Assembly (NCBI GenBank): GCA_030386875.1
Contig: CM059567.1
Span: forward strand, 55,660,020 to 55,724,019
Direction: 5' to 3'
Source: Morinoia aosen
Taxonomy: Eukaryota > Arthropoda > Malacostraca > Amphipoda > Talitridae
DNA length: 64,000 nt
Below the pieces are notes generated by a model. The model worked only from the letters and a program-made list of their open reading frames with translations. It was not told the origin of the DNA and made no database searches. Below, piece after piece: positions 1-64,000 of the stretch. Made by a program: the position numbers and the translations under genes. Every line of letters begins with the position of its first letter. Position 1 is the stretch's first letter.

Positions 1-947
1 TAAAAGCTATAACTCACATTTACACTCCTCCCATCCTTGGGTATTCTTCCTCATCTAAATTACCACTTTCACTTGAACTCAGTATATTGAAGGTAGTACC
101 TCCCCTCCTTCTATTAGCACATTCACTGCTCACTGTCAGTAAAACTGGACATATACTGGAGGTAGTACTGTCACTGCAGAAATCTCCCTCAGGTCAATGA
201 GTAAATAGGGTTAGGTGACAGAAGGGATGATGGACACCAAAGAAAACTTAGTAACCATCTTGAAAACAATTCTCCACTTTCCTAGATCACTTACTATATA
301 TCCCTGCTAGTGTGTGAAGGTACATTGGGTTCCTTGAGGGGTTCGTGTGTGCCTGTGGGTATGCGAGGTGTGTGTGTGTGTGTGTTTATGGGGTTGGGTT
401 GTATCTCTTTTGTTCCAGGTTTTTCTTTTTCAGATTCAATAATATTACCTAAAGACTAAGATATTTAAAATAAGTGATTCATTAGCAAGGCTCTGGTTAG
501 CATACTCTAGGAGGTTCTTACCTAATCAGTGATTCCTGCACTCAGAGTGGTCAAGACTTGAGGCTGCATGAGCTTGTTCTCAAAGCCTCGCTAAACCCCA
601 AGCGAACAACAACAACGGCTACGGGCTAACCACGGTGCGGCTAATTGTGTTGTACTGTGCTTCGCTGTACTGAAATGTGTGAGAGTTAATATGCATCCCC
701 CCCCCTTCGATGACGAACTCCGATAATAAGCTCCCAGGTCCAACGGTTCTCTTTGCAAGACCAGCAACTTCATAAGGGATAGCTCCCTCGCCTCGAGAAG
801 AAGATCCCCCCTTCTTTCCTTTAACCGGACAAAAGAACGATGGTAGCTTAATTTTTGACGAGCTGGCTCTACCAATGATGCCCTAATGGTTGCTGTTGCA
901 TTCAATTAGATACTCTAGACGATCACAAGATGATTTTATTGGACTAG
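1..947. other. No recognised gene; short (GT)n tract
   Basis: I see no coding exon or long repeat here. A (GT)n microsatellite of about nine units lies near 368-385. Short reading frames around 591-905 carry no family signature. Confidence 0.5.
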
Positions 948-1505
948 CCTTGGTCACCGAGGTCGAGTGGTTACCAACTCGCGTCCTCCACGGGAAGGTG
1001 TCGGGAGTGTCTCCCGATGATTGTACTCGTTGGGAAAAGAAAGAACTCAACCACAATTCCCCACTCTTCCCAGGTGTCAGGAATGGGTATCGGCTCGTCC
1101 TCGGGGGACGGGGGCCGGGAGGTAACCGTCATTGCGTTCTGACGTTAGTTATACGGTATTTGAAAAACCTATGCACAAGATGATATAAGGTTAACATTGG
1201 CATCTTTGGGATGCTTTATTTCCAATCAAGCCTGATACATATGATCTTAGCATTAGTTTTTCAAATGTCTTATAACTAACCCTATATATAGGACACCATG
1301 ACGGTTCCCCCGTAAAGCCGGTACCCATTTCCGACACCTGGGTTGAGTGGGGTATTGTGCTTGAGCTTTCCCTTATCCCCAACGGGGAAAATCTCCGCGC
1401 CAGCGCCGGGATACGAACCCGCGAATCCAACATACGAGCCCAATCCCTTAACCACTGTACCACGGAGAGCACATATGTATCAGGCTTGATTGAAATGAAA
1501 TAAAC
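948..1505 (+). mobile_element. tRNA-derived SINE copy, interrupted by a second SINE
   Basis: The head (948-1010) has the A-box-like GAGTGGTTA of the local SINE family. The body shares the AATGGGTA, GGTAACCGTCAT and GTTAGTTATA blocks with copies at 14.3, 42.0 and 48.6 kb. The 3' tail block (catatgtatcaggcttgatt) is displaced to 1474-1505 because a reverse-oriented copy sits in between. Confidence 0.75.
1186..1473 (-). mobile_element. Full-length tRNA-derived SINE, nested in the preceding copy
   Basis: Read on the - strand it begins GCTCTCCGTGGTACAGTGG (A box) and has GGTTCGTATCCCGG (B box). It runs through the conserved body and ends with the 3' block GCATCCCAAAGATGCC. It lies in the tail of the + strand SINE at 948. 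It closely matches the copy at 48622. Transcription by Pol III from internal A and B boxes is the expected mode. Confidence 0.85.
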
Positions 1506-1797
1506 AAACTTGGTTCACAAGCAAGAAGCTCATTGGAAACATTCTTTTGTATGTATTACTGGAATAGAGGAAACTATGGGTCAACTTCCATAGACCTTTG
1601 CTTTTAAATTTATGTTTGAATGACAATACTAAAAGTCTGGGTTGAATTTCAAAGTAGATATTTATGATTCTTTTTCCTCCAGCATGACAAATATTTGAAT
1701 CTCAGAAAATGATTCAACCTTTGGAAAACCTTGTTGAGCTGTAGAAAGTTTTTTAATGCCTGTTTAATCACAATGACCTTTTTGTTGAAAACTATTA

Positions 1798-2275
1798 GGC
1801 CTACGGTCAATATTGAATTTAGGTGAGGTGGGGAAATTGAGCATTCCGTTTCACATAATCACCTAAGAAGCCCATTTAAGAACGTTTTTCAGGAATGACA
1901 TTTTTTCCGCTGATGCGTTATTTTTTAATTATTAAACTTTGAAGTTGGCTTTCGGGCGCCAAGGAAGCGAGCGCGCCATGCGGAATTTAATTAATAACGG
2001 AAGCTAACCCCCTATTACAAACGTAAAGAGGTTGGGTCGTGAGGGGGAGGCACAGTTCTTTTAGTGAAAATTATAAATAAAGCTTCTAACCGACCCATTA
2101 GGGTGACGACCGCAATCTTGTTTACATTGGCCGGCTCCAAGATGGCGGTGCCCATGGGCGACGCCATCAGTGGAAAAAACATCATTCATGTAAAACGTTT
2201 TTAAATGGGCTTCTTGAGTGATTGTTAGAAACAGAATGCTTAGTTTCTTCACATGACCTAAACTCAATATTGACC
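1798..2275. mobile_element. Long-inverted-repeat element, 478 bp, sharing a core with 38623-40843
   Basis: The two ends are inverted copies over roughly 130 bp (left GGTCAATATTGAATTTAGG; right, complemented, GGTCAATATTGAGTTTAGG) and continue through the AGAAGCCCATTTAA block. The element is bounded by ACTATTA at 1791-1797 and 2276-2282, read as a target duplication. The centre (about 2007-2100) contains a ~95-bp core also present twice in the element at 38623. No coding capacity. Confidence 0.72.
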
Positions 2276-2491
2276 ACTATTACCTTTTGTATTCAAAGCT
2301 ATGGTTTTAAAACATTGCTTTGAGAGCCTAGTGTCTTATCTTGTTAGAAAAATAATATGTGAACTAGAATAATCCAATAATGCAGGTCATTAAAATTAGA
2401 AATTTCATTAAGAATTACTGTCAGTCAATGCATTGTACAGTGATAGCTTTAATTGTAAACTAAGTTGAAAATTAATGTGTAATGCATTTAA

Positions 2492-2673
2492 CCCTTTAAC
2501 GCCCATATTTTTAAACTCGTATAACCGTTATGACAACCACTATCACTAAACTGATAATGGCATTAGGTAGTCACTGTTATCAAGATGGGGAAGGAACTGC
2601 CACTTGGCAGTGAAGTTCAAAGGACACATTGGTAAACAAATTGAATAAGAAATACAATATATTATTGTTATTT
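2492..2673. mobile_element. Truncated TTAA-type MITE (piggyBac-like ends)
   Basis: It begins CCCTTTAACGCCCA after TTAA at 2488-2491. It is collinear with the reverse complement of the intact MITE at 9517-9737, but stops before the second terminus. Non-autonomous. Confidence 0.75.
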
Positions 2674-3129
2674 TAATAATGATTATTTATACTGGAAAAT
2701 TAACTGTTTTCTTCTTTGTTTTGAAAGTACCATCTTATGCACTGATGCACTAAGCATGTCTCATTTTTGTTTACAATTTGTACAAGATAAATATAATGCC
2801 CCAAAGTAGTCTGCATTAAATAAATTGATTTAAAGATTCAGTCCCTAAAGATCCAGAGAAACATCAAATTGGCTAAATGGATTAGGTTTTAACAGTCGAA
2901 TAATTCACTTTTACTAACAATACAGCAATAAATTCATAACTTGAAAATTTTACTTTGGTCTGGTTGAGGTGAAAATATGTTAGGTCTAACTAAGTTTGAC
3001 CATTTTAAGTTATCTATCTCAAAATCTTATCACTGTTTTGATTTAATACATTCATTTCTGTGACATGTATAGCCGTCTGGACTTCAAAAAAAAAATATTA
3101 ATGGGTCACAAATGTCCCAGCAAACTCAA

Positions 3130-3490
3130 ATGTGTTCCCCTCAGGGGGATACAACTATTGTATCTATGGAAATTGGCGCTCCCAGGGGAACCATGTGAGG
3201 GCTCGAGCTAAAGGTTAGGTAGGCTTCCTTTTTGTTTTAATAAAATAGGTTTTTGTTTTGTTACGGACCATCTTTTTTTGGTTCACTGCTGTCCTGTTTT
3301 TCAGCACCTACTACTTCTTCTACTTTTTTTCTTGTTTCATGAACTTCTTTTCTAGCTTACTGTTTCTGTGCACCTTGAGCATAGATTCTGCCTTCCCTCA
3401 ACTCCATACTAAATGGTGCCTTCCTCTTTCCTCTCTTAGAACATCTTTGTTGTGGTTAAGGGAGGCTAAAACTTTCTTATATAATAATAA
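3130..3490 (+). repeat. Interspersed repeat family A, copy 1
   Basis: Starts at a C/G-rich block with the palindrome GATACAACTATTGTATC. It has the blocks TTAGGTAGGC, GGTTCACTGCTGTCCTG and CATACTAAATGGTGCCTTCC, ending after a GGGAGGCT motif. It is about 360 bp and recurs at least eight more times in this window on both strands. I see no tRNA head and no coding capacity; class unknown. Confidence 0.75.
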
Positions 3491-4317
3491 TAACTCAAAT
3501 GGGTCAAAAATTTCTGAGTCATTCTATGGAAGTTTCATTTTATTTTTACAATTTAATTTATTTTTTAGCATTTAATATGAACGTACAGAAGAGTGAACCA
3601 GACCAGATGTAGCTTTTATGCCAGATAATGTTTTGGCACCTAAATAAAGGGTAGAGGTTGTGCTCATCAAAATAACCTATATCTTGTAAATTGATGCTCT
3701 GCAATTAAATTTATAAGTTTTTAATATGAAAAAAATCAATAAAAAAATTTAATGAGTCTTTATGGAAAAATATACTCAAGTGAATGCATTAACATAGTGC
3801 TCAATTAAATTGGCAAGTTCCTCTAAATTGATGGCTTGCAAGATTTTTTGTATCTAATTTGCAAATTACAGTGGTTAATTTATGGAAAAGACATGAATTT
3901 GATGAGTATTGGAGAAGTGCACCTCCACTGTGTAAATAGCATGGCCCTGGAGGAGGGATACTACTAGGGGACCTCAGCTATTGATAGGCTTTTGCAATTT
4001 CTGTCTATCTTGACCATTTGTTTATATAAATTATAATGCCTTCACTGATGTCTCACAACATAATTCCATGTTTCCTCTTCCATCCTAAATTGGAGTTTTT
4101 ATACACATTGTAACTCGTCTAGAAATCCATCTTACTCATTGATTTTTAATTTTTTGTAGTCCCTTCTCATTGTCCTTTAGATCATCTATAACTTGGCAGC
4201 TTCCCATGTCTTGAAGTTGTAGAATAATTATACATAATTTAATTTGAATTATATAAAGAAAGTTTTCATTTTAGTACATGTAGAGAAATGGTCTTGCTAA
4301 GTTAGATAATCTTCTAG

Positions 4318-5222
4318 ATTTCATCACTATCATAACTGATTTTGAAGTTTTCATTACTATCATAACTGATTTTGAAGTTTTCATCACTATCATAACTGAT
4401 TTTGAAGTTTTCATCACTATCATAACTGATTTTGAAGTTTTCATTACCATCATAACTGATATTAAAGTTTTCATTACTATCATAACTGATTTTGAAGTTT
4501 TCATCACTATCATAACTGATTTTGAAGTTTTCATCACTATCATAACTGATTTTGAAGTTTTCATCTCTATCACAACTGATTTTGAAGTTTTCATCACTAT
4601 CATTACTGATTTTGAAGTTTTCATCACTATCATAACTGATTTTGAAGTTTTCATCACTATCATAACTGATTTTGAAGTTTTTATCACTATCATAACTGAT
4701 TTTGAAGTTTTCATCATTTGATCATAACTGATTTTGAAGTTTTCATCACTATCATAACTGATTTTGAAGTTTTCATCACTATCATAACTGATTTTGAAGT
4801 TTTCATTACTATCATAACTGATTTTGAAGTTTTCATTACTATCATAACTGATTTTGAAGTTTTCATCACTATCATAACTGATTTTGAAGTTTTCATTACT
4901 ATCATAACTGATTTTGAAGTTTTCATTACTATCATAACTGATTTTGAAGTTTTCATCACTATCATAACTGATTTTGAAGTTTTCATTACTATCATAACTG
5001 ATTTTGAAGTTTTCATTACTATCATAACTGATTTTGAAGTTTTCATCACCAGCATAACTGATTTTGAAGTTTTCATCACCAGCATAACTGATTTTGAAGT
5101 TTTCATCACCAGCATAACTGATTTTGAAGTTTTCATCACCAGCATAACTGATTTTGAAGTTTTCATCACCAGCATAACTGATTTTGAAGTTTTCATCACC
5201 AGCATAACTGATTTCGAAGTTG
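4318..5222. repeat. 30-bp minisatellite, ~30 copies, upstream of B3GLCT exon 1
   Basis: The unit contains CATAACTGATTTTGAAGTTT followed by a variable TCATCACTAT-type decamer. Thirty bases is ten codons, so stop-free frames of about 150-175 codons arise on both strands; these are periodicity artefacts. A phase slip occurs near 4711-4722. The last six units (5041-5218) share a CACCAGC variant absent from the rest. Confidence 0.97.
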
Positions 5223-5780
5223 ATATTCCAATGAAAATTGGAAGTTGATTATTTGAGGAGTTGAAAATTGGAAGTCAAAGTTGATATTGTATTTATGCCA
5301 GGTATGTTGTGGTTGACCTTTTTAAGCCAGATTTGGAAATTTTTCTATTAATTTTAGGTATTTTTTCCCAAAAGTTATTAACATATCATTGGCAACCTAG
5401 GTAAAAATATTTCTATCTCAAAATATATGTGAATTCTCCTGTGAAATAATTTTTTCTTGAGATACAAATTGTGACAGAAGGCACTGCTGTGATGAATTTG
5501 AAATGAATTGCTGTGGTTGCTGTGTAATGAATATTGCTCATTTACCTGCAATGAGTCTTTGTTACTTTTTTTTTGTCCTTATATAGAATAAGGTTCATGC
5601 TTATTTCATTTCTCATTATTTTTAAAATTAAGCAAGAAGGCATAACGGTCAGTGAAAAATATCATTTTTTTTTCAATATCTTCAATCTATCTTTTACTGT
5701 GTCTATTATACCATGATTTGAAGCAGTGTGAAAAATTGATGAATTTTAGTCACTAATCAATGTTTTTTTTTTTTTTCAGG

Positions 5781-5834
5781 ATGTATTTCAAGGTATTGTC
5801 AAATATCTTTTCAAAAGTACATTTTATAATTTGA
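5781..5834 (+). promoter_or_regulatory. Possible upstream ORF in B3GLCT 5' UTR
   Basis: If the UTR exon starts at 5780, an ATG directly after the acceptor opens a 17-codon reading frame that stops at TGA 5832-5834, three bases before the B3GLCT start. Such an arrangement could restrict initiation at the main ATG. This depends on the inferred UTR splice site. Confidence 0.35.
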
Positions 5835-5837
5835 GCT

Positions 5838-5898
5838 ATGCATTATGGTATCATCTTTTCCTTCTATCTGGCCAGTTATTTATTTCTCTTCACACCAG
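5838..5898 (+). CDS. B3GLCT: B3GLCT coding exon 1 (signal peptide/anchor)
   Basis: The ATG at 5838 opens 20 codons rich in F, L, Y, I and S, then one base (phase 1) before donor gtatgt. It joins in frame to exon 2. The exon appears to begin at 5780 after a T-rich acceptor ending in cag, so 5780-5837 would be 5' UTR and at least one more UTR exon should lie upstream. Homology is weak here, as expected for a signal peptide. Phase match, start codon and hydrophobicity are the support. Confidence 0.72.
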
Positions 5899-8800
5899 GT
5901 ATGTATGCAGATATGTAATTAGTCTACTGCTTTCTTAGCTATTCAATTACTGAAATTTGAACTGTCTATATGAAAAATGCAAAACCTTATTTAGATATTT
6001 TTTGCAATTAAACTCCCCGCAGGGGGATACAACTATTGTATTTATGGGAATAAGCATTTTCAGGAGTAAAATGTGTGAGGACCCAGGCTAAGAGTTAGGT
6101 AAGCCTTCTTTTTGTTAAAATAAAACGTTTATTGTGTTAAAGACCACTTTTTTTACCATAGATAATTATAATTATCTATTAAATAATTGACCATAAGTAA
6201 TTATTTTGACAGTAGGTGATTGATAATTCATAGACCATAGATAACTGATGTATAGACAGTAATTATTGCTAAATAAAAAACTATGCCTTTACTTATATTA
6301 ACAGATTTTGTTTGGAAACAGCGTGATCTAGTGAAGTGGACACTGATAGTGAAGAGACATCTACCAGGAACAAATAACTGGACACTCAAGGTTAACAGGT
6401 TGAGGTTTGGGTAGTTTGAGGGTAAAACCTTGAGATGCTTCAACATCTGCCATTGAGAGCAGGCTATGACTATCTTGAGATATTTTGTATGGTATAGCTT
6501 GTAGAATATTGATGCACATTAATTCAGTTCTTTCTATACATTGAGAAATTTTAATTTGTTTGTTTGGCTAAGAGCTACAATGCTTTACATTTAGCTGCTC
6601 AGATCTAAGTTAAATTTTAACAAACACTGGAATTGGTATAAGGGATAAGACCTAGTAGCAGTTTTCATAATACTTACTGAGGAACAACACAAATGTTTTT
6701 AAACAATTTTTTTCTTCATTAGGTAAAGCAAAAGCAGAAGAGGAAGTTGGGAAGATCAGCATCTCTGTTATCATTTTGAATGAACGACACCACCTACATG
6801 AAGAGAAGGCTCAAAAATTGCTCAGTAAAATAGAAAGTCAGGTCACAGACCTTCCTGAACTGGTAAGTTGAAGCAGTGCCTGCACTTTAACTTCCTACTT
6901 CTAAATTAAGGCCCCTCAGGGGTATACAACTTTTGTATCTATGGGAATTAGCGCTCCCAGGTGAAAAAATGGGAGGGCCCGAGCTGAGAGTTAGGTAGGC
7001 CTTTTTTTGTTGAAATAAAATATTTTTTGTTATGTTGAGGACCACCTTTTTCGGTTCACTACTGACCTGTTTTTCAGCACCTCTGACTTTCTTCTTCAAC
7101 TGCTATCTTATTTCATGAACTTCTTTCTCATCTTGCTGTTTCTATGACCTTTCTGCATAGATTCCTCATTCACTTATCTCCAAACTAAATGGTGCCTTCC
7201 TCCTTCCTCTCTTCGATATGCGATATGCTTTTTTTTGTAGCAGTTAGGGAGGCTTAAACTAACTTACAATCATGATCATGCTAAATTAAGGATCTCATTG
7301 AAAGAAATACAACAAATCAGATTTGTGTTATGTTTAAGCATTCATTTCACAGCATCATAATATAATTCCTAGATGTTAGTTTTACCAGTAGTTTGCTATT
7401 TTTTATTGATCTGAGTGTAGCTTTTTAGTGCAAAATTTGGTTTTGAGCTATTGTTTGTCAGAAGGATATTATTATGCCTTAGTTGCAAGGATGTATGAAG
7501 TAGGGCCATGAACTGTGAATGGTAGTTGGTTGCTAGCTCAAATCGGTGCTCAACCAAGCTAACGTCGTTTACTGCATCATAGTCAGTAAAGTACATGGTA
7601 CATTTGTGATGTTGTTGGCTGAGTGCCTAAGCCTCAAATATGTGCACAACCAAGCTAACGTGGCTTACTGCATTATAGTCAGTAAAGTACATGGTACAGT
7701 TGTGCTGTGGTTGGCTGAGTGCTCAAGGGCTTTAGCAACCCTATTGAGTAGGAATCATTAACTTATCTGGTATGGTTGCCAGCTTATCCATAATAGCCTG
7801 AGTGAGGAATGGTTGGAGCAAAGCCATGACGTTCATATATTAATGAGGCTTATTTTCATAAGTTTACTTTTTCCAGGACTATTCTTCCTCATTTAAAATT
7901 GAAGCTTATGTTGTTGGTCCTCTTATTGGCCCATGCAACGTATAATCCTTTACTGTGATATTGGTCGTCCTGACAAAGTAATTGACAGTTATGTGCTGAA
8001 AATATTATTTCTGTAAAGACTCATGGGTGAAAAGTGATTGCTACAGCATAAAATAATTTTTTGGTATTTGAGTGTAATTCAAGGGCACTGAAATGATCTG
8101 CTTCAATTGATCATTTGCATCTTGCAAAATCAGAGATTTGTTTTTTCTATTTCGTCCTGTAGTAGCATTGTATACAATTCTCTCTTGTTGAAGTGAGCTT
8201 CAAATATAGCTTTCTGCAGTTGGCAATTTTTTGCAGTTTTATTTTGGTTGTACTAAATATTCTATTTTTAAAGCTTGTTTTATATTTCTTGTATTCAATT
8301 TCTGATTGTTTGTGCAGGTGCTTAAGGTACAAGTTGGATCAACTGCTTTCCCTCACCAGCCCTATTGGACACTTTATCCTCTACTTGAAGAGTATGTTAC
8401 ATGTATCATTCAGTTTTTCTAGATCTGTGTGTTTGCTAGTTTTTTGTAGCATTGAATGTTGGTATTAACACATTGTAATCATGCTTCTTGATGTTTTTTC
8501 CATAAGACTCTGAATAGCTGTGAAAAATTCAGTAGGTGTCAAAAAACTGTTGAATATTTTTATATGTTGGCTTTTGGGATTGACATATAAAAATATTGTT
8601 GGCTATTGGATGGATTACAGAAAGAAAAATTGAAATTTAAGTAGATGATTGAAAGTGAAGTAAAAGTTATTACATATGTGTGCATCTGAGTGAAATTGAA
8701 AGTTTTTCTTGTTCAAATGTCTAGGTTCTTTAAATTACTTTCCAGTATTCTTCCATCTTCAGTAAATTCACTGTTGCTTTCCAAAGGATTTCATTGTATT

Positions 8801-11800
8801 TCAGGAAACCTGTTTGGAAAATACACCTTTAATTATTAAATCTCATGCACCCAGTGAAATTAAGTTGTCTAGTGCTTTTAAAGACTCCGACGCGCATGGG
8901 GGTTGCGCATACAAAATTAAATGAAACTAAACCTCATGTACCCCAGTGAAATTAAATGAAATTAAATCTCATGTACCCCAGTGAAAATAAATGAAATTAA
9001 ATCTCATATACCCCAGTGAAATAAATAGCTGTGTGCAGGTATATCAGCATTGTTTGGCTCAGTTTAGTTATTGTGTCCACTAGCTTGCCTTGATGGTGCT
9101 TGCTAAAAATAATTTTCTAGCTATTAGTGAAATTTAATCTACTTGAAAATATTAGTATTAATTACTTCAAACACAGTATTCTGTGAGAGTGTGTAGAATA
9201 GGTACTGATCAAGAAAGATATACCTTAGTGATTTTATCTTGTGTCGCTATTATATGTGGTCAAATGAATCAGGATTTGATACTTTTACTGAGTAACCAAC
9301 TCATTGCAATGATCTATGGTTTACGCGCATAACTACATTTTTTTATCTTTCTACTTTGGCCAAATTGTGTTATGCATTTTTTCTCCTTTTGACATTCATT
9401 CAGTTATTCTAAAAAACTTTAAAGTTGATTGTAGCCTTTTTAAAATTACTCAAATCTGTGGCACTTGTTCAGTAAATAAGATAACTGAAATTCAAATCTT
9501 AGTACTTGTAAATTAACCCTTTAACGCCCAAGTGGACTGTACGGTCCTCTTTCAAAAATAACAATAATATATTGTATTTCTTATTCAATTTGTTCACTAA
9601 TGTGTCCTTTGAACTTCACTGCCGAGTGGCAGTTCCTTCCCCATCTTGATAACAGTGACTACCTAATGCCAGTGTCGGTTTAGTGATAGTGGTTGTTATT
9701 ACGGTAATATGAGTATAAAAATGTGGGCGTTAAAGGGTTAAATTCAAGTGTTCATAAAATTGATTATAGTCAGTGGACATTTAATTCATTTTATTATATT
9801 TTTACCAAACAAATTAAATTACAAAAGTATCACTGGGTCTTCTCTATTTGATCCTTCATGTTTAATTCTTTGTTGCACTATCTCTAAGACATAACTATAC
9901 ATATTCTAAAGTAAAGCTTGACTTCTCCACCATGATGATGCTCTGCTTTTTTTTAGTAATTTGTTTCACTTTTGTTAAGATAATTGCACTAGACCAGTCA
10001 ATACCTTGGAGTGCTAATTGTACAGTAAATTTGGGCTTATATGTAAGTTTGTTTTTTGCATGACCCTATCATCACTATTATGTTACCTTCATAGTTTGTG
10101 TTGTTCAAAATAATGTTTATAATGTTGTTTGCGGTATACTAGTATCAATAATAAATATGAATGAAGGGAATTGTATGTTTGATTTGCTTATTTATGGTCC
10201 AAGAAAAGTTTGAAAGCTATGTATTGCTCTATTTCTGTATAATAACAAAAAATAATTTGTCATTCCAGATATGAAAAAACTAAGAGTGATTGGCTTCTTT
10301 TTGTGGACGAATATTCCTCGGTAGATGTAAAGAATTTGCTTGCTGTCTTAAAAGAAAAGGTGAGCTGCCTTTGGTGAGGCTCTGTTATTTTCAATTTTGT
10401 ACTGTGGTGTGGTATAGGTTAAAACTTCATTTCTGTTCATTCTCTCTTCAGATCATATATTTACCAGTTACAGCTCTTATTATATTCTTGTTTTATTTCT
10501 TGCTTTGTTGGAATTTTGGTTTGTTTGGGAAAGCACATGCTTTTCCATTAATTATGGTCTTAAAAATTGACTTTGAGGACCCATTCCAGACCATTCAGCA
10601 ATGGTTCCTGTTGTCAGTTATGAGTGCTTCTTGAATGACAATTGTACCACTTCTATTGTGTATGTAGGAAGATGAAGGAAAATGAAATTCCTTAGGTTGG
10701 GAGATTTTTGAAGACAGTATTTATTGACTGGATTAATGAACATCCATTTTGCAAGATGCTTGCCTTGGTAATGGTTTGATTTAAATAACCAGAGAGTTTA
10801 TTCACTTAACATTTATTTATTTCTTAATCTTCCCCCAGGATGTGTAGAATAGGCAACAGGTTTTGGTTAGTTATTTTTGGCCATCCCAGGCTTTAGGGAC
10901 CAGTGCCTCCATGGGGGATCCTGTACAGTCACCGCACCTTTTTTTTAGGACTTCTGTCTTTTGTGTCCATTTTTTCAGTTTTAAAGCCTACTTTACTATC
11001 TCGTCTTTGCTTTCTCTTCTATCTCAACTTGTTGTTTCTGCAAATGCCCAGAGTATCATGTGTGAGAATACACCCTTTGTGCTTTTTTTCAAAATGGTTC
11101 TTTCTTTTTCCTCTTTTTAGAGTGCCCTTTTTGGTGGTCAGAGGGTCTTGAACAAACTAATGATATGATAATTTTTTTTCAAATCATTCTAAAAGTCTTT
11201 GAAAACCTACTAGAGAAAATAGAAAGCCTATTTTTCTCTTTTCTTGAGGTTGCCTTTTCGAGTATCTAAGCAAAGTTTGTCTCTGTCACATTACATGAAT
11301 AAAAAGTATGAAACATGAAAAAAAAGTGTAAAATGAATATTTCCTAATCTTATTACTTCCAACAGAATGTATATATAACACGCCGATGTTTAATTTCCTT
11401 CTTAGAATTCTCCTGCTGTGTAGTCACTTGAGCACAAATGCATATTTTTTTAGTGTATCAATACCCTTATGTTTCCTAGCTTGTGGACCAGCAATTAAAA
11501 CCATTAACTTCCACTAGCTATACATCATTAAAATTATTACTAAGTACTATTACATTGGGCAGATTGAAATATTGCTACTTGTGAACCCCACTGAGTTGCG
11601 TGACTTGAATAGCATATTATTGAAATCTTATTTTAGGCTTACAGTTTAATTTACTAATCTAAAGAACTTTCTTGCTACACGTCATTTCATCGTTAGGTGA
11701 TGCAAACTTGCATCATCAAACGGTGAAAACTATCCAAACATAGCAGTCTGGTGAAAAGTTTGATTTCTTAATTAAATATAGATTAATATGCAGTATAGTG

Positions 11801-14800
11801 CAGTGTCATCTTCCTAATTAGGCTGTACTTACATGTGATTTTCCATCAATTTCATATACTCATTTAACTCTTAACTGATAAATTCATTCCTGAAATGTAC
11901 TCACGTATAACTGTTCCAGCGAGGGTCTTCATTCATTGGTCGCAGTCTCCATGACGTCGAGAGCAGCGTCATCCACCACTACGCTGCTCCAGGCGCCTTG
12001 CCTCACTACCCTGAGCTCAGAGCAGGCTTTGTGCTGTCTGGCGAGGCGGTCCAGAGGTAATGCTCCTACTACCTCATTATCTGGGATTCTAATTATTATT
12101 ACCCCTCAGTAGGATACAACTATTGTATCAATCGGAATTAGCACTCCCAAGAGGAAAGTGTGTGAGGGACTGAGCTGAGGTTAGGTAGGCCCTCTTTTTT
12201 GTTGAAATATAATTTTTTCATGTTAAGGACCATGTTTTTTTGGTTTACTGCTGTCCTGTTTTTCAGCACGTACTGCAGTGATTGCTCGTTTATTGCAATT
12301 GGTCGGTTCCGAGACCGGCCGCGATAACTGAATTCCGGCGAAGCAGAGACAGCATATTAACTGAATTTATTTAACATGTATTTGGACTTTTAAACCATCC
12401 CTGTTCTGTTAACAACCCACTGTTTACAGTACTCCATTAATAATATTAATAATAGGGACTACTGTTCAGCAATAACATGTAAGAAATAATGATGATGAAG
12501 CTGATGATGACTTTTATTCGCAGTCAATGAATGGTATTTTATGCGGAAACTCTGCAAAAATCTTTCCATATACATATTTTAGAAACCGCGAAGTCGTGAA
12601 TCCGCGATAGTCGAACTTCGAAGTAGCAGGAAAATACTGTACTTTCTGCTTCAACTTCTATCTTGTTTCATAAACTTCTTTTCAACTTACTGTTTCTATG
12701 CCCCTACTACATTGATTTTGCATTCCCTTATCTCCATACTTAATGATGCCTTCCTCTGTGTGATATGCTCTTTTATTTGTAGTGGTTGGTGAGGCTTACC
12801 CTAACATTCAATCTAGTTATTATTATCATTACGAGTCCACCCCTCTTTATTTGAAATGAAAAGAATGTGAATAATGAAGCCAAGTCCGGAAGAAAAAAAA
12901 TAATTTCTCTAAAGAGAAAGAACAACCAAAATGTGGTTCTAGTATCTGTGTCAACTGCACCATGAGAGTACTGCCATAATCTACTTGTAGTGCATTCTAT
13001 ACCTAGTGTGGAATTAGGTCAAATTATTCACTGTTGTCTAATGTTTACTGCTCAGTTTCTGCATTCTTGTATAGCTTGGAAATGCCTATGATTTCAGAGC
13101 TGCTGTCAAGTATGATCCAGTGGCCATCGCTTCAGACAACCAGTTTGCCATTGACGTTGGCTACGAGTTTGCTTTGTGGCTGACAAAGAACTGTGGAATT
13201 GTCCTAGACCACAGCGACGCGTTTTGTGTGCTGGATGCTCTGGAGGACGTCGACGTGGAAGGCTGTGCTGTCGTGGCCGGCCCCCCACGAGTTTGTGACC
13301 TCACGCAACGTGAGTGAAGTTTTGTTTTTACCTCTTTGACTGTGACGAGTAAAATTGATGTTTAATATTCAATCCGAATTTTAAAGTCAATCGTAGTAAG
13401 CAATGTTGAAAATATCCAACATTAACTGGATTGTGTTTTCATTTGGTTTTGATCAGGTATTTTTTTAAATTTAATTTGTGTCTACTAGTTGGTCAACAGC
13501 ATAATGAAAACTCTCTCAGTGACCAAATATTGATCACGTCGTAGTCAGAGTGTTAGATTTTTCTCATGGAAATACACTACTGTATTGACCGGAATTAGCA
13601 ATCCCTTGGGGAAAATGTGAGGTATCAAGCTAGGGATTAGTTAGGCTATTTGTTAAAACATGTTTTTTCTTGTTCTGTTACAGACCAACATTTCTTGGTT
13701 TGCTACAGTTCTGTTTTTCCTGCTCCTATTACTTACTTCTTCAACTTTTATCTTGTTTCATAAACTTCCTTCCTAACTTGCTGTTTAAATGCACAAGAGA
13801 TCCTGCGTGAGAACTCATCCTATGCTCAAATTTTCCGTTTCCTTAACTTCATACGCAATGATACCTTAGTTGTGTCGATACCTTTATTATATGATTATGC
13901 ACCTTTTGTAATTAAGCCTAATATTTTGAAATTAGTTCTACTATGCTATATTATACGTATTTTGTTGTACTTTTGAGTTAAGGTAAAATGAAATACTGTA
14001 AATGTGACCTGGAACGAAATGCATGTATTTTTTTTAATTGAAAAAAAATTGTTGTTAGGAGCAGCATTTCTGATACTACTTTATTTTTCTTAAGTTTCAC
14101 CTTAATTACCAACTTGTCTTGGCATACAGACAGCACTTCAATTCTTTGTTATGATGACAGAGCCTTGGAAGTGAAAGAATCCTTTTCTGGAAATAATACA
14201 TTTAACTCCCAACATTTCTTCTATTGAAGAAAAGTGCCCCAGTTTGCATTTACATTTTAATTAGTACTCAAAAGCTCTTCCGTGGCCGAGTGGTTAAGAA
14301 CGCGCCCTTAACGCGTTGGGGAAAAGAACTCGGCCACAATTCCCCATTCTACCCAGGTGTCGGAAATGGGTACTGGCTTGTCCTGGGGTTAACCATCATT
14401 GCGTTCTGGTGTTAGTTATAAGGGTACGGCCAGACTGAACGCGTTGGCGCTGACGCGCGCGTACGCAGGCAGAAGCTGCAATATTAAATACATGTGTTGC
14501 TCCGAGAGCGGCCATACTAGACGCGCGCGGACGCAGGCAGACCAAAGCGCACAGACGCCGCGTCGCGCTGTCAAAATTCAGGATTACTTGAGAGAAATAT
14601 TTGACGCTGCGCGGCGCGTACAGTGTGTCTCGAGCAGCCGTGAGTGGAGGATGTGGAGTTGCTACTCCCTTCCATTCAGGCTGTGCATGCAATGTGGGAT
14701 GCTTTTCACCCTCTGCACAGTGACAGGGTGTTCATTAGCGACCAGTGGTCGATGATTGCGGACTCACTACAAGTTTCAGGTGAGAGTTGTAGCTGCGTTC

Positions 14801-17800
14801 ATGACCTCTAGCATACTCGTGACGCTTAATTGTTTTTCTTGAAGTAAAGATAGGTAAACTATGAAATTAAGTTAAATTTATTTCCTTCGTTGCAGAAAAT
14901 ATAATCTGTCACTTAAACTAAACTCATGTAAATAACATTCAAATTTGAAGATATACGATGTTTCTTTTCAATACATATGTCTACCCTGTAACTTTTCGAA
15001 CACCAGAAATAAAATAATTTTTCAATTTAGTTCTCACATTTGCTGCAATTGGTGAGCTGTTTCTGTCAGCATGAGCTGTTTCATATTGTTCATTTAATTC
15101 AAAGAATTCATGTAATGTAAATTCCAGCCCTATATCCACTCTCTCCCTGACAACAATTGTGTAAAGCTGTTACTGTTTTTGTGATTTCTACTGCATTCTC
15201 TGCACTGGTTTCAATGGATTTTGTCAAATTCTAGATTTTCATGTCATTACTCCGAAAGCACTCTCTACACAACACCGAACTTTAGATAGGAGATAATTGA
15301 TTTTTTTTTGTTTCATTCAAGTTTAGACGTGGGCATGGGCGCATTCAATAAAGGAGCAATGTGTAGGCTTCATCCCTTACAAAAAGAAATTGCGTTTCTT
15401 CATCACTCCCGGGTAGCTTCATTGATTCAGGGAATTGAATTTGTTTCCCTGCATGCATTCATACAGGTCAGTAATACGGAACACTCCATCATCGCTTTGC
15501 TTACCAAATGTTCCAACGTCAACACACACAAATTTGAATTCATGATCTGTAACACCTCTTAGAATTATTTAAAAAAATGCTTTTAGTTCAATACAGGTAT
15601 CCTATTTGGTTTGAGCATGTTATTCGAATGCGTTTGCCGTCTGTCGCGCCAAAGCAGTTGGGGAAGTTCCATTTTATACAAAACTGCTCTGCAATTTCAC
15701 TACACAACTTTTGATCAGGGTAAGGCATACATATGAGTTGAAGGTTTCTCCAAATAGCTTTGCGTGTCTTCGTCACAATAGTTGCAACTGTTCCTCATCC
15801 TGAATTGAAAAGCTAACAATCAAAATGGCGATCCAGTTGTCACATTTCTGAAAAACACAATAATCATGTTTGAAATGCCACATCAGTCAGTTTAAATGAT
15901 AGATCTTTCCTTTTTTCAGAAGAAGCAGCAAGGAAGAAGTATAAAACTGTGCAAGATAAATTTCGAGTGGAATTGAAGAAACTTTCGCAAGGAAAGTCGG
16001 GAATCGCAGGACTTCCCCCTGAATCATATGAAAGCAAGTGGCCTTTTTAAAATAAAAAAATTTTATGAGAGCTCAAATGTACGGACAACAGACAATTGGA
16101 AATTTGTCAGAGATGGCTTCGAAGCAAAACTGCACTGATGGACAGCAATCAGAGTCGATGAGTGCAAGCATTACTTCGACTTCTTCTCATGACACTGATA
16201 ACGCTTGCGAAGGTCTTGTAGAACCCGGTATTGATGGAACAGGAGGAAATATGGGAGAGGGCTCCAAAGAACCATATAGAAAAAGGGGAAAAGTTCAGAG
16301 TGACATCAGGAAGCATTTCTTGCAATTAGTTAAAGAGAAACTTGAAAACCTCAAAGGAAAGAGTGAACCTGATGAATAAAGTCTCTTTCTTCAGAGTGTT
16401 GTACCCTCAATGCAGAGCATGAGCAAAAGAAATCAATGCCTGTTTAAGATTATGGTTCAAAAACTAGTTTAAAATTCTTACATGATAAAAACGACGCATT
16501 TTAAATTTTATGAGAGCTCAAATGTACGGACAACAGACAATTGGAAATTTGTCAGAGATGGCTTCGAAGCAAAACTGCACTGATGGACAGCAATCAGAGT
16601 CGATGAGTGCAAGCATTACTTCGACTTCTTCTCATGACACTGATAACGCTTGCGAAGGTCTTGTAGAACCCGGTATTGGCATTCTAATGTTTACGTTTCC
16701 CTAACTTTTTCAGCCCTTTCCATGGGATATTTTTGCATTAGTCTTAAAGGTTTAACAATTAATTTTACGTTTAATAAATAATCAAATATTATACTGATAC
16801 ATAAATAGAGAGTAAACTATACCTTTTGGATAACAGACATATAACTTACAGCTAATTATATAACCTGAAATGGAATTGCTCTGCAAATAAGTGTGCGTAA
16901 AGAATTACTTTGTGATCAATAAACTTTTAATTCATTTCATTGTAATGTAATATTAAGTACATATTGTTGATTGAACTATCGTAATTTTACTCACTTTATT
17001 GTTACCATCAGCCGTTTTTCTGGGGAGATAGCCTGCCGAAAGTTAGTGGTTTGTTTGTACATGTATAGGTCCTCAGTCACTAAGCTGAGCAGCTCATCAA
17101 ATATAGCCATGCTCATCCTTCTGTATTTTTGAAACTTTTTTTGGACATTTCCGTAGATCAGAAAACTAATGATGGTATTCTCCTTGCTCGAATTTTGTTT
17201 TTATAAAATTGGGTGAACGGCAACTCACTGATTTCCATCAAGAATTAGGTACTCTACATATGAGGACTCCAAAGAGAACACCTTCTCACTAGAAGTCAAC
17301 ATGACAATTAGTTATCCCCGAAGCCCGATGCTTCTCGATGAACGCGCGCGTCAGCGTGTAGTATAGCCGCCTCCATTCAAATGACAGCGTCAGAACGCGT
17401 GAAGCGTACGCACGCGTCAGCGCCAACGCGTGCAGTCTGGCCGTACCCTAAGGCATTTGAAAACCCAAAGTACAAAATGAAATAAATATGCATCAAGCTT
17501 GATTCTAGTAAGATATCCTTTATCCTCCAGCTGCAGTAGAGAAGACAGCGCTGCACGTGGCAGTGAAGACGTACAGCGGCCACCACGACACGCGGCTGCC
17601 CGTGCTGCGCAGCACCTGGCTGCCTGCTGCCGCCTCTTTCAGGATTTACAGCGATGTGGCCGGTGCGACTTCGTTCTTTTTTCAAGGCCTTGTTATTTTG
17701 TCAAGTCATTATTTTAAGTCCTCATTATTTTTAAAAGTCCTCATTATTTTTTCAAGTCCTCATTATTTTTTCAAGTCCTCATTATTTTTTCAAGTCTTCG

Positions 17801-20800
17801 TTATTTTTTCAAGTCCTCATTATTTTTTACAGTCTTCGTTATTTTTTCAAGTCCTCATTATTTTTTCAAGTCCTCATTATTTTTTTCAAGTCCTCATTAT
17901 TTTTTCAAGTCCTCATTATTTTTTTCAAGTCCTCATTTTTTTCTTGTCCTCAGGTTATTTTTTTCAAGTTCTCATTAGTTTTTCAAGTCCTCGTCAGCTT
18001 TTTCAAGTCCTCGTCAATTTTTTCAAGTCCTCGTGAGTTTTTTCAAGTCCTCGTGAGTTTTTTCAAGTCCTTGTGAGTTTTTTCAAGTCCTTGTGAGTTT
18101 TTTCAAGTCCTCGTAAGTTTTTTCAAGTCCTCATGAGTTTTTTCAAGTCCTCATTATTTTTTTCAAGTCCTAGTTATTTTTCTCAAGTCCTCATTATTTG
18201 TTTCAAGTCCTCATTATTTTTTTCAAGTCCTAGTTATTTTTCTCAAATCCTAGTTATTTTTCTCAAATCCTAGTTATTTTTCTCAAGTCCTAGTTATTTT
18301 TCTCAAGTCCTAGTTATTTTTTTCGAGTCCTCATTATTTTTTTCTAGTCCTCATTATTTTTTTCAAGTCCTCATTATTTTTTTCAAGTCCTCATTATTTT
18401 TTTCAAGTCCTCATTTTTTTCAAGTCCTCATTATTTTTTTCAAGTCCTCATTATTTTTTTCAAGTCCTCATTATTTTTTTCGAGTCCTCATTATTTTTTT
18501 CAAGTCCTCATTATTTTTTTCAAGTCCTCATTATTTTTTTCAAGTCCTCATTATTTTTTTCAAGTCCTCATTATTTTTTTCAAGTCCTCTCTATTTTTTT
18601 CAAGTCCTCTCTATTTTTTTCAAGTCCTCGCTATTTTTTTTCAAGTCCTCGCTATTTTTTTCAAGTCCTCGCTATTTTTTTTCAAGTCCTCGCTATTTTT
18701 TTCAAGTCCTCGCTATTTTTTTTTAGAGTCCTCGCTATTTTTTTTGAGTCCTCGCTATTTTTTTTGAGTCCTCGCTATTTTTTCGAGTCCTCGCTATTTT
18801 TTTTCAAGTCCTCGCTATTTTTTCAAGTCCTCACTATTTTTTTATCAAGTCCTCACTATTTTTTTTCGAGTCCTCGCTACTTTTTTTTCAAGTCCTCGCT
18901 ATTTTTTTTTTCAAGTCCTCGCTATTTTTTTTCAAGTCCTCGCTATTGTTTTTTTCAAGTCCTCGCTATTGTTTTTTTCAAGTCCTCGCTAATTTTTTTT
19001 CAAGTCCTCGCTATTTTTTTTCCTCAAGTCCTCGCTATTTTTTTTTTCAAGTCCTCATTATTTTTTTCTCAAGTCCTCGCTATTGCTTTCAAGTCCTCGC
19101 TATTGCTTTCAAGTCCTCATTATTTTTTTTCAAGTCCTGTGCTCATCAATTTAAATCATTCCACATTGTCATTTTTTTTATCATTGCATGCTTAACATCC
19201 ATGTGTTCACAATTGAAATCTCCTGACCTACATTTACAAAAATAGAAATCAAGGCAAATTCACTTAAATTAGAAATATAAGTATTTTACTGTATCTGATT
19301 ATATAAATACATTGTAGACCAACCAGGTATAGTCCTATAGAAATGTTTTATATGGAACTTCTACTTAGTTCTTCCCAGTAAACTCCTCAACTTTAATCCA
19401 GGAAGTGGTACCAAAGTAACATTTTATGCTGAATTTCTTTCATGGCATAACCAAATTATTCAACTAGACGCCAAAGAAAATGTTAACGTTGGTAAATAAG
19501 ACTTGAATTGCAAAATTATTTGCATTTATGTAGTACAAGATTAGCTTAAATCCAAGCTCTTAGATTTCAGTTTTTAGCGTTAGTTCAAAGTAACAAAATA
19601 GAACTATCATAAGAAGAGTAACATGGCCTAGGTCTCTCTTGCCGCTTCCAGTGACGACGGCTATGAAACCTGTCTTTATTGTACTGAAAATTTTTACAAA
19701 AATCTGCTCTCACGTCATATTTTACTTGCTAGTTTTCCTTGAAGTGTATTGTCATAGTTACTTTTCCGGGAGGTATAAGATTAAGTCTTTACAGTATTCA
19801 ATCTTAAAGTTAGGAGCCCATGCTCGTCTTCCATTAAAGATATGTGAAAATTTTACCGTACGATTGATTTATAAGTTGTGTCTTCATCCTGGGATATCGA
19901 TATAGAAAATTATAGGTGGAGACAGGGGAAGGAAAAAAAACTCTCAGGATAGAAGATATTTGAAAATCGTTTCGTATATTATAAAATGTGCATGCTTAGC
20001 AATCCCAATAAAACTAGGAGTTTATTTTTGGCATTCAATGCATCCTAAATTTTTATTCTATTTTATTTTATGATAACTATTCACGGCATATTTTATTTCT
20101 TTGTGCGTCGTAACCTGTTCAACTTGACGGTCAAATGACCTTCAGACAATTTCCTCGTCATCACTGCCTTGTGTCCTCTCTTATCAATTCCAATCATTCT
20201 TACCACGCTTTCCAAGCATCTATTACATCTCCAATCCCTACAATAATCTCATGGCTAGAACCGTTAATATTTGATTTTCTTACACACCGGATCATTAACC
20301 AATGGGAACTGATTCATCCATTATCCTCTTCAGTGCATTGAAAATGTCAACCGAGGGCTAGAATACCCATGTGTACAGAATCATTTTTATTTAAATTTAG
20401 CTTGCTGTCATCAAAAACTCTTTCATAATCTTTAGCGCTGGAAAGTAACCGCTTTTCTTATTTTTCATTTAATCATTACCTGTGTTAGCAACTTTCCAAA
20501 GACTTCTTGAGAATTATCTGATTGTCTTGTTTGGGTGTTAAATTCATTCTTTAAACTTCCTTCACTTGCAGGTTTTCTTGTAGTTACAGGTGTTTTGTTT
20601 TACTTTATTTTGAGAGACGTCAAGTGAATACAACTCACTACGGTGCTAGTATTGCTCTGATTGACCGCTTGTAAACACTTGCGTAAACGAGTATTTAATT
20701 CACATCATAGAATGAAGTTGCTCTACTCTTTGGTGTAACTGCAAAAACTGTTTAAAGGCATTTCCTAGTGCGAAATTTTAAAAAAATATTTCCTGCTATG

Positions 20801-23800
20801 AAATTTTTAAAAACTTACTTGCTATGAAATTTGTAAAAACTTGCTTGCTATGAAATTTTTAAAAACTTGCTTGCTGTGAAATTTTTAAAACTTGCTTGCT
20901 GTGAAATTTTTAAAACTTGCTTGCTATGGAATTTTTAAAACTTACTTGCTATGAAATTTTTAAAAACTCACTATGAAATTCTTAAACCTCACTGCTAAAT
21001 GCTCCATGTTGCTTGTGTAATAATGCGAAGTTCACCACAGATGCAGCTCACGGAACCGTGGAGTCCGGCGTACCAAACACGGAGCGCGGTCACTGCGCCA
21101 AGACGATGGCCATACTCCGGCAGTCACTGGAGCGGCCTCTACCTTGGCTCTGGCTCCTCATCGCTGACGATGATACTCTCATCAGGTGCGCTGTAAATAT
21201 TACCTCTCGGTTTGTTTGTTTTATCAGGTGCGTTTTAAATATTATCTTTCAGTTTGTTTGTTTGTTTTATCAGGTGCGCTGTAAGTATAGCCTCTCGGTT
21301 TGTTTGTTTTGAATCAATGTCAGGTACAGAGGGAATGGCTTTTTGACTTGGCTAGATTGCAACGAAGTATTTCTTTGAAATATTCATATTCAAACTGTTG
21401 TCCATATTCATTTTTAAACTTATAAAGAATAGAACGTCTAACTGGTCAAATGTGCCTCTAAAGCCTAGGTGAAGTATCTCATATTTTTATATTTTTTTTT
21501 AGCTTGCCTCGTTTGCTGTCGATGCTGTCATGCTACTCAGCGGATGAAGCCGTAGCGCTGGGGGAGATGTATGGGTTCCGTGCAGACCCGCACCTGCTGG
21601 TGCCCTACCCCACTGGCGGCAGCGGCATGGTCTTCTCCAGGCCGTTGGTGAGCTGTGCTTGCCCCTGCAACCATCCTACTCTTAACCCTTAACTCGCCAA
21701 TTTTTTTACTCTTATTCCTGTACTTCTCTTACCCTTAATTGACGAAATTTTCTACCTCATGTTCTTAATATCACAACCCCTATTATTAAATTGACGCTGG
21801 CATCAGGTCCTGCAACTGTACTATACTTGCTCTTAACCCTCAACTCGCAAATTTTTTGCTCCTATTTCCATACTACTCTTAACCCTTAACTGCCCAAAAT
21901 TATTTACTCATATTCCCAATTCACAACCCCTATTATTAGACTGACGCTGGCATCAAGTTATCACCAACATCAAAATGGGGACGGAACTGCCGTCTGGCAG
22001 AAAGCTTCCAAAATTACATTGGGGCACGAATTTGACAAAAAATAATTGTGTTTAGCATTTTAGTGAGTGTGCCAGATATTGCACATTGGGCAGTTAAAAC
22101 TTGGACACTTTTACCGCATTTGGTTGAACTAAAGTTCAACATTCAACTATAACTTAGTCGACTGTAGTTAGCAATTTTGAAAATAGCAAACATTAACTGG
22201 ATTATGCCTTCATTTAGCTTTAAGTAAGTATTTATGATAATTGAGTTCGTGACTACTGGTCGGTCAGCAGCTTTATGAAATCCCCTCAGTCCACCGGTGG
22301 CGCACGCTGCGGTCAAAGTCTCAAGTAGAGGCCCATATTGTTGCTCGGTTATTTTTTTTAATTTCTTTATTTTCGGTAAATATTTTACAAATACAGTGTA
22401 GATAATTGAATTATTTTCTGTAACAAGCAGTTATAGTGGCTCTGTTGATAGCTTTAGCAATCTGTGGAAATAGTGAATGTTTCTTTGCAACTAGTTGTGG
22501 AATAAAAGTGAAGAGATAGTGGGTAACGAGGGAGAAATGGTGCTGAGGCTTTTAGTCCTATGATTAATTAACTGGGTTTGCCTTATGTGAAGTTTCGGAG
22601 TACGTATTACGAATGCACTGTATTATAATTGCTTAACAATTATTTCTCTTCATATATAAAATGGTACGCTCTACAACTTTGAAGTGTTTTGAAAATCATG
22701 TGTTTTTATAAGGACAATTAAAAAATATACTCAATTTGTAACCAAGAAATACAGAAAACTAATTGTGATGACGTGTATGTTAATGGATTTTTCTAGTTTC
22801 CATTATTGTGAAAATAAATTAATTCTAAAAACCTTTGAAACATTTAAAATGCACGGAACTTGGTCATAAAAGTTGAAAAAAGGAGCCAATGAATACCTGT
22901 TTGTTTAGTGACTCAACCATTGACCTAATCAATTTTCGTTCATTTTGAGGTATGAAAACAGGAGTGGTTAGTAGTGATGGTAAAGTACAGAACTGCGACT
23001 TCGTCAACTCCTGTAGGTGAGAATTCTGTACCAGACAATAAAGCTACCACTAAGGTAGACCGCGAGTAAATAAAATCTTTAGGTCTTCAGCGGAATTTTG
23101 CACATGTTTGCTAAAGTCGGGTACTGCTCTGGAGAAACTATTGAAAATCTACTCCATGTGATTTTAATATACAATATAACCCTTACACCATACCACTCCC
23201 ATTTCATTTTCCGAAGTATTTACCTTAACTCTCTTTCAGTAAAAAATCTGTATTTTAGTGCGTGATATATGTTAAGCAAGCGTAATTTCACGTGATGAAA
23301 TGTGTGATTGGTGGATTTAAATCGCTATTTGCGAGAGACTTTTCTATCATTGTGTTTGGCTTTTGGCTGATATTTACGCCCGTCCTGTCGTCGTGAGGAC
23401 TAGCGGTTCTTAGGAGAATTAGCAAGTGGCACTACTTGTTTCAGACAAGAACATATGATAAGATTAGATTATTAGTTAGTTTAAGCCTCCCGATCCGCAA
23501 CAAAGGCTATCCAAGGAGAGGAGGGAAGAAGGCACCATTTTGTATGGAGTTAAGGAAACGCGGAATCTATGCAGAAAGCAAGACATATGGATTTGACATT
23601 GTGCCAATATGAACACAACGGGTACTCTAATATGTTAGAGACAGTTTTTATCTTCCTTCAACGCATTTCAAAGTTAAACTACGACAGTTAAGTGCTAGAT
23701 TAGAGTCTAATATTATGTTTAACTAGTGATTCCTAACTGCGTGGCCACAGAGCCACTGAAATTACACATTGTGATTTTATCTTTTATCCTGTTTGCTGTG

Positions 23801-25413
23801 CTGAAGAAAGTGTATTTTGGGTAAAAAGCTCACACTAATTATTCCACCTTATTCTAGGTTGAGCTGCTAGTCGAATCATCTTGGTGTAAGTGTCGTGCTG
23901 CTGATGAGCCGGACGACATGCTGCTGGGAATGTGCCTTCACCGCTTGGGTCACAGTTTGGTGCACGTCAGGGACATGCATCAGGTACGATCTGAGTCATG
24001 CTTAACTCTTTACGCCCGAGTGTGACGAATTCGTGTCACAAAAGATATAAGCCTCGTATGTACTACATTACATGTAGAGACGACTTGGTGACATGTCTTC
24101 AAAAAGAGTTCATCGTTATGCCAGTTATGCCAGGTGGCACATTTTCTCCCCTTTCGTTGAAGTGGCATGTACCTAATTGGCTTTCATTCAGATCAAGGGT
24201 CTACTTTCAGTTTAGTGTACTGTCAAATATCTAGTACTTGTGCATCCGCATTTCTTGCTATTTTGCTCAGAATCCACGAGTACGGAGTTGGTTGCAGTGC
24301 TGGGAGTCGAGGAATAATATATGCCTGTCAACAGCTCGCTACGCTGATGAAAAAGATATAAGCACCTCTGAGATAAAAAGATGTATAATAATGAGACGAA
24401 GAAACTCGAGGGCGATTGCATAATTTGTTGGCCTCTCTCCTTGAGAGACATAAGTGAAGAATGATAAATAAGACCCACCTCTTTATGAATTTGTTGATCC
24501 TGTATGGGTAGCTACTGAGGAGGGCTACTCCGCAAGAAGCACTGACAAGGACAGACAGACACTATCAGCATAACCTTTTGAGTGTAGCTCAGGTTTCCTA
24601 CATATCCCTGAGGAGCGCTAGTCCCCAGATGCGTTGAAGGCAAATCCATTTCAGTGAACTCCGTGAGGGCATGTGTCGATCTCCAAAACTGTTTCGTTTT
24701 CTGTGACATTGAATATTTTATTCAACACTGCCTCTTTTAAAAATACTTTGGAAATTTGACTCCCTAGCCATGAACGACAAAAACGATCTTAAGAGAGCGA
24801 TTAGATTAGTATGGACTGATGCAAACAGGGTGCTCTAGTTACTCTCGAAGGATATCTTGTGAATAGTAAAAACAACATAGAAAAGAAGATAAGGAAAAGA
24901 CAAGAAAGATAGCAAAGCATGGAAGCTGAAAAAGCTAAGTTTGCACGAAAGATAAAAGTTCCAAAAGCTATCTATAGCTGAGATAACCTATGAGCATCGC
25001 CCTAGGGGTGCCAGTCTTCTAAGCATAGGATAGACAAACCTAACTAACCTTAACCTATTGCCTTTTCTATACCCCTTGAGAGATGTTGAGATTCTTTTTG
25101 AGTAGCTGCTGAGAAAACCTCAGTTGGTGATTTTTTCTTTATAATTTTGTTGAAACGAGATTATTCGATATTTTAAGTGATAGACATGGCTTATAGTTAA
25201 CTTTGATTGCAGGCTTCGCCAAAGAACTATGCAGCTGGTCGCCTTTACGGCTCTAAGCCAATCAGCTTCCACGGCTTCTGGATGATTGATCCCGTGCAAG
25301 AGTACAAGAAATGGTTGAAGAAAGGTACCAAAAAAGAAAAAGAAACCGTTAAAAACTTCAACCCGGAGAAAGCTAAGTCAAGAAATAACATAAAAAGTAA
25401 GGATGAACTTTAG
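5838..25413 (+). CDS. B3GLCT: Beta-1,3-glucosyltransferase, B3GLCT-like (11 coding exons, complete)
   Basis: By family, this ER-lumenal enzyme transfers glucose from UDP-glucose to O-fucose on thrombospondin type 1 repeats, making the Glc-Fuc disaccharide used in TSR quality control. Exons: 5838-5898, 6723-6862, 8318-8391, 10269-10359, 11920-12056, 13098-13309, 17531-17662, 21041-21185, 21503-21647, 23858-23983, 25213-25413. All junctions are GT-AG and in phase, giving 487 aa against about 498 in human. Visible features: hydrophobic N-terminal signal or anchor (1-20); GVPNTERGHC (292-301); DDD metal/nucleotide-binding motif in ADDDTLI (325-327); TGGSGMVFS (368-376); EPDDMLLGMC (396-405), the conserved acidic GT31 segment; ISFHGFW..DP (438-448); C-terminal KDEL (484-487). 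Human B3GLCT ends in the related signal REEL. Family assignment is firm. Exon 1 rests on phase and signal-peptide character only. The promoter and 5' UTR exons were not located. Confidence 0.93.
6012..6150 (+). repeat. Interspersed repeat family A, copy 2 (5' part only)
   Basis: Carries the 5' hairpin region (GATACAACTATTGTAT), the GAGAGTTAGGTAAGCC block and the T-rich linker, then ends. It lies in B3GLCT intron 1. Confidence 0.7.
6723..6862 (+). CDS. B3GLCT: B3GLCT coding exon 2
   Basis: Flanked by acceptor cattag and donor gtaagt. It encodes a lysine/glutamate-rich linker, then a beta strand (ISISVIILN) and an amphipathic helix. This matches the start of the N-terminal domain of the family (human VFVIQSQ...KRAEQLKKS region). 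Phase 1 in, phase 0 out. Confidence 0.85.
6905..7265 (+). repeat. Interspersed repeat family A, copy 3
   Basis: Near full-length copy in B3GLCT intron 2, beginning about 40 bp after the exon 2 donor. It shares the AGAGTTAGGTAGGCC, TTCACTACTGACCTG and AAACTAAATGGTGCCTTCC blocks with copy 1. Confidence 0.72.
7551..7730 (+). repeat. Tandem duplication, period about 96 bp
   Basis: Two diverged copies begin CAACCAAGCTAACGT at 7551 and 7647, each followed by AGTCAGTAAAGTACATGGTAC. They lie in B3GLCT intron 2. No coding role seen. Confidence 0.85.
8318..8391 (+). CDS. B3GLCT: B3GLCT coding exon 3
   Basis: Acceptor tgtgcag, donor gtatgt. It encodes a segment ending in WTLYPLLEE, aligning with human WTILPLLPHF. 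Phase 0 in, phase 2 out. Confidence 0.85.
8920..9030 (+). repeat. Short tandem repeat around CTCATGTACCCCAGTGAAAT
   Basis: Three adjacent units of about 34 bp carry the ACCCCAGTGAAA block, and a further diverged unit lies near 8843. Located in B3GLCT intron 3. Confidence 0.75.
9517..9737. mobile_element. Intact TTAA-flanked MITE (piggyBac-like), 221 bp
   Basis: Termini CCCTTTAACGCCCA and TGGGCGTTAAAGGG are inverted repeats flanked by TTAA at 9513-9516 and 9738-9741. TTAA duplication and CCC-starting ends are the hallmark of piggyBac-class transposons. No coding capacity. Located in B3GLCT intron 3. Confidence 0.88.
10269..10359 (+). CDS. B3GLCT: B3GLCT coding exon 4
   Basis: Acceptor attccag, donor gtgagc. 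It encodes SDWLLFVDEYSSVDVKNLL, matching the human SSWIFFCEEETRI segment of the N-terminal GT-like domain. The acidic residues are retained. Phase 2 in, phase 0 out. Confidence 0.88.
11920..12056 (+). CDS. B3GLCT: B3GLCT coding exon 5
   Basis: Acceptor ttccag, donor gtaatg. It encodes FIGRSLHDVESSVIHHYA, which aligns closely with human FLGKALHDEEATIIHHYA, followed by YPELRAGFVLS. GC content is higher than in the flanking introns. Phase 0 in, phase 2 out. Confidence 0.93.
12100..12810 (+). repeat. Interspersed repeat family A, copy 4, split by a MITE
   Basis: The 5' half (12100-12272: GGATACAACTATTGTATC, GAGGTTAGGTAGGCC, CTGCTGTCCTG) and 3' half (12642-12810: TTCAACTTCTATCTTGTTTC, GTGAGGCTTA) are contiguous in other copies but separated here by 367 bp. 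Confidence 0.8.
12273..12639. mobile_element. Tc1/mariner-like (pogo/Tigger-type) MITE, 367 bp
   Basis: Flanked by TA on both sides and inserted in a family A repeat. The ends are imperfect inverted repeats (CAGTGATTGCTCGTTTATTG and, complemented, CAGTATTTTCCTGCTACTTC). Internal CCGCGATA motifs recall widespread pogo-like MITEs. The TA duplication and the split host repeat define the boundaries to within a few bases. Confidence 0.75.
13098..13309 (+). CDS. B3GLCT: B3GLCT coding exon 6
   Basis: The acceptor at gatttcag (13097) was chosen because it completes the split arginine codon from exon 5 and keeps the downstream frame. The tempting upstream acceptor at 13074 puts the exon out of frame. 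The exon encodes the FAIDVGYEFALWL segment (human FTIDLKHEIALYI) and the Cys-containing end of the N-terminal domain. Donor gtgagt, phase 1 out. Confidence 0.88.
13333..13555 (+). repeat. Interspersed repeat family B, copy 1
   Basis: Shares CTTTGACTG, TTCAATATTCAA-like and AACATTAACTGGATT blocks with copies at 22103 and 34937. The 34937 copy shows TTAA-flanked inverted termini, so the family is probably another piggyBac-type MITE. Lies directly after exon 6. Confidence 0.6.
13565..13900 (+). repeat. Interspersed repeat family A, copy 5 (diverged)
   Basis: Contains ACTGTATTGACCGGAATTAG, TTAGTTAGGC, TTTGCTACAGTTCTGTTTTT and ATCTTGTTTCATAAACTTCC, collinear with the other copies but more diverged. 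In B3GLCT intron 6. Confidence 0.6.
15150..15800 (-). pseudogene. Degenerate Harbinger transposase
   Basis: The - strand translation shows KWNFPNCFGATDGKRIRI (15776-15588 frame), the conserved block around the first catalytic Asp. Lower down come FVCVDVGTFGKQSDDGVFR and a VESAFGV motif near 15260, the region of the last catalytic acidic residue. Frame changes and stops separate the blocks and the N-terminus is not evident. Interpreted as an inactive nuclease of the Harbinger DDE family. Confidence 0.85.
15920..16379 (+). pseudogene. MADF/Myb-like DNA-binding protein of the Harbinger element (fragment)
   Basis: After a ttttttcag acceptor, 15920-16050 encodes ARKKYKTVQDKFRVELKKL..SG, the helix pattern of a MADF/SANT domain, then stops. 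A second open segment (16065-16379, 104 aa) has the Ser/Asp/Glu-rich linker and a helix (SDIRKHFLQLVKEKLENLK) like the C-terminal part of MADF proteins. A TAA between them indicates decay or a missed intron. In these transposons the partner protein helps transposase bind the ends. Confidence 0.7.
16058..16678 (+). repeat. Internal ~175-bp direct duplication in the Harbinger element
   Basis: 16058-16233 recurs at 16503-16678 (offset 445 bp) with no differences seen by eye, giving the same 57 encoded residues. The intervening 270 bp holds the original protein's end. The near-identity implies a recent duplication or copying event inside an otherwise decayed element. Confidence 0.9.
17531..17662 (+). 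CDS. B3GLCT: B3GLCT coding exon 7
   Basis: Acceptor cctccag, donor gtgcga. It encodes HVAVKTYSGHHDTRLPVLR and STW, matching human [22 protein letters not shown], the first strand and helix of the catalytic GT31 domain. A 1.4 kb minisatellite starts about 30 bp after its donor. The exon is GC-rich (about 60% by eye) against AT-rich surroundings. Confidence 0.92.
17692..19138 (+). repeat. ~21-bp pyrimidine-rich minisatellite, about 65-70 copies, B3GLCT intron 7
   Basis: Unit approximately TTTTTTTCAAGTCCTCATTA. The array starts about 30 bp after the exon 7 donor. Variant blocks are spatially clustered: CTCATTA early, CTCGTGAG near 18030-18110, TAGTTATTTTTCTC near 18170-18310, CTCGCTA from 18620 onward. 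Each unit holds a T-run followed by CAAG, resembling a polypyrimidine tract plus AG. Reading frames across it are periodicity artefacts. Confidence 0.97.
20775..20990 (+). repeat. ~22-bp minisatellite just upstream of B3GLCT exon 8
   Basis: About nine units of the type CTTGCTATGAAATTTTTAAA end 50 bp before the exon 8 acceptor. Units alternate CTATG and CTGTG variants. Confidence 0.93.
21041..21185 (+). CDS. B3GLCT: B3GLCT coding exon 8 (DDD motif)
   Basis: Acceptor caccacag, donor gtgcgc. It encodes GVPNTERGHCAKTMAIL and ADDDTLI, the DXD-type metal-binding motif of the catalytic domain. The donor is repeated twice more in tandem just downstream (exon ends 21227 and 21273). The first is used here because it splices in phase and leaves no extra residues relative to human B3GLCT. 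Confidence 0.92.
21181..21320 (+). repeat. Tandem repeat of 42-46 bp that triplicates the exon 8 donor
   Basis: ATCAGGTGCG occurs at 21181, 21223 and 21269, each followed by a TCTCGGTTTGTTTG-like stretch. The repeat unit begins within exon 8 and spans the 5' splice site, so three equivalent donors stand in a row. Confidence 0.93.
21503..21647 (+). CDS. B3GLCT: B3GLCT coding exon 9
   Basis: Acceptor after a T-rich tract ending in tttag, donor gtgagc. It encodes LSMLSCYS..EAVALGEMYGF and TGGSGMVFS (human [20 protein letters not shown] and TGGGGMVFS), the most recognisable fringe-like block of the protein. Confidence 0.95.
21687..22097 (+). mobile_element. Two partial/near-complete TTAA-type MITEs in tandem
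   Basis: Two related segments begin CTTAACCCTTAACT-like at 21684 and 21889 and share CACAACCCCTATTATTA..TTGACGCTGGCATCA. The second extends to TTGGGCAGTTAA at 22097, with matching TTAACTGCCCAA ends. The AATGGGGACGGAACTGCC block is shared with the MITEs at 2492 and 9517. Located in intron 9. Confidence 0.7.
22103..22335 (+). repeat. Interspersed repeat family B, copy 2
   Basis: Carries GTTGAACTAAAGTTCAACAT, AGCAATTTTGAAAATA and CAAACATTAACTGGATTATG, collinear with copies at 13333 and 34937. Adjacent to the preceding MITE. Confidence 0.6.
23455..23590 (-). repeat. Interspersed repeat family A, copy 6 (3' part, reversed)
   Basis: Contains ATTAGTTAGTTTAAGCCTCC, GAAGAAGGCACCATTTTGTA and GGAATCTATGCAGAA, the reverse complement of the family 3' half. 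Intron 9 of B3GLCT. Confidence 0.75.
23858..23983 (+). CDS. B3GLCT: B3GLCT coding exon 10
   Basis: Acceptor attctag, donor gtacga, phase 0 at both ends. It encodes CKCRAADEPDDMLLGMC and HSLVHVRDMHQ, matching human CRCYSNDAPDDMVLGMC and HSPLFHQ. Confidence 0.95.
24006..24130 (+). mobile_element. Left-end fragment of the piggyBac-like element seen at 36516
   Basis: TTAA (24002-24005) is followed by CTCTTTACGCCCGAGTGTGA, nearly the same terminus as at 36516, and the GTGACGAATTCGTG half-palindrome. The next ~60 bp align loosely. The right end was not found. It begins 22 bp after the exon 10 donor. Confidence 0.65.
25213..25413 (+). CDS. B3GLCT: B3GLCT terminal coding exon 11 with KDEL
   Basis: Acceptor gattgcag. 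It encodes PISFHGFWMIDPVQEYKKWL (human [20 protein letters not shown]), then a lysine-rich tail ending KDEL and a TAG stop at 25411-25413. The KDEL is a canonical ER-retrieval signal and independently supports both the frame and the lumenal location. Confidence 0.95.
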   Translation, partial: ASPKNYAAGRLYGSKPISFHGFWMIDPVQEYKKWLKKGTKKEKETVKNFNPEKAKSRNNIKSKDEL

Positions 25414-26159
25414 TTGATAGTATTGCTTTTTTTTCTGTCGACATTTGCTTGCTACTTCTGATGTATTCAACAATGCAGGGGGTGTCTCCAAAAATTTATA
25501 TACATTTTGACCGTCACTAACATGCTGCCTTTTTCGAATTGCGGGTGTATTTAATTCTTCACTGCATGGCAGGAAATCTGCTTAGCTTGGAAAAAAGGAA
25601 GTTTGCCCTGAAATATTATTAGATGGCCGAAAATGCAAGCCAATGTAGAGATATTTCTAAAAACCTGTTTCGTGACTTTTGTGAAACTTTGGTGTGCGTT
25701 ATCAGCGTTGTCTGGACAAAAATGGTCATCACTTTGAATATTTGCGAACATGATTCTTCAATTACATTTCTTCTGTATTCGAAGGCATTCCATTTCACTC
25801 TGTTATGTTATTCTCGTCATTCAAAGTGTGAATACATTTTTTTGAGACGCTCTATATTTGTTATGGAAAATAGATTTAATTTTGTCATTATGCCAGGTTT
25901 ATGGTTTTCCTCCACCGTTATAAGGTAATTGACGTGTTATTTTTCAGCGGCATCCTTCACTATTGCTACTGCTTCTGTACATACATGTCTCCATATTTCT
26001 TTATTTACTAGCCTAAGGTCCTGAAAATTGTTTTAGTATGTAGAAGCTTGAAGTGTGTATATAATGTTAAGTGATAAATATATTCAATACGTCGATGTCT
26101 AGGTAGATACTCCAGGCAGGATATCTTGCGACGTAAACCGGTGAGGTTAATCGTATTCT

Positions 26160-26420
26160 TTAAATTTTTTGTCGAGCTAAAGGTTAAGTAGGCTTGTTGT
26201 TGAAAAGGTATTGGCTTGAATATAATATGTTTATTGGCATGTTATTCAGCTCTTAATACGTTCATCAATTTCTATCCTTTTTCATGAACTCTTTCTCAAC
26301 TTGTTTCTATGCAGCTTATGCCCAGATTCCGCATCCCCTTACTTGCATACTAAATGGCGCTTTCATTCTTCCTCCCTTGGAACGCCTTGTTGCGGTTAGG
26401 GGGGCTTAAACTACCTTCAC
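26160..26420 (+). repeat. Interspersed repeat family A, copy 7
   Basis: Contains GAGCTAAAGGTTAAGTAGGC, the AACTTGTTTCTATGCA block and CATACTAAATGGCGC, ending GGTTAGGGGGGCTTAAACTA. It lies in the probable 3' UTR or downstream flank of B3GLCT. Confidence 0.75.
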
Positions 26421-26459
26421 ACATCTAATCTTAAAGTTAATTTGACCATTCACTATGTG

Positions 26460-26465
26460 AATAAA
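26460..26465 (+). terminator. Candidate poly(A) signal AATAAA for B3GLCT
   Basis: An AATAAA hexamer lies about 1.05 kb after the B3GLCT stop codon, with T-rich sequence just downstream. It is the clearest canonical hexamer I noticed before the convergent neighbour. Usage is inferred. Confidence 0.35.
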
Positions 26466-26550
26466 TAATTTTTTTGAAATTTAACATATTCGTTACCGAA
26501 AAATAGGCCTTACTTCATTCGTAGCTTAATTATTAAATTTAGTATGTAAA

Positions 26551-26556
26551 TTTATT
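26551..26556 (-). terminator. Candidate poly(A) signal for the GPATCH4-like gene
   Basis: TTTATT on the + strand reads AATAAA on the - strand, about 380 bp beyond the GPATCH4-like stop at 26937. No canonical hexamer is nearer on that strand by eye. Usage is inferred. Confidence 0.3.
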
Positions 26557-26936
26557 CGTGAGTTGCTGAGTAGGAATATCCGATGTCTGTGATACTGCAA
26601 TTAATGTGGATCTGAACTACGACTGCCTTCAAGGAAATGTTTCGTTACCAAAGAGATTAGAGTAGAAGTTTTAATTACACAAGTGCAAATTGTGCTGATG
26701 GTAAAGCCTGACCAACTGTTAGTATTCAAGTTGGTATTACAGGTGGATTACTTTATGCTCACACCTTCCATACAGTTAGTCATGTTTTTGCGTCCCATGT
26801 TTAATTAACTGGGCCTTGTGTGAGATTATCAAGTTCGGATTAGTTTAGTATTCTCTCCATTCTAGAATTACTATTCTCCAAGCGTTACTGATGTATAACA
26901 ATAAAACCAACATAATTGTATTATTCATTTTCATTA

Positions 26937-27591
26937 TCATACGTCACATTCTGTCCTCACCTTCTTTACCTTTTTCTTCTTTTTACGATTTGAAGAATCT
27001 TGCGAATCATCAACACTTCTTGAATTTACTGATATTGAACAATTGGTCTCGCTAATCAAACTTTCATCTTTGTCTCCAATTTTGTTATCAAATGAATTTT
27101 CACTTTCTGGGTTACAAGATTTTATTTCCTTTCCCGTGTTTTCCAATGTAGTAAGAAGGTTTTCATCGCGTTGTTCACGATGTTTTCTCTTTTTCTTCTT
27201 AGGCTTCTCACAAGCTGAATCATTGGCCCCTTCAAAAGATAATTCTTTGTTTCTTTTTGCGCCGAAAAGCATAAACTCATTTTCTTCCTCATCTTCGCGT
27301 TCGCGAATGATACCGGCGATCTCAGCGTTTCTTCTGTCTTTTTTATTTTTTTTCTTCTTCTTCTTAGAGCTATGCAAATCGTTGTATTGGTAAGCTATGA
27401 CGGCTTTAGTTGCAGAGGTACGATCCTTCCACAGTTTAGTAGGCATGGTGGCCAGTACAGCGATGGGGCTCTTGGCCGCTTGGCTCTCCTCTTCTTTGCG
27501 CTTCCACTCTGCCACAAGTGATGCGTCATCTTTTGCCATTGCCTCCAATCGTTGCATTTTGGCCGTCATTCGAATCCCGTGCCGAGCGCCC
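26937..27591 (-). CDS. GPATCH4: GPATCH4-like terminal exon 5 (lysine-rich tail)
   Basis: Acceptor ttccag. It completes TAHKGARHG, then AKMQRLEAM, followed by about 190 residues of low-complexity tail with several poly-lysine and acidic stretches, stopping at TGA (26939-26937). The lysine runs are nucleolar/nuclear localisation-like. Composition rather than residue identity is conserved in this family's tail. Confidence 0.92.
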
Positions 27592-30500
27592 CTGGAAATA
27601 CCAAATTCACATTATACATTGTGTTCTGCTAAGCTGGCGGAGTTGATTCTTTTTTTAATAAAAAAAATATGAAAAAATATAACAATAATTTTAAGTTAAA
27701 AGAGCTCAAAACTATCAAACGTTAATCATGGTAATTACACTATGTTCAATGAATTTAAACCGAAAGATAGCGTAATGATAATGTACAGACTAAACTCAAA
27801 AGATATGAATAAAATGCCTTTAATGTATTATACACCTGGGATGTTCTTACAAAACTGTAAGTCAATGCAGTCAGAAATTGAGGTTGCTCTATTGAATCGA
27901 AATATATAATTGCCCCTTGACGTCAACGAACGAAACTTTGACATCTTTCCATACCAACAGACAATTCCGAACATTTCATTAAGCATGGGAATGTATGGAA
28001 TTATAGTAGTAACAAGCTGCGAATTACTGCCAACATGAAGTGAACATATACCAAGAACGCGAAACTGGGGTCTCGGCGTTTAAAAATCTTACCAATTTTT
28101 GCACCAATAGAGGTATTGAGTAAAGAAGCGAGTCCACATTTAATATGATAGAATTTTAAAAAATTCCGGTTGCCTCAATACAAATATAATACCACACATT
28201 ATATTCCTATACAACTTGGAAATAATCCGAGAAGTGCAAAACTCAAATGAATTCTTGAAGTTTGGTCTTTATGATACAATTGGCAATACCATGGACTCAC
28301 GAGAACAGTGAACCCAGGAAGTGCACGTGCTTCGTATAGAGTTTGAGTAATAATCGTTGGAAGAAATTAGCAAGCACCTACACCCACTAAACCTTAATAG
28401 CACACAGTAAGAAAAGTGCAAATAACGAGCACAAACTTTTCATTCGTCATTCAATAACAACCGAAGTACTAAAAAATCAAAGCCCGAGTCTGAAGAAAAA
28501 CATGGAGCCTCATCAGGTTACGAAACTAATTTCTCAAGCCTAAGAGGAAGGTTAAAACAAAAGTTATGCAATACAAAAGAACACCCACAAAAATTTCAAA
28601 AAGAATACCTTTCCTATCAATAAGAAACAAAATAATAATTACAATATTAAAAAAAATAAAATACAAACAAGCGCAATTAGAAAAATAATAACAAAAGTTG
28701 CTGTTCCGTGAGACATGAGCCGATTCATTTTCAAATTAGTTTGTATATTTGAACCATCTCAAGGCACAACGTAGTGTTCCGAAAAGTATAAGGCTCTATT
28801 TAGAATGGAATTTAAAACATAGAAAATCTATATACAAAATATTTGTGTCCACGCGCTTTCTGAATAAATACAGCTGCAATGAAAGAAATTACGAAACACA
28901 ACAGAAAGATGAAAGCAGGATAAGAAAGTAATAAGCGCTCAAAAATAGCAGTGAACCAGAAATGATGGCCTCCAACATATATATTCTTTTTTATATATAT
29001 TTCTTATACATATAAACGTTGTACCCCGGAGGAGTCGGGGTTGGTGTAAAAGAAAAACACTATATAACAGATGAATAGAAAGAATCATCAACGTTAACAG
29101 TCTGTGTACAGAATCTTCCAAAAAAGCGCATAATGTACTTGAATAATTTCACAAAAATAGGCCAATAAATCCCTTATCTTTTATTATGTACGCAGTATAT
29201 CGATACAGCTATCCCAGGTTCCAGATAACTCTTATAATATGATTGTCTGAATCAAACTGCACAGAAGAGTTATACATAGCAACGCACACCATGCCTTTTG
29301 AATTCCCAGGACAAGACAGCCAGGAAAACCAAACCTATGTGCAATAATACTTTACCCACATTATGTATTCTTGTCAAGCTTTTACTATCTTGATGAACTC
29401 CTTATCTCCCACTCGAGGCATACTGATAATTATATTAGATCCCACTAGTACGTTTTAACACTAAAAAATGACCTTCAAATCCTATGTATCATTAAAAACA
29501 GTTGCAACACAATTTATATTCATTTATTCCTTCAATTTCACATTGTTGAATCTTCAATCAAAATTAGATGCACCAAATTTATACTACGCTGTGTGCAATA
29601 TGGATACCTTACAAACGTACAGTTATATCGGTTAGAACTACAAAACTGCAGTGAAAGGAAGCAGTAGTTACTTGTGAGCCGTAGCACCGCCGCAGAGTTT
29701 GAAGAGCTGGTCGTCAGACATATCGAGCAGCAGACCTTTGCCCGAGGCACTCACAGATGCCGGAGTTTCTTCTTCACTCTCATTCTCTGAATTCGAGATG
29801 TTTGCCTTGTACGTGGCGCCGTTCAACGTTCCCTTCTGCAAAATAGCGTTGAGATTGAATGTATCGAATGACTGCTTTTTAATTCACAAGTGCATATAAT
29901 CATATCAAATGATTTTGGATTACACATAAAAGCAATACCAAAAGTTGAAAAAACTGAAATATTTAAAAAAACAAACTGAATCTCCAAAAACTTCAGACAT
30001 ATTTTTTGGTCCAAAAATGAAGGTGAAGCCTATTTGGTGGCCAAACAACTGAACAATTTGCACCCATTCCAAAGAGGGAAAAAGACTTTCACCATTTTTT
30101 ACAAAGCTAAGCGTACTTGCCATGACACATCTGAATTGCACGTCAGCTACATCAACAGCGAAAAAAGGCACATTTCTTAGACGTAAAAATAACCCCCAAA
30201 AACACTTTCATGGAAATTACTGACTGCGTAAGGCAAATAAATATTTCAAATATTTTAATCATGAACTCTTTTGATGATTATCTGTGAGTTAGACTTTTGG
30301 AAATGAATTTAAAATGCGTAGCCACTGTTGAAATTAATTATTGTACCAAAGCTACAAGTGAACAGAACGCTATAATGAGCCATGAATAAAATTAAAAAGC
30401 AGATGCAGAATACCTGACAGAAGTTGTTGTACAGCAGAGAACTTTTAAAAACATTAGGTTTGGCAGCAGAGTCTTTTGTTCTCTTCACTTCCACACACCC

Positions 30501-33500
30501 ATCCTACAAAAGAAACACAATGTTAAGGCAAACATAAATCACTAAACATACTAAGATATTTGTAATAAATAAGATTTGTACACATCGATGGCGAAAATCA
30601 GTAATGAAACCAATGAGATGAAATACTACCAACAGATTCAACAGTATTAATCTATAATATAAATTTCTGAATATGTGTCTATTCAATGCGGATTTCAATA
30701 GCAACAAAGACCACTTCAACAAGGGAAAAAAAATGAAGTTGAAAAGTTTTGATGACACGGTAGATTTTAGATGCATTAGATAAAGACCTTTTCTTCGACG
30801 TAGAGAAAAGAAAATAAAGCTAACTGAACTTCAAAACTAAGCACACTCCTTCAACAAACTTTTTACTCTGTGATGAATAGCAAAGAAATAAATGATGAAC
30901 GTTTATAGAGCAAGGCCTACCAAGGGAAGCTTGAAAACTTTATATGGCCTAAGGAGTAGAAAAAGCTAAGAGTTCATTGATGATGATGATGATGATTATC
31001 CTGCAACAACAGAAAAATCTTCATAAAAAACTCTTTATTGAAGATCAAATTTCTTACACAGGTAATTGGTTTTAAAAATAATGAAAATTAGCACTCAAAG
31101 AATATTGCAATTTCACACGACTGGCTGTCATGGAATATTGAATACTTTCATTAGACTTCAATAAGAAAAATAGGATGTTTAGTGATAAATTTATGACTTA
31201 AGCATTACTTTTAGTGGAGTGTAGAAGGAACCTGGTGTGCTTAAACCATTAAAATCAACCTAATTTTGAATTTTCTGAAACTAGAGATCATCTTACAAGA
31301 TCAAATTTCATCTTACAAGTTTCAATCTTATCTTACAAGTTTCAATCTTATCTTACAAGTTTCAATCTTATCTTACAAGTTTCAATCTTATCTTACAAGT
31401 TTCAACCTTATCTTACAAGTTTCAATCTTATCTTACAAGTTTCAATCTTATCTTACAAGTTTCAATCTTATCTTACAAGTTTCAATCTTATCTTACAAGT
31501 TTCAATCTCATCTTACAAGTTTCAATCTTATCTTACAAGTTTCAATCTCATCTTACAAGTTTCAATCTTATCTTACAAGTTTCAATCTTATCTTACAAGT
31601 TTCTTCAATCTTATCTTACAAGTTTCAATCTTAGCTTACAAGTTTCAATCTTAGCTTACAAGTTTCAATCTTAGCTTACAAGTTTCAATCTTAGCTTACA
31701 AGTTTCAATCTTAGCTTACAAGTTTCAATCTTAGCTTACAAGTTTCAATCTTAGCTTACAAGTTTCAATCTTATCTTACAAGTTTCAATCTTAGCTTACA
31801 AGTTTCAATCTTAGCTTACAAGTTTCAATCTTAGCTTACAAGTTTCGATCCTTTAAGTTTCAATGATAGTGCTGAAAGTTTTCATAGCTCAATAAAATTG
31901 AAACTTGAGGGCTAGAGGAACAACATGACTTAGTTTTCACAAACTGAAATTAAACATAAAGCAGAAAGAGCATCATTCTGATGTATGCTTATACAGCCTG
32001 GGAAAGTGGAGCTGCTCTGATTCCAAGGTGTCATAGATTAGATTATTAGTTAGTTTTAAGCTTCCCTTTCCACCACAAAAGCAATCCAAAGAGAGGAAGG
32101 AGAAAGGCACCATTTAGTATGGAGTTGAGGCAACACGGAATCTATGCAGAAAGGGCATGGAAATGGTAATTTAAGAAAGAATATTATGAAACAAGATCAA
32201 AGTCGAAGAAGAAAGTAGTAGGTGCTGGATAACAGGACAGCTGTGAACCAAAAAAAAAAAAGATGGTTCTTAACATAACAAAAACATTTTATTTCAGCGA
32301 AAAGATGGCCTACCTAACTCTCAGCTTAGGCCCTCACACATTTTCCTCCTGGGAGTGCTAATTCCCATTGATACAATAGTTGTATCCCCCTGAAGGGTTC
32401 AAAAGTGATGTAACAAAACTCACCTTAGGTGACTAGTAACATCAAATTCTCTGTATATGCAGTATTCTGAACCCAGCAAATTAAGCATTGTACTTGCATG
32501 CAATAAAGAATTTCCTTGTCCATGAATATATTCACATGCTGCACTAATTATTTACAATAACTTCACATAGAAACAAAATGATCTCACAGTTTCATGTGTC
32601 CATTTAGATGAACAGCCTAAACAATGAGTGATTGCTGAAAAGTGTTGCACAATTAACAAGACTAGCCTAAATAGTATGCATTTCAATTACACAGTGCGCA
32701 ATAAGCTCCATGAGACATTTTGTAAATCTGAAGGATATGACAGTAATCGATTTTGTAAGTTTTAACGCCTAAACATAGTTAATTTAATCAAAATGAACAA
32801 GTTTTCTTCTATGCATTTTCTGTCTTAAATGAGTATTTTATTTTAGTTATAGCGGTAAATGACTTGCCGCAACTCCAGTGTTTGAAGCGGAAAGAAATTC
32901 ATCGATCGCGCGATATGGCCGAGCTTTGCTTTCTACACGTTCGTCATCAAAGATGAAAACCTACAAGACCTACCGCTGTACCTCGTTAAATACTCATTTG
33001 ACAAAAAAAGTGTATGGAAGAAAAGTTGTTTATTTCGATGTTATAATCATGATTCAAGCAACAAAAATTCGAAAATCGATGAGTAGCCGTTTATTCAAGC
33101 GCATTCGTCATCAAAGACAAAACTAAACCTACCGCTATAACTCGTAATATAATCATTTCAGACGGAAAGTGCATAGAAGAAAACTTGTTTCTTTTGACTT
33201 AATTAATGATGTTTAGGCACCAAAACGTGAGAATTCGATTACTATCATACCCTTCAGATTTACCATACATTTAATGTGGTAAAATATCAAAATTTATACC
33301 TGAATTCAACTTTAAGTTACAGAGGATGTGGTGTAATTTTTGAAACATTAGGACAGTTGATTTTTCAATTGAAAACTGTGGTGTTCAACAAAACATTGCT
33401 GATATTGGTACCAAGTTAAGCACTGAGAACTCATAGAAAATTGATGACCAGGGATGAATGCATCTAAAGTCAACACAAGCACTCTGTAATTATTCAAGTA

Positions 33501-35566
33501 TCTTTGGCTCAGTGTTTCACGGAACTAGCTTTAACAGATTAGTTTATTTTATTATTAGTCAGATTAGTCTAAATTAATACCAATGAGAAAGCCTTTACTA
33601 TGACTAGGCAATTGACTGGAGAGCAAGGTTTCCACTTGCATGGCTCCTGCTCAAATGAGTGGAAAAAAAAGTTGCCATCAGAAACTGCTGAGGCATTTGT
33701 AAAATCTTACCATGAACCCAAAGAACTTTCAAAAAGGAAATGCTGGCACAAAATCCTATTGATATACAATTATTCAATTTATACATACAGAGCATTCAAA
33801 TTAACTTTTTAACCATCACAATGAGTACATCATGTGCATTTTTTATAAATGAATATTCTAAATTGAACAATAAACAAAGTAATGTGAACTACACAACATA
33901 GATGTCTTATTAACAGATCTGATGCACTCACTTTGGCAGTTACAACAGTGAGTTTGTTTACAGCGTTGTTGTAAGCATTGTCCCACCAGTGAGAAAAATC
34001 TTCCTTTGCATCATGCCCAATGCCACTCTTGTCAGCACGCACTTTCACACGTAGAGGCTCGGCAATTCCATCATTCAAACGACCAAGGCCCATTCCTGGT
34101 AAAAATATTAGGACTGAAAACTTGTTGACACAAAATACATGATAGAACTATGAGAAAATAACTTGAAATGCCTTAACTTAGTGTTGCACTATGAGCTAAA
34201 CAATGGAATTATTTTGAAAATACATAAATTAAATATAGTACCTTCATTCACATTTGCAACACATTCTAACCTGCTTATACACAGTGTGCAAGTTCAGTAT
34301 GGTGGGAATGTCCAGTTCAAGTGTTCATGTTCATCTCAAAGAAAAACTTCCTTGTAAATCTACCGTAAAACTTTTATTCTATTTCAACAAAAGACCAACC
34401 TACTACTGAGAACACAATCTAACATTTTCCTACCTGAGAGTGTCGATTTCCATAAATCCTTCCCAGAGGGGATAAAACTCAACATCAAAGTATTATAAAT
34501 ATTAATCACATAATGATGTTTGACTGTGCTATGTAACATACTGATACATAGCAGGATACCATAGGGTGATCTTTGAAGTTGCAGTAAACATGCAAGGATA
34601 CATATTGCAAGTGAATATAAGTGCTTTTACTGCTCATGATCATTGAGTTCTCTCAACTTATGAAATGTAAATTTTTGCATCAAAAAGTATACAATTACAT
34701 TCCAGTCAAACGTTTACAACAAACATATGAATGTAAATTAAATTACTGAATTCATATTATTCAGTGCACTATTTTATTCATAGAATGTACAGTTATTTCC
34801 ATAGAAAGACTTTCATAGTTATTTTCTAAATTAACATTTGCATTAAACATATAAATTAAGCAATTATATTATATACACAGAGGTAAGTTTTAAGGTGTCG
34901 TAAATGTATACTGGCTATTACCAGCTTGAATTTTAACACGTTGACTGCAATAGGTTAAGCTAAAGTTCAGTATTCAACTCAAATTTAAATTAAAAAGTTG
35001 TTAGAAATTTTATAAATACCAAACATTAACTGGGTTCTCATTAAATACTATTAATTTGAAAAGATTGGTAAAAATTTTTCAACCGACACATTAATGGGCC
35101 GTATTCCTGTAGGAAAAACTTTAGCACAACCCAACGAAAGGTTGTATCGCAGTCAATGTTAAAATGCAAGCATTAGTATATTTTACATTCTGTTAAATGT
35201 AATTTCAATAAATGTACTCTTGAGTTGAAGCAAAATTAATTAAAATGGGAAACATATTCCAATAAAACATTCTTTCAAATATACATAAACATGCCTTTCT
35301 TTTGGAAGCATTCAATTTTATGGAAATGGCTCACTGATAAACCTGAGATAAATGTGTGCATAAATAACAAGATCACAGTAACTTCTGCAATTAATTGTTA
35401 ATGATATAAGATGCATAATAAAACTGTTTTTAGAATAATCCAAGAAATAAATTTCAGCAACCTATATTAATAAAAGAATTATTAATGAATTAAACTCACC
35501 TTTCTTCCAGCCATATTTAGCTAATTGTCTTTCAGCAAATGACTTGCTGGCATCTGATTCAGCCAT
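26937..35566 (-). CDS. GPATCH4: G-patch domain protein 4-like (5 coding exons, complete)
   Basis: By family, GPATCH4 is a nucleolar G-patch protein; G-patch domains bind and stimulate DEAH-box helicases of the DHX15 type in RNA processing. Exons in transcript order: 35566-35500, 34095-33932, 30503-30414, 29835-29672, 27591-26937. All junctions are GT-AG and in phase, giving 379 aa. Visible features: N-terminal G-patch (about residues 10-60) with KYGWKKGMGLGR and glycines in the expected spacing; SHWWDNAYNNAVNKL (human HWWNELFNKTA); DDQLFKLCGGATAHKGARHG (human ELFKACGG.TAHKAARLG), then AKMQRLE; and a C-terminal third with repeated lysine runs typical of nucleolar proteins. It is convergent with B3GLCT. 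A 5' UTR intron is likely because an acceptor-like ttacag lies just upstream of the ATG. Confidence 0.92.
27592..29671. other. GPATCH4-like intron 4: no recognised element
   Basis: AT-rich, with many short A-runs. A TATATATA-rich stretch lies near 28975-29010, next to a short GC hairpin-like CCCCGGAGGAGTCGGGG at about 29022. No gene or repeat family recognised. Confidence 0.5.
29672..29835 (-). CDS. GPATCH4: GPATCH4-like coding exon 4
   Basis: Acceptor ttttgcag, donor gtaact. It encodes a serine/glutamate-rich linker, then LLLDMSDDQLFKLCGGATAH, the conserved ELF.ACGG.TAHK block. The final lysine codon is completed by exon 5 (phase 2). Confidence 0.92.
30414..30503 (-). CDS. GPATCH4: GPATCH4-like coding exon 3
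   Basis: Acceptor ttttgtag, donor gtattc, 90 bp and phase 0 at both ends. It encodes a basic segment ending SLLYNNFCQ, comparable to the LYGNFVK segment of vertebrate GPATCH4. Confidence 0.85.
31288..31848 (+). repeat. 20-bp minisatellite, ~28 copies, GPATCH4-like intron 2
   Basis: Unit TCAATCTTATCTTACAAGTT. Units from 31288 to about 31625 mostly carry TTATC; units after 31630 nearly all carry TTAGC, with one TTATC unit near 31772. One unit has a 3-bp TTC insertion near 31604. The open frame across it is a periodicity artefact. Confidence 0.97.
32028..32400 (-). repeat. Interspersed repeat family A, copy 8 (full length, reversed)
   Basis: The best-preserved reversed copy. From its 3' end: ATTATTAGTTAGTTTTAAGC, AAAGGCACCATTTAGTATGG, AGGACAGCTGTGAACC, GGCCTACCTAACTCTCAGC, GATACAATAGTTGTATC. 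It lies in GPATCH4-like intron 2. Confidence 0.82.
32721..33264. mobile_element. Long-inverted-repeat element family L, copy 1 (544 bp)
   Basis: The outer ends are inverted copies (AAATCTGAAGGATATGACAG and, complemented, AAATCTGAAGGGTATGATAG). Arms of about 130 bp carry AGTTATAGCGGTA and TTCTATGCA-type blocks, and the right arm is duplicated internally (about 32985-33090). Flanks AGACATTT (32713-32720) and ATACATTT (33265-33272) match 7 of 8, read as an 8-bp target duplication. No coding capacity. Confidence 0.8.
33932..34095 (-). CDS. GPATCH4: GPATCH4-like coding exon 2 (G-patch core)
   Basis: Acceptor taccag, donor gtgagt. It encodes MGLGRLNDGIAEPLRVKV, KSGIGHDA and SHWWDNAYN, the core and C-terminal part of the G-patch plus the WW-containing extension seen in GPATCH4. 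Phase 1 in, phase 0 out. Confidence 0.93.
34937..35158. mobile_element. TTAA-flanked MITE (family B, copy 3), 222 bp
   Basis: TTAA at 34933-34936 and 35159-35162. Inverted ends CACGTTGACTGC and GCAGTCAATG. The interior CAAACATTAACTGGGTTCTC links it to family B copies at 13333 and 22103. Non-autonomous piggyBac-type element inferred. In GPATCH4-like intron 1. Confidence 0.72.
35500..35566 (-). CDS. GPATCH4: GPATCH4-like coding exon 1
   Basis: The ATG on the - strand starts at 35566. The exon encodes 22 residues ending in RQLAKYGWKK, the start of the G-patch, then one base before donor gtgagt. The acceptor-like ttacag about 20 bp upstream of the ATG suggests the transcript has a separate 5' UTR exon above 35.6 kb. 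Confidence 0.9.
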
Positions 35567-35881
35567 GACAGTTTAGAACTCAAAAAAATCTGTAACAATA
35601 CAAAATAGTTACATTTTATAAGCTCAATGATAGCAAAAACTGTATAAAAGCAGTGATTTATGAAGATGTAAATTTCATAAATTGACTGGCATAAAGAAGC
35701 ATAATGTATTCTGGATGCTCCATCACAATAGATACTTATCTTTATTCTTATCCAATTTAGGACATATTGGTCAGTTTGATGAGCAATATTTCAACAATCA
35801 AAGTACATCAATTTGATTTTCTCTATACCATCATTGTTGTGCAGGCAAAAAATAACCTTAATATGACACAAAAAAAAATTG

Positions 35882-36428
35882 GATAAATGTGAAGCGTTTG
35901 CCAGCAATCGATTTTTCAGTTTTTGATGCCTAAATATAGCTAATTAGATCAAAATAAACAACTTGTCTTCAATGCACTTTCCGTCGGAAATGAGTATTTT
36001 AAAAGTTATAGCGGTAAATTATTTACCGCAACACCAGTGTTCAAAGCGTGAAGTAATTCATCGAGCATTTCGGACGGCAACACTGCAATGGAGTCTTGTT
36101 TGCGACGCACTTGTCATCAAAGACAAAACTAAACCTACCGCTCTAACACGTAAAATACTCATATGCCGCAAAATGTGTATAGAAGAAAAGTAGTTTGTTT
36201 CGGTGTTATTACCGTGATTAAAGCAACAAAAATTTGAAAATTGATCAGTAGCTGTTTATTCAATCGCATTCTTCATCAAAGACGAAAATTAACATACCGC
36301 TATAACTTTTAAAAACTCATTTCTGATAAAAAGTGCATAGAAGAAAACTTGTTTATGTCGATTTAATTAACTATGTTCAGGCACCAAAAACTTGAAAATT
36401 AATTACTGGCAAACGCTTCACTTTCACC
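35882..36428. mobile_element. Long-inverted-repeat element family L, copy 2 (547 bp)
   Basis: Ends GATAAATGTGAAGCGTTTGC and, complemented, GTGAAAGTGAAGCGTTTGCC. Arms share GCACTTTCCGTCGGAAATGA and AGTTATAGCGGTAAAT with the other copies and, as in copy 1, a second right-arm segment lies inside. Flanks AAAAATTG (35874-35881) and AATAATTG (36429-36436) match 7 of 8. It lies just upstream of the GPATCH4-like start. Confidence 0.8.
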
Positions 36429-36515
36429 AATAATTGAAATGCGGAATATACAACCTAGCCCCAAAGCTTGATCAGATTGGGCCTAAATGGTTATTGTTGC
36501 AATTTCTTTGCTTAA

Positions 36516-38515
36516 CCCTTTACGCCCGAGTGTGACGAATTCGTCACACAAGAAGTACGAGCTTCTCACGTAGTAAATTACAAACAGAGCTTCTTGCAAA
36601 CGAATGTGCAGACGCAGGTACATGTCCTCTCCAGGCTGAGTAGTGTGTTGTGTCAGTTTTGCGCGCGCTACCTCAGTTGATAAACAAACTTTGCGAGGGG
36701 GTGACGTGTGGTTCGCACCGCTCCTACTGGCTATATAAAAAAACGTTATGGATGAAATCTCAGGTAAGTTTCATGCGTGTAAAAATTTTTGAATGTTAAG
36801 TAGCGTCTGTACAATACGTTTATCAAAGGAAAATGGAATTTAAAGAGTTAGAAAGAATAAAATATTGAGTTACATCAGTGTGACGATTTCGTCACATCAG
36901 GGACACAAAGCATGTTTTGTTGCTACTGTGTTTGCATGGCAAGCGAAGAATGTTGGCAAACCTTCCTCTTTTATAATGCCAGTACCGTCTTAGATGCTAG
37001 TCCAATTTAATATATATGTTATTTACTCCTTGTTAAAGATGAAAATATAATTAAAAATTACAATAAAATGAAATAATGCGACTTTATGAAAAGAGTGATT
37101 GAGTACTACTGTTCATTTATATAAATTGACGTTATGTTCTATTATACGAGCGTTTGTTTTTTACAGGATCATTTTTCTCACCAAGATTATTCTATGGCAA
37201 CAAGAACAACCGTGATAGAAAAGTTATTTTTGCAAGTGATAAATCGAAGAATTAGATGAAGATGACGTTGTAGATCCTGACTAAATTATTGCTGAATCCG
37301 ACAAGGACGCGGAAAAAAGTACGTTGCTAATCAGTGTTTAGAGAAATATTTGTAATAAATGCCTTCATAAAAATGTATTTTCTTGACAAATTGCCAATTT
37401 TCTATTCTAACTTCACGTTAGATACGTTGTATTTTATTTCAGATTTGAACGGGCAATTGACGTCGACGATCCATCAGAAATTATCGAAAATTCAGCAGTT
37501 GGGATTGAGATCACAGCATCTGCTTCTAGAGAAAGCAGACCACAACCGCGCACTCGTCGGCGCCAGTAATTACATCATAAACGATGGCTCTGTAAGGACC
37601 TGACATAATGGATAACGAAGATATTCTTTTCCCTGCAATATTACAAGCAATTATTATCAGATTTCACTGATCCAGTAGTTCGTGAAATCAAAAATTGAAA
37701 ATAACCTCAACAAACCTCTGAATGTGACCAACTAAGAGCTGAAACAGTGATTTGGGCTTGCATGTTACATCGTTTTGAGTCTAAGAGCAAGACCACTATT
37801 GGAGCACTATTGCCTGACATTGGGGAGGACATTGCACCCAGAATTGCTGAAACGAGAAACAAATGCAAGAAAGAGCACTGCATTGGAAGAACTATTTACT
37901 ATAAGAAATGTAATGCAAGCCTATGTCTCATTGCTAAATCAAACATGTTTGAATCTTATCATGAGTAGTATGAGAAAAAAATTGTAGGTAAAATGTACCA
38001 ATGTTTGTTACTAGGCTTGTACCCAGTAGTGCAGCCAGGGAGGGGGGCCACTGGGGCCATAGTCCCCCCCCCACCCCCCAAATTTTGAGTTGGGAGCCAG
38101 TTTCAGTTTCTCTTTAAGTAAAACAATAAAAACAATAAATAAGATTGCTGATAATTGATGGCTGCCGCTCATCCCCCTTCCCTATCCCCGAAATTATATG
38201 TCGGGGATCCTGCATCCCCCCCCTTCCCCAAAATTTTTGCCTGAGGATGTGTTTTAAGATTTACAGTAAATAAAATGATAGCAACGTGTGAAATAGGTCA
38301 AAAATACTATTCAATAAAGAATTTGAAGTTATTTCCTTGTATAACTTATGCACCTTAGCTCGCGGATGTGACGAATTCGTCACAAATTTTTTTTTTTCAA
38401 AAAAATAATTTTGGGCAATTTCAATGCATCTTGTGCTTCCAGTACACCTTTCTGTCATAAATAGAACAAAAATTATTTTTTTAGATGCTTGAAAGATAAT
38501 TCAGGGCGTAAAGGG
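36516..38515 (+). mobile_element. Degenerate piggyBac-like transposon, 2000 bp
   Basis: TTAA at 36512-36515 and 38516-38519. Termini CCCTTTACGCCC and GGGCGTAAAGGG are perfect inverted repeats. The 18-bp palindrome TGTGACGAATTCGTCACA lies near both ends (36531-36548, 38367-38384), with a one-base variant at 36879-36896. A TATATAA box (about 36733) is followed by ATGGATGAAATCTCAG and a gtaagt donor, a plausible first exon. A SINE-like C-rich patch lies near 38040-38095. Confidence 0.85.
36749..37985 (+). pseudogene. Relic of a piggyBac-like transposase
   Basis: After the short ATG exon, 37169-37320 shows an acidic stretch (ELDEDDVVDPD, IIAESDKD) broken by a frame change and a stop. After a second acceptor, 37442-37565 encodes FERAIDVDDPSEIIEN and a basic RTRRRQ end. 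This matches the acidic N-terminal region of piggyBac transposases. A later segment (about 37740-37985) has an LLEHYCLTLGRTL-like pattern that could be C-terminal. The catalytic DDD core is not present, so the element is internally deleted. Confidence 0.6.
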
Positions 38516-38622
38516 TTAATTGCCACATTTTAGGCAGAAGAATTCCATTACAAAATCATTTCAACATCATTACAAAGAACAACATTGCCATGAAAAAGCC
38601 ATGAATAATAATATCTAAATTT

Positions 38623-40843
38623 GGTAAATGTTGAGGACTTGACCATATTTGATTTTCTAATTTTGGATGCCTAAATATTGTTAATGAGATCAAAATGAAT
38701 AAGTTTTCATCAATGCACTTTCCGTCAGAAATGAGTATTTTAGAAGTTACAGCGGTGAATGAGTTACCGGAACTCCAGTGTTTGAGGCGGGAAAAAATAT
38801 ACCGCGCGGTCTGGCGTGAAAGTAAACAGGCGTTGCCGCGCGCCAACCAAGCCGACTTTGCCATAACTCCACTGTTTGAGGCGGGAAAAAATAAATAAGA
38901 GAAGCAAGCCCCCTATTACAAGCGTAAAGAGGTTGGGTCGTGAGGGGTAGCCACAGTTCTTCTAGTGAAAATTATAAATTAAGGTTGGAACCGACCCATT
39001 ACGTCGAATGACCGAGTGTGTGCAAGCGCGCCGAAACACATGTAGCCATCACCGCTGCTTTGACGTAACTGGCAGCCTTGAGATGACCGCAAGTCCGTAA
39101 CTTCAACGCCGGTATGTTGTAGGTTCGACGTATCATAGAACATTCGAATTAAGTCATTCGGGTCGACAATATAACTTGTCATCTCATTATCTATGTTAAG
39201 GGGAATATCCCGGGCCCTTGCCAGATCCTGTCGATCTCATGGTCATTTTGCATGTTTTTCTTGGAGAAGGACCCTTAGTTGGTGGACTATTCATTCCTAA
39301 AATTTTATGGCACTACGACAATAATTCCCCCCCTCCCGGGGGAGGTGAGGGGACCAAAATTTTTCAATTTTTTCCGATTTTGATATTATATAAAAAGAGA
39401 ACAAATGGGAAATGGAAAAAAAGCCTAATTTGAGTTTGTTAGAAATGTGTCAGGGATTCTAAAACTGCATTTGTTTTTGTTCTAGCATCAAAACTGAAGG
39501 AGGAGTTCCATTTTGAAATATCGAAATCAATGAAAAGCACTCAAAATTTTCAAATTTTTCCTGATTTTGACCCCATATATAAAGAGAACAAATGGGAAAT
39601 GAAAAAAATTGAATTTGAGTGTGTTAGAAATGTTTCAAGGATTTTAAAGCTGTCTTTGCTTTTGTTCTAGCATCAAAACTGAAGGAGGAGTCCCATTTTG
39701 AAATATCAATATTAGTGAAATATCAATACCTAAAAAACCTATGTCAAATTTTTGCAAAATCTAAGGCCTGAATCAAAAAAATGAATGGAATCAATTGTGT
39801 TTCTTTTCAAAGGGGGCATATCATAGTCAAATTTTATAAGAATCAGACTGAAAATGAAAAAAATTCATTTTTTTGAAGAAAATAAAAAAATTTTATTATT
39901 ATTTTTTTTTTTAAATCACAATTCACAGTTTGGATATGAAGTTATATATGGAAAGTATCGAAATAAAAATTAAAACTGCATTCAATTACATCAATTGTTC
40001 ATTATATTACACTTCAACCAAAAATTTTGTTATGGCTTACACCCAAAAAAAATAATTTTCAACATTCAAAACAAAACTTGTCCTCGAGTTTTGATGCTAG
40101 AACAAATCCAAAGACAGTTTTAGAATCCTTGGAACATTTCTAACAAACTAAAATACGGCTTTTTTCAAATTCAAATTCTTTGAAGAAATATATAGCTCTA
40201 AACTCAAATAATTGTTGCTGATTTTTGAAATTTAAAAAAAATTTAAAAAAAAATTTGGAAAAAAATAGAAAAAATTTGAATTTGAAAAAAAGCTGAACTT
40301 TAGTTTGTTAGAAATGTTTCAAGGGTTCTAAAACTGTCTTTGTTTTTGTTCTAGCATCAAAACTGAAGGAGGAGTTTCAATCTGAAATATCAATAAAAAT
40401 ATACCAAAAAACACATTTTTCGTAAAAAAAAAAACAAATAAGGCCTAAATTGAAAAAATGACAGGAGTAAAAAAGGTTTACTTTCACAAAAGACATATAC
40501 TGGCCAATTTTCAAACGAATCGGACAAAAAAAGGCAAGATCTTGGGATATTCCCCTTAATGCATACCAGAATTTTACTTTATTTATAATTTTCACTAAAA
40601 TAACTGTGGCTACCCCTCACGACCCAACCTCTTTACGTTTGTAATAGGGTGATGCTTCCCTTATTTATTTATTCCCGCCTCAAACACTGGAGTTCCGGTA
40701 ACTCATATACCGCTATAACTTTTAAAATACTCATTTCCAACAGAAAAAGAATTGAAGAAAACTTGTTTCTTTTGATCTCATTAACAATATTTAGGCATCA
40801 AAAATTCAGAAATCAATTATGGTCAAGTCCTCAACATTTATCC
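38623..40843. mobile_element. Long-inverted-repeat element family L, copy 3 (2221 bp, with nested element)
   Basis: Ends GTAAATGTTGAGGACTTGAC and, complemented, ATAAATGTTGAGGACTTGAC. Flanks are CTAAATTT at 38615-38622 and 40844-40851, a perfect 8-bp duplication. Arms of about 370 bp contain the family AGTTACAGCGGTGAATGAG-type block plus a ~95-bp core (GTAAAGAGGTTGGGTCGTGA) present in both arms (38909-39000 and, inverted, about 40565-40650). Without the nested TTAA element it would be about 0.86 kb. Confidence 0.82.
39200..40555. mobile_element. TTAA-flanked non-autonomous element nested in family L copy 3
   Basis: TTAA at 39196-39199 and 40556-40559. Ends GGGGAATATCCCGGG and, complemented, GGGGAATATCCCAAG, with CTTGCC shared further in. 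The interior holds four ~130-150-bp related segments around GTTCTAGCATCAAAACTGAA. These lie near 39350-39530, 39550-39715 and 40262-40395 in direct orientation, and near 40085-40250 inverted. No transposase reading frame seen. Confidence 0.78.
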
Positions 40844-40851
40844 TAAATTTC

Positions 40852-41985
40852 TTCTTCAAGTATACATGGGTTACAAGTTAGGATAAACAATTAGATATGG
40901 CAGCAATTGGGTGATAGATAGCACAAAGGAGTAAAAGCAGTGGCATTGGAATTTGATTTGCAAAGAATTTCTGAGTATAAAAATACCTCAAAAAAATACT
41001 CAAAGCACATAAAAAATTCTGCAAAATACGTGTAATTCGGCTACATCAAAAGTTTTAAATTTACACAAAAATTACAATATTTTCTAATCAATTGAATTGA
41101 AAATTTAAGATTTTACTAGTTTATACATTAGAACTAAATATTATCAAAAATTAGGGAATGCATTAGGCCTGTGTGGCGTGCAAATACTGTTCACGGTTAA
41201 TAAAAATAACACCAATGCTATTTAGGCCGGGTGACCACAATAATCAGAAGAATTGCAGAGTTATATACTAGTTTTAAATTACCTAAAACTTTTTGCAGTG
41301 TTTAAACGGGTAATGGTATCTAAATTAGATTTGTTTCAAATTGATAATTTACTTTTAATAACTGGTCATGATGAATAGAATAAAACACTTCGTCGATCAC
41401 ATTAGTGTTTCAACAGCAAGAATACTGATCACCCGAAAAATGAATGTACAATGGCTTATTTTTCACTGACAAAAATGAACCGTATCGATGCTTTCCCCAC
41501 AACTCACGAATTATTGCGTTCTCCACAGAACATGAAGTTCACTTGGATTTTGCACTAAAGGCTTACACATTTGTAAACAACAATCACACGAGGCCCGAGG
41601 GGTTACTTTTACCCTAATGTACATTTTATTATCCTAAAATTATTCCTTCTTCTGTAAACTCTCAAAGGTAAAACTTGTGTGTATTTCTCATGCGTTAAAT
41701 TTCATGATTATTGGATTTGTGTGTGCAAGAATTTCTAACACATTTTTCCCTTAATGGCATAGGTTGTCACTAATTTCTAATATTTCTATGACTCAAGTCT
41801 TACATAAAGTGATCTTGTGAGAATTTTTTGTAACTAGAGTACGCGGCCCTTCAAAAATGACGGGATTCAAAATTTTCCTTGGTAAAATTTTCCAGATGTG
41901 GTTGACAAACATATATCTATTCTAAAAGTAGCCATGATAAAAATATTTTTATTCTCGTGCACAAGCGAAACTCGTATCACAGATA
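40852..41985. other. No recognised gene or repeat
   Basis: AT-rich intergenic sequence without an exon or repeat family I can name. Located upstream of the GPATCH4-like gene, between family L copy 3 and a SINE. Confidence 0.45.
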
Positions 41986-44250
41986 AGAGTGCTAGTGGTA
42001 CAGTGGTTAAGGGTCGGGCTCGTATGTTGGAGTCGCGGGTTCGTATCCCGGCGCTGGCGCGGAGATTTTCCCCGTTGGGTATAAGGGAAAGCTCAAGCAC
42101 AATACCTCACTCAACCCAGGTGTCGGAAATGGGTACCGGCGTTACGGGGGAACCGTCATGGTGTCCTATGTATAGGGTTAGTTATAAGACTATAAAGTTT
42201 TCCCAAAGTGGGGGAAACAACTGAATGATATTTTTAAAGGTTGAATATCGAGGAATTTATCGAACACAAGAAGGATGTTCTTTTATAATGGCGAGGTCAC
42301 CAGTGCTCGGGGTAGAGCACACTTAATAGCTAAATGAATGAATTACGGCCTCTGCATCATGACTCAGAAGGAGTTCGGGGTATTCGGACGCAATATTTCA
42401 AGCGTCTAACAATCAACAACAAAAATTACCACAAGCCAACACCGGAGGAAAATGAGAGAATAGTTTCACTCGCCGGTATGGGGATTTATTGAGGAGAAGG
42501 TTGCACGCTGAGGTGCGAGACTTGACTCTTGTTGCGAGACTTCTTGTTGCGAGACTTCTTGGGGAGAGTCCGAGGAGGTTGGAGGACTTCAGACGATTCG
42601 TTCAGCTCAGGCTTGTGAAGCGCGTGCTGGAGTGTGAAGTCGAGGATGGTGTAGGTGTGGGAGGTTCCGACACCAAGTGAGTAGTGAGTTGAATGATAAG
42701 TTTGGGAATAGTTACCGGTTGGGAAAACTCGGTAATAATGGTGAGGACTCTCGACCCAATGGTCTCAACTGGAGATTTTAGCGGCTTAGCTGCAGGGATG
42801 CAGGCCTTTCCAGTATAGTGAAATTTGAATATGAGGAGAAGCTTGGAGGGAACACTTGGAGGCGAGAACTTGGAGGAGGTAAGCTCCTTAAATTAAGAAG
42901 TTAGGGTTTGGTTTCATACGTGTTTGTGAGTGCGTGGGTGTGTGGTCCAGTCGATCCTGTCAGGGGAATTCGTGCTGGATTACTTTGAACATATAAATTG
43001 AGTCCATTCATAACACATGTGCAAGGCTGCGCAAACTGTAACATTCACAGGAGGAACAGTGGCAGGAGTCCGGTGCTAAAAAGTCAGTCCGCAACTCTAG
43101 CGCCCGAGTCGCAGCCTGAATCATCTTAACACCAGAATCAGTGCTCCAGACCAACTGGTCACAAGCTCTATCCTGACATTACAAGCAGCAGCACAACTGA
43201 GTTTAAATGAACTACAGCCAAAAATAATAGCTAGAGCACTGAGGTAATTATATAATTAATGTACTAAGATATAAGTATGAGAGAAGGTGAAGTCTCTATA
43301 CTCTATTATTCCGATGAGCAAGAAAGAATGATTATTTAAGTGACTTGACTTGAGTGAGTGCCTACAGAAGATACAATCTCTATTGGTTCAAATAACCTAT
43401 CATAGCTTCATTTCTCAAGATATGAATTTAAACATTGAATAAAAATTGCAGAGGAATCCCAAAATTATTTAGACCGGACTTAGTCAAAATACAAAAGTTG
43501 AGAACACAATTAATTAGAGGCTGGAACACACAAAAGATGAGCAAAACCTAAGATGATCTCTGTGGACAGCAAAGTGTCTTAACACTATGCTCAGCACTAA
43601 AAACATATCTAAGGAGCTAATGCCAACATCGTCTAACACTGACAGCACAATACGGTATCATCGGAGAATAGTAAACACGAAACACGAAAACAATGGCAAA
43701 GATGGGGCAGTGAGCTTGAGGCTGGTGCCTAACTAACACCGACACAAAGGAAACATAGTGCATGTTCACAAAAATGAGCTCACAACACATAGACAAGTTA
43801 ATATATATACTAAAATACTTAATATTAACACTTGATACTTACAATTGCCCGCTCTGGGCCCAAGCACTATTCAGGAGGATCTGTACGAGAATGACGCCTC
43901 TGCCTGAAAAGTCGGCCTTATATGCTCTTTTGAGCGGAAGCTTGCGAAATGGTTCTACGCGAATGTTTCCAACGGAAGTGACGGAAGGAAACGTGAACGG
44001 CAAATATTTTCGAAACACATTTTTGGTAAAATTTTGAGTTTAATCGAATTAATTTGGTCTTGTAAAATTATAAAAATAATTACATTTGTATAATTTAATT
44101 TTAGGATGTTAGTTTTTAATATTTTATGAAATTAGGCTGAAGTGCGGCTGAGGGCGATCACTACAAGACATTTGAAAAACCAATGCTAAGATCATATGTA
44201 TCAGGCTTGATTGGAAATAAAGCACCCCAAAGATGCCGATGTTAACCTTT
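41986..44250 (+). mobile_element. tRNA-derived SINE split by a 1974-bp insertion
   Basis: Head and body (41986-42190) carry GTGGTACAGTGGTTAAGGG (A box), GGTTCGTATCCCGG (B box), GAAATGGGTACCGGC and GTTAGTTATAAGAC. The 3' part (44165-44250: GACATTTGAAAAACC, ATATGTATCAGGCTTGATTG, CCCAAAGATGCC) continues exactly where other copies do. AAGAC is duplicated on both sides of the insertion. Confidence 0.88.
42191..44164. mobile_element. Unidentified 1974-bp insertion with 5-bp target duplication
   Basis: Bounded by AAGAC at 42186-42190 and 44165-44169. Ends (TATAAAGTTTTCCC and GGCGATCACTAC) are not inverted repeats and lack canonical TG..CA LTR ends. On the - strand near 43920 a GCATATAAGGCC box precedes a GC-rich stretch, which could be a promoter. 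A purine-rich repeat (TTGCGAGACTTCTTG, twice) lies near 42530. A 5-bp duplication would fit a solo LTR of a retrotransposon, but I see no pol or gag sequence and leave it unclassified. Confidence 0.65.
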
Positions 44251-44562
44251 CTTAAGCATCATCCTTTTGAGCGTGACAGAGAGACGGCAGATTCGGACAC
44301 CAATCACATAAATAAACCTACCCAGCGAATATTTAAATAAGATTCCCTTTTCTCCGTGACACGAGGGCAGAGCACCACTATTTGAAAAACAAATATCCAG
44401 GTCTGAATCCAGTCATTGCATCCTTTAAGAAACATTGATCTACATAGTTCTTGAAAGAGTGCTGTGCTTACAGGTTCACAACTTTTCTGGATAATGGTAA
44501 AAAAAAATAAGAAGACAGGTAGAAAAAGTGACAAGAAATATCATACCATTCAATGAATGCAC

Positions 44563-46165
44563 CCTATTTTTATCGAGAGTTCACAGTCTAGTAAACTCCC
44601 AGAAACAGATAATGATTCTGGTACGAGAAGCTCCTGCTTCCACAAGTTGAAACGAAATAAATGTACACAAGGAGTTCCGAGACTCGAACTCAGGACTTAG
44701 AAATTACCGCGCCGGCACGCTACCAACTGAGCTATCGATCACCCTAAAAGGTGACCGAAGCCCAACGATAGCAATGCTTGGCCCAGTGCAGGTACGTGCT
44801 GTCCCGACATATATTTTACTCCCTATTTTTTATCGAGAGTTCACAGTCTAGTAAACTCCCAGAAACAGATAATGATTCTGGTACGAGAAGCTGCTGCTTC
44901 CACAAGTTGAAACGAAATAAATGTACACAAGGAGTTCCGAGACTCGAACTCAGGACTTAGAAATTACCGCGCCGGCACGCTACCGACTGAGCTATCGATC
45001 ACCCTAAAAGGTGACCGAAGCCCAACGATAGCAATGCTTGGCCCAGTGCAGGTACGTGCTGTCCCGACATATATTTTACTCCCTATTTTTTATCGAGAGT
45101 TCACAGTCTAGTAAACTCCCAGAAACAGATAATGATTCTGGTACGAGAAGCTGCTGCTTCCACAAGTTGAAACGAAATAAATGTACACAAGGAGTTCCGA
45201 GACTCGAACTCAGGACTTAGAAATTACCGCGCCGGCACGCTACCGACTGAGCTATCGATCACCCTAAAAGGTGACCGAAGCCCAACGATAGCAATGCTTG
45301 GCCCAGTGCAGGTACGTGCTGTCCCGACATATATTTTACTCCCTATTTTTTATCGAGAGTTCACAGTCTAGTAAACTCCCAGAAACAGATAATGATTCTG
45401 GTACGAGAAGCTGCTGCTTCCACAAGTTGAAACGAAATAAATGTACACAAGGAGTTCCGAGACTCGAACTCAGGACTTAGAAATTACCGCGCCGGCACGC
45501 TACCGACTGAGCTATCGATCACCCTAAAAGGTGACCGAAGCCCAACGATAGCAATGCTTGGCCCAGTGCAGGTACGTGCTGTCCCGACATATATTTTACT
45601 CCCTATTTTTTATCGAGAGTTCACAGTCTAGTAAACTCCCAGAAACAGATAATGATTCTGGTACGAGAAGCTGCTGCTTCCACAAGTTGAAACGAAATAA
45701 ATGTACACAAGGAGTTCCGAGACTCGAACTCAGGACTTAGAAATTACCGCGCCGGCACGCTACCGACTGAGCTATCGATAGCTCAAAAGCATTGCTATCG
45801 TTGGGCTTCGGTCACCTTTTAGGGTGATCGATAGCTCAGTCGGTAGCGTGCCGGCGCGGTAATTTCTAAGTCCTGAGTTCGAGTCTCGGAACTCCTTGTG
45901 TACATTTATTTCGTTTCAACTTGTGGAAGCAGCAGCTTCTCGTACCAGAATCATTATCTGTTTCTGGGAGTTTACTAGACTGTGAACTCTCGATAAAAAA
46001 TAGGGAGTAAAATATATGTCGGGACAGCACGTACCTGCACTGGGCCAAGCATTGCTATCGTTGGGCTTCGGTCACCTTTTAGGGTGATCGATAGCTCAGT
46101 CGGTAGCGTGCCGGCGCGGTAATTTCTAAGTCCTGAGTTCGAGTCTCGGAACTCCTTGTGTACAT
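44563..46165. repeat. Tandem and inverted array of 260-bp tRNA-derived units
   Basis: About 4.7 direct 260-bp units (spacing exact: equivalent points at 44778, 45038, 45298, 45558) are followed from about 45775 by about 1.5 units in inverted orientation, the junction being a GAGCTATCGATAGCTC palindrome. Each unit contains, on the - strand in the direct part, a tRNA-like segment. That segment has A box ATAGCTCAGTCGGTAG and T-arm/B box CTGAGTTCGAGTCTCGG. Units are nearly identical, with differences seen only in the first. CAATGAATGCAC flanks the whole array (44551-44562, 46166-46177). Confidence 0.93.
45826..45898 (+). other. tRNA-like segment (pseudo-tRNA/SINE head), one of about six
   Basis: This is the + strand tRNA-like part of the first inverted unit. 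The T arm folds with a 5-bp stem around TTCGAGT. The D arm (GCTC..GTAGCGT) is imperfect and the acceptor ends pair poorly, so I read it as tRNA-derived rather than a working tRNA. Equivalent segments recur every 260 bp on the - strand at about 44687-44747, 44947-45007 and so on. Confidence 0.65.
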
Positions 46166-46177
46166 CAATGAATGCAC

Positions 46178-47145
46178 TTACATACTAATTCAAACCACAG
46201 AGTGGAAAACCCTGAGAAGCTATTGTAAGTACTAAACGATTGTACACATCTGTATACGAAATTAGCAAAGCAAAAATATTTATTTTATACATGTTTCACA
46301 TCTCTCAGTCCTCTGCGATTTAATTTGGAAAATTATTATAACTATTTAAGCACTCATATAATTGGTTTAGTTTTATTAGAAAAAGGTTTATTTTGACATT
46401 CATTTCGATAGTAAACAGGCTTGTTTTTTATCTGTTAATACGTTTTAAATTCATTTCCCAAATTTTTATACTGAATTGGTAATTCAAATTGACGTCATAG
46501 GAAACATACAACATAACCTAACCTTAATTCACCAACTATGAAGTATAAATACTCAACTATACATAGAACACAGGATAGTAAAATACACAGCGCCCATTGA
46601 AAAAAGACAAGTTGACTTTCTTTTTCTTTGATAATAATTATTCGTAGGGTTTTTCCAAGTGATAATAATATGCTTAGTTTAATTCTATTAAATTAGAAAA
46701 AATTACTCTTTCGCGAAAATTTGACACTTTTGCTTAAATCTACTTGAGCAATCGCTTAGAACTCTCAAGAGCAGGTTGCTTCAACTGCGATTTCTTCCTT
46801 CAATAGGCACATGGATGGGAAAAATAGAATAAGTATACCCACAGTGTGCATATTAAGACTTTACATATTTTTACACACAGAATATGTAATTCTTTATGAT
46901 TTACTTGGGATATAAGAAGAGTTCTGATGGCGAAATTCGTTGATAATATTAAATATTTTGAGAAGCCTGAGAGAATTAAAATTCTGTGTATTTGTATGGG
47001 ATCTTGATTGGAGAAGGATCTACTCGGTGGATTAAAAAATTCCAATAAGAAATTTAGCGAGCAATCCGCTAAGAAATAACAATTATTATTTACTATGGTA
47101 TCTAACACCCTTAAAACTCCAGACATAACTTTACTTGTGTAGATA
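46178..47145. other. No recognised gene or repeat
   Basis: AT-rich unique-looking sequence between the tRNA-unit array and a family A repeat. The reading frame at 46800-47126 (-) has no recognisable family motif. Confidence 0.45.
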
Positions 47146-47149
47146 AGTT

Positions 47150-47475
47150 AGTTGAAGCCTCGCTAACTACAAAAAGGAGCTCCGAAGGGAGTAATGAAGA
47201 AGAGATTATTTAGTATGAAGTTAATGGTACGCGGGATCTATTCACAAGATCCCGTAGGCATAGAATCAGTGAGTTATGGAGAAGGTAGCTCTTGAAACAA
47301 GGTAGAATTTGGGGAAGAAAATAATAGGTACTAATGAGTAAGAGAGCAGTTACCCGAAAAAATCAGTGACTCAAAAGATGGTTCTCAACAAAGCAAAAAA
47401 TAAAAAACTATTCTATTACAAACAAAAAGGAGGTCTATCTAACTCGCTCCTTGGAACCTCACATTTTCTCCTATT
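47150..47475 (-). repeat. Interspersed repeat family A, copy 9 (reversed, diverged)
   Basis: Reversed blocks AAGCCTCGCTAACTAC, TTTAGTATGAAGTTAATGG, GAAACAAGGTAGAATT and AGGTCTATCTAACTCGC are collinear with copy 8. More diverged, and lacking the 5' palindrome. Confidence 0.65.
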
Positions 47476-47579
47476 CAAAAATAATATGTTACTGCCAACG
47501 CAATTAAATGCTTTACTAAGAACAAGTTGCAAGAACTAGCATAAAAGTTGTCAAACAAGTCTTTGCAAACTATAAATTT

Positions 47580-48345
47580 ACTCTAAAGAACATCAGAAAC
47601 CAATTGCACGAATCAGGTGTGAAAGTCAGTATGTGACCAACAACTCGTTCACAGTAGACTTGTAAAGACGCCATAGACGTGAAGGCCAGTGTTGAAACCT
47701 TTCTTCACAAAAAGCTGTTTGAAATTTACTGGACAAAACGTAAAAATGCTTTTCGCCTATTTGAGCAGCATGTTATGGTCAGGCAAAACGAAAATCGCAC
47801 TTTGTGCCCAAAGTGAAACTAACACATTTTTCGTAAAACTGATGAAAGAAATAACCCTAAAAAGCAGTCTTTACCGTTAAGTACTACAGAGGAGGTTTAT
47901 TCATGGTGTGAGGCTTATTTAGCGCTGCTTGCGTAGGTAGTTTTTATAAAATTAATGGAGTAAAAGAGAAAGAAGGGCATAGGGGCTAGGGAAGGACATG
48001 GGGGAAATGTACATGGAGGTTATTTGGATTCATTTGCAGGAAGATGCTAGGAAACTGGTTTTTGAATACCATTGGATTTTTCAGCACGATCGAGATCCCA
48101 AACTTACTTCAGAAATTGTGCCTACCTAGCTTCAAAAGGCTAAAATTAATTTGTTGAACTGGCCGCCTCAGTCACTGGACTTGAATGCGATTGAGAATCT
48201 TAGGTGTTACTTCAAAACCTAAATTCACCAAAGGAAGCCAATGAACTTGGTGGAATTGGAATCTGTTTGCCATGAGGAATGGGCCAAGATTACTCTTGAA
48301 TATCGCTTCAATTTGTTTAAAATTTTCACCATAAGTTAGAGCAGA
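47580..48345 (+). pseudogene. Degenerate Tc1-like transposase
   Basis: Translation in shifting frames gives MVWGLFSAA.VGSFYKING, a DRDPKLTSEIV block (usual QDNDPKHT), then NWPPQSLDLNAIENLR (usual WPSQSPDLNPIENLW) around 48150-48205. After that comes a VELESVCHEEWAKI-like helix. The DPK Asp and the E of IENL are visible catalytic positions. Several stops and frameshifts show it is inactive. Terminal inverted repeats were not found. Confidence 0.85.
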
Positions 48346-48621
48346 TATAATAGCTATAAAAGCCGCATCATTGAGTTTGACACAAGAAGTTTTACACTGT
48401 CTGCTCATTCCTCGATTTTGTTGTTTTAAGGATTTTGTAATAACTTCAGTTTCGTTTTCTATATGTTATTCGTTACTTTTTTATTAACAAATAACTACAT
48501 TGCATATCTTGTCCTCGAATTTATATACTCTGTACTATACGGTTTTTAAATATTATACGTACAATTTATTAAATGGTTTGTAAGTTATGAATGTAAAATG
48601 AAGTTGTCCGAAGTGTTCCGT

Positions 48622-48925
48622 GCTCTCCGTGGCACAGTGGTTAAGGGATCAGCCTTGTATGTTGGAGACGAGGGTTCGTATCCCGGCGCTGGCGCGGAGA
48701 TTTTCCCCGTTGGGTATAAGGGAAAGCTCAAGCACAATACCCCACTCAACCCAGGCGTCGGAAATGGTCACCAGCTTTTCGGGGGAACCGTCATGGTGTC
48801 CTATATATAGTGTTAGTTATGAGACATTTGTAAAACCAACGCTCAAGATCATATGTATCAGGCTTGATTGGAAATAAAGCATCCCAAAGATGCCGATGTT
48901 TGTTTGTTTGTTTGTTTTGTTTGTT
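48622..48925 (+). mobile_element. Full-length tRNA-derived SINE with (GTTT)n tail
   Basis: Starts GCTCTCCGTGGCACAGTGG (A box), has GGTTCGTATCCCGG (B box), the conserved body, CATATGTATCAGGCTTGATT, GCATCCCAAAGATGCC and ends in GTTTGTTTG repeats. The most intact + strand copy, and very similar to 1186-1473. Confidence 0.9.
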
Positions 48926-51900
48926 CAGACGTTTGCTGAATTAAGACCCACGCTACATGCAGCGGGTGAACATACGCGTGAGGGAAGTGGGTGGACGCAA
49001 AAACACTTGTTTGGCATCACGTTTACATTATTTCCTCGTAATGTGTAAACATTTTTTTATGAGCAGAGCGTGCATTATAGGTAAAAGATAAATCCAGTCA
49101 ACCCTCCGAGGAGTTTTGGGTTTTAAAGAAGGAAGCAGTTTTACCCATTGATCATAGTAATATAACACCGTGAGTAAATCTCGTTTGACGAACGTAATTG
49201 TTTAACCACATACATACAGTCGCTTCCAGTTCATGAAATGATAATCATGTGTAAATTTTTTTTCCCGAAACGGAACTTTTATTAGTAAAGAATGTTGCCC
49301 GAATTAATTTCATGGAATGCTAAAAGAAATGTGATATTTGCAGCTTTGCCTTGGCTAATGACTGGCTGTACTTGCTAATGGTTTAATCGTGCATGGAACA
49401 AAGATAGTACCTTGCAACGTAGCCGATCGTGATGATCGGTTGAGCTTAATTCATCAAGATCAGACGTGCGCTGGCAGACAACTTGCTGTAAGCTCACACG
49501 CCACCGAAATGAGGCGTTAAATTGAGTAACTCATGACATGAATGCCTGTTCAAATCAGTCTTCCCATAGTAGCGCATGCCTCTGAAGAAATTAATTATTA
49601 ATGTCCTCGTGTTCGGGTTTATGAGCAAATTTATTTCGGAAGGAAATCAGTAGCACTTCAAAATTTACTTAAGTTGAGATTTCACGTAATATCACGCTAA
49701 GTTATTGAATAAGTTCTTGTATTTTATATTTCCGCTGAGGAATGCTCAAAAAAATACCGCCTTACTCCCATAATGGCGGCGTTACCACTTCTTCGGAAGG
49801 TTCGGTACTCGTAAGTCATGACTGAAGTTCATTTAAAACGGTACAAAATTAGCTGTTCTACAAAAATTCCTCCTCACCTGTTATTCTTCACCATCCAGTA
49901 TGTATAAGTCACAGAAGCACTCACATTTGAACATTGTAAATTAATGGCGGAAATACGCAACACAATTAATTCGTATTCATAATTGCATGAGGTGACGAAT
50001 TTACGTTCAAGAATAGGAAAGCATGTGACCACTGACGTGAAGGCGTACAGCTATTCTTATGTCAAATCTAGTGATGTAATCGTTATACTTCTCCATTTTA
50101 TGCCAAGAGTGATAATCGAAGAGTCTAAAAATGAAAAATTCTAAATAGACTTATGCATGATCAGGAGCAGCAAAATAATGTCCATTTCACAGGATTAACC
50201 TCCAAGCTGACACTGTTTTTTATATGCGAACAAAGACTTTGCTCAAAGTTCTTGTAAAAATCTATTAGCTCATGTACTTAGCATTCTTTCTTTAATCACA
50301 CGAGTATCAAAATACTTGTGTCGAGTTCAGAATTTTGTTTCTGACCATCTTCATAAGAAATTAATTCTACGAATTTTTGCGTGACCCAAGAATTATGATT
50401 CTTCTATTTCAGAAAATAGTGTTGAACATTCATCCATTACACGAGGGTAGTGATGTGTTCCAAAAAATGAAGAAAATGAACGTTCGCTTATAGAAGCAAG
50501 CTCAGTAGAAACTGAAAAACAAATTATTAGGCTCAAGTTTTGCTGCCTAAGTACTCTTTTCTTACTGTTTTTCCAGGATGTTTACTTTCATTTGTTCGCT
50601 TAATTCTTTTCAGAGAAATCAGTAATGTGAAAACATTTACGAACTCTTGGGCAAAGTTATACGCACTGGATTCGATTGGAGCGCTCGATGTTAGGGAAAG
50701 ACTCAAAGTTCCACTATAACCTCGTTGAAATTATGATAAAAGTAAGGACATCAAATAAGGGAATTATCTTAAAACTAGGGTAACTTGGTTTATGCTCTCA
50801 ATCGTAGCTAGCAACCATGTTCAGTATTGAGTCATTGAAATCTGTTAAAATATCACAAATGATTTTGCATGAAGTAGCTTCCACTGTGGTTGTGAGATAT
50901 TTCAAAACGTCATAAATACCTGGACTGAATTTTATTTTTTTATCAAAAGTGTGAAATTTTCGTTAAATTTAAATAGATTTTACGGAATGTGCATTCTCGA
51001 AGCTCTAGCTAATATCAAACAAGAGATTCACGATCTGTTTTATGGTAGGATTGACATATGCTTCATAAATATTATCATTAAGAAATAGCAGTTGAGAGAT
51101 ATAGCAGCATCGTACGAAGAATAAAAAACAGACACTAACTCGACGTAGAAGTACAAAACTATTCGCTTGCAGAATCTATTCAGTCTATGTTTATTAAACA
51201 TAAAAACATTCCCAGCTTTGATCTCCACGCTTCAACGTTGACAATAACTTCAATTTTGGTTGGCAAAAATTTTCCGACAGATTCTACAGAACCAATAATC
51301 ATATCAGTCATAAACCAAAAATGGCTAACCTTCTAGTATAGGCTCATTGCATATTATATCATTTATGAACAAATTTCAGTAATTTGTCTTGGATTAAACC
51401 TTGTTACGTCTCACATGAATAGCTTCGAGCAGAATCCGCAAAACTTCCCTCAGTGAAAGTGCTTGACAATAGCTGATTGTTAAAAGTGAAGTAAGCCACC
51501 CTAATTCTTAACAAATCCAACTTCAAAAATCCGTAAACATCATGCGTATGAGATCGAACATAGCGGTAAAACTTATTTATTTCCCAGAACCGACCGCAAG
51601 AAGTTCAATCAACATCTGCTGAATTTTTTTTCGATATCATACTGTGTGTTCTTTTTAAATGAGATACAGAAATTGACACTCAAATCCTTATCTGTGCATC
51701 GAATATTAATGCTAACTAACAATGCAATTAATATACGATCAGTCGTTTGTTCATCATCGCTGCTATTTAATATTGCACTTCCTAATTAGTGTGGCAAATG
51801 TTAAGCACAAATTATGACACGAGTGGCTTGAGGAATGCAAGAAGCGGAACGCAAGTAATTAACGAAGAATGCCCGCAGAGAAGCGTCTGTCCTAAAGTTA

Positions 51901-52300
51901 ATAGAAAGCCGTAAATCCGTCACGTATCATAACATGTATCATAATAAAACCTACTTGCTGTAAACTTATAAAAATGGAAAAAGAGAGTTGGTTTCATTTC
52001 ATTCGTTGATCGGCACATTCGACATCTCTGTGTCAATATTTTTCCAAACTACTTATCGTTTTTTGGTCAAAAACTATTCCAGGCTGAACATATGCCTCAT
52101 AGCATTGTTTGTAAACAAGAATCTCTTGAGGACTTCAGAAAAATTAATAAACATAACTTCATGCAGCCGGTATTTGTGCACAGGAGTATCGTGCGCAGAT
52201 CATTTACAGATGCTAACGCATAAAAATGTAAATATCATAAGCATACCATGGACGGAGGCGCTGTTTGCTTATGTTCGTAAGGTTAGTTTAAGAAATAGCT
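48926..52300. other. No recognised gene or repeat
   Basis: Moderately AT-rich DNA with no exon set, transposase motif or tandem array that I can identify. No member of the interspersed families A, B or L was seen here. Confidence 0.45.
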
Positions 52301-52870
52301 GACAGGAACGTGTAAGAGGGACGCTTCATGGACCAGTAATCTCTGAGTAGATCTTTATCGCGTCTGGAAGCTCGAAGCGTTCATTACTGACAAGTACCTC
52401 ACTTACATCAACTGTGATGCATTACTCGAGGAGCGCCGAAATGCCCACAGTTCTGGATCGACTATATGGCTCGGTAGCTGCTAGCAGGGGATCCACCACC
52501 CTACTGGGGAGACCGACATGGCTTGCGCCACGACATTGCGCCCTAAATAGTATTCCCACCTGCTTCGAAGGCTCGTACATGTGATGCTTAAGGAGCTCAG
52601 TGATTGCCTGGAAATGTCCGCGGTCTTTTGGCTCGTTGCCGCTCAGCTAAACGACTTCTACCATTTGGATATTGAATCCGGGCTCTAGCTGATGCCCTTC
52701 GCGGGAATCAGGGATGACTAGATTCATAAACCAAATCATATGCTTCCTCAAATGAAGCTAAACTTAGCCGCTCTTGTGGCGCTCGGTGGATGGCCTCCTT
52801 GCGCCAAAGTTCAGGAGGGAGTGGTGGACACAACGTTCATTAGATCAAGATCTAGATTAGATTAACGGTA
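52301..52870. other. Locally GC-richer block of unknown nature
   Basis: GC content rises noticeably here (for example 52480-52700). No continuous reading frame longer than about 60 codons and no family motif are seen on either strand. It could be an old gene or element remnant. Confidence 0.35.
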
Positions 52871-55800
52871 GTGGTCACGCTCAAGCACTTCACTTGACGA
52901 GCTGCACGGGCCCAGACGGCAAGAATTGTCGCTGCAATCAGTGTTATTCCTCCATTGTTAGGGATTGGAATTATGACTATTGAGAACGAGAAGAAACTGC
53001 TTGTGATTCATACCAAGATGCAAGTGCAAGGCGTGTTCTTATTTCCATCTTCTGGTCACTCCTGGAGCTACAATGCTATCTTGTAAAGTGTGAAGAGGCC
53101 TATTGCTAGTACCACTTTTACTAGGCTGTCACGAACTCATTTACCCTGAGTTAAAAACAGTGACACTTCATCAAATTCACGTTCACGTTTAATTTTTTAT
53201 TGAAATAATTATGGGAAACACCTTGGGTTGAATATTAACAACTGTCCCTCACTGTTCATAATGTCAGTGTTTATGTTTATTTATTTATGGAGTGTGAATT
53301 TCCTGCTAGGTTGCGGTACACTGCAATGTGTGGAAATGATCAGGGCTTGATCACTTTCATTATTTTAGTGAAAAACTTCATCACTCAATAACATATGAGA
53401 AAGCAATAAAAATTTTATGAACAATAAAGTAAAATACAAATTAAAAGCATCTTGTAAGAAGTAAAATACAATTCATGTTGAAAAAGATCTGTGTAGAGTG
53501 AAAAATCTTTTATGATTGATGGTACTTCGATAGTTTTAAAAGTATGATAATTTTTACACAAATTTCGTACTGAAGTGCTTATAAAAGTGGGGGAAGGGCA
53601 ATCCAGCGGAGGATTTGTTGATACCAGTGAAAAGGATTTTCAAGATGGCTTAAAGTATACATACGTACATAATGAGATGAAGCAAGCATCTCTACTTAAT
53701 TCTTGATTTTAATTTTCACCTGTTGCACGTGGCCCTAGAACCTAAACCCAGCGATAAACGAACGAGGGGCGATTGCTTAGTGATATTATTGACAGTGTTA
53801 TAAAGTAGCTCTCTACTTGACTTCTATTAAACCTAGAAATCGTTTTAAAACATGAAGTGAATTCTGGTATAACTGGCAAATTTGGAAATGTGTAGCAAAT
53901 TTTGGTACAATTTTTGGTATATCACATTAAATTTTGATATAATTTTCTAAGTGGAAAGTATAAGATATAAGTATAAGTATAAAAACGGCGACGGTGCCGC
54001 ACGAGCTAGACTAAACAAAACAGCTCTGGAGGTCACTTCATTAATTGTTATTGCTCAAATTTGATCAAGTGTTTTTTGATCGACGAGTTTCCATTGTTTT
54101 TAACGAGCCCCACATCGATACTAGGGCCAGAGATGAGCTGAAATTTTACTAGTACACTGATCTATATAACTATTGGCAAGCCCTTGCAGAAAAACGCATT
54201 TTAATTTATTAGAAGAAATATTGGTATAAGAATACAATTTAAATCGTTTCAAATTCAATCTATTTTACACCAGCAAATCGAAGAGATCAATCAGTACTTG
54301 AAAAAGTGTCAAATAAATTAGATTCAAGGGTCAAGGGAAATTTTGAAAATTAAGGCTGCAAAATGGTCGGTTTGAGCTGTTTATTAGTCATTTGCACATC
54401 TTTTAGAAGCTAGAACTTGTCGCAGTATTTTATCTTAATTTTCCACGAGCCTTGTGAATTCCTCAACCGTCAAATTTGTCCATTCTTCCTGACAGAACTC
54501 TCCTAGTCGCTTGAGATTTGAGCGTTTCCTCTTCATTGAATTTGGTTTTAAAATATTGATCATTTTATTTCATTTAAAATTTTATTCAAATAGTACAATT
54601 TGAATGAACAATCTCCATAAATTCTTTGTCAGATTGAGAAATGGACTTGGGGATGGCTATTTTAATGCATAAATTTTCGCGTGCTTCAACCAATTCTTGG
54701 CTAATTTAAAATTCTGCTAGGGCCAATTGTAAGGTGACCTAAAAGGCGACTCAAATTGCACTTTCCAGGAGAATCCTTCAGGCTGTTGCTCATAATATCG
54801 TCTTGATATTTGATCATGAATACAAATGACTACCAAACCCCTTGGAGATCTGGTCATCCCCTTCATATTCAATATAACTCACCACTTCATTTCTGGGTGC
54901 TACGCTACATGTTCGTTTGCCTTTGGCTTTTTGTTGCATCTGTGCTTCAAAAAGTTGACTATGTATACCCTGAACTGGCGACTGCTAGTGAAACTGTATT
55001 GATCTTCTCTTAAAATGTAGTCCAAAACTTCCTAGAATGCAATTCATAACGCGATAAGCTCAAGTGAAATTTAGCAGTTCTTTAAATTCCCATAATTAAT
55101 ATATATATATGACTGAGCGTACCAACATTTGGCCACGGTACCTTTTTATCTTTTTGTAACTAAGTCTAGAAAAATTTTGCAATGGCCTTGGAACTCTAAA
55201 GGATGACTGCTCATATATGTCTACGCATCGTGCACAAACATCAAAAAAATATTACATACCATAATTTCCTTATTCTCATTTGCCAACATTCTGCGACACC
55301 GTGCAAATAATTATGCCGATCACTGAATATCGAATGCAGTTGGTTGCAGCTGTGAAAGGTCGGGTAGCCTATCAAAGCGCTAGTGGTAGTAAAAGTTTGT
55401 TATTGAACTAAAAATGTTTGTTCTCAACGAAGATCATTCTTTTTTGGGTCCTCCAATTGAAGTTCCCTGTTCATTATGACATAAAATTCATGACGAGCCA
55501 TGATAATCAAAGGGCTTTTTTGATTTCATACAAGTTTGTTTGCCATCATCATATCGCTAGTGCAATATATAGCGACGTAATTCACTTCTTTTCTTGTTAG
55601 CCACTAATTAAAATAGACTAATTTTAATCAAATGTATCATAATTTTACGAGATTGAATGACGCCTCTAAAAACCTGAAAAAACAGGACTTCTGTTACGTA
55701 TTTCCAACAGAACCGGTGAGGTGTATTTTAGACAACATGCATTAAAGTAAACTTCTACGCAAAAGAGAACAGCTCGTACAGTTTTTATAGTAGCCGTTTT

Positions 55801-58800
55801 CTAGCTTCGAAGCAGTGTTAGCTGGCTCCTGCCCGCCGCCATAGCGCCACGACAATGCTGTTCGAGACCACGTACGACATATCCGGACGTTGTTTGTACA
55901 GCGATCGCCTCGCGTCACATGAGAGGAATTTTTACCCAAAGAGGCTATGGCCGCTTGGCGCCAAACGGAGAAGGCACGGAATGCAGCTCCTACCAAGCCA
56001 TGGACCAACTCAAATATTATGTGACGACCAAAACAATCATTCATTGTCTCTAGCTATCATTAGAGAAATTTACGAGAGATTAAGGTAAGATCGTGCGTAG
56101 GAGAATTATACCCTGCAACATCTGCTTTATTAGCAGAGGCTGGAGTAGACATGTATGGACGATTGATTAAAATTATAACAGAGCATAGACCGCTTGTCTT
56201 CGTATATGGTTGTTCAAGAAGACCATTTTAGGTTAAACAGGATGAATAACATTAGTTCTAGGTGCTTACTGCAGTTACTCGAAATACTGCGTGCTCCTAA
56301 GTAACTGTGAGTAGCTTATGCTTGTATGCAAGTTGAGCTCTTGAGTTCTGAATGGAACGAAACTGCAATTTTTGTTACTTACAAAAAGAACAATACCTTA
56401 CAGAGTTTCATTCGAACAATTGTGACAATTTATGAGGGCGACCGATGGTACGACGATGTTTTTAAAATATCAGGTTCTTGTGATACTGTGATGGCTACTG
56501 TACTAAAAACCACCTGTGTGTCGTATAGTTTACGCCAATGAAATTTGACAGTCGAATTCAAAGAATTATCGCACAAACTCAGGTTCAATCTTCACTCAGC
56601 AATTAATTTGCACTTAGCAATACGATTTACTCATCTATACGCTTCCCGCGGAAATGAGAAGATGAATATCGGTATTGTGTGTTTTAAAAAGTGCGTGACT
56701 TAATTGGCCCTTTGCAAGCTAGAAACAATGAAAGTTCCGTTCAGCGTCTAACAAAGCAAAACGAAGTCCGTAGGTTCCGCGAAAAGATAAGAGAGCTCGT
56801 GGTAGCTGTTCACAAGTTCGGGATTTGGATGCACTGAGTCTCAGCTTTACCGTTGCCATTAAAATAATTCGCGAAGACATACGCCGAAAAGTATGCCAAA
56901 GCTCAAGCGTCTCGATGTTGTTCGTGCAAATAGTGGTACTCACTGGGAGTTTTAAGTACTGCAGCAGAATATATTTGAAATTTCTGGCCCTGAAACAATG
57001 AACGAATTTTGTTGTATTTTTATTTATTTTATCATCAGGAATGAAATTCGTAAGATTAACTGGAAAAATTCCTTACGTTATTTTCATTGCACAATAGGAG
57101 TCTCCTAGCCCAGTTAACGCTTGTATTTGTGACGTGAAACGAGGTTTATCGTTAAATACTTCGTCCAATCTTGCAAGTGGCAGTTTTTATTTAAAGAAAG
57201 CGTTTAATTTGAAAATTATCGCCTTTCATATCGAGCATTTTAGAGCTAGCTTCCTCTCTCCTCAACTAAGTGACGCTGACCGATTATATTATTCACAGGA
57301 CAGGGTATCCTGAAATCTTGAGCTTGACTACCGTAGACTGCCTGGCCCTTCATGGCTCAGGGACGAGTTTCAAGTGCATAAAAATAATTTAAAGTGTGTC
57401 CCAGATTAAGCGTTGAGCGTAGCTCTATATTTAATGACATTTAAAAATTTGAAATATTCAAGAGTAATCGAATTACAAAATATCGAAGTGAAATGGAATT
57501 GCTTGCGACGAAGTAAAGAATCATCAACGATCGAGCGACGGTTAAAGATTTAGCGTATTTTACCCGTTTGTTTTGAAGATCTGAGTCCTATATATCCTGA
57601 ATCGTTAAAAAGTTGTAGAACAATCTATGTCCACTAATAAATATCGCCCAAAAATTTTATTGTAGTGCTTGTAATTATAGGAAAAAGCGACAAAAAATCG
57701 TTTGAGCATTCTGCCGTCAACAGTGATCAGGGGAAACCTGGTTCTATAGTTTAGAACCCCAAAAGAGAGGTATGTTCTGCAGTTGATATTTGTCCCCGTA
57801 AATGGTAAAGCCTCAAGCTTATTTAGAGGTACTCATTGTTCGTCATTTCGTTGGCTTGAGAAGATGGCTCCCCTTATCTGTCAGCTCCTATATAAGAACT
57901 ATGATGGGTAGCTGGAAACCGGCGTTAGCGGTACGTAGGATATAAAAGTGATCTTTCCAGCTCAGGGATTTCTCCAGGCTAGTGAGATATGTTGTCCGAT
58001 GCTGTCCTCGACAACCTGTAATTTTTTCCTGAAATTATTTCAGTTAATTTTATATTTTGGATGTACAGCTCAGCAGATTTAGATTGCATTTTACCCTCTA
58101 TGTTCTACGATACATGTGAACTCAATAACAAGTCGTCAAAGATGTAAATAATATCGGATTGAAATTTTGTGTTTTGTTTCCGAAATTATCAACTCAAAAA
58201 TGCACAACGTCGATTACGTGCAGGCCTTAGAGGTTTCTGACTATAAACGTTCTATGAGCTGCAAATGACGTATTTTTCAAGTACAACTACTGAAATATCC
58301 TAATAATATAGACCACACACATGCCCACCATGCGTACGTTAAGATTTAGCAGCATTAATTTTTTTTGCAGAGCTTATCAATATTTTCCCCATAACCCAGA
58401 TCGTGGCTTCTTTGAAGTTTCCGACGAGTCAGGCTTTGGCAGTTTGAGAATGGCGGGGGAGCAGCATTCCTGTGAGAAGCGTATCTCTCTTTACGCCCTT
58501 GACTTGATAAGTTTCATGTAAATCATGAAAAGTTCGATAAGTTTGTCCTAATTGAATCTCATTCTGTGGGACAGACAGCACCTTTCATCACCATTGAGGA
58601 GCGCCTTCGTATCAGCGACACCACAAAGGCTTAAGCGCCTATCAGTGGAAAGAGATGATGGGTGTAGGACTGCGCGTGTTCGTGAGATTTGGCAGTTTCC
58701 AGGCGGCGCAAGATCAGGGCGCGGGCTAGATGAGCAGCCCGACCAGCGAGAAAACTGAAATTCATGTCCGAATTAAAGACTGCGAGCGCGTCTAGAACAT

Positions 58801-61439
58801 CTAATGAAAGGATTCCTGGAACAGCACTGCGTCTAGGCCCACTTGGAACTGATGCATCAAGACTTGTGACGGATAAGACAAGTGGTATGGACACAATAGT
58901 AAACGTTCTGCAATTGTAGAGAGGGATGACGAAAAGAGTGGAATATTTCAGTAGTGCTTTGAATATGAGAGATGGAAACAGTGGAGCAATCGCGGAAGCA
59001 AGTTTCTTTATATGAGACTTGGTGGAGCGATGAGTCGCCATGCAATAGGTTGAAAAAATTTATTCCTTCCAAATACTACCGCCACGTGTTACAAGGATAT
59101 ATGTCTCTTTTTAATTTAGAAGCTAGAAGTTCCTGTTAAAATTCAGATATGAGTTGAATCTCAATACCTGGAAATTTATTTTAGATAAACTTATTGTAGT
59201 TCAAAGTTCAGAAGTATCTTCAGAGACAGCTAGAACAATCATTTAAAGAAACGCTATGGAAATTTTCATAAGAATTCAGTCATAAGACTGTCATACGAGA
59301 CGAGTTTTGTGTAGATAAGTACATATAAACGGTCTGTTTTGGATGCATAGAGCATAGCTTGATTGCTGTAATGACTGGATAGTTATACAAAGTATGTCTA
59401 TACGAACAAATGCCTCCTTGAATCAGCATCACGGCCAAATTCTGACATTAGAATTGAACACAAAAATCACGATTGCGCTGGAAAACTATCCAATATTCAC
59501 AGGGAAAAATGGAAAAACAAACCGTGATAAACAATAAATAAAACTGTATTTACGAGTTCAAATTTTAAGAATTAGTCTCCAACTGCTATTTTTTTCGAGA
59601 AAATTGTGGGCACGTTGCCTTCTTTGAGTGCCAGCAAAAGCTGGCACTCAAAGAAGACGCATCTGCACGGTGTGTTGGGGCGTGAGTGGTTGTGCAGCAA
59701 GCAACGGACAGTGAGACAAAAGTTGCAGCAGTGACCCGCGTGGGCACCAAAGTTCCATCTCACTCCGACTACGCCCTACAGAGATTAAAGAGAGTCCGAA
59801 GATCACACCCTCCTAGACTGACCATCAGTCCATCATTGCCTAAACGTTTCCTGCATCACTCTTACCAAACTCGGAGATTCATTTCGAAAGCTTCGTTGAT
59901 TGAATTGCTCTGTCAATTAACACAAGCTTAATTTCAGCGTTACATTTTACAAGCGTTGATTTCGAAAATACATGAGAGATCAGGAAAACATTGCTTGGGG
60001 TACATTTTTGGCGATGAAAATTCAAGTCACGATCTAGATCTAGTCTCTGATCTAGTCTAGTCAGTGAGATTCAATTAAACATATTGTGTCAGCTTTTGCA
60101 CTGAAATAACGTGTTGCAGCTGGTTAAGAAAATGGATACAACATTATTTCCCTTGTTGAGGGCATTTGTAAACCTCATAAAATGTTTACAAATGTAAAAC
60201 TCCTGAGCATAGGTAATACTTTATCGAATTGATTACCAAAATCGAGACTAATTTAATCAACATTCTTTTAAAACTATACGGTTTATTACGGCCACTTATA
60301 ACACTGTGCAGCGTTGATTCTTGACTTCGGGACAGCATTTATAACGGTTTCGCAGTGTCCGAGCAGGCAAAAATGTGAGTGCGTTGACTGAGCAGTCGAT
60401 TAGCAAGGCTGCGCTCGATTGTAGTAAAGCGATGGAACGATTTATTCGTGTAAGCTTACTAATGAAGGATCATTTACTCGAAGTTGGGACAAGTAATTGA
60501 ACGTTGGGGTTTTAAGAACCTGACAGGACGACATGACGATTACTCCTTGGTGAAGATGGTATCGATTTGTGAAACTATACTGAGTTTGAATTTCAAGCAA
60601 ATTTTTTACGAAATGGGAAAATACATGAAAGAAGTAATTGATTTCGTAAGGGCGTTTTCTGGGAGGATATCGAAATGCAGAGAAATGAGAAGCTCTTCCT
60701 CCTGTGGCAATGTACATCTTTCATGGAACGACGATTTTTTTATCCTTTCTCAAGTAGGAAAAGAAATTGGAAAACTATTTTTTAGATGTTCTCTCATTCT
60801 GAAAACGGGATATATCATATTAATCGATACATTCTAGATTCCTCTCTGTTAGACGCATTCGTTTTTCTTTTCAAATTATAATGGCCAAAGCGGTGCAGGC
60901 ACTTCTACGGCCATGCTCTATTAATTTGAAGATTTCAGAGGGGAAAAACTGGCCGTATTTCCTCACAAACGAACATTTATTTCTAAGGGTAGATTGCCGT
61001 ACTTATTTACAGGACAAATATTCCGATAAAATTTTGGTATTTTGATTACATTAGTTATTTCAAGCTACTTTGTGACAACAAAGATGATGTAAGAAAGCGA
61101 AAAGAAATGACTGTTGAAGAAATCCATTTTTCTTACTCGGGGGACTAGTATTAAGGAGTCATAAATTTAAGGAATCTTACATTTAAGAATTTGGTTTGAA
61201 ACCATCTAAAGTATTGGAGGACGTTCGGTACAGTGTGCCCTTATTGCCAAACCAATTACGACCCTTTACGTACGAACGCCTCATAACTGTTCTCAGAATG
61301 TCGTGCCTGACAAACAGCAGACACGCTCCAACATCCACAACGCTAACAACTGGCTTACGCCTTCCTGTGGAGCACTGCTTTCTTGTTCATCTTTAATTTT
61401 TCTTTTATTCTAAGAAGCAGTTTTTAGGATGGGTGTATT
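52871..61439. other. No recognised gene; short unassigned reading frames
   Basis: Frames of 60-136 codons occur (for example 55855-56088 +, 58631-59041 -, 59686-59931 +, 60484-60837 +). None shows a domain I recognise. The frame at 55855 ends at a donor-like AAGgtaaga (56086), so a lone exon is possible but unsupported. A perfect hairpin lies at 59619-59656. Confidence 0.4.
59619..59656. repeat. Perfect 17-bp-stem hairpin with AAAA loop
   Basis: CTTCTTTGAGTGCCAGC is followed by AAAA and its exact reverse complement. No T-run follows and no gene is known nearby, so its role is unknown. Confidence 0.9.
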
Positions 61440-61730
61440 CGGCTGAAACCCTCCTGTGACCTGCACTACGGTTCCCTACGCTTGACGTCGTGGAGAGGGC
61501 TTGTGGTTGACGGCCGAGGCATGATGACGCCACTACGGTTTCGCACCGCTTCGAGACTGCTCCGCACTCAGCTGCTTCTCCGACTTCTCGTCTCCGGGAC
61601 TACGGAGGCAGTCTGGATGGGAACTACGGCAGTCCAGCGCTTCAGCGGCCGGGCAGTCTGTCATCGACCTTCTCTTCTCACCGTCGTCACGTGGACTTCA
61701 AAGGATCCATTGTGAGGGTACGTTTGGAGA
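61440..61730. other. GC-rich, CpG-containing block
   Basis: A 290-bp stretch at well over 50% GC in AT-rich surroundings. It contains four ACTACGG motifs (near 61466, 61531, 61600, 61623) and an open frame at 61482-61715 (+) without a known domain. It could be a promoter or exon of an unrecognised gene. Confidence 0.35.
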
Positions 61731-64000
61731 TAAGTAGGTGCATTTGTCCCGAACGTTCCTCACTGGCCTACATTTGGCTGTAGTTTCCCGTACTCGGGCC
61801 GTACCCTAAATTTAAAGCCGCGACTTAAACGTAAATTCTAATGTCTTCAAAAAATTATATATCAGATTGAGTGCATTGCTATATCTGTTAACTCAGACTC
61901 TTTTCTCGACAGCTCTCAATCTTACCACCGTCAAATTATTTACGTCTTGTCCTATTTTATCTCAACAGATCACGGTTATTGGCAAAATTGATGTGGGAGG
62001 CCGTCGGATGCACCAACTTCCGACTTCTTTATACTTGCCAAGAAGTCACCGACGTGCCTGCACTTGAAGACCACTTTTGCTGTTATTTATTACCATTATT
62101 ATTATTGATGCGCATTTATGTTACTAAAATAATAACCAGCATCGTGTCGTCTTTTCCCCACTCTGTTTTTTCAATAATGACCACTTTTTGTAGCTCGTAG
62201 GAAACGGATAATCTAGGCACATTTAAATCTAAGGTGTGTTCTCGCACGCGATACCATGAGGGAAGACGGAGCAAGTCAGGAAAATAGGGGGAGAACAAAC
62301 AAAGAGGAGGTAGCGAAGAACGCATGAAAACTGGAAGAACCAAAATGCACTCGTAAGATTAAAACCCTGGAGGCCTATCGATGACTAACGTAACCTAAAA
62401 GCATCCTTTTGGAGGGGCAAGTCTCATTGACTTCGGAGAGGCAAACTTAATTAACCAAACCGATTTCCCACCTTATGTTCTCTGATCAGTAGTGAGCTTT
62501 GTATGTACACAACATGATCACCCACCTCGTACTACATACATGACGGCATGCATTCCCTTCTGTATAATTTCAAATGAACTTTCAATTTAGCCTGAGTCAT
62601 TTTATTTTTGAGTATTTATTTAAATTTACTCGACTTCTGTGATTGACTTATTCAAAATCAGCCAAGCTCTTGAACTCTGTCCTACATAACATTGAGGCAG
62701 TGCTCACCAACGACTTCATAGAAAAAACACGCAGCACGTTATTAGAAAAAATTATCGACAACCGAATTCAAAAATTCAGTAAGATTCACAATGAATTCAT
62801 TTGAGGAGTTTGATACCATTCTCCAATCATTTCTGACATAATCATTGGTTTTAGATATCTTTCTTCAATCATTCAATCATTTTTAAGGTTTTATCTAAAA
62901 CTCCCCCTCAAAATTGATCACTTGATGAGAAATAATTTAGCACGGATTCTTAAATAACAACTCACTGTCTCTCACAGCGAACGCGTGCACGCCAGGTCCC
63001 ACATATTGTTATGCATAATAATAAAGATGACCACGAGTATGCAAATAAGTTGGTCCGGAGTACTAAGCTGCCTTGCCCTACACATACACGGCATCAGGCA
63101 CAGCTCTCGACGACCGGTCGAGGACCGTCCGCCCGTATATTGCAAGAGGCAATTACACGGATTGCTACGTTAAAGCACCCAACTATAATCAATATCATAG
63201 ATTAGCATATAGTTTTCTGATCTAATTTTCACTAAGACTTCTTTGGAGCTTTAAGCGGCGAATACTTTATTATCAACGTCGCAGAGCTGACTGAAAACGG
63301 AGAGAATTCAATACCTGGAGTTTTACGATCTAATTTGTTAAGAGACTTAATTTCCCGGCGCTTAAAGCAGTTTGCTTTGAGTAACCGATTCTATTGATCA
63401 TATGTTACTAGCAGCAATAACCTAGGAGGTATACATATTAATGAGTTAGTCTGTGCATTGTTCGGATCCATTTCAGATGAAAACGACAAGGATGAAGCTT
63501 CAATCGGTAACAAATAAAAAGGTAGGGGATCATGTTTCTTTGCGAGATTGGATTATGATTTTTGAATTCCCAGCCCTCAGCCGTGTTGAAGTCGAGGAAA
63601 TTCTTGCAGATTGAACTTGTGGTTCTGAATTTCCTCGAGTTAGCTTTTATTTACGGGATTTATTGCTCACCAGCTGGATATCTCATCAAAAAAATCTCAT
63701 CAATAAAGATGCAGTTTTTTATTGAAATCACTTGCAGTATCCTAATAGCAATCTTTTGTACTCAGTACGGAAGAGGTGCATTCAAATGTTTTATTTTCGA
63801 ATTCTACAGACAGTTCGTGGACATGTACATCTCTCATTACTACTCGACCAGCTCCTTTGCAAAATGATAATATGTCTTTTAAAGCCAATGTGTCATGTTG
63901 TGGGAATTATTCAAATCTCAACTGATCAATGTGGAGAGCTGTCACCGCTGGCAAAAATAAGTGCACGAAGTGTATTTGCCCTAATTATTATTTTGATTAT
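61731..64000. other. No recognised gene or repeat
   Basis: AT-rich to window end. Short frames such as 63562-63867 (+) have hydrophobic stretches but no start context or homology that I can recognise. Confidence 0.4.

Follow-up and report, generated by a model that had tools for sequence, protein, structure and literature searches.

Merlin transposons carry inverted repeats reported as 24–462 bp long, and the genome of Monocercomonoides alone is reported to contain seven or more Merlin families that differ in their inverted repeats (PMC8101967). In the P elements of Anopheles gambiae, subfamilies have their own inverted repeats and 8-bp target duplications, mostly with matching MITEs, and one P-MITE takes its two ends from two subfamilies (PMC1562414). 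Galileo, of the P superfamily in Drosophila, also has coexisting subfamilies; its inverted-repeat tree agrees with its transposase tree, and conservation is reported to be higher at its ends than in the remainder of the element (PMC4168063).

Here we describe three repeats in a 64,000-nucleotide stretch of Morinoia aosen DNA (the window). We conclude, with a probability of roughly nine in ten, that they are short MITEs carrying no gene, that they represent three subfamilies within a single, very large family of Merlin (IS1016/IS1595-type) DNA transposons, and that the subfamilies were founded by elements whose two ends changed together to suit a transposase acting in trans. This abundant family neatly illustrates an already known kind of element and is not a new kind. 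It resembles Merlin in its 5'-GG ends, 8-bp duplications (8 or 9 bp in Merlin) and inverted repeats within the 24–462 bp range. In contrast to the Monocercomonoides families, the seven end clusters here are built on a common framework that encloses a variable zone of 16 bp, and the ends number in the thousands. The A. gambiae P elements and P-MITEs are similar in having one-genome subfamilies with their own inverted repeats and 8-bp duplications, although they belong to a different superfamily, and the mixed-end P-MITE contrasts with the 53 of 55 concordant elements found here. Long inverted repeats and coexisting subfamilies are shared with Galileo; however, the pattern of conservation differs, since here positions 8–23 of the ends vary more (5/16 between subfamilies 1 and 2) than whole elements do (88% identical, gaps left out).

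Three elements in the window

Copy 1, which belongs to subfamily 1 and is a non-autonomous Merlin element (MITE), occupies 32721..33264 (544 bp) between the 8-bp target duplications AGACATTT (32713..32720) and ATACATTT (33265..33272), which match at 7/8 bases. Copy 2, a Merlin MITE of subfamily 2, lies at 35882..36428 (547 bp) between AAAAATTG (35874..35881) and AATAATTG (36429..36436), again matching at 7/8. Copy 3, a Merlin element of subfamily 3, extends over 38623..40842 and is flanked by CTAAATTT on both sides (38615..38622 and 40843..40850; 8/8). It owes its length to a TTAA-flanked element, TTAAGGGGAATATCCC...GGGATATTCCCCTTAA, inserted at 39196..40559; without this insert it measures ~860 bp, a length class found elsewhere in the genome (859 bp). 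All of these coordinates are given without strand. Re-measurement bore out the positions and duplications of the original prediction, except that copy 3, whose 8/8 duplication stood, ends at 40842, one base inward of the 40843 first given. The TTAA elements in the window are insertions separate from the Merlin copies, and a piggyBac identity was rejected for the three copies because their duplications are 8 bp and not TTAA.

The ends had been described as symmetric within a copy and different between copies, and this is what we measured. Over the outer 28 bp, left and right match at 25/28, 23/28 and 26/27 positions in copies 1, 2 and 3, against 16–21 of 27–28 in the 12 comparisons between copies. 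Unlike the outer ends, the inner arms lack this contrast, matching at 73/92, 73/92 and 77/91 positions within copies 1, 2 and 3 and at 67–79 of 91–92 between copies.

Subfamilies with matched ends

The ~2 Gb genome hosts this family in great number, well above what chance would give: the generic end pattern occurs exactly at 8,243 places (3 in the control) and a 35-base inner-arm pattern, allowing up to 2 mismatches, at 12,114 (0 in the reversed control). Copies 1–3 represent three subfamilies present in high copy number. Each subfamily has ends of its own, and most of its copies show 8-bp target duplications, although the 8-bp figures from paired elements arise partly by selection, since pairing demanded 7 or 8 matches of 8. 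When 28 subfamily-1 and 30 subfamily-2 loci were surveyed without selecting on the duplication, it matched at 7 or 8 of 8 bases in 23/28 and 20/30 (5/28 and 10/30 fail), and both ends carried at least 13/16 of the consensus variable bases in 25/28 and 25/30. The 39 other scored relatives of copy 1 start at query base 1–4, and 38 of them end at 542–544 of 544; the 39 other scored relatives of the copy 3 left arm (94–96% identical) start at base 1 in 38 cases and at base 5 in one. For eight of 79 joined-flank queries, representing 5 separate sites, the genome contains the sequence elsewhere without the interruption (ungapped, at least 90% over at least 150 bases), so the element boundaries are right at those 5 sites.

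The form of the target duplications was also compared with that of hAT, in which it is nTnnnnAn. When 63 different duplications were tallied in both orientations, position 2 was A at 0.57 and T at 0.29 and position 7 was T at 0.57 and A at 0.29, which does not fit the hAT form.

The element ends consist of GGTAAAT, 16 variable bases and TAAT(C/T)GATTT. The outermost ~25 bp had been thought to depend on the copy; this applies to positions 8–23, which are subfamily-specific and agree fully between the left and right ends of every subfamily consensus, but not to positions 1–7 (consensus GGTAAAT) or 24–33 (TAATCGATTT, apart from one C/T), a framework common to subfamilies 1–3. The whole 33 bp is identical at both ends of each consensus; the consensus end is GGTAAATCTGAAGGATATGACAGTAATCGATTT in subfamily 1, GGTAAATGTGAAGCGTTTGCCAGTAATCGATTT in subfamily 2 and GGTAAATGTTGAGGACTTGACCATAATTGATTT in subfamily 3, the last built with three loci (L090, L094 and L096) from a set of 12 extra loci. 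Subfamilies 1 and 2, whose arms can be aligned to ~140 bp, differ at 5/16 variable positions and at ~12% overall (gaps left out). Two other lineages have GGTCAAT ends, and individual decayed copies vary.

We then asked how the ends are combined in 55 elements paired by target duplication and recognisable ends, which remained of 82 pairs once near-identical copies with the same duplication and a spurious 1,579-bp pair (in L035) had been removed. Left and right ends are of the same type in 53/55, against a mean of 15.1 and a maximum of 26 in 5,000 shuffles; part of the loci had been selected because they resemble copy 1 or copy 2, so that types 1 and 2 are over-represented and some segmental duplicates are included. 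Concordance was 20/22 in the subset fetched by the inner-arm pattern, whose loci were picked regardless of their ends. Seven end clusters hold both left and right members. Identity in the variable zone is 0.91 within and 0.64 between copies, and the flanking zones differ little. By eye, the two misfits look like related end types that have decayed or shifted.

A body tree of 40 of the 55 elements, which left out 14 for their length and one GGTCAAT-type element (L030) with no body match, grouped the bodies of type 1, and likewise those of type 2, to one side of a branch, and within it no end swapping between bodies was seen for these two types. The 12 extra loci lie outside the 55. The three that joined the subfamily 3 consensus have variable zones matching at 16, 16 and 14 of 16; L100 gave a further matched end pair (15/16, GGTCAAT type) and L092 a candidate pair (6/8 duplication, 12/16 zone), while the remaining seven yielded no convincing pair in the short sequence covered.

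Left and right ends of the same copy cluster together, as 53/55 elements attest, and the suggestion of subfamilies with co-evolved ends is supported by the genome-wide end types, this concordance, the body tree, the mirrored differences between subfamily ends and the joint divergence of ends and transposases described below. The original prediction had itself named conserved termini across the genome as the outcome that would mark ordinary subfamilies, and that is what was found. This settles the identity of the repeat family: the seemingly copy-specific symmetric ends are subfamily ends.

Transposase genes linked to the ends

The ends had been judged to fit no superfamily clearly. The 5'-GG, the 8-bp duplications and the long inverted repeats are those of Merlin, and Merlin genes with such ends are present. 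The genome gave 101 Merlin transposase hits; flanks were read for 22, and in 12 of these the sequence covered did not include an end. An autonomous-type relative, which the prediction had proposed looking for, was found at L105:516-2704. Its ends are identical (34/34, ATAATTTT on both sides), its target duplication matches at 8/8, its arm is 86.7% like that of copy 3 over 241 bp and its 381-aa frame matches PF12762 (DDE_Tnp_IS1595) at 8.1e-15; on these grounds we assign the superfamily to Merlin. The L106 frame matches the same domain at 4.4e-15. PF12762 alone was reported for the L105 and L106 proteins (E up to 0.001), and Zn_Tnp_IS1595, the domain that separates Merlin/IS1016 from other IS1595 transposases, was absent, as in Merlin. 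Target duplications match at 8/8 in L107 and L108 also, and at 7/8 in L106. By eye, a block reading IERLW or IEKLW, taken for the site of the third catalytic residue, has E in the L104, L106, L107 and L108 frames and K in L105, which is possibly inactive because of this replacement.

Several further genes carry ends related to those in the window. The 3' end alone was read for L110, L113, L119, L122, L124 and L125. The 3' end of L113 equals that of copy 3 over the variable zone (arm 91%), but stops inside the transposase match (3 TGA and 2 TAA) indicate that this copy is broken. The ends of L122, L124 and L125 are 14/16 like those of copy 1, with arms at 84%. No transposase gene with the end of copy 2 was seen among the 22 of 101 hits with flanks read. 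Five transposase lineages compared are 43–95% identical, and identity to the L105 transposase correlates with end identity across nine loci (Spearman 0.76; p 0.017, which is optimistic as the loci are related). At the level of sequence, transposases and ends are shown to diverge together. No transposase was found by eye among frames of at least 60 aa in the seven elements of the 55 longer than 1 kb, and four other frames from fetched loci gave sub-cut-off Pfam matches or none.

Origin of the matched ends

A Merlin transposase supplied in trans would bind the terminal ~33 bp of both ends and mobilise the element by a cut-and-paste mechanism. Because one protein has to recognise the two ends, new subfamilies would have been founded by elements in which both had changed together, and after insertion the copies would decay mostly independently at their two ends. 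This shared constraint from the mobilising enzyme is the most likely reason why the ends match.

A further proposal concerns the origin of the paired changes and is compatible with this explanation. Conversion or template switching between the ends of active master elements, during transposition or gap repair, may have produced changes that then spread as subfamilies; we regard this as a real possibility, though somewhat short of even odds. Between subfamily consensus ends, 22/22 differences in positions 1–33 are mirrored at the other end, compared with 13/53 in positions 34–115, a contrast that is mildly unusual. Two independent matching substitutions per position with no intermediate look costly, which favours concerted change in the source. 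However, an identical pattern, ending at the same boundary, is expected from selection on a binding site common to both ends, and the three pairwise comparisons behind these counts share lineages.

More speculatively, positions 8–23 might serve as a replaceable recognition code, such that transposase lineages and both ends change together, possibly escaping the load of MITEs, with a conversion-like step in master copies rewriting both ends to give a radiation of at least seven end codes that share a single body plan. With its graded set of transposase lineages, their matched end types and its thousands of fossil ends, this genome could serve to study how the two ends of a transposon come to change in concert, and whether the burden of MITEs is what drives this.

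The original prediction had also raised fold-back pairing and gene conversion within each copy, which would keep its arms alike and its ends copy-specific. End-to-end conversion within one element has been inferred for a bacterial insertion sequence (PMC3004938). Across 45 copies, the outermost 33 bp of the ends hold 133 changes from the subfamily consensus, comprising 12 mirrored pairs (24 changes) and 109 one-sided changes. The mirrored pairs exceed the shuffle means in all three subfamilies (3 against 0.75, 5 against 0.9 and 4 against 1.5, counts reached by 27, 9 and 121 of 2,000 shuffles respectively); nested sub-subfamilies could account for this excess, as could rare conversion, which leaves room for some. 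The preponderance of one-sided changes nevertheless argues that homogenisation is neither the principal process nor one still under way, as does the finding that the ends are specific to the subfamily and not to the copy; moreover, conversion of whole arms would have mirrored positions 34–115 too. We consider such homogenisation very unlikely.

Unrelated transposons from different superfamilies that captured a common internal sequence could explain why subfamilies 1 and 2 differ more in the variable zone than overall, but this is barely credible given that GGTAAAT, TAAT(C/T)GATTT, 8-bp duplications and alignable arms are common to all three subfamilies and that Merlin transposases occur with the end type of copy 3 and with one 14/16 like that of copy 1. 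Mutator-like elements (MULEs), which have long inverted repeats and 8–10 bp duplications, were tried first on account of such repeats and, despite 87 MULE transposase domain hits in the genome, are a most improbable source and were set aside, as the ends found together with a transposase are those of Merlin, and the 3 of 87 loci read (5.1 kb each, stretches that may stop short of the element ends) lacked both long inverted repeats and ends of this kind.

Within copy 3, the inner arm at 38911..38983 (plus strand, beginning CCCTATTACAA) is mirrored on the minus strand at 40577..40649 with 95% identity. By eye, the L105 Merlin element holds an inner repeat resembling this arm.

Three Merlin subfamilies within a single abundant family

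Three long-inverted-repeat elements occupy positions 32721-33264, 35882-36428 and 38623-40842 (copies 1, 2 and 3). The original prediction described such elements with 8-bp flanking duplications and common inner arms, all of which are present in the sequence, and outer ends that differ among copies yet are mirrored inside each. This too is borne out: left and right ends agree at 25/28, 23/28 and 26/27 positions of the outer 28 bp in copies 1, 2 and 3, compared with 16-21 of 27-28 between copies. Over the next ~92 bp inward, identity within copies (73/92, 73/92 and 77/91) and between copies (67-79 of 91-92) is about equal. The observation is correct and sharp, but its core is ordinary: the elements represent three subfamilies within a single abundant Merlin family. 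The right end of copy 3 is best placed at 40842, whereby CTAAATTT flanks both sides; this copy is long because a TTAA-flanked element (39196-40559; TIR GGGGAATATCCC, with internal repeats) is nested inside it. Another TTAA-flanked element, piggyBac-like (TTAACCCTTTACGCCC...GGGCGTAAAGGGTTAA), occupies 36512-38519, separating copy 2 from copy 3, and holds short reading frames only.

The genome containing the window comprises 1.99 Gb in 29 contigs. A first look returned 7,338, 6,789 and 4,297 candidates for copies 1, 2 and 3, with 40 scored for each. The 39 other scored relatives of copy 1 start at query base 1-4 with 88-91% identity, and 38 of them finish at base 542-544 of 544. Scored relatives of copy 2 are 83-89% identical, most at full length, and those of the copy 3 left arm 94-96%. 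Genome-wide, a 35-base inner-arm pattern occurs at 12,114 places with up to two mismatches (reversed control, 0), the end pattern GGTAAAT-N16-TAATYGATTT at 8,243 exact places (control, 3) and the copy 1 consensus end, exactly, at 321 (control, 0).

Each subfamily has its own end type

The ends belong to subfamilies, each with its own type, defined by a variable zone at end positions 8-23. The subfamily 1 zone consensus, CTGAAGGATATGACAG, is matched at 13/16 or better by both ends in 25 of 28 loci and by one end in the other three; duplications match at 8/8 in 16 and at 7/8 in seven, and fall below that in five. For subfamily 2 (consensus GTGAAGCGTTTGCCAG) both ends reach at least 13/16 in 25/30 loci, with duplications of 8/8 in 14, 7/8 in six and failing in 10; two loci that misfit the consensus zone, L055 and L058, have a slightly altered zone, again alike left and right. 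The subfamily 3 zone is GGTAAATGTTGAGGACTTGACCA, and additional end types include GGTAAATGTGTAGCGTTTGTCAG, GGTAAATGTCAAGGAGAGGACCA, GGTCAATATTGAATTTAATGTTG and GGTAAATATTGAGGATTAACTGG.

Pairing of ends relied on a duplication matching at 7-8/8 together with a general pattern for the ends that is blind to the variable zone, giving 55 elements after de-duplication. As the original prediction had proposed to check, left and right ends of one copy cluster together, in 53 of the 55 elements against a shuffle mean of 15.1 (maximum 26 in 5,000), and in 20/22 of the subset fetched by inner arm. The discordant elements are L071, whose ends appear by eye to be offset by small insertions or deletions, and L083. 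Identity within versus between these copies is 0.948 versus 0.939 at positions 1-7, 0.91 versus 0.638 at positions 8-23 and 0.895 versus 0.855 at positions 24-33.

A tree of 40 element bodies, trimmed by 34 bp at each end, contains a branch (100/99) that sets the 24 type-1 rows apart and a second (96/94) that does so for the 12 type-2 rows; the two type-4 rows share no common group. Since types 1 and 2 are separated, end type tracks descent for the two large types in this sample, which is biased towards clean groups in that much of it was retrieved for its resemblance to copies 1 and 2.

The element boundaries are correct. When the flanks of 79 insertions were joined with a single duplication kept and compared with the fetched loci, 19 matched across the junction; the remaining 60, with no spanning match among these loci, are uninformative either way. 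Eight of the 19 (five separate sites) gave gap-free matches of at least 90% over at least 150 bases, including L062 with L104 (97.5%, 200 bases), L075 with L077 (95.5%, 200 bases) and L016 with L036 (93.3%, 193 bases). L072 and L073 each have a type-1 element within the arm of another family member, and joining the flanks restores the usual arm sequence. Family members are nested in each other in L072, L073 and L104, and one duplication, GAAATGAG, is taken from the family's own arm. The subfamily-2 copies L040, L041, L046 and L047 have the target duplication GGCTTCAA in common (one side of L046 is a base off), and so are probably segmental duplicates, not separate insertions.

Merlin transposase genes carry such ends

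Genes of the Merlin type (PF12762) gave 101 matches genome-wide, and in many of them the frame stays open for 300-446 aa. Flanks were read for 22 of the 101, recovering both ends in four, the 3' end in six and no end within the stretch read in 12. The original prediction suggested seeking an autonomous relative with a transposase; one transposase-bearing relative is the Merlin gene element L105 (516-2704 within its locus), with GGTAAATGTAAAGGACTTGACCATAATTGATATT at both ends (34/34), ATAATTTT on both sides (8/8) and an arm 86.7% identical to that of copy 3 over 241 bp. The other complete elements are L106 (537-2428; left-right 31/34, duplication 7/8) and L107 (211-3057; 32/34, 8/8), both ending in GGTCAATATTGAATATAATGTTG or nearly so, and L108 (979-3099; ends GGTCAATATGAAGCGTGATGC, 33/34, 8/8). 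Within the L107 element a mariner-like transposase frame is nested (846-1526; 227 aa, by eye). The L105 and L106 proteins match PF12762 only, with no second Pfam family at E 0.001.

Among the genes with a recovered 3' end, L113 has copy 3's type and a 91% identical arm, and L110 and L119 have variants. L122, L124 and L125 end in GGTAAATCTGAAGGA(C/G)TTGACAG; their zone is 14/16 like copy 1's and 11/16 like copy 3's where compared, and their arms are 84% like copy 1's. Copy 2's end type did not occur at any of the 22 of 101 Merlin genes with flanks read (ends recovered in 10). As the L113 gene is broken by stops and the L105 frame lacks an E that four other frames carry (by eye), no copy seen is claimed to be active.

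Merlin elements are reported to start with 5'-GG, to carry 24-462 bp inverted repeats and a DDE_Tnp_IS1595 domain, and to be flanked by duplications of 8-9 bp (PMC8101967). Of the other superfamilies considered, MULE gave 87 gene matches, and the three read, over 5.1 kb each that may not reach the element ends, showed no such ends; hAT was set aside on the 8-bp duplications, whose A-rich left and T-rich right halves are unlike the hAT form nTnnnnAn.

Ends and transposases diverge together

Relative to L105, transposase amino acid identity and zone identity are 84% and 12/16 for L110, 79% and 14/16 for L113, 75% and 8/16 for L119, 71-73% and 11-12/16 for L122, L124 and L125, 46% and 6/16 for L108, 44% and 3/16 for L106, and 43% and 3/16 for L107 (rank correlation 0.76 across nine loci that are related to each other).

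Consensus differences among subfamilies 1-3 are mirrored at both ends in 20/20 cases at positions 8-23 and 2/2 at 24-33, compared with 3/23 at 34-46 and 10/30 at 47-115 (Fisher p ~3e-10, outer versus inner, the three comparisons sharing lineages). The matched zone is thus the outer ~33 bp, a size that would suit a transposase-binding end. Private changes of single copies are one-sided in 109/133 cases, so ends decay mostly separately; 12 mirrored private pairs were observed against about 3 in shuffles. The preferred reading is that selection on active source elements favours ends suiting one transposase. A strict need for matched ends is disfavoured, since one Merlin family with strongly unequal ends is described in PMC8101967. 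The paired changes may have come about step by step or through conversion of one end of a source element by the other, and the data fit both routes.

Several Merlin families with differing inverted repeats in one genome have already been reported (PMC8101967), and parallels in another superfamily are described for P and P-MITE subfamilies of Anopheles (PMC1562414) and Galileo subfamilies of Drosophila (PMC4168063). In Galileo, conservation is reported to be higher at the ends than elsewhere (PMC4168063), whereas zone 8-23 here is less conserved than the body between subfamilies 1 and 2, which differ at 5/16 zone positions and about 12% of the whole consensus (gaps excluded). The mirrored 16-bp zone, which tracks the lineage of the transposase, lends itself well to studying a question already posed, but it does not mark a new kind of element.

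Other features of the window

At 44567-46165, 260-bp tandem repeats are followed by an inverted copy, with arms of 348-379 bp that are 99-100% complementary. Both strands of a 30-bp minisatellite at 4159-5330 are open (MKTSKSVMIV repeats), and 20-bp minisatellites at 17818-18860 and 31161-31950 comprise CAAGTCCTCATTATTTTTTT-like units plus a second unit. By eye, 26937-27569 and about 33930-35570 (minus strand) may be pieces of a single host gene whose product starts with a G-patch-like region and has a tail rich in lysine; if so, copy 1 sits between its pieces.
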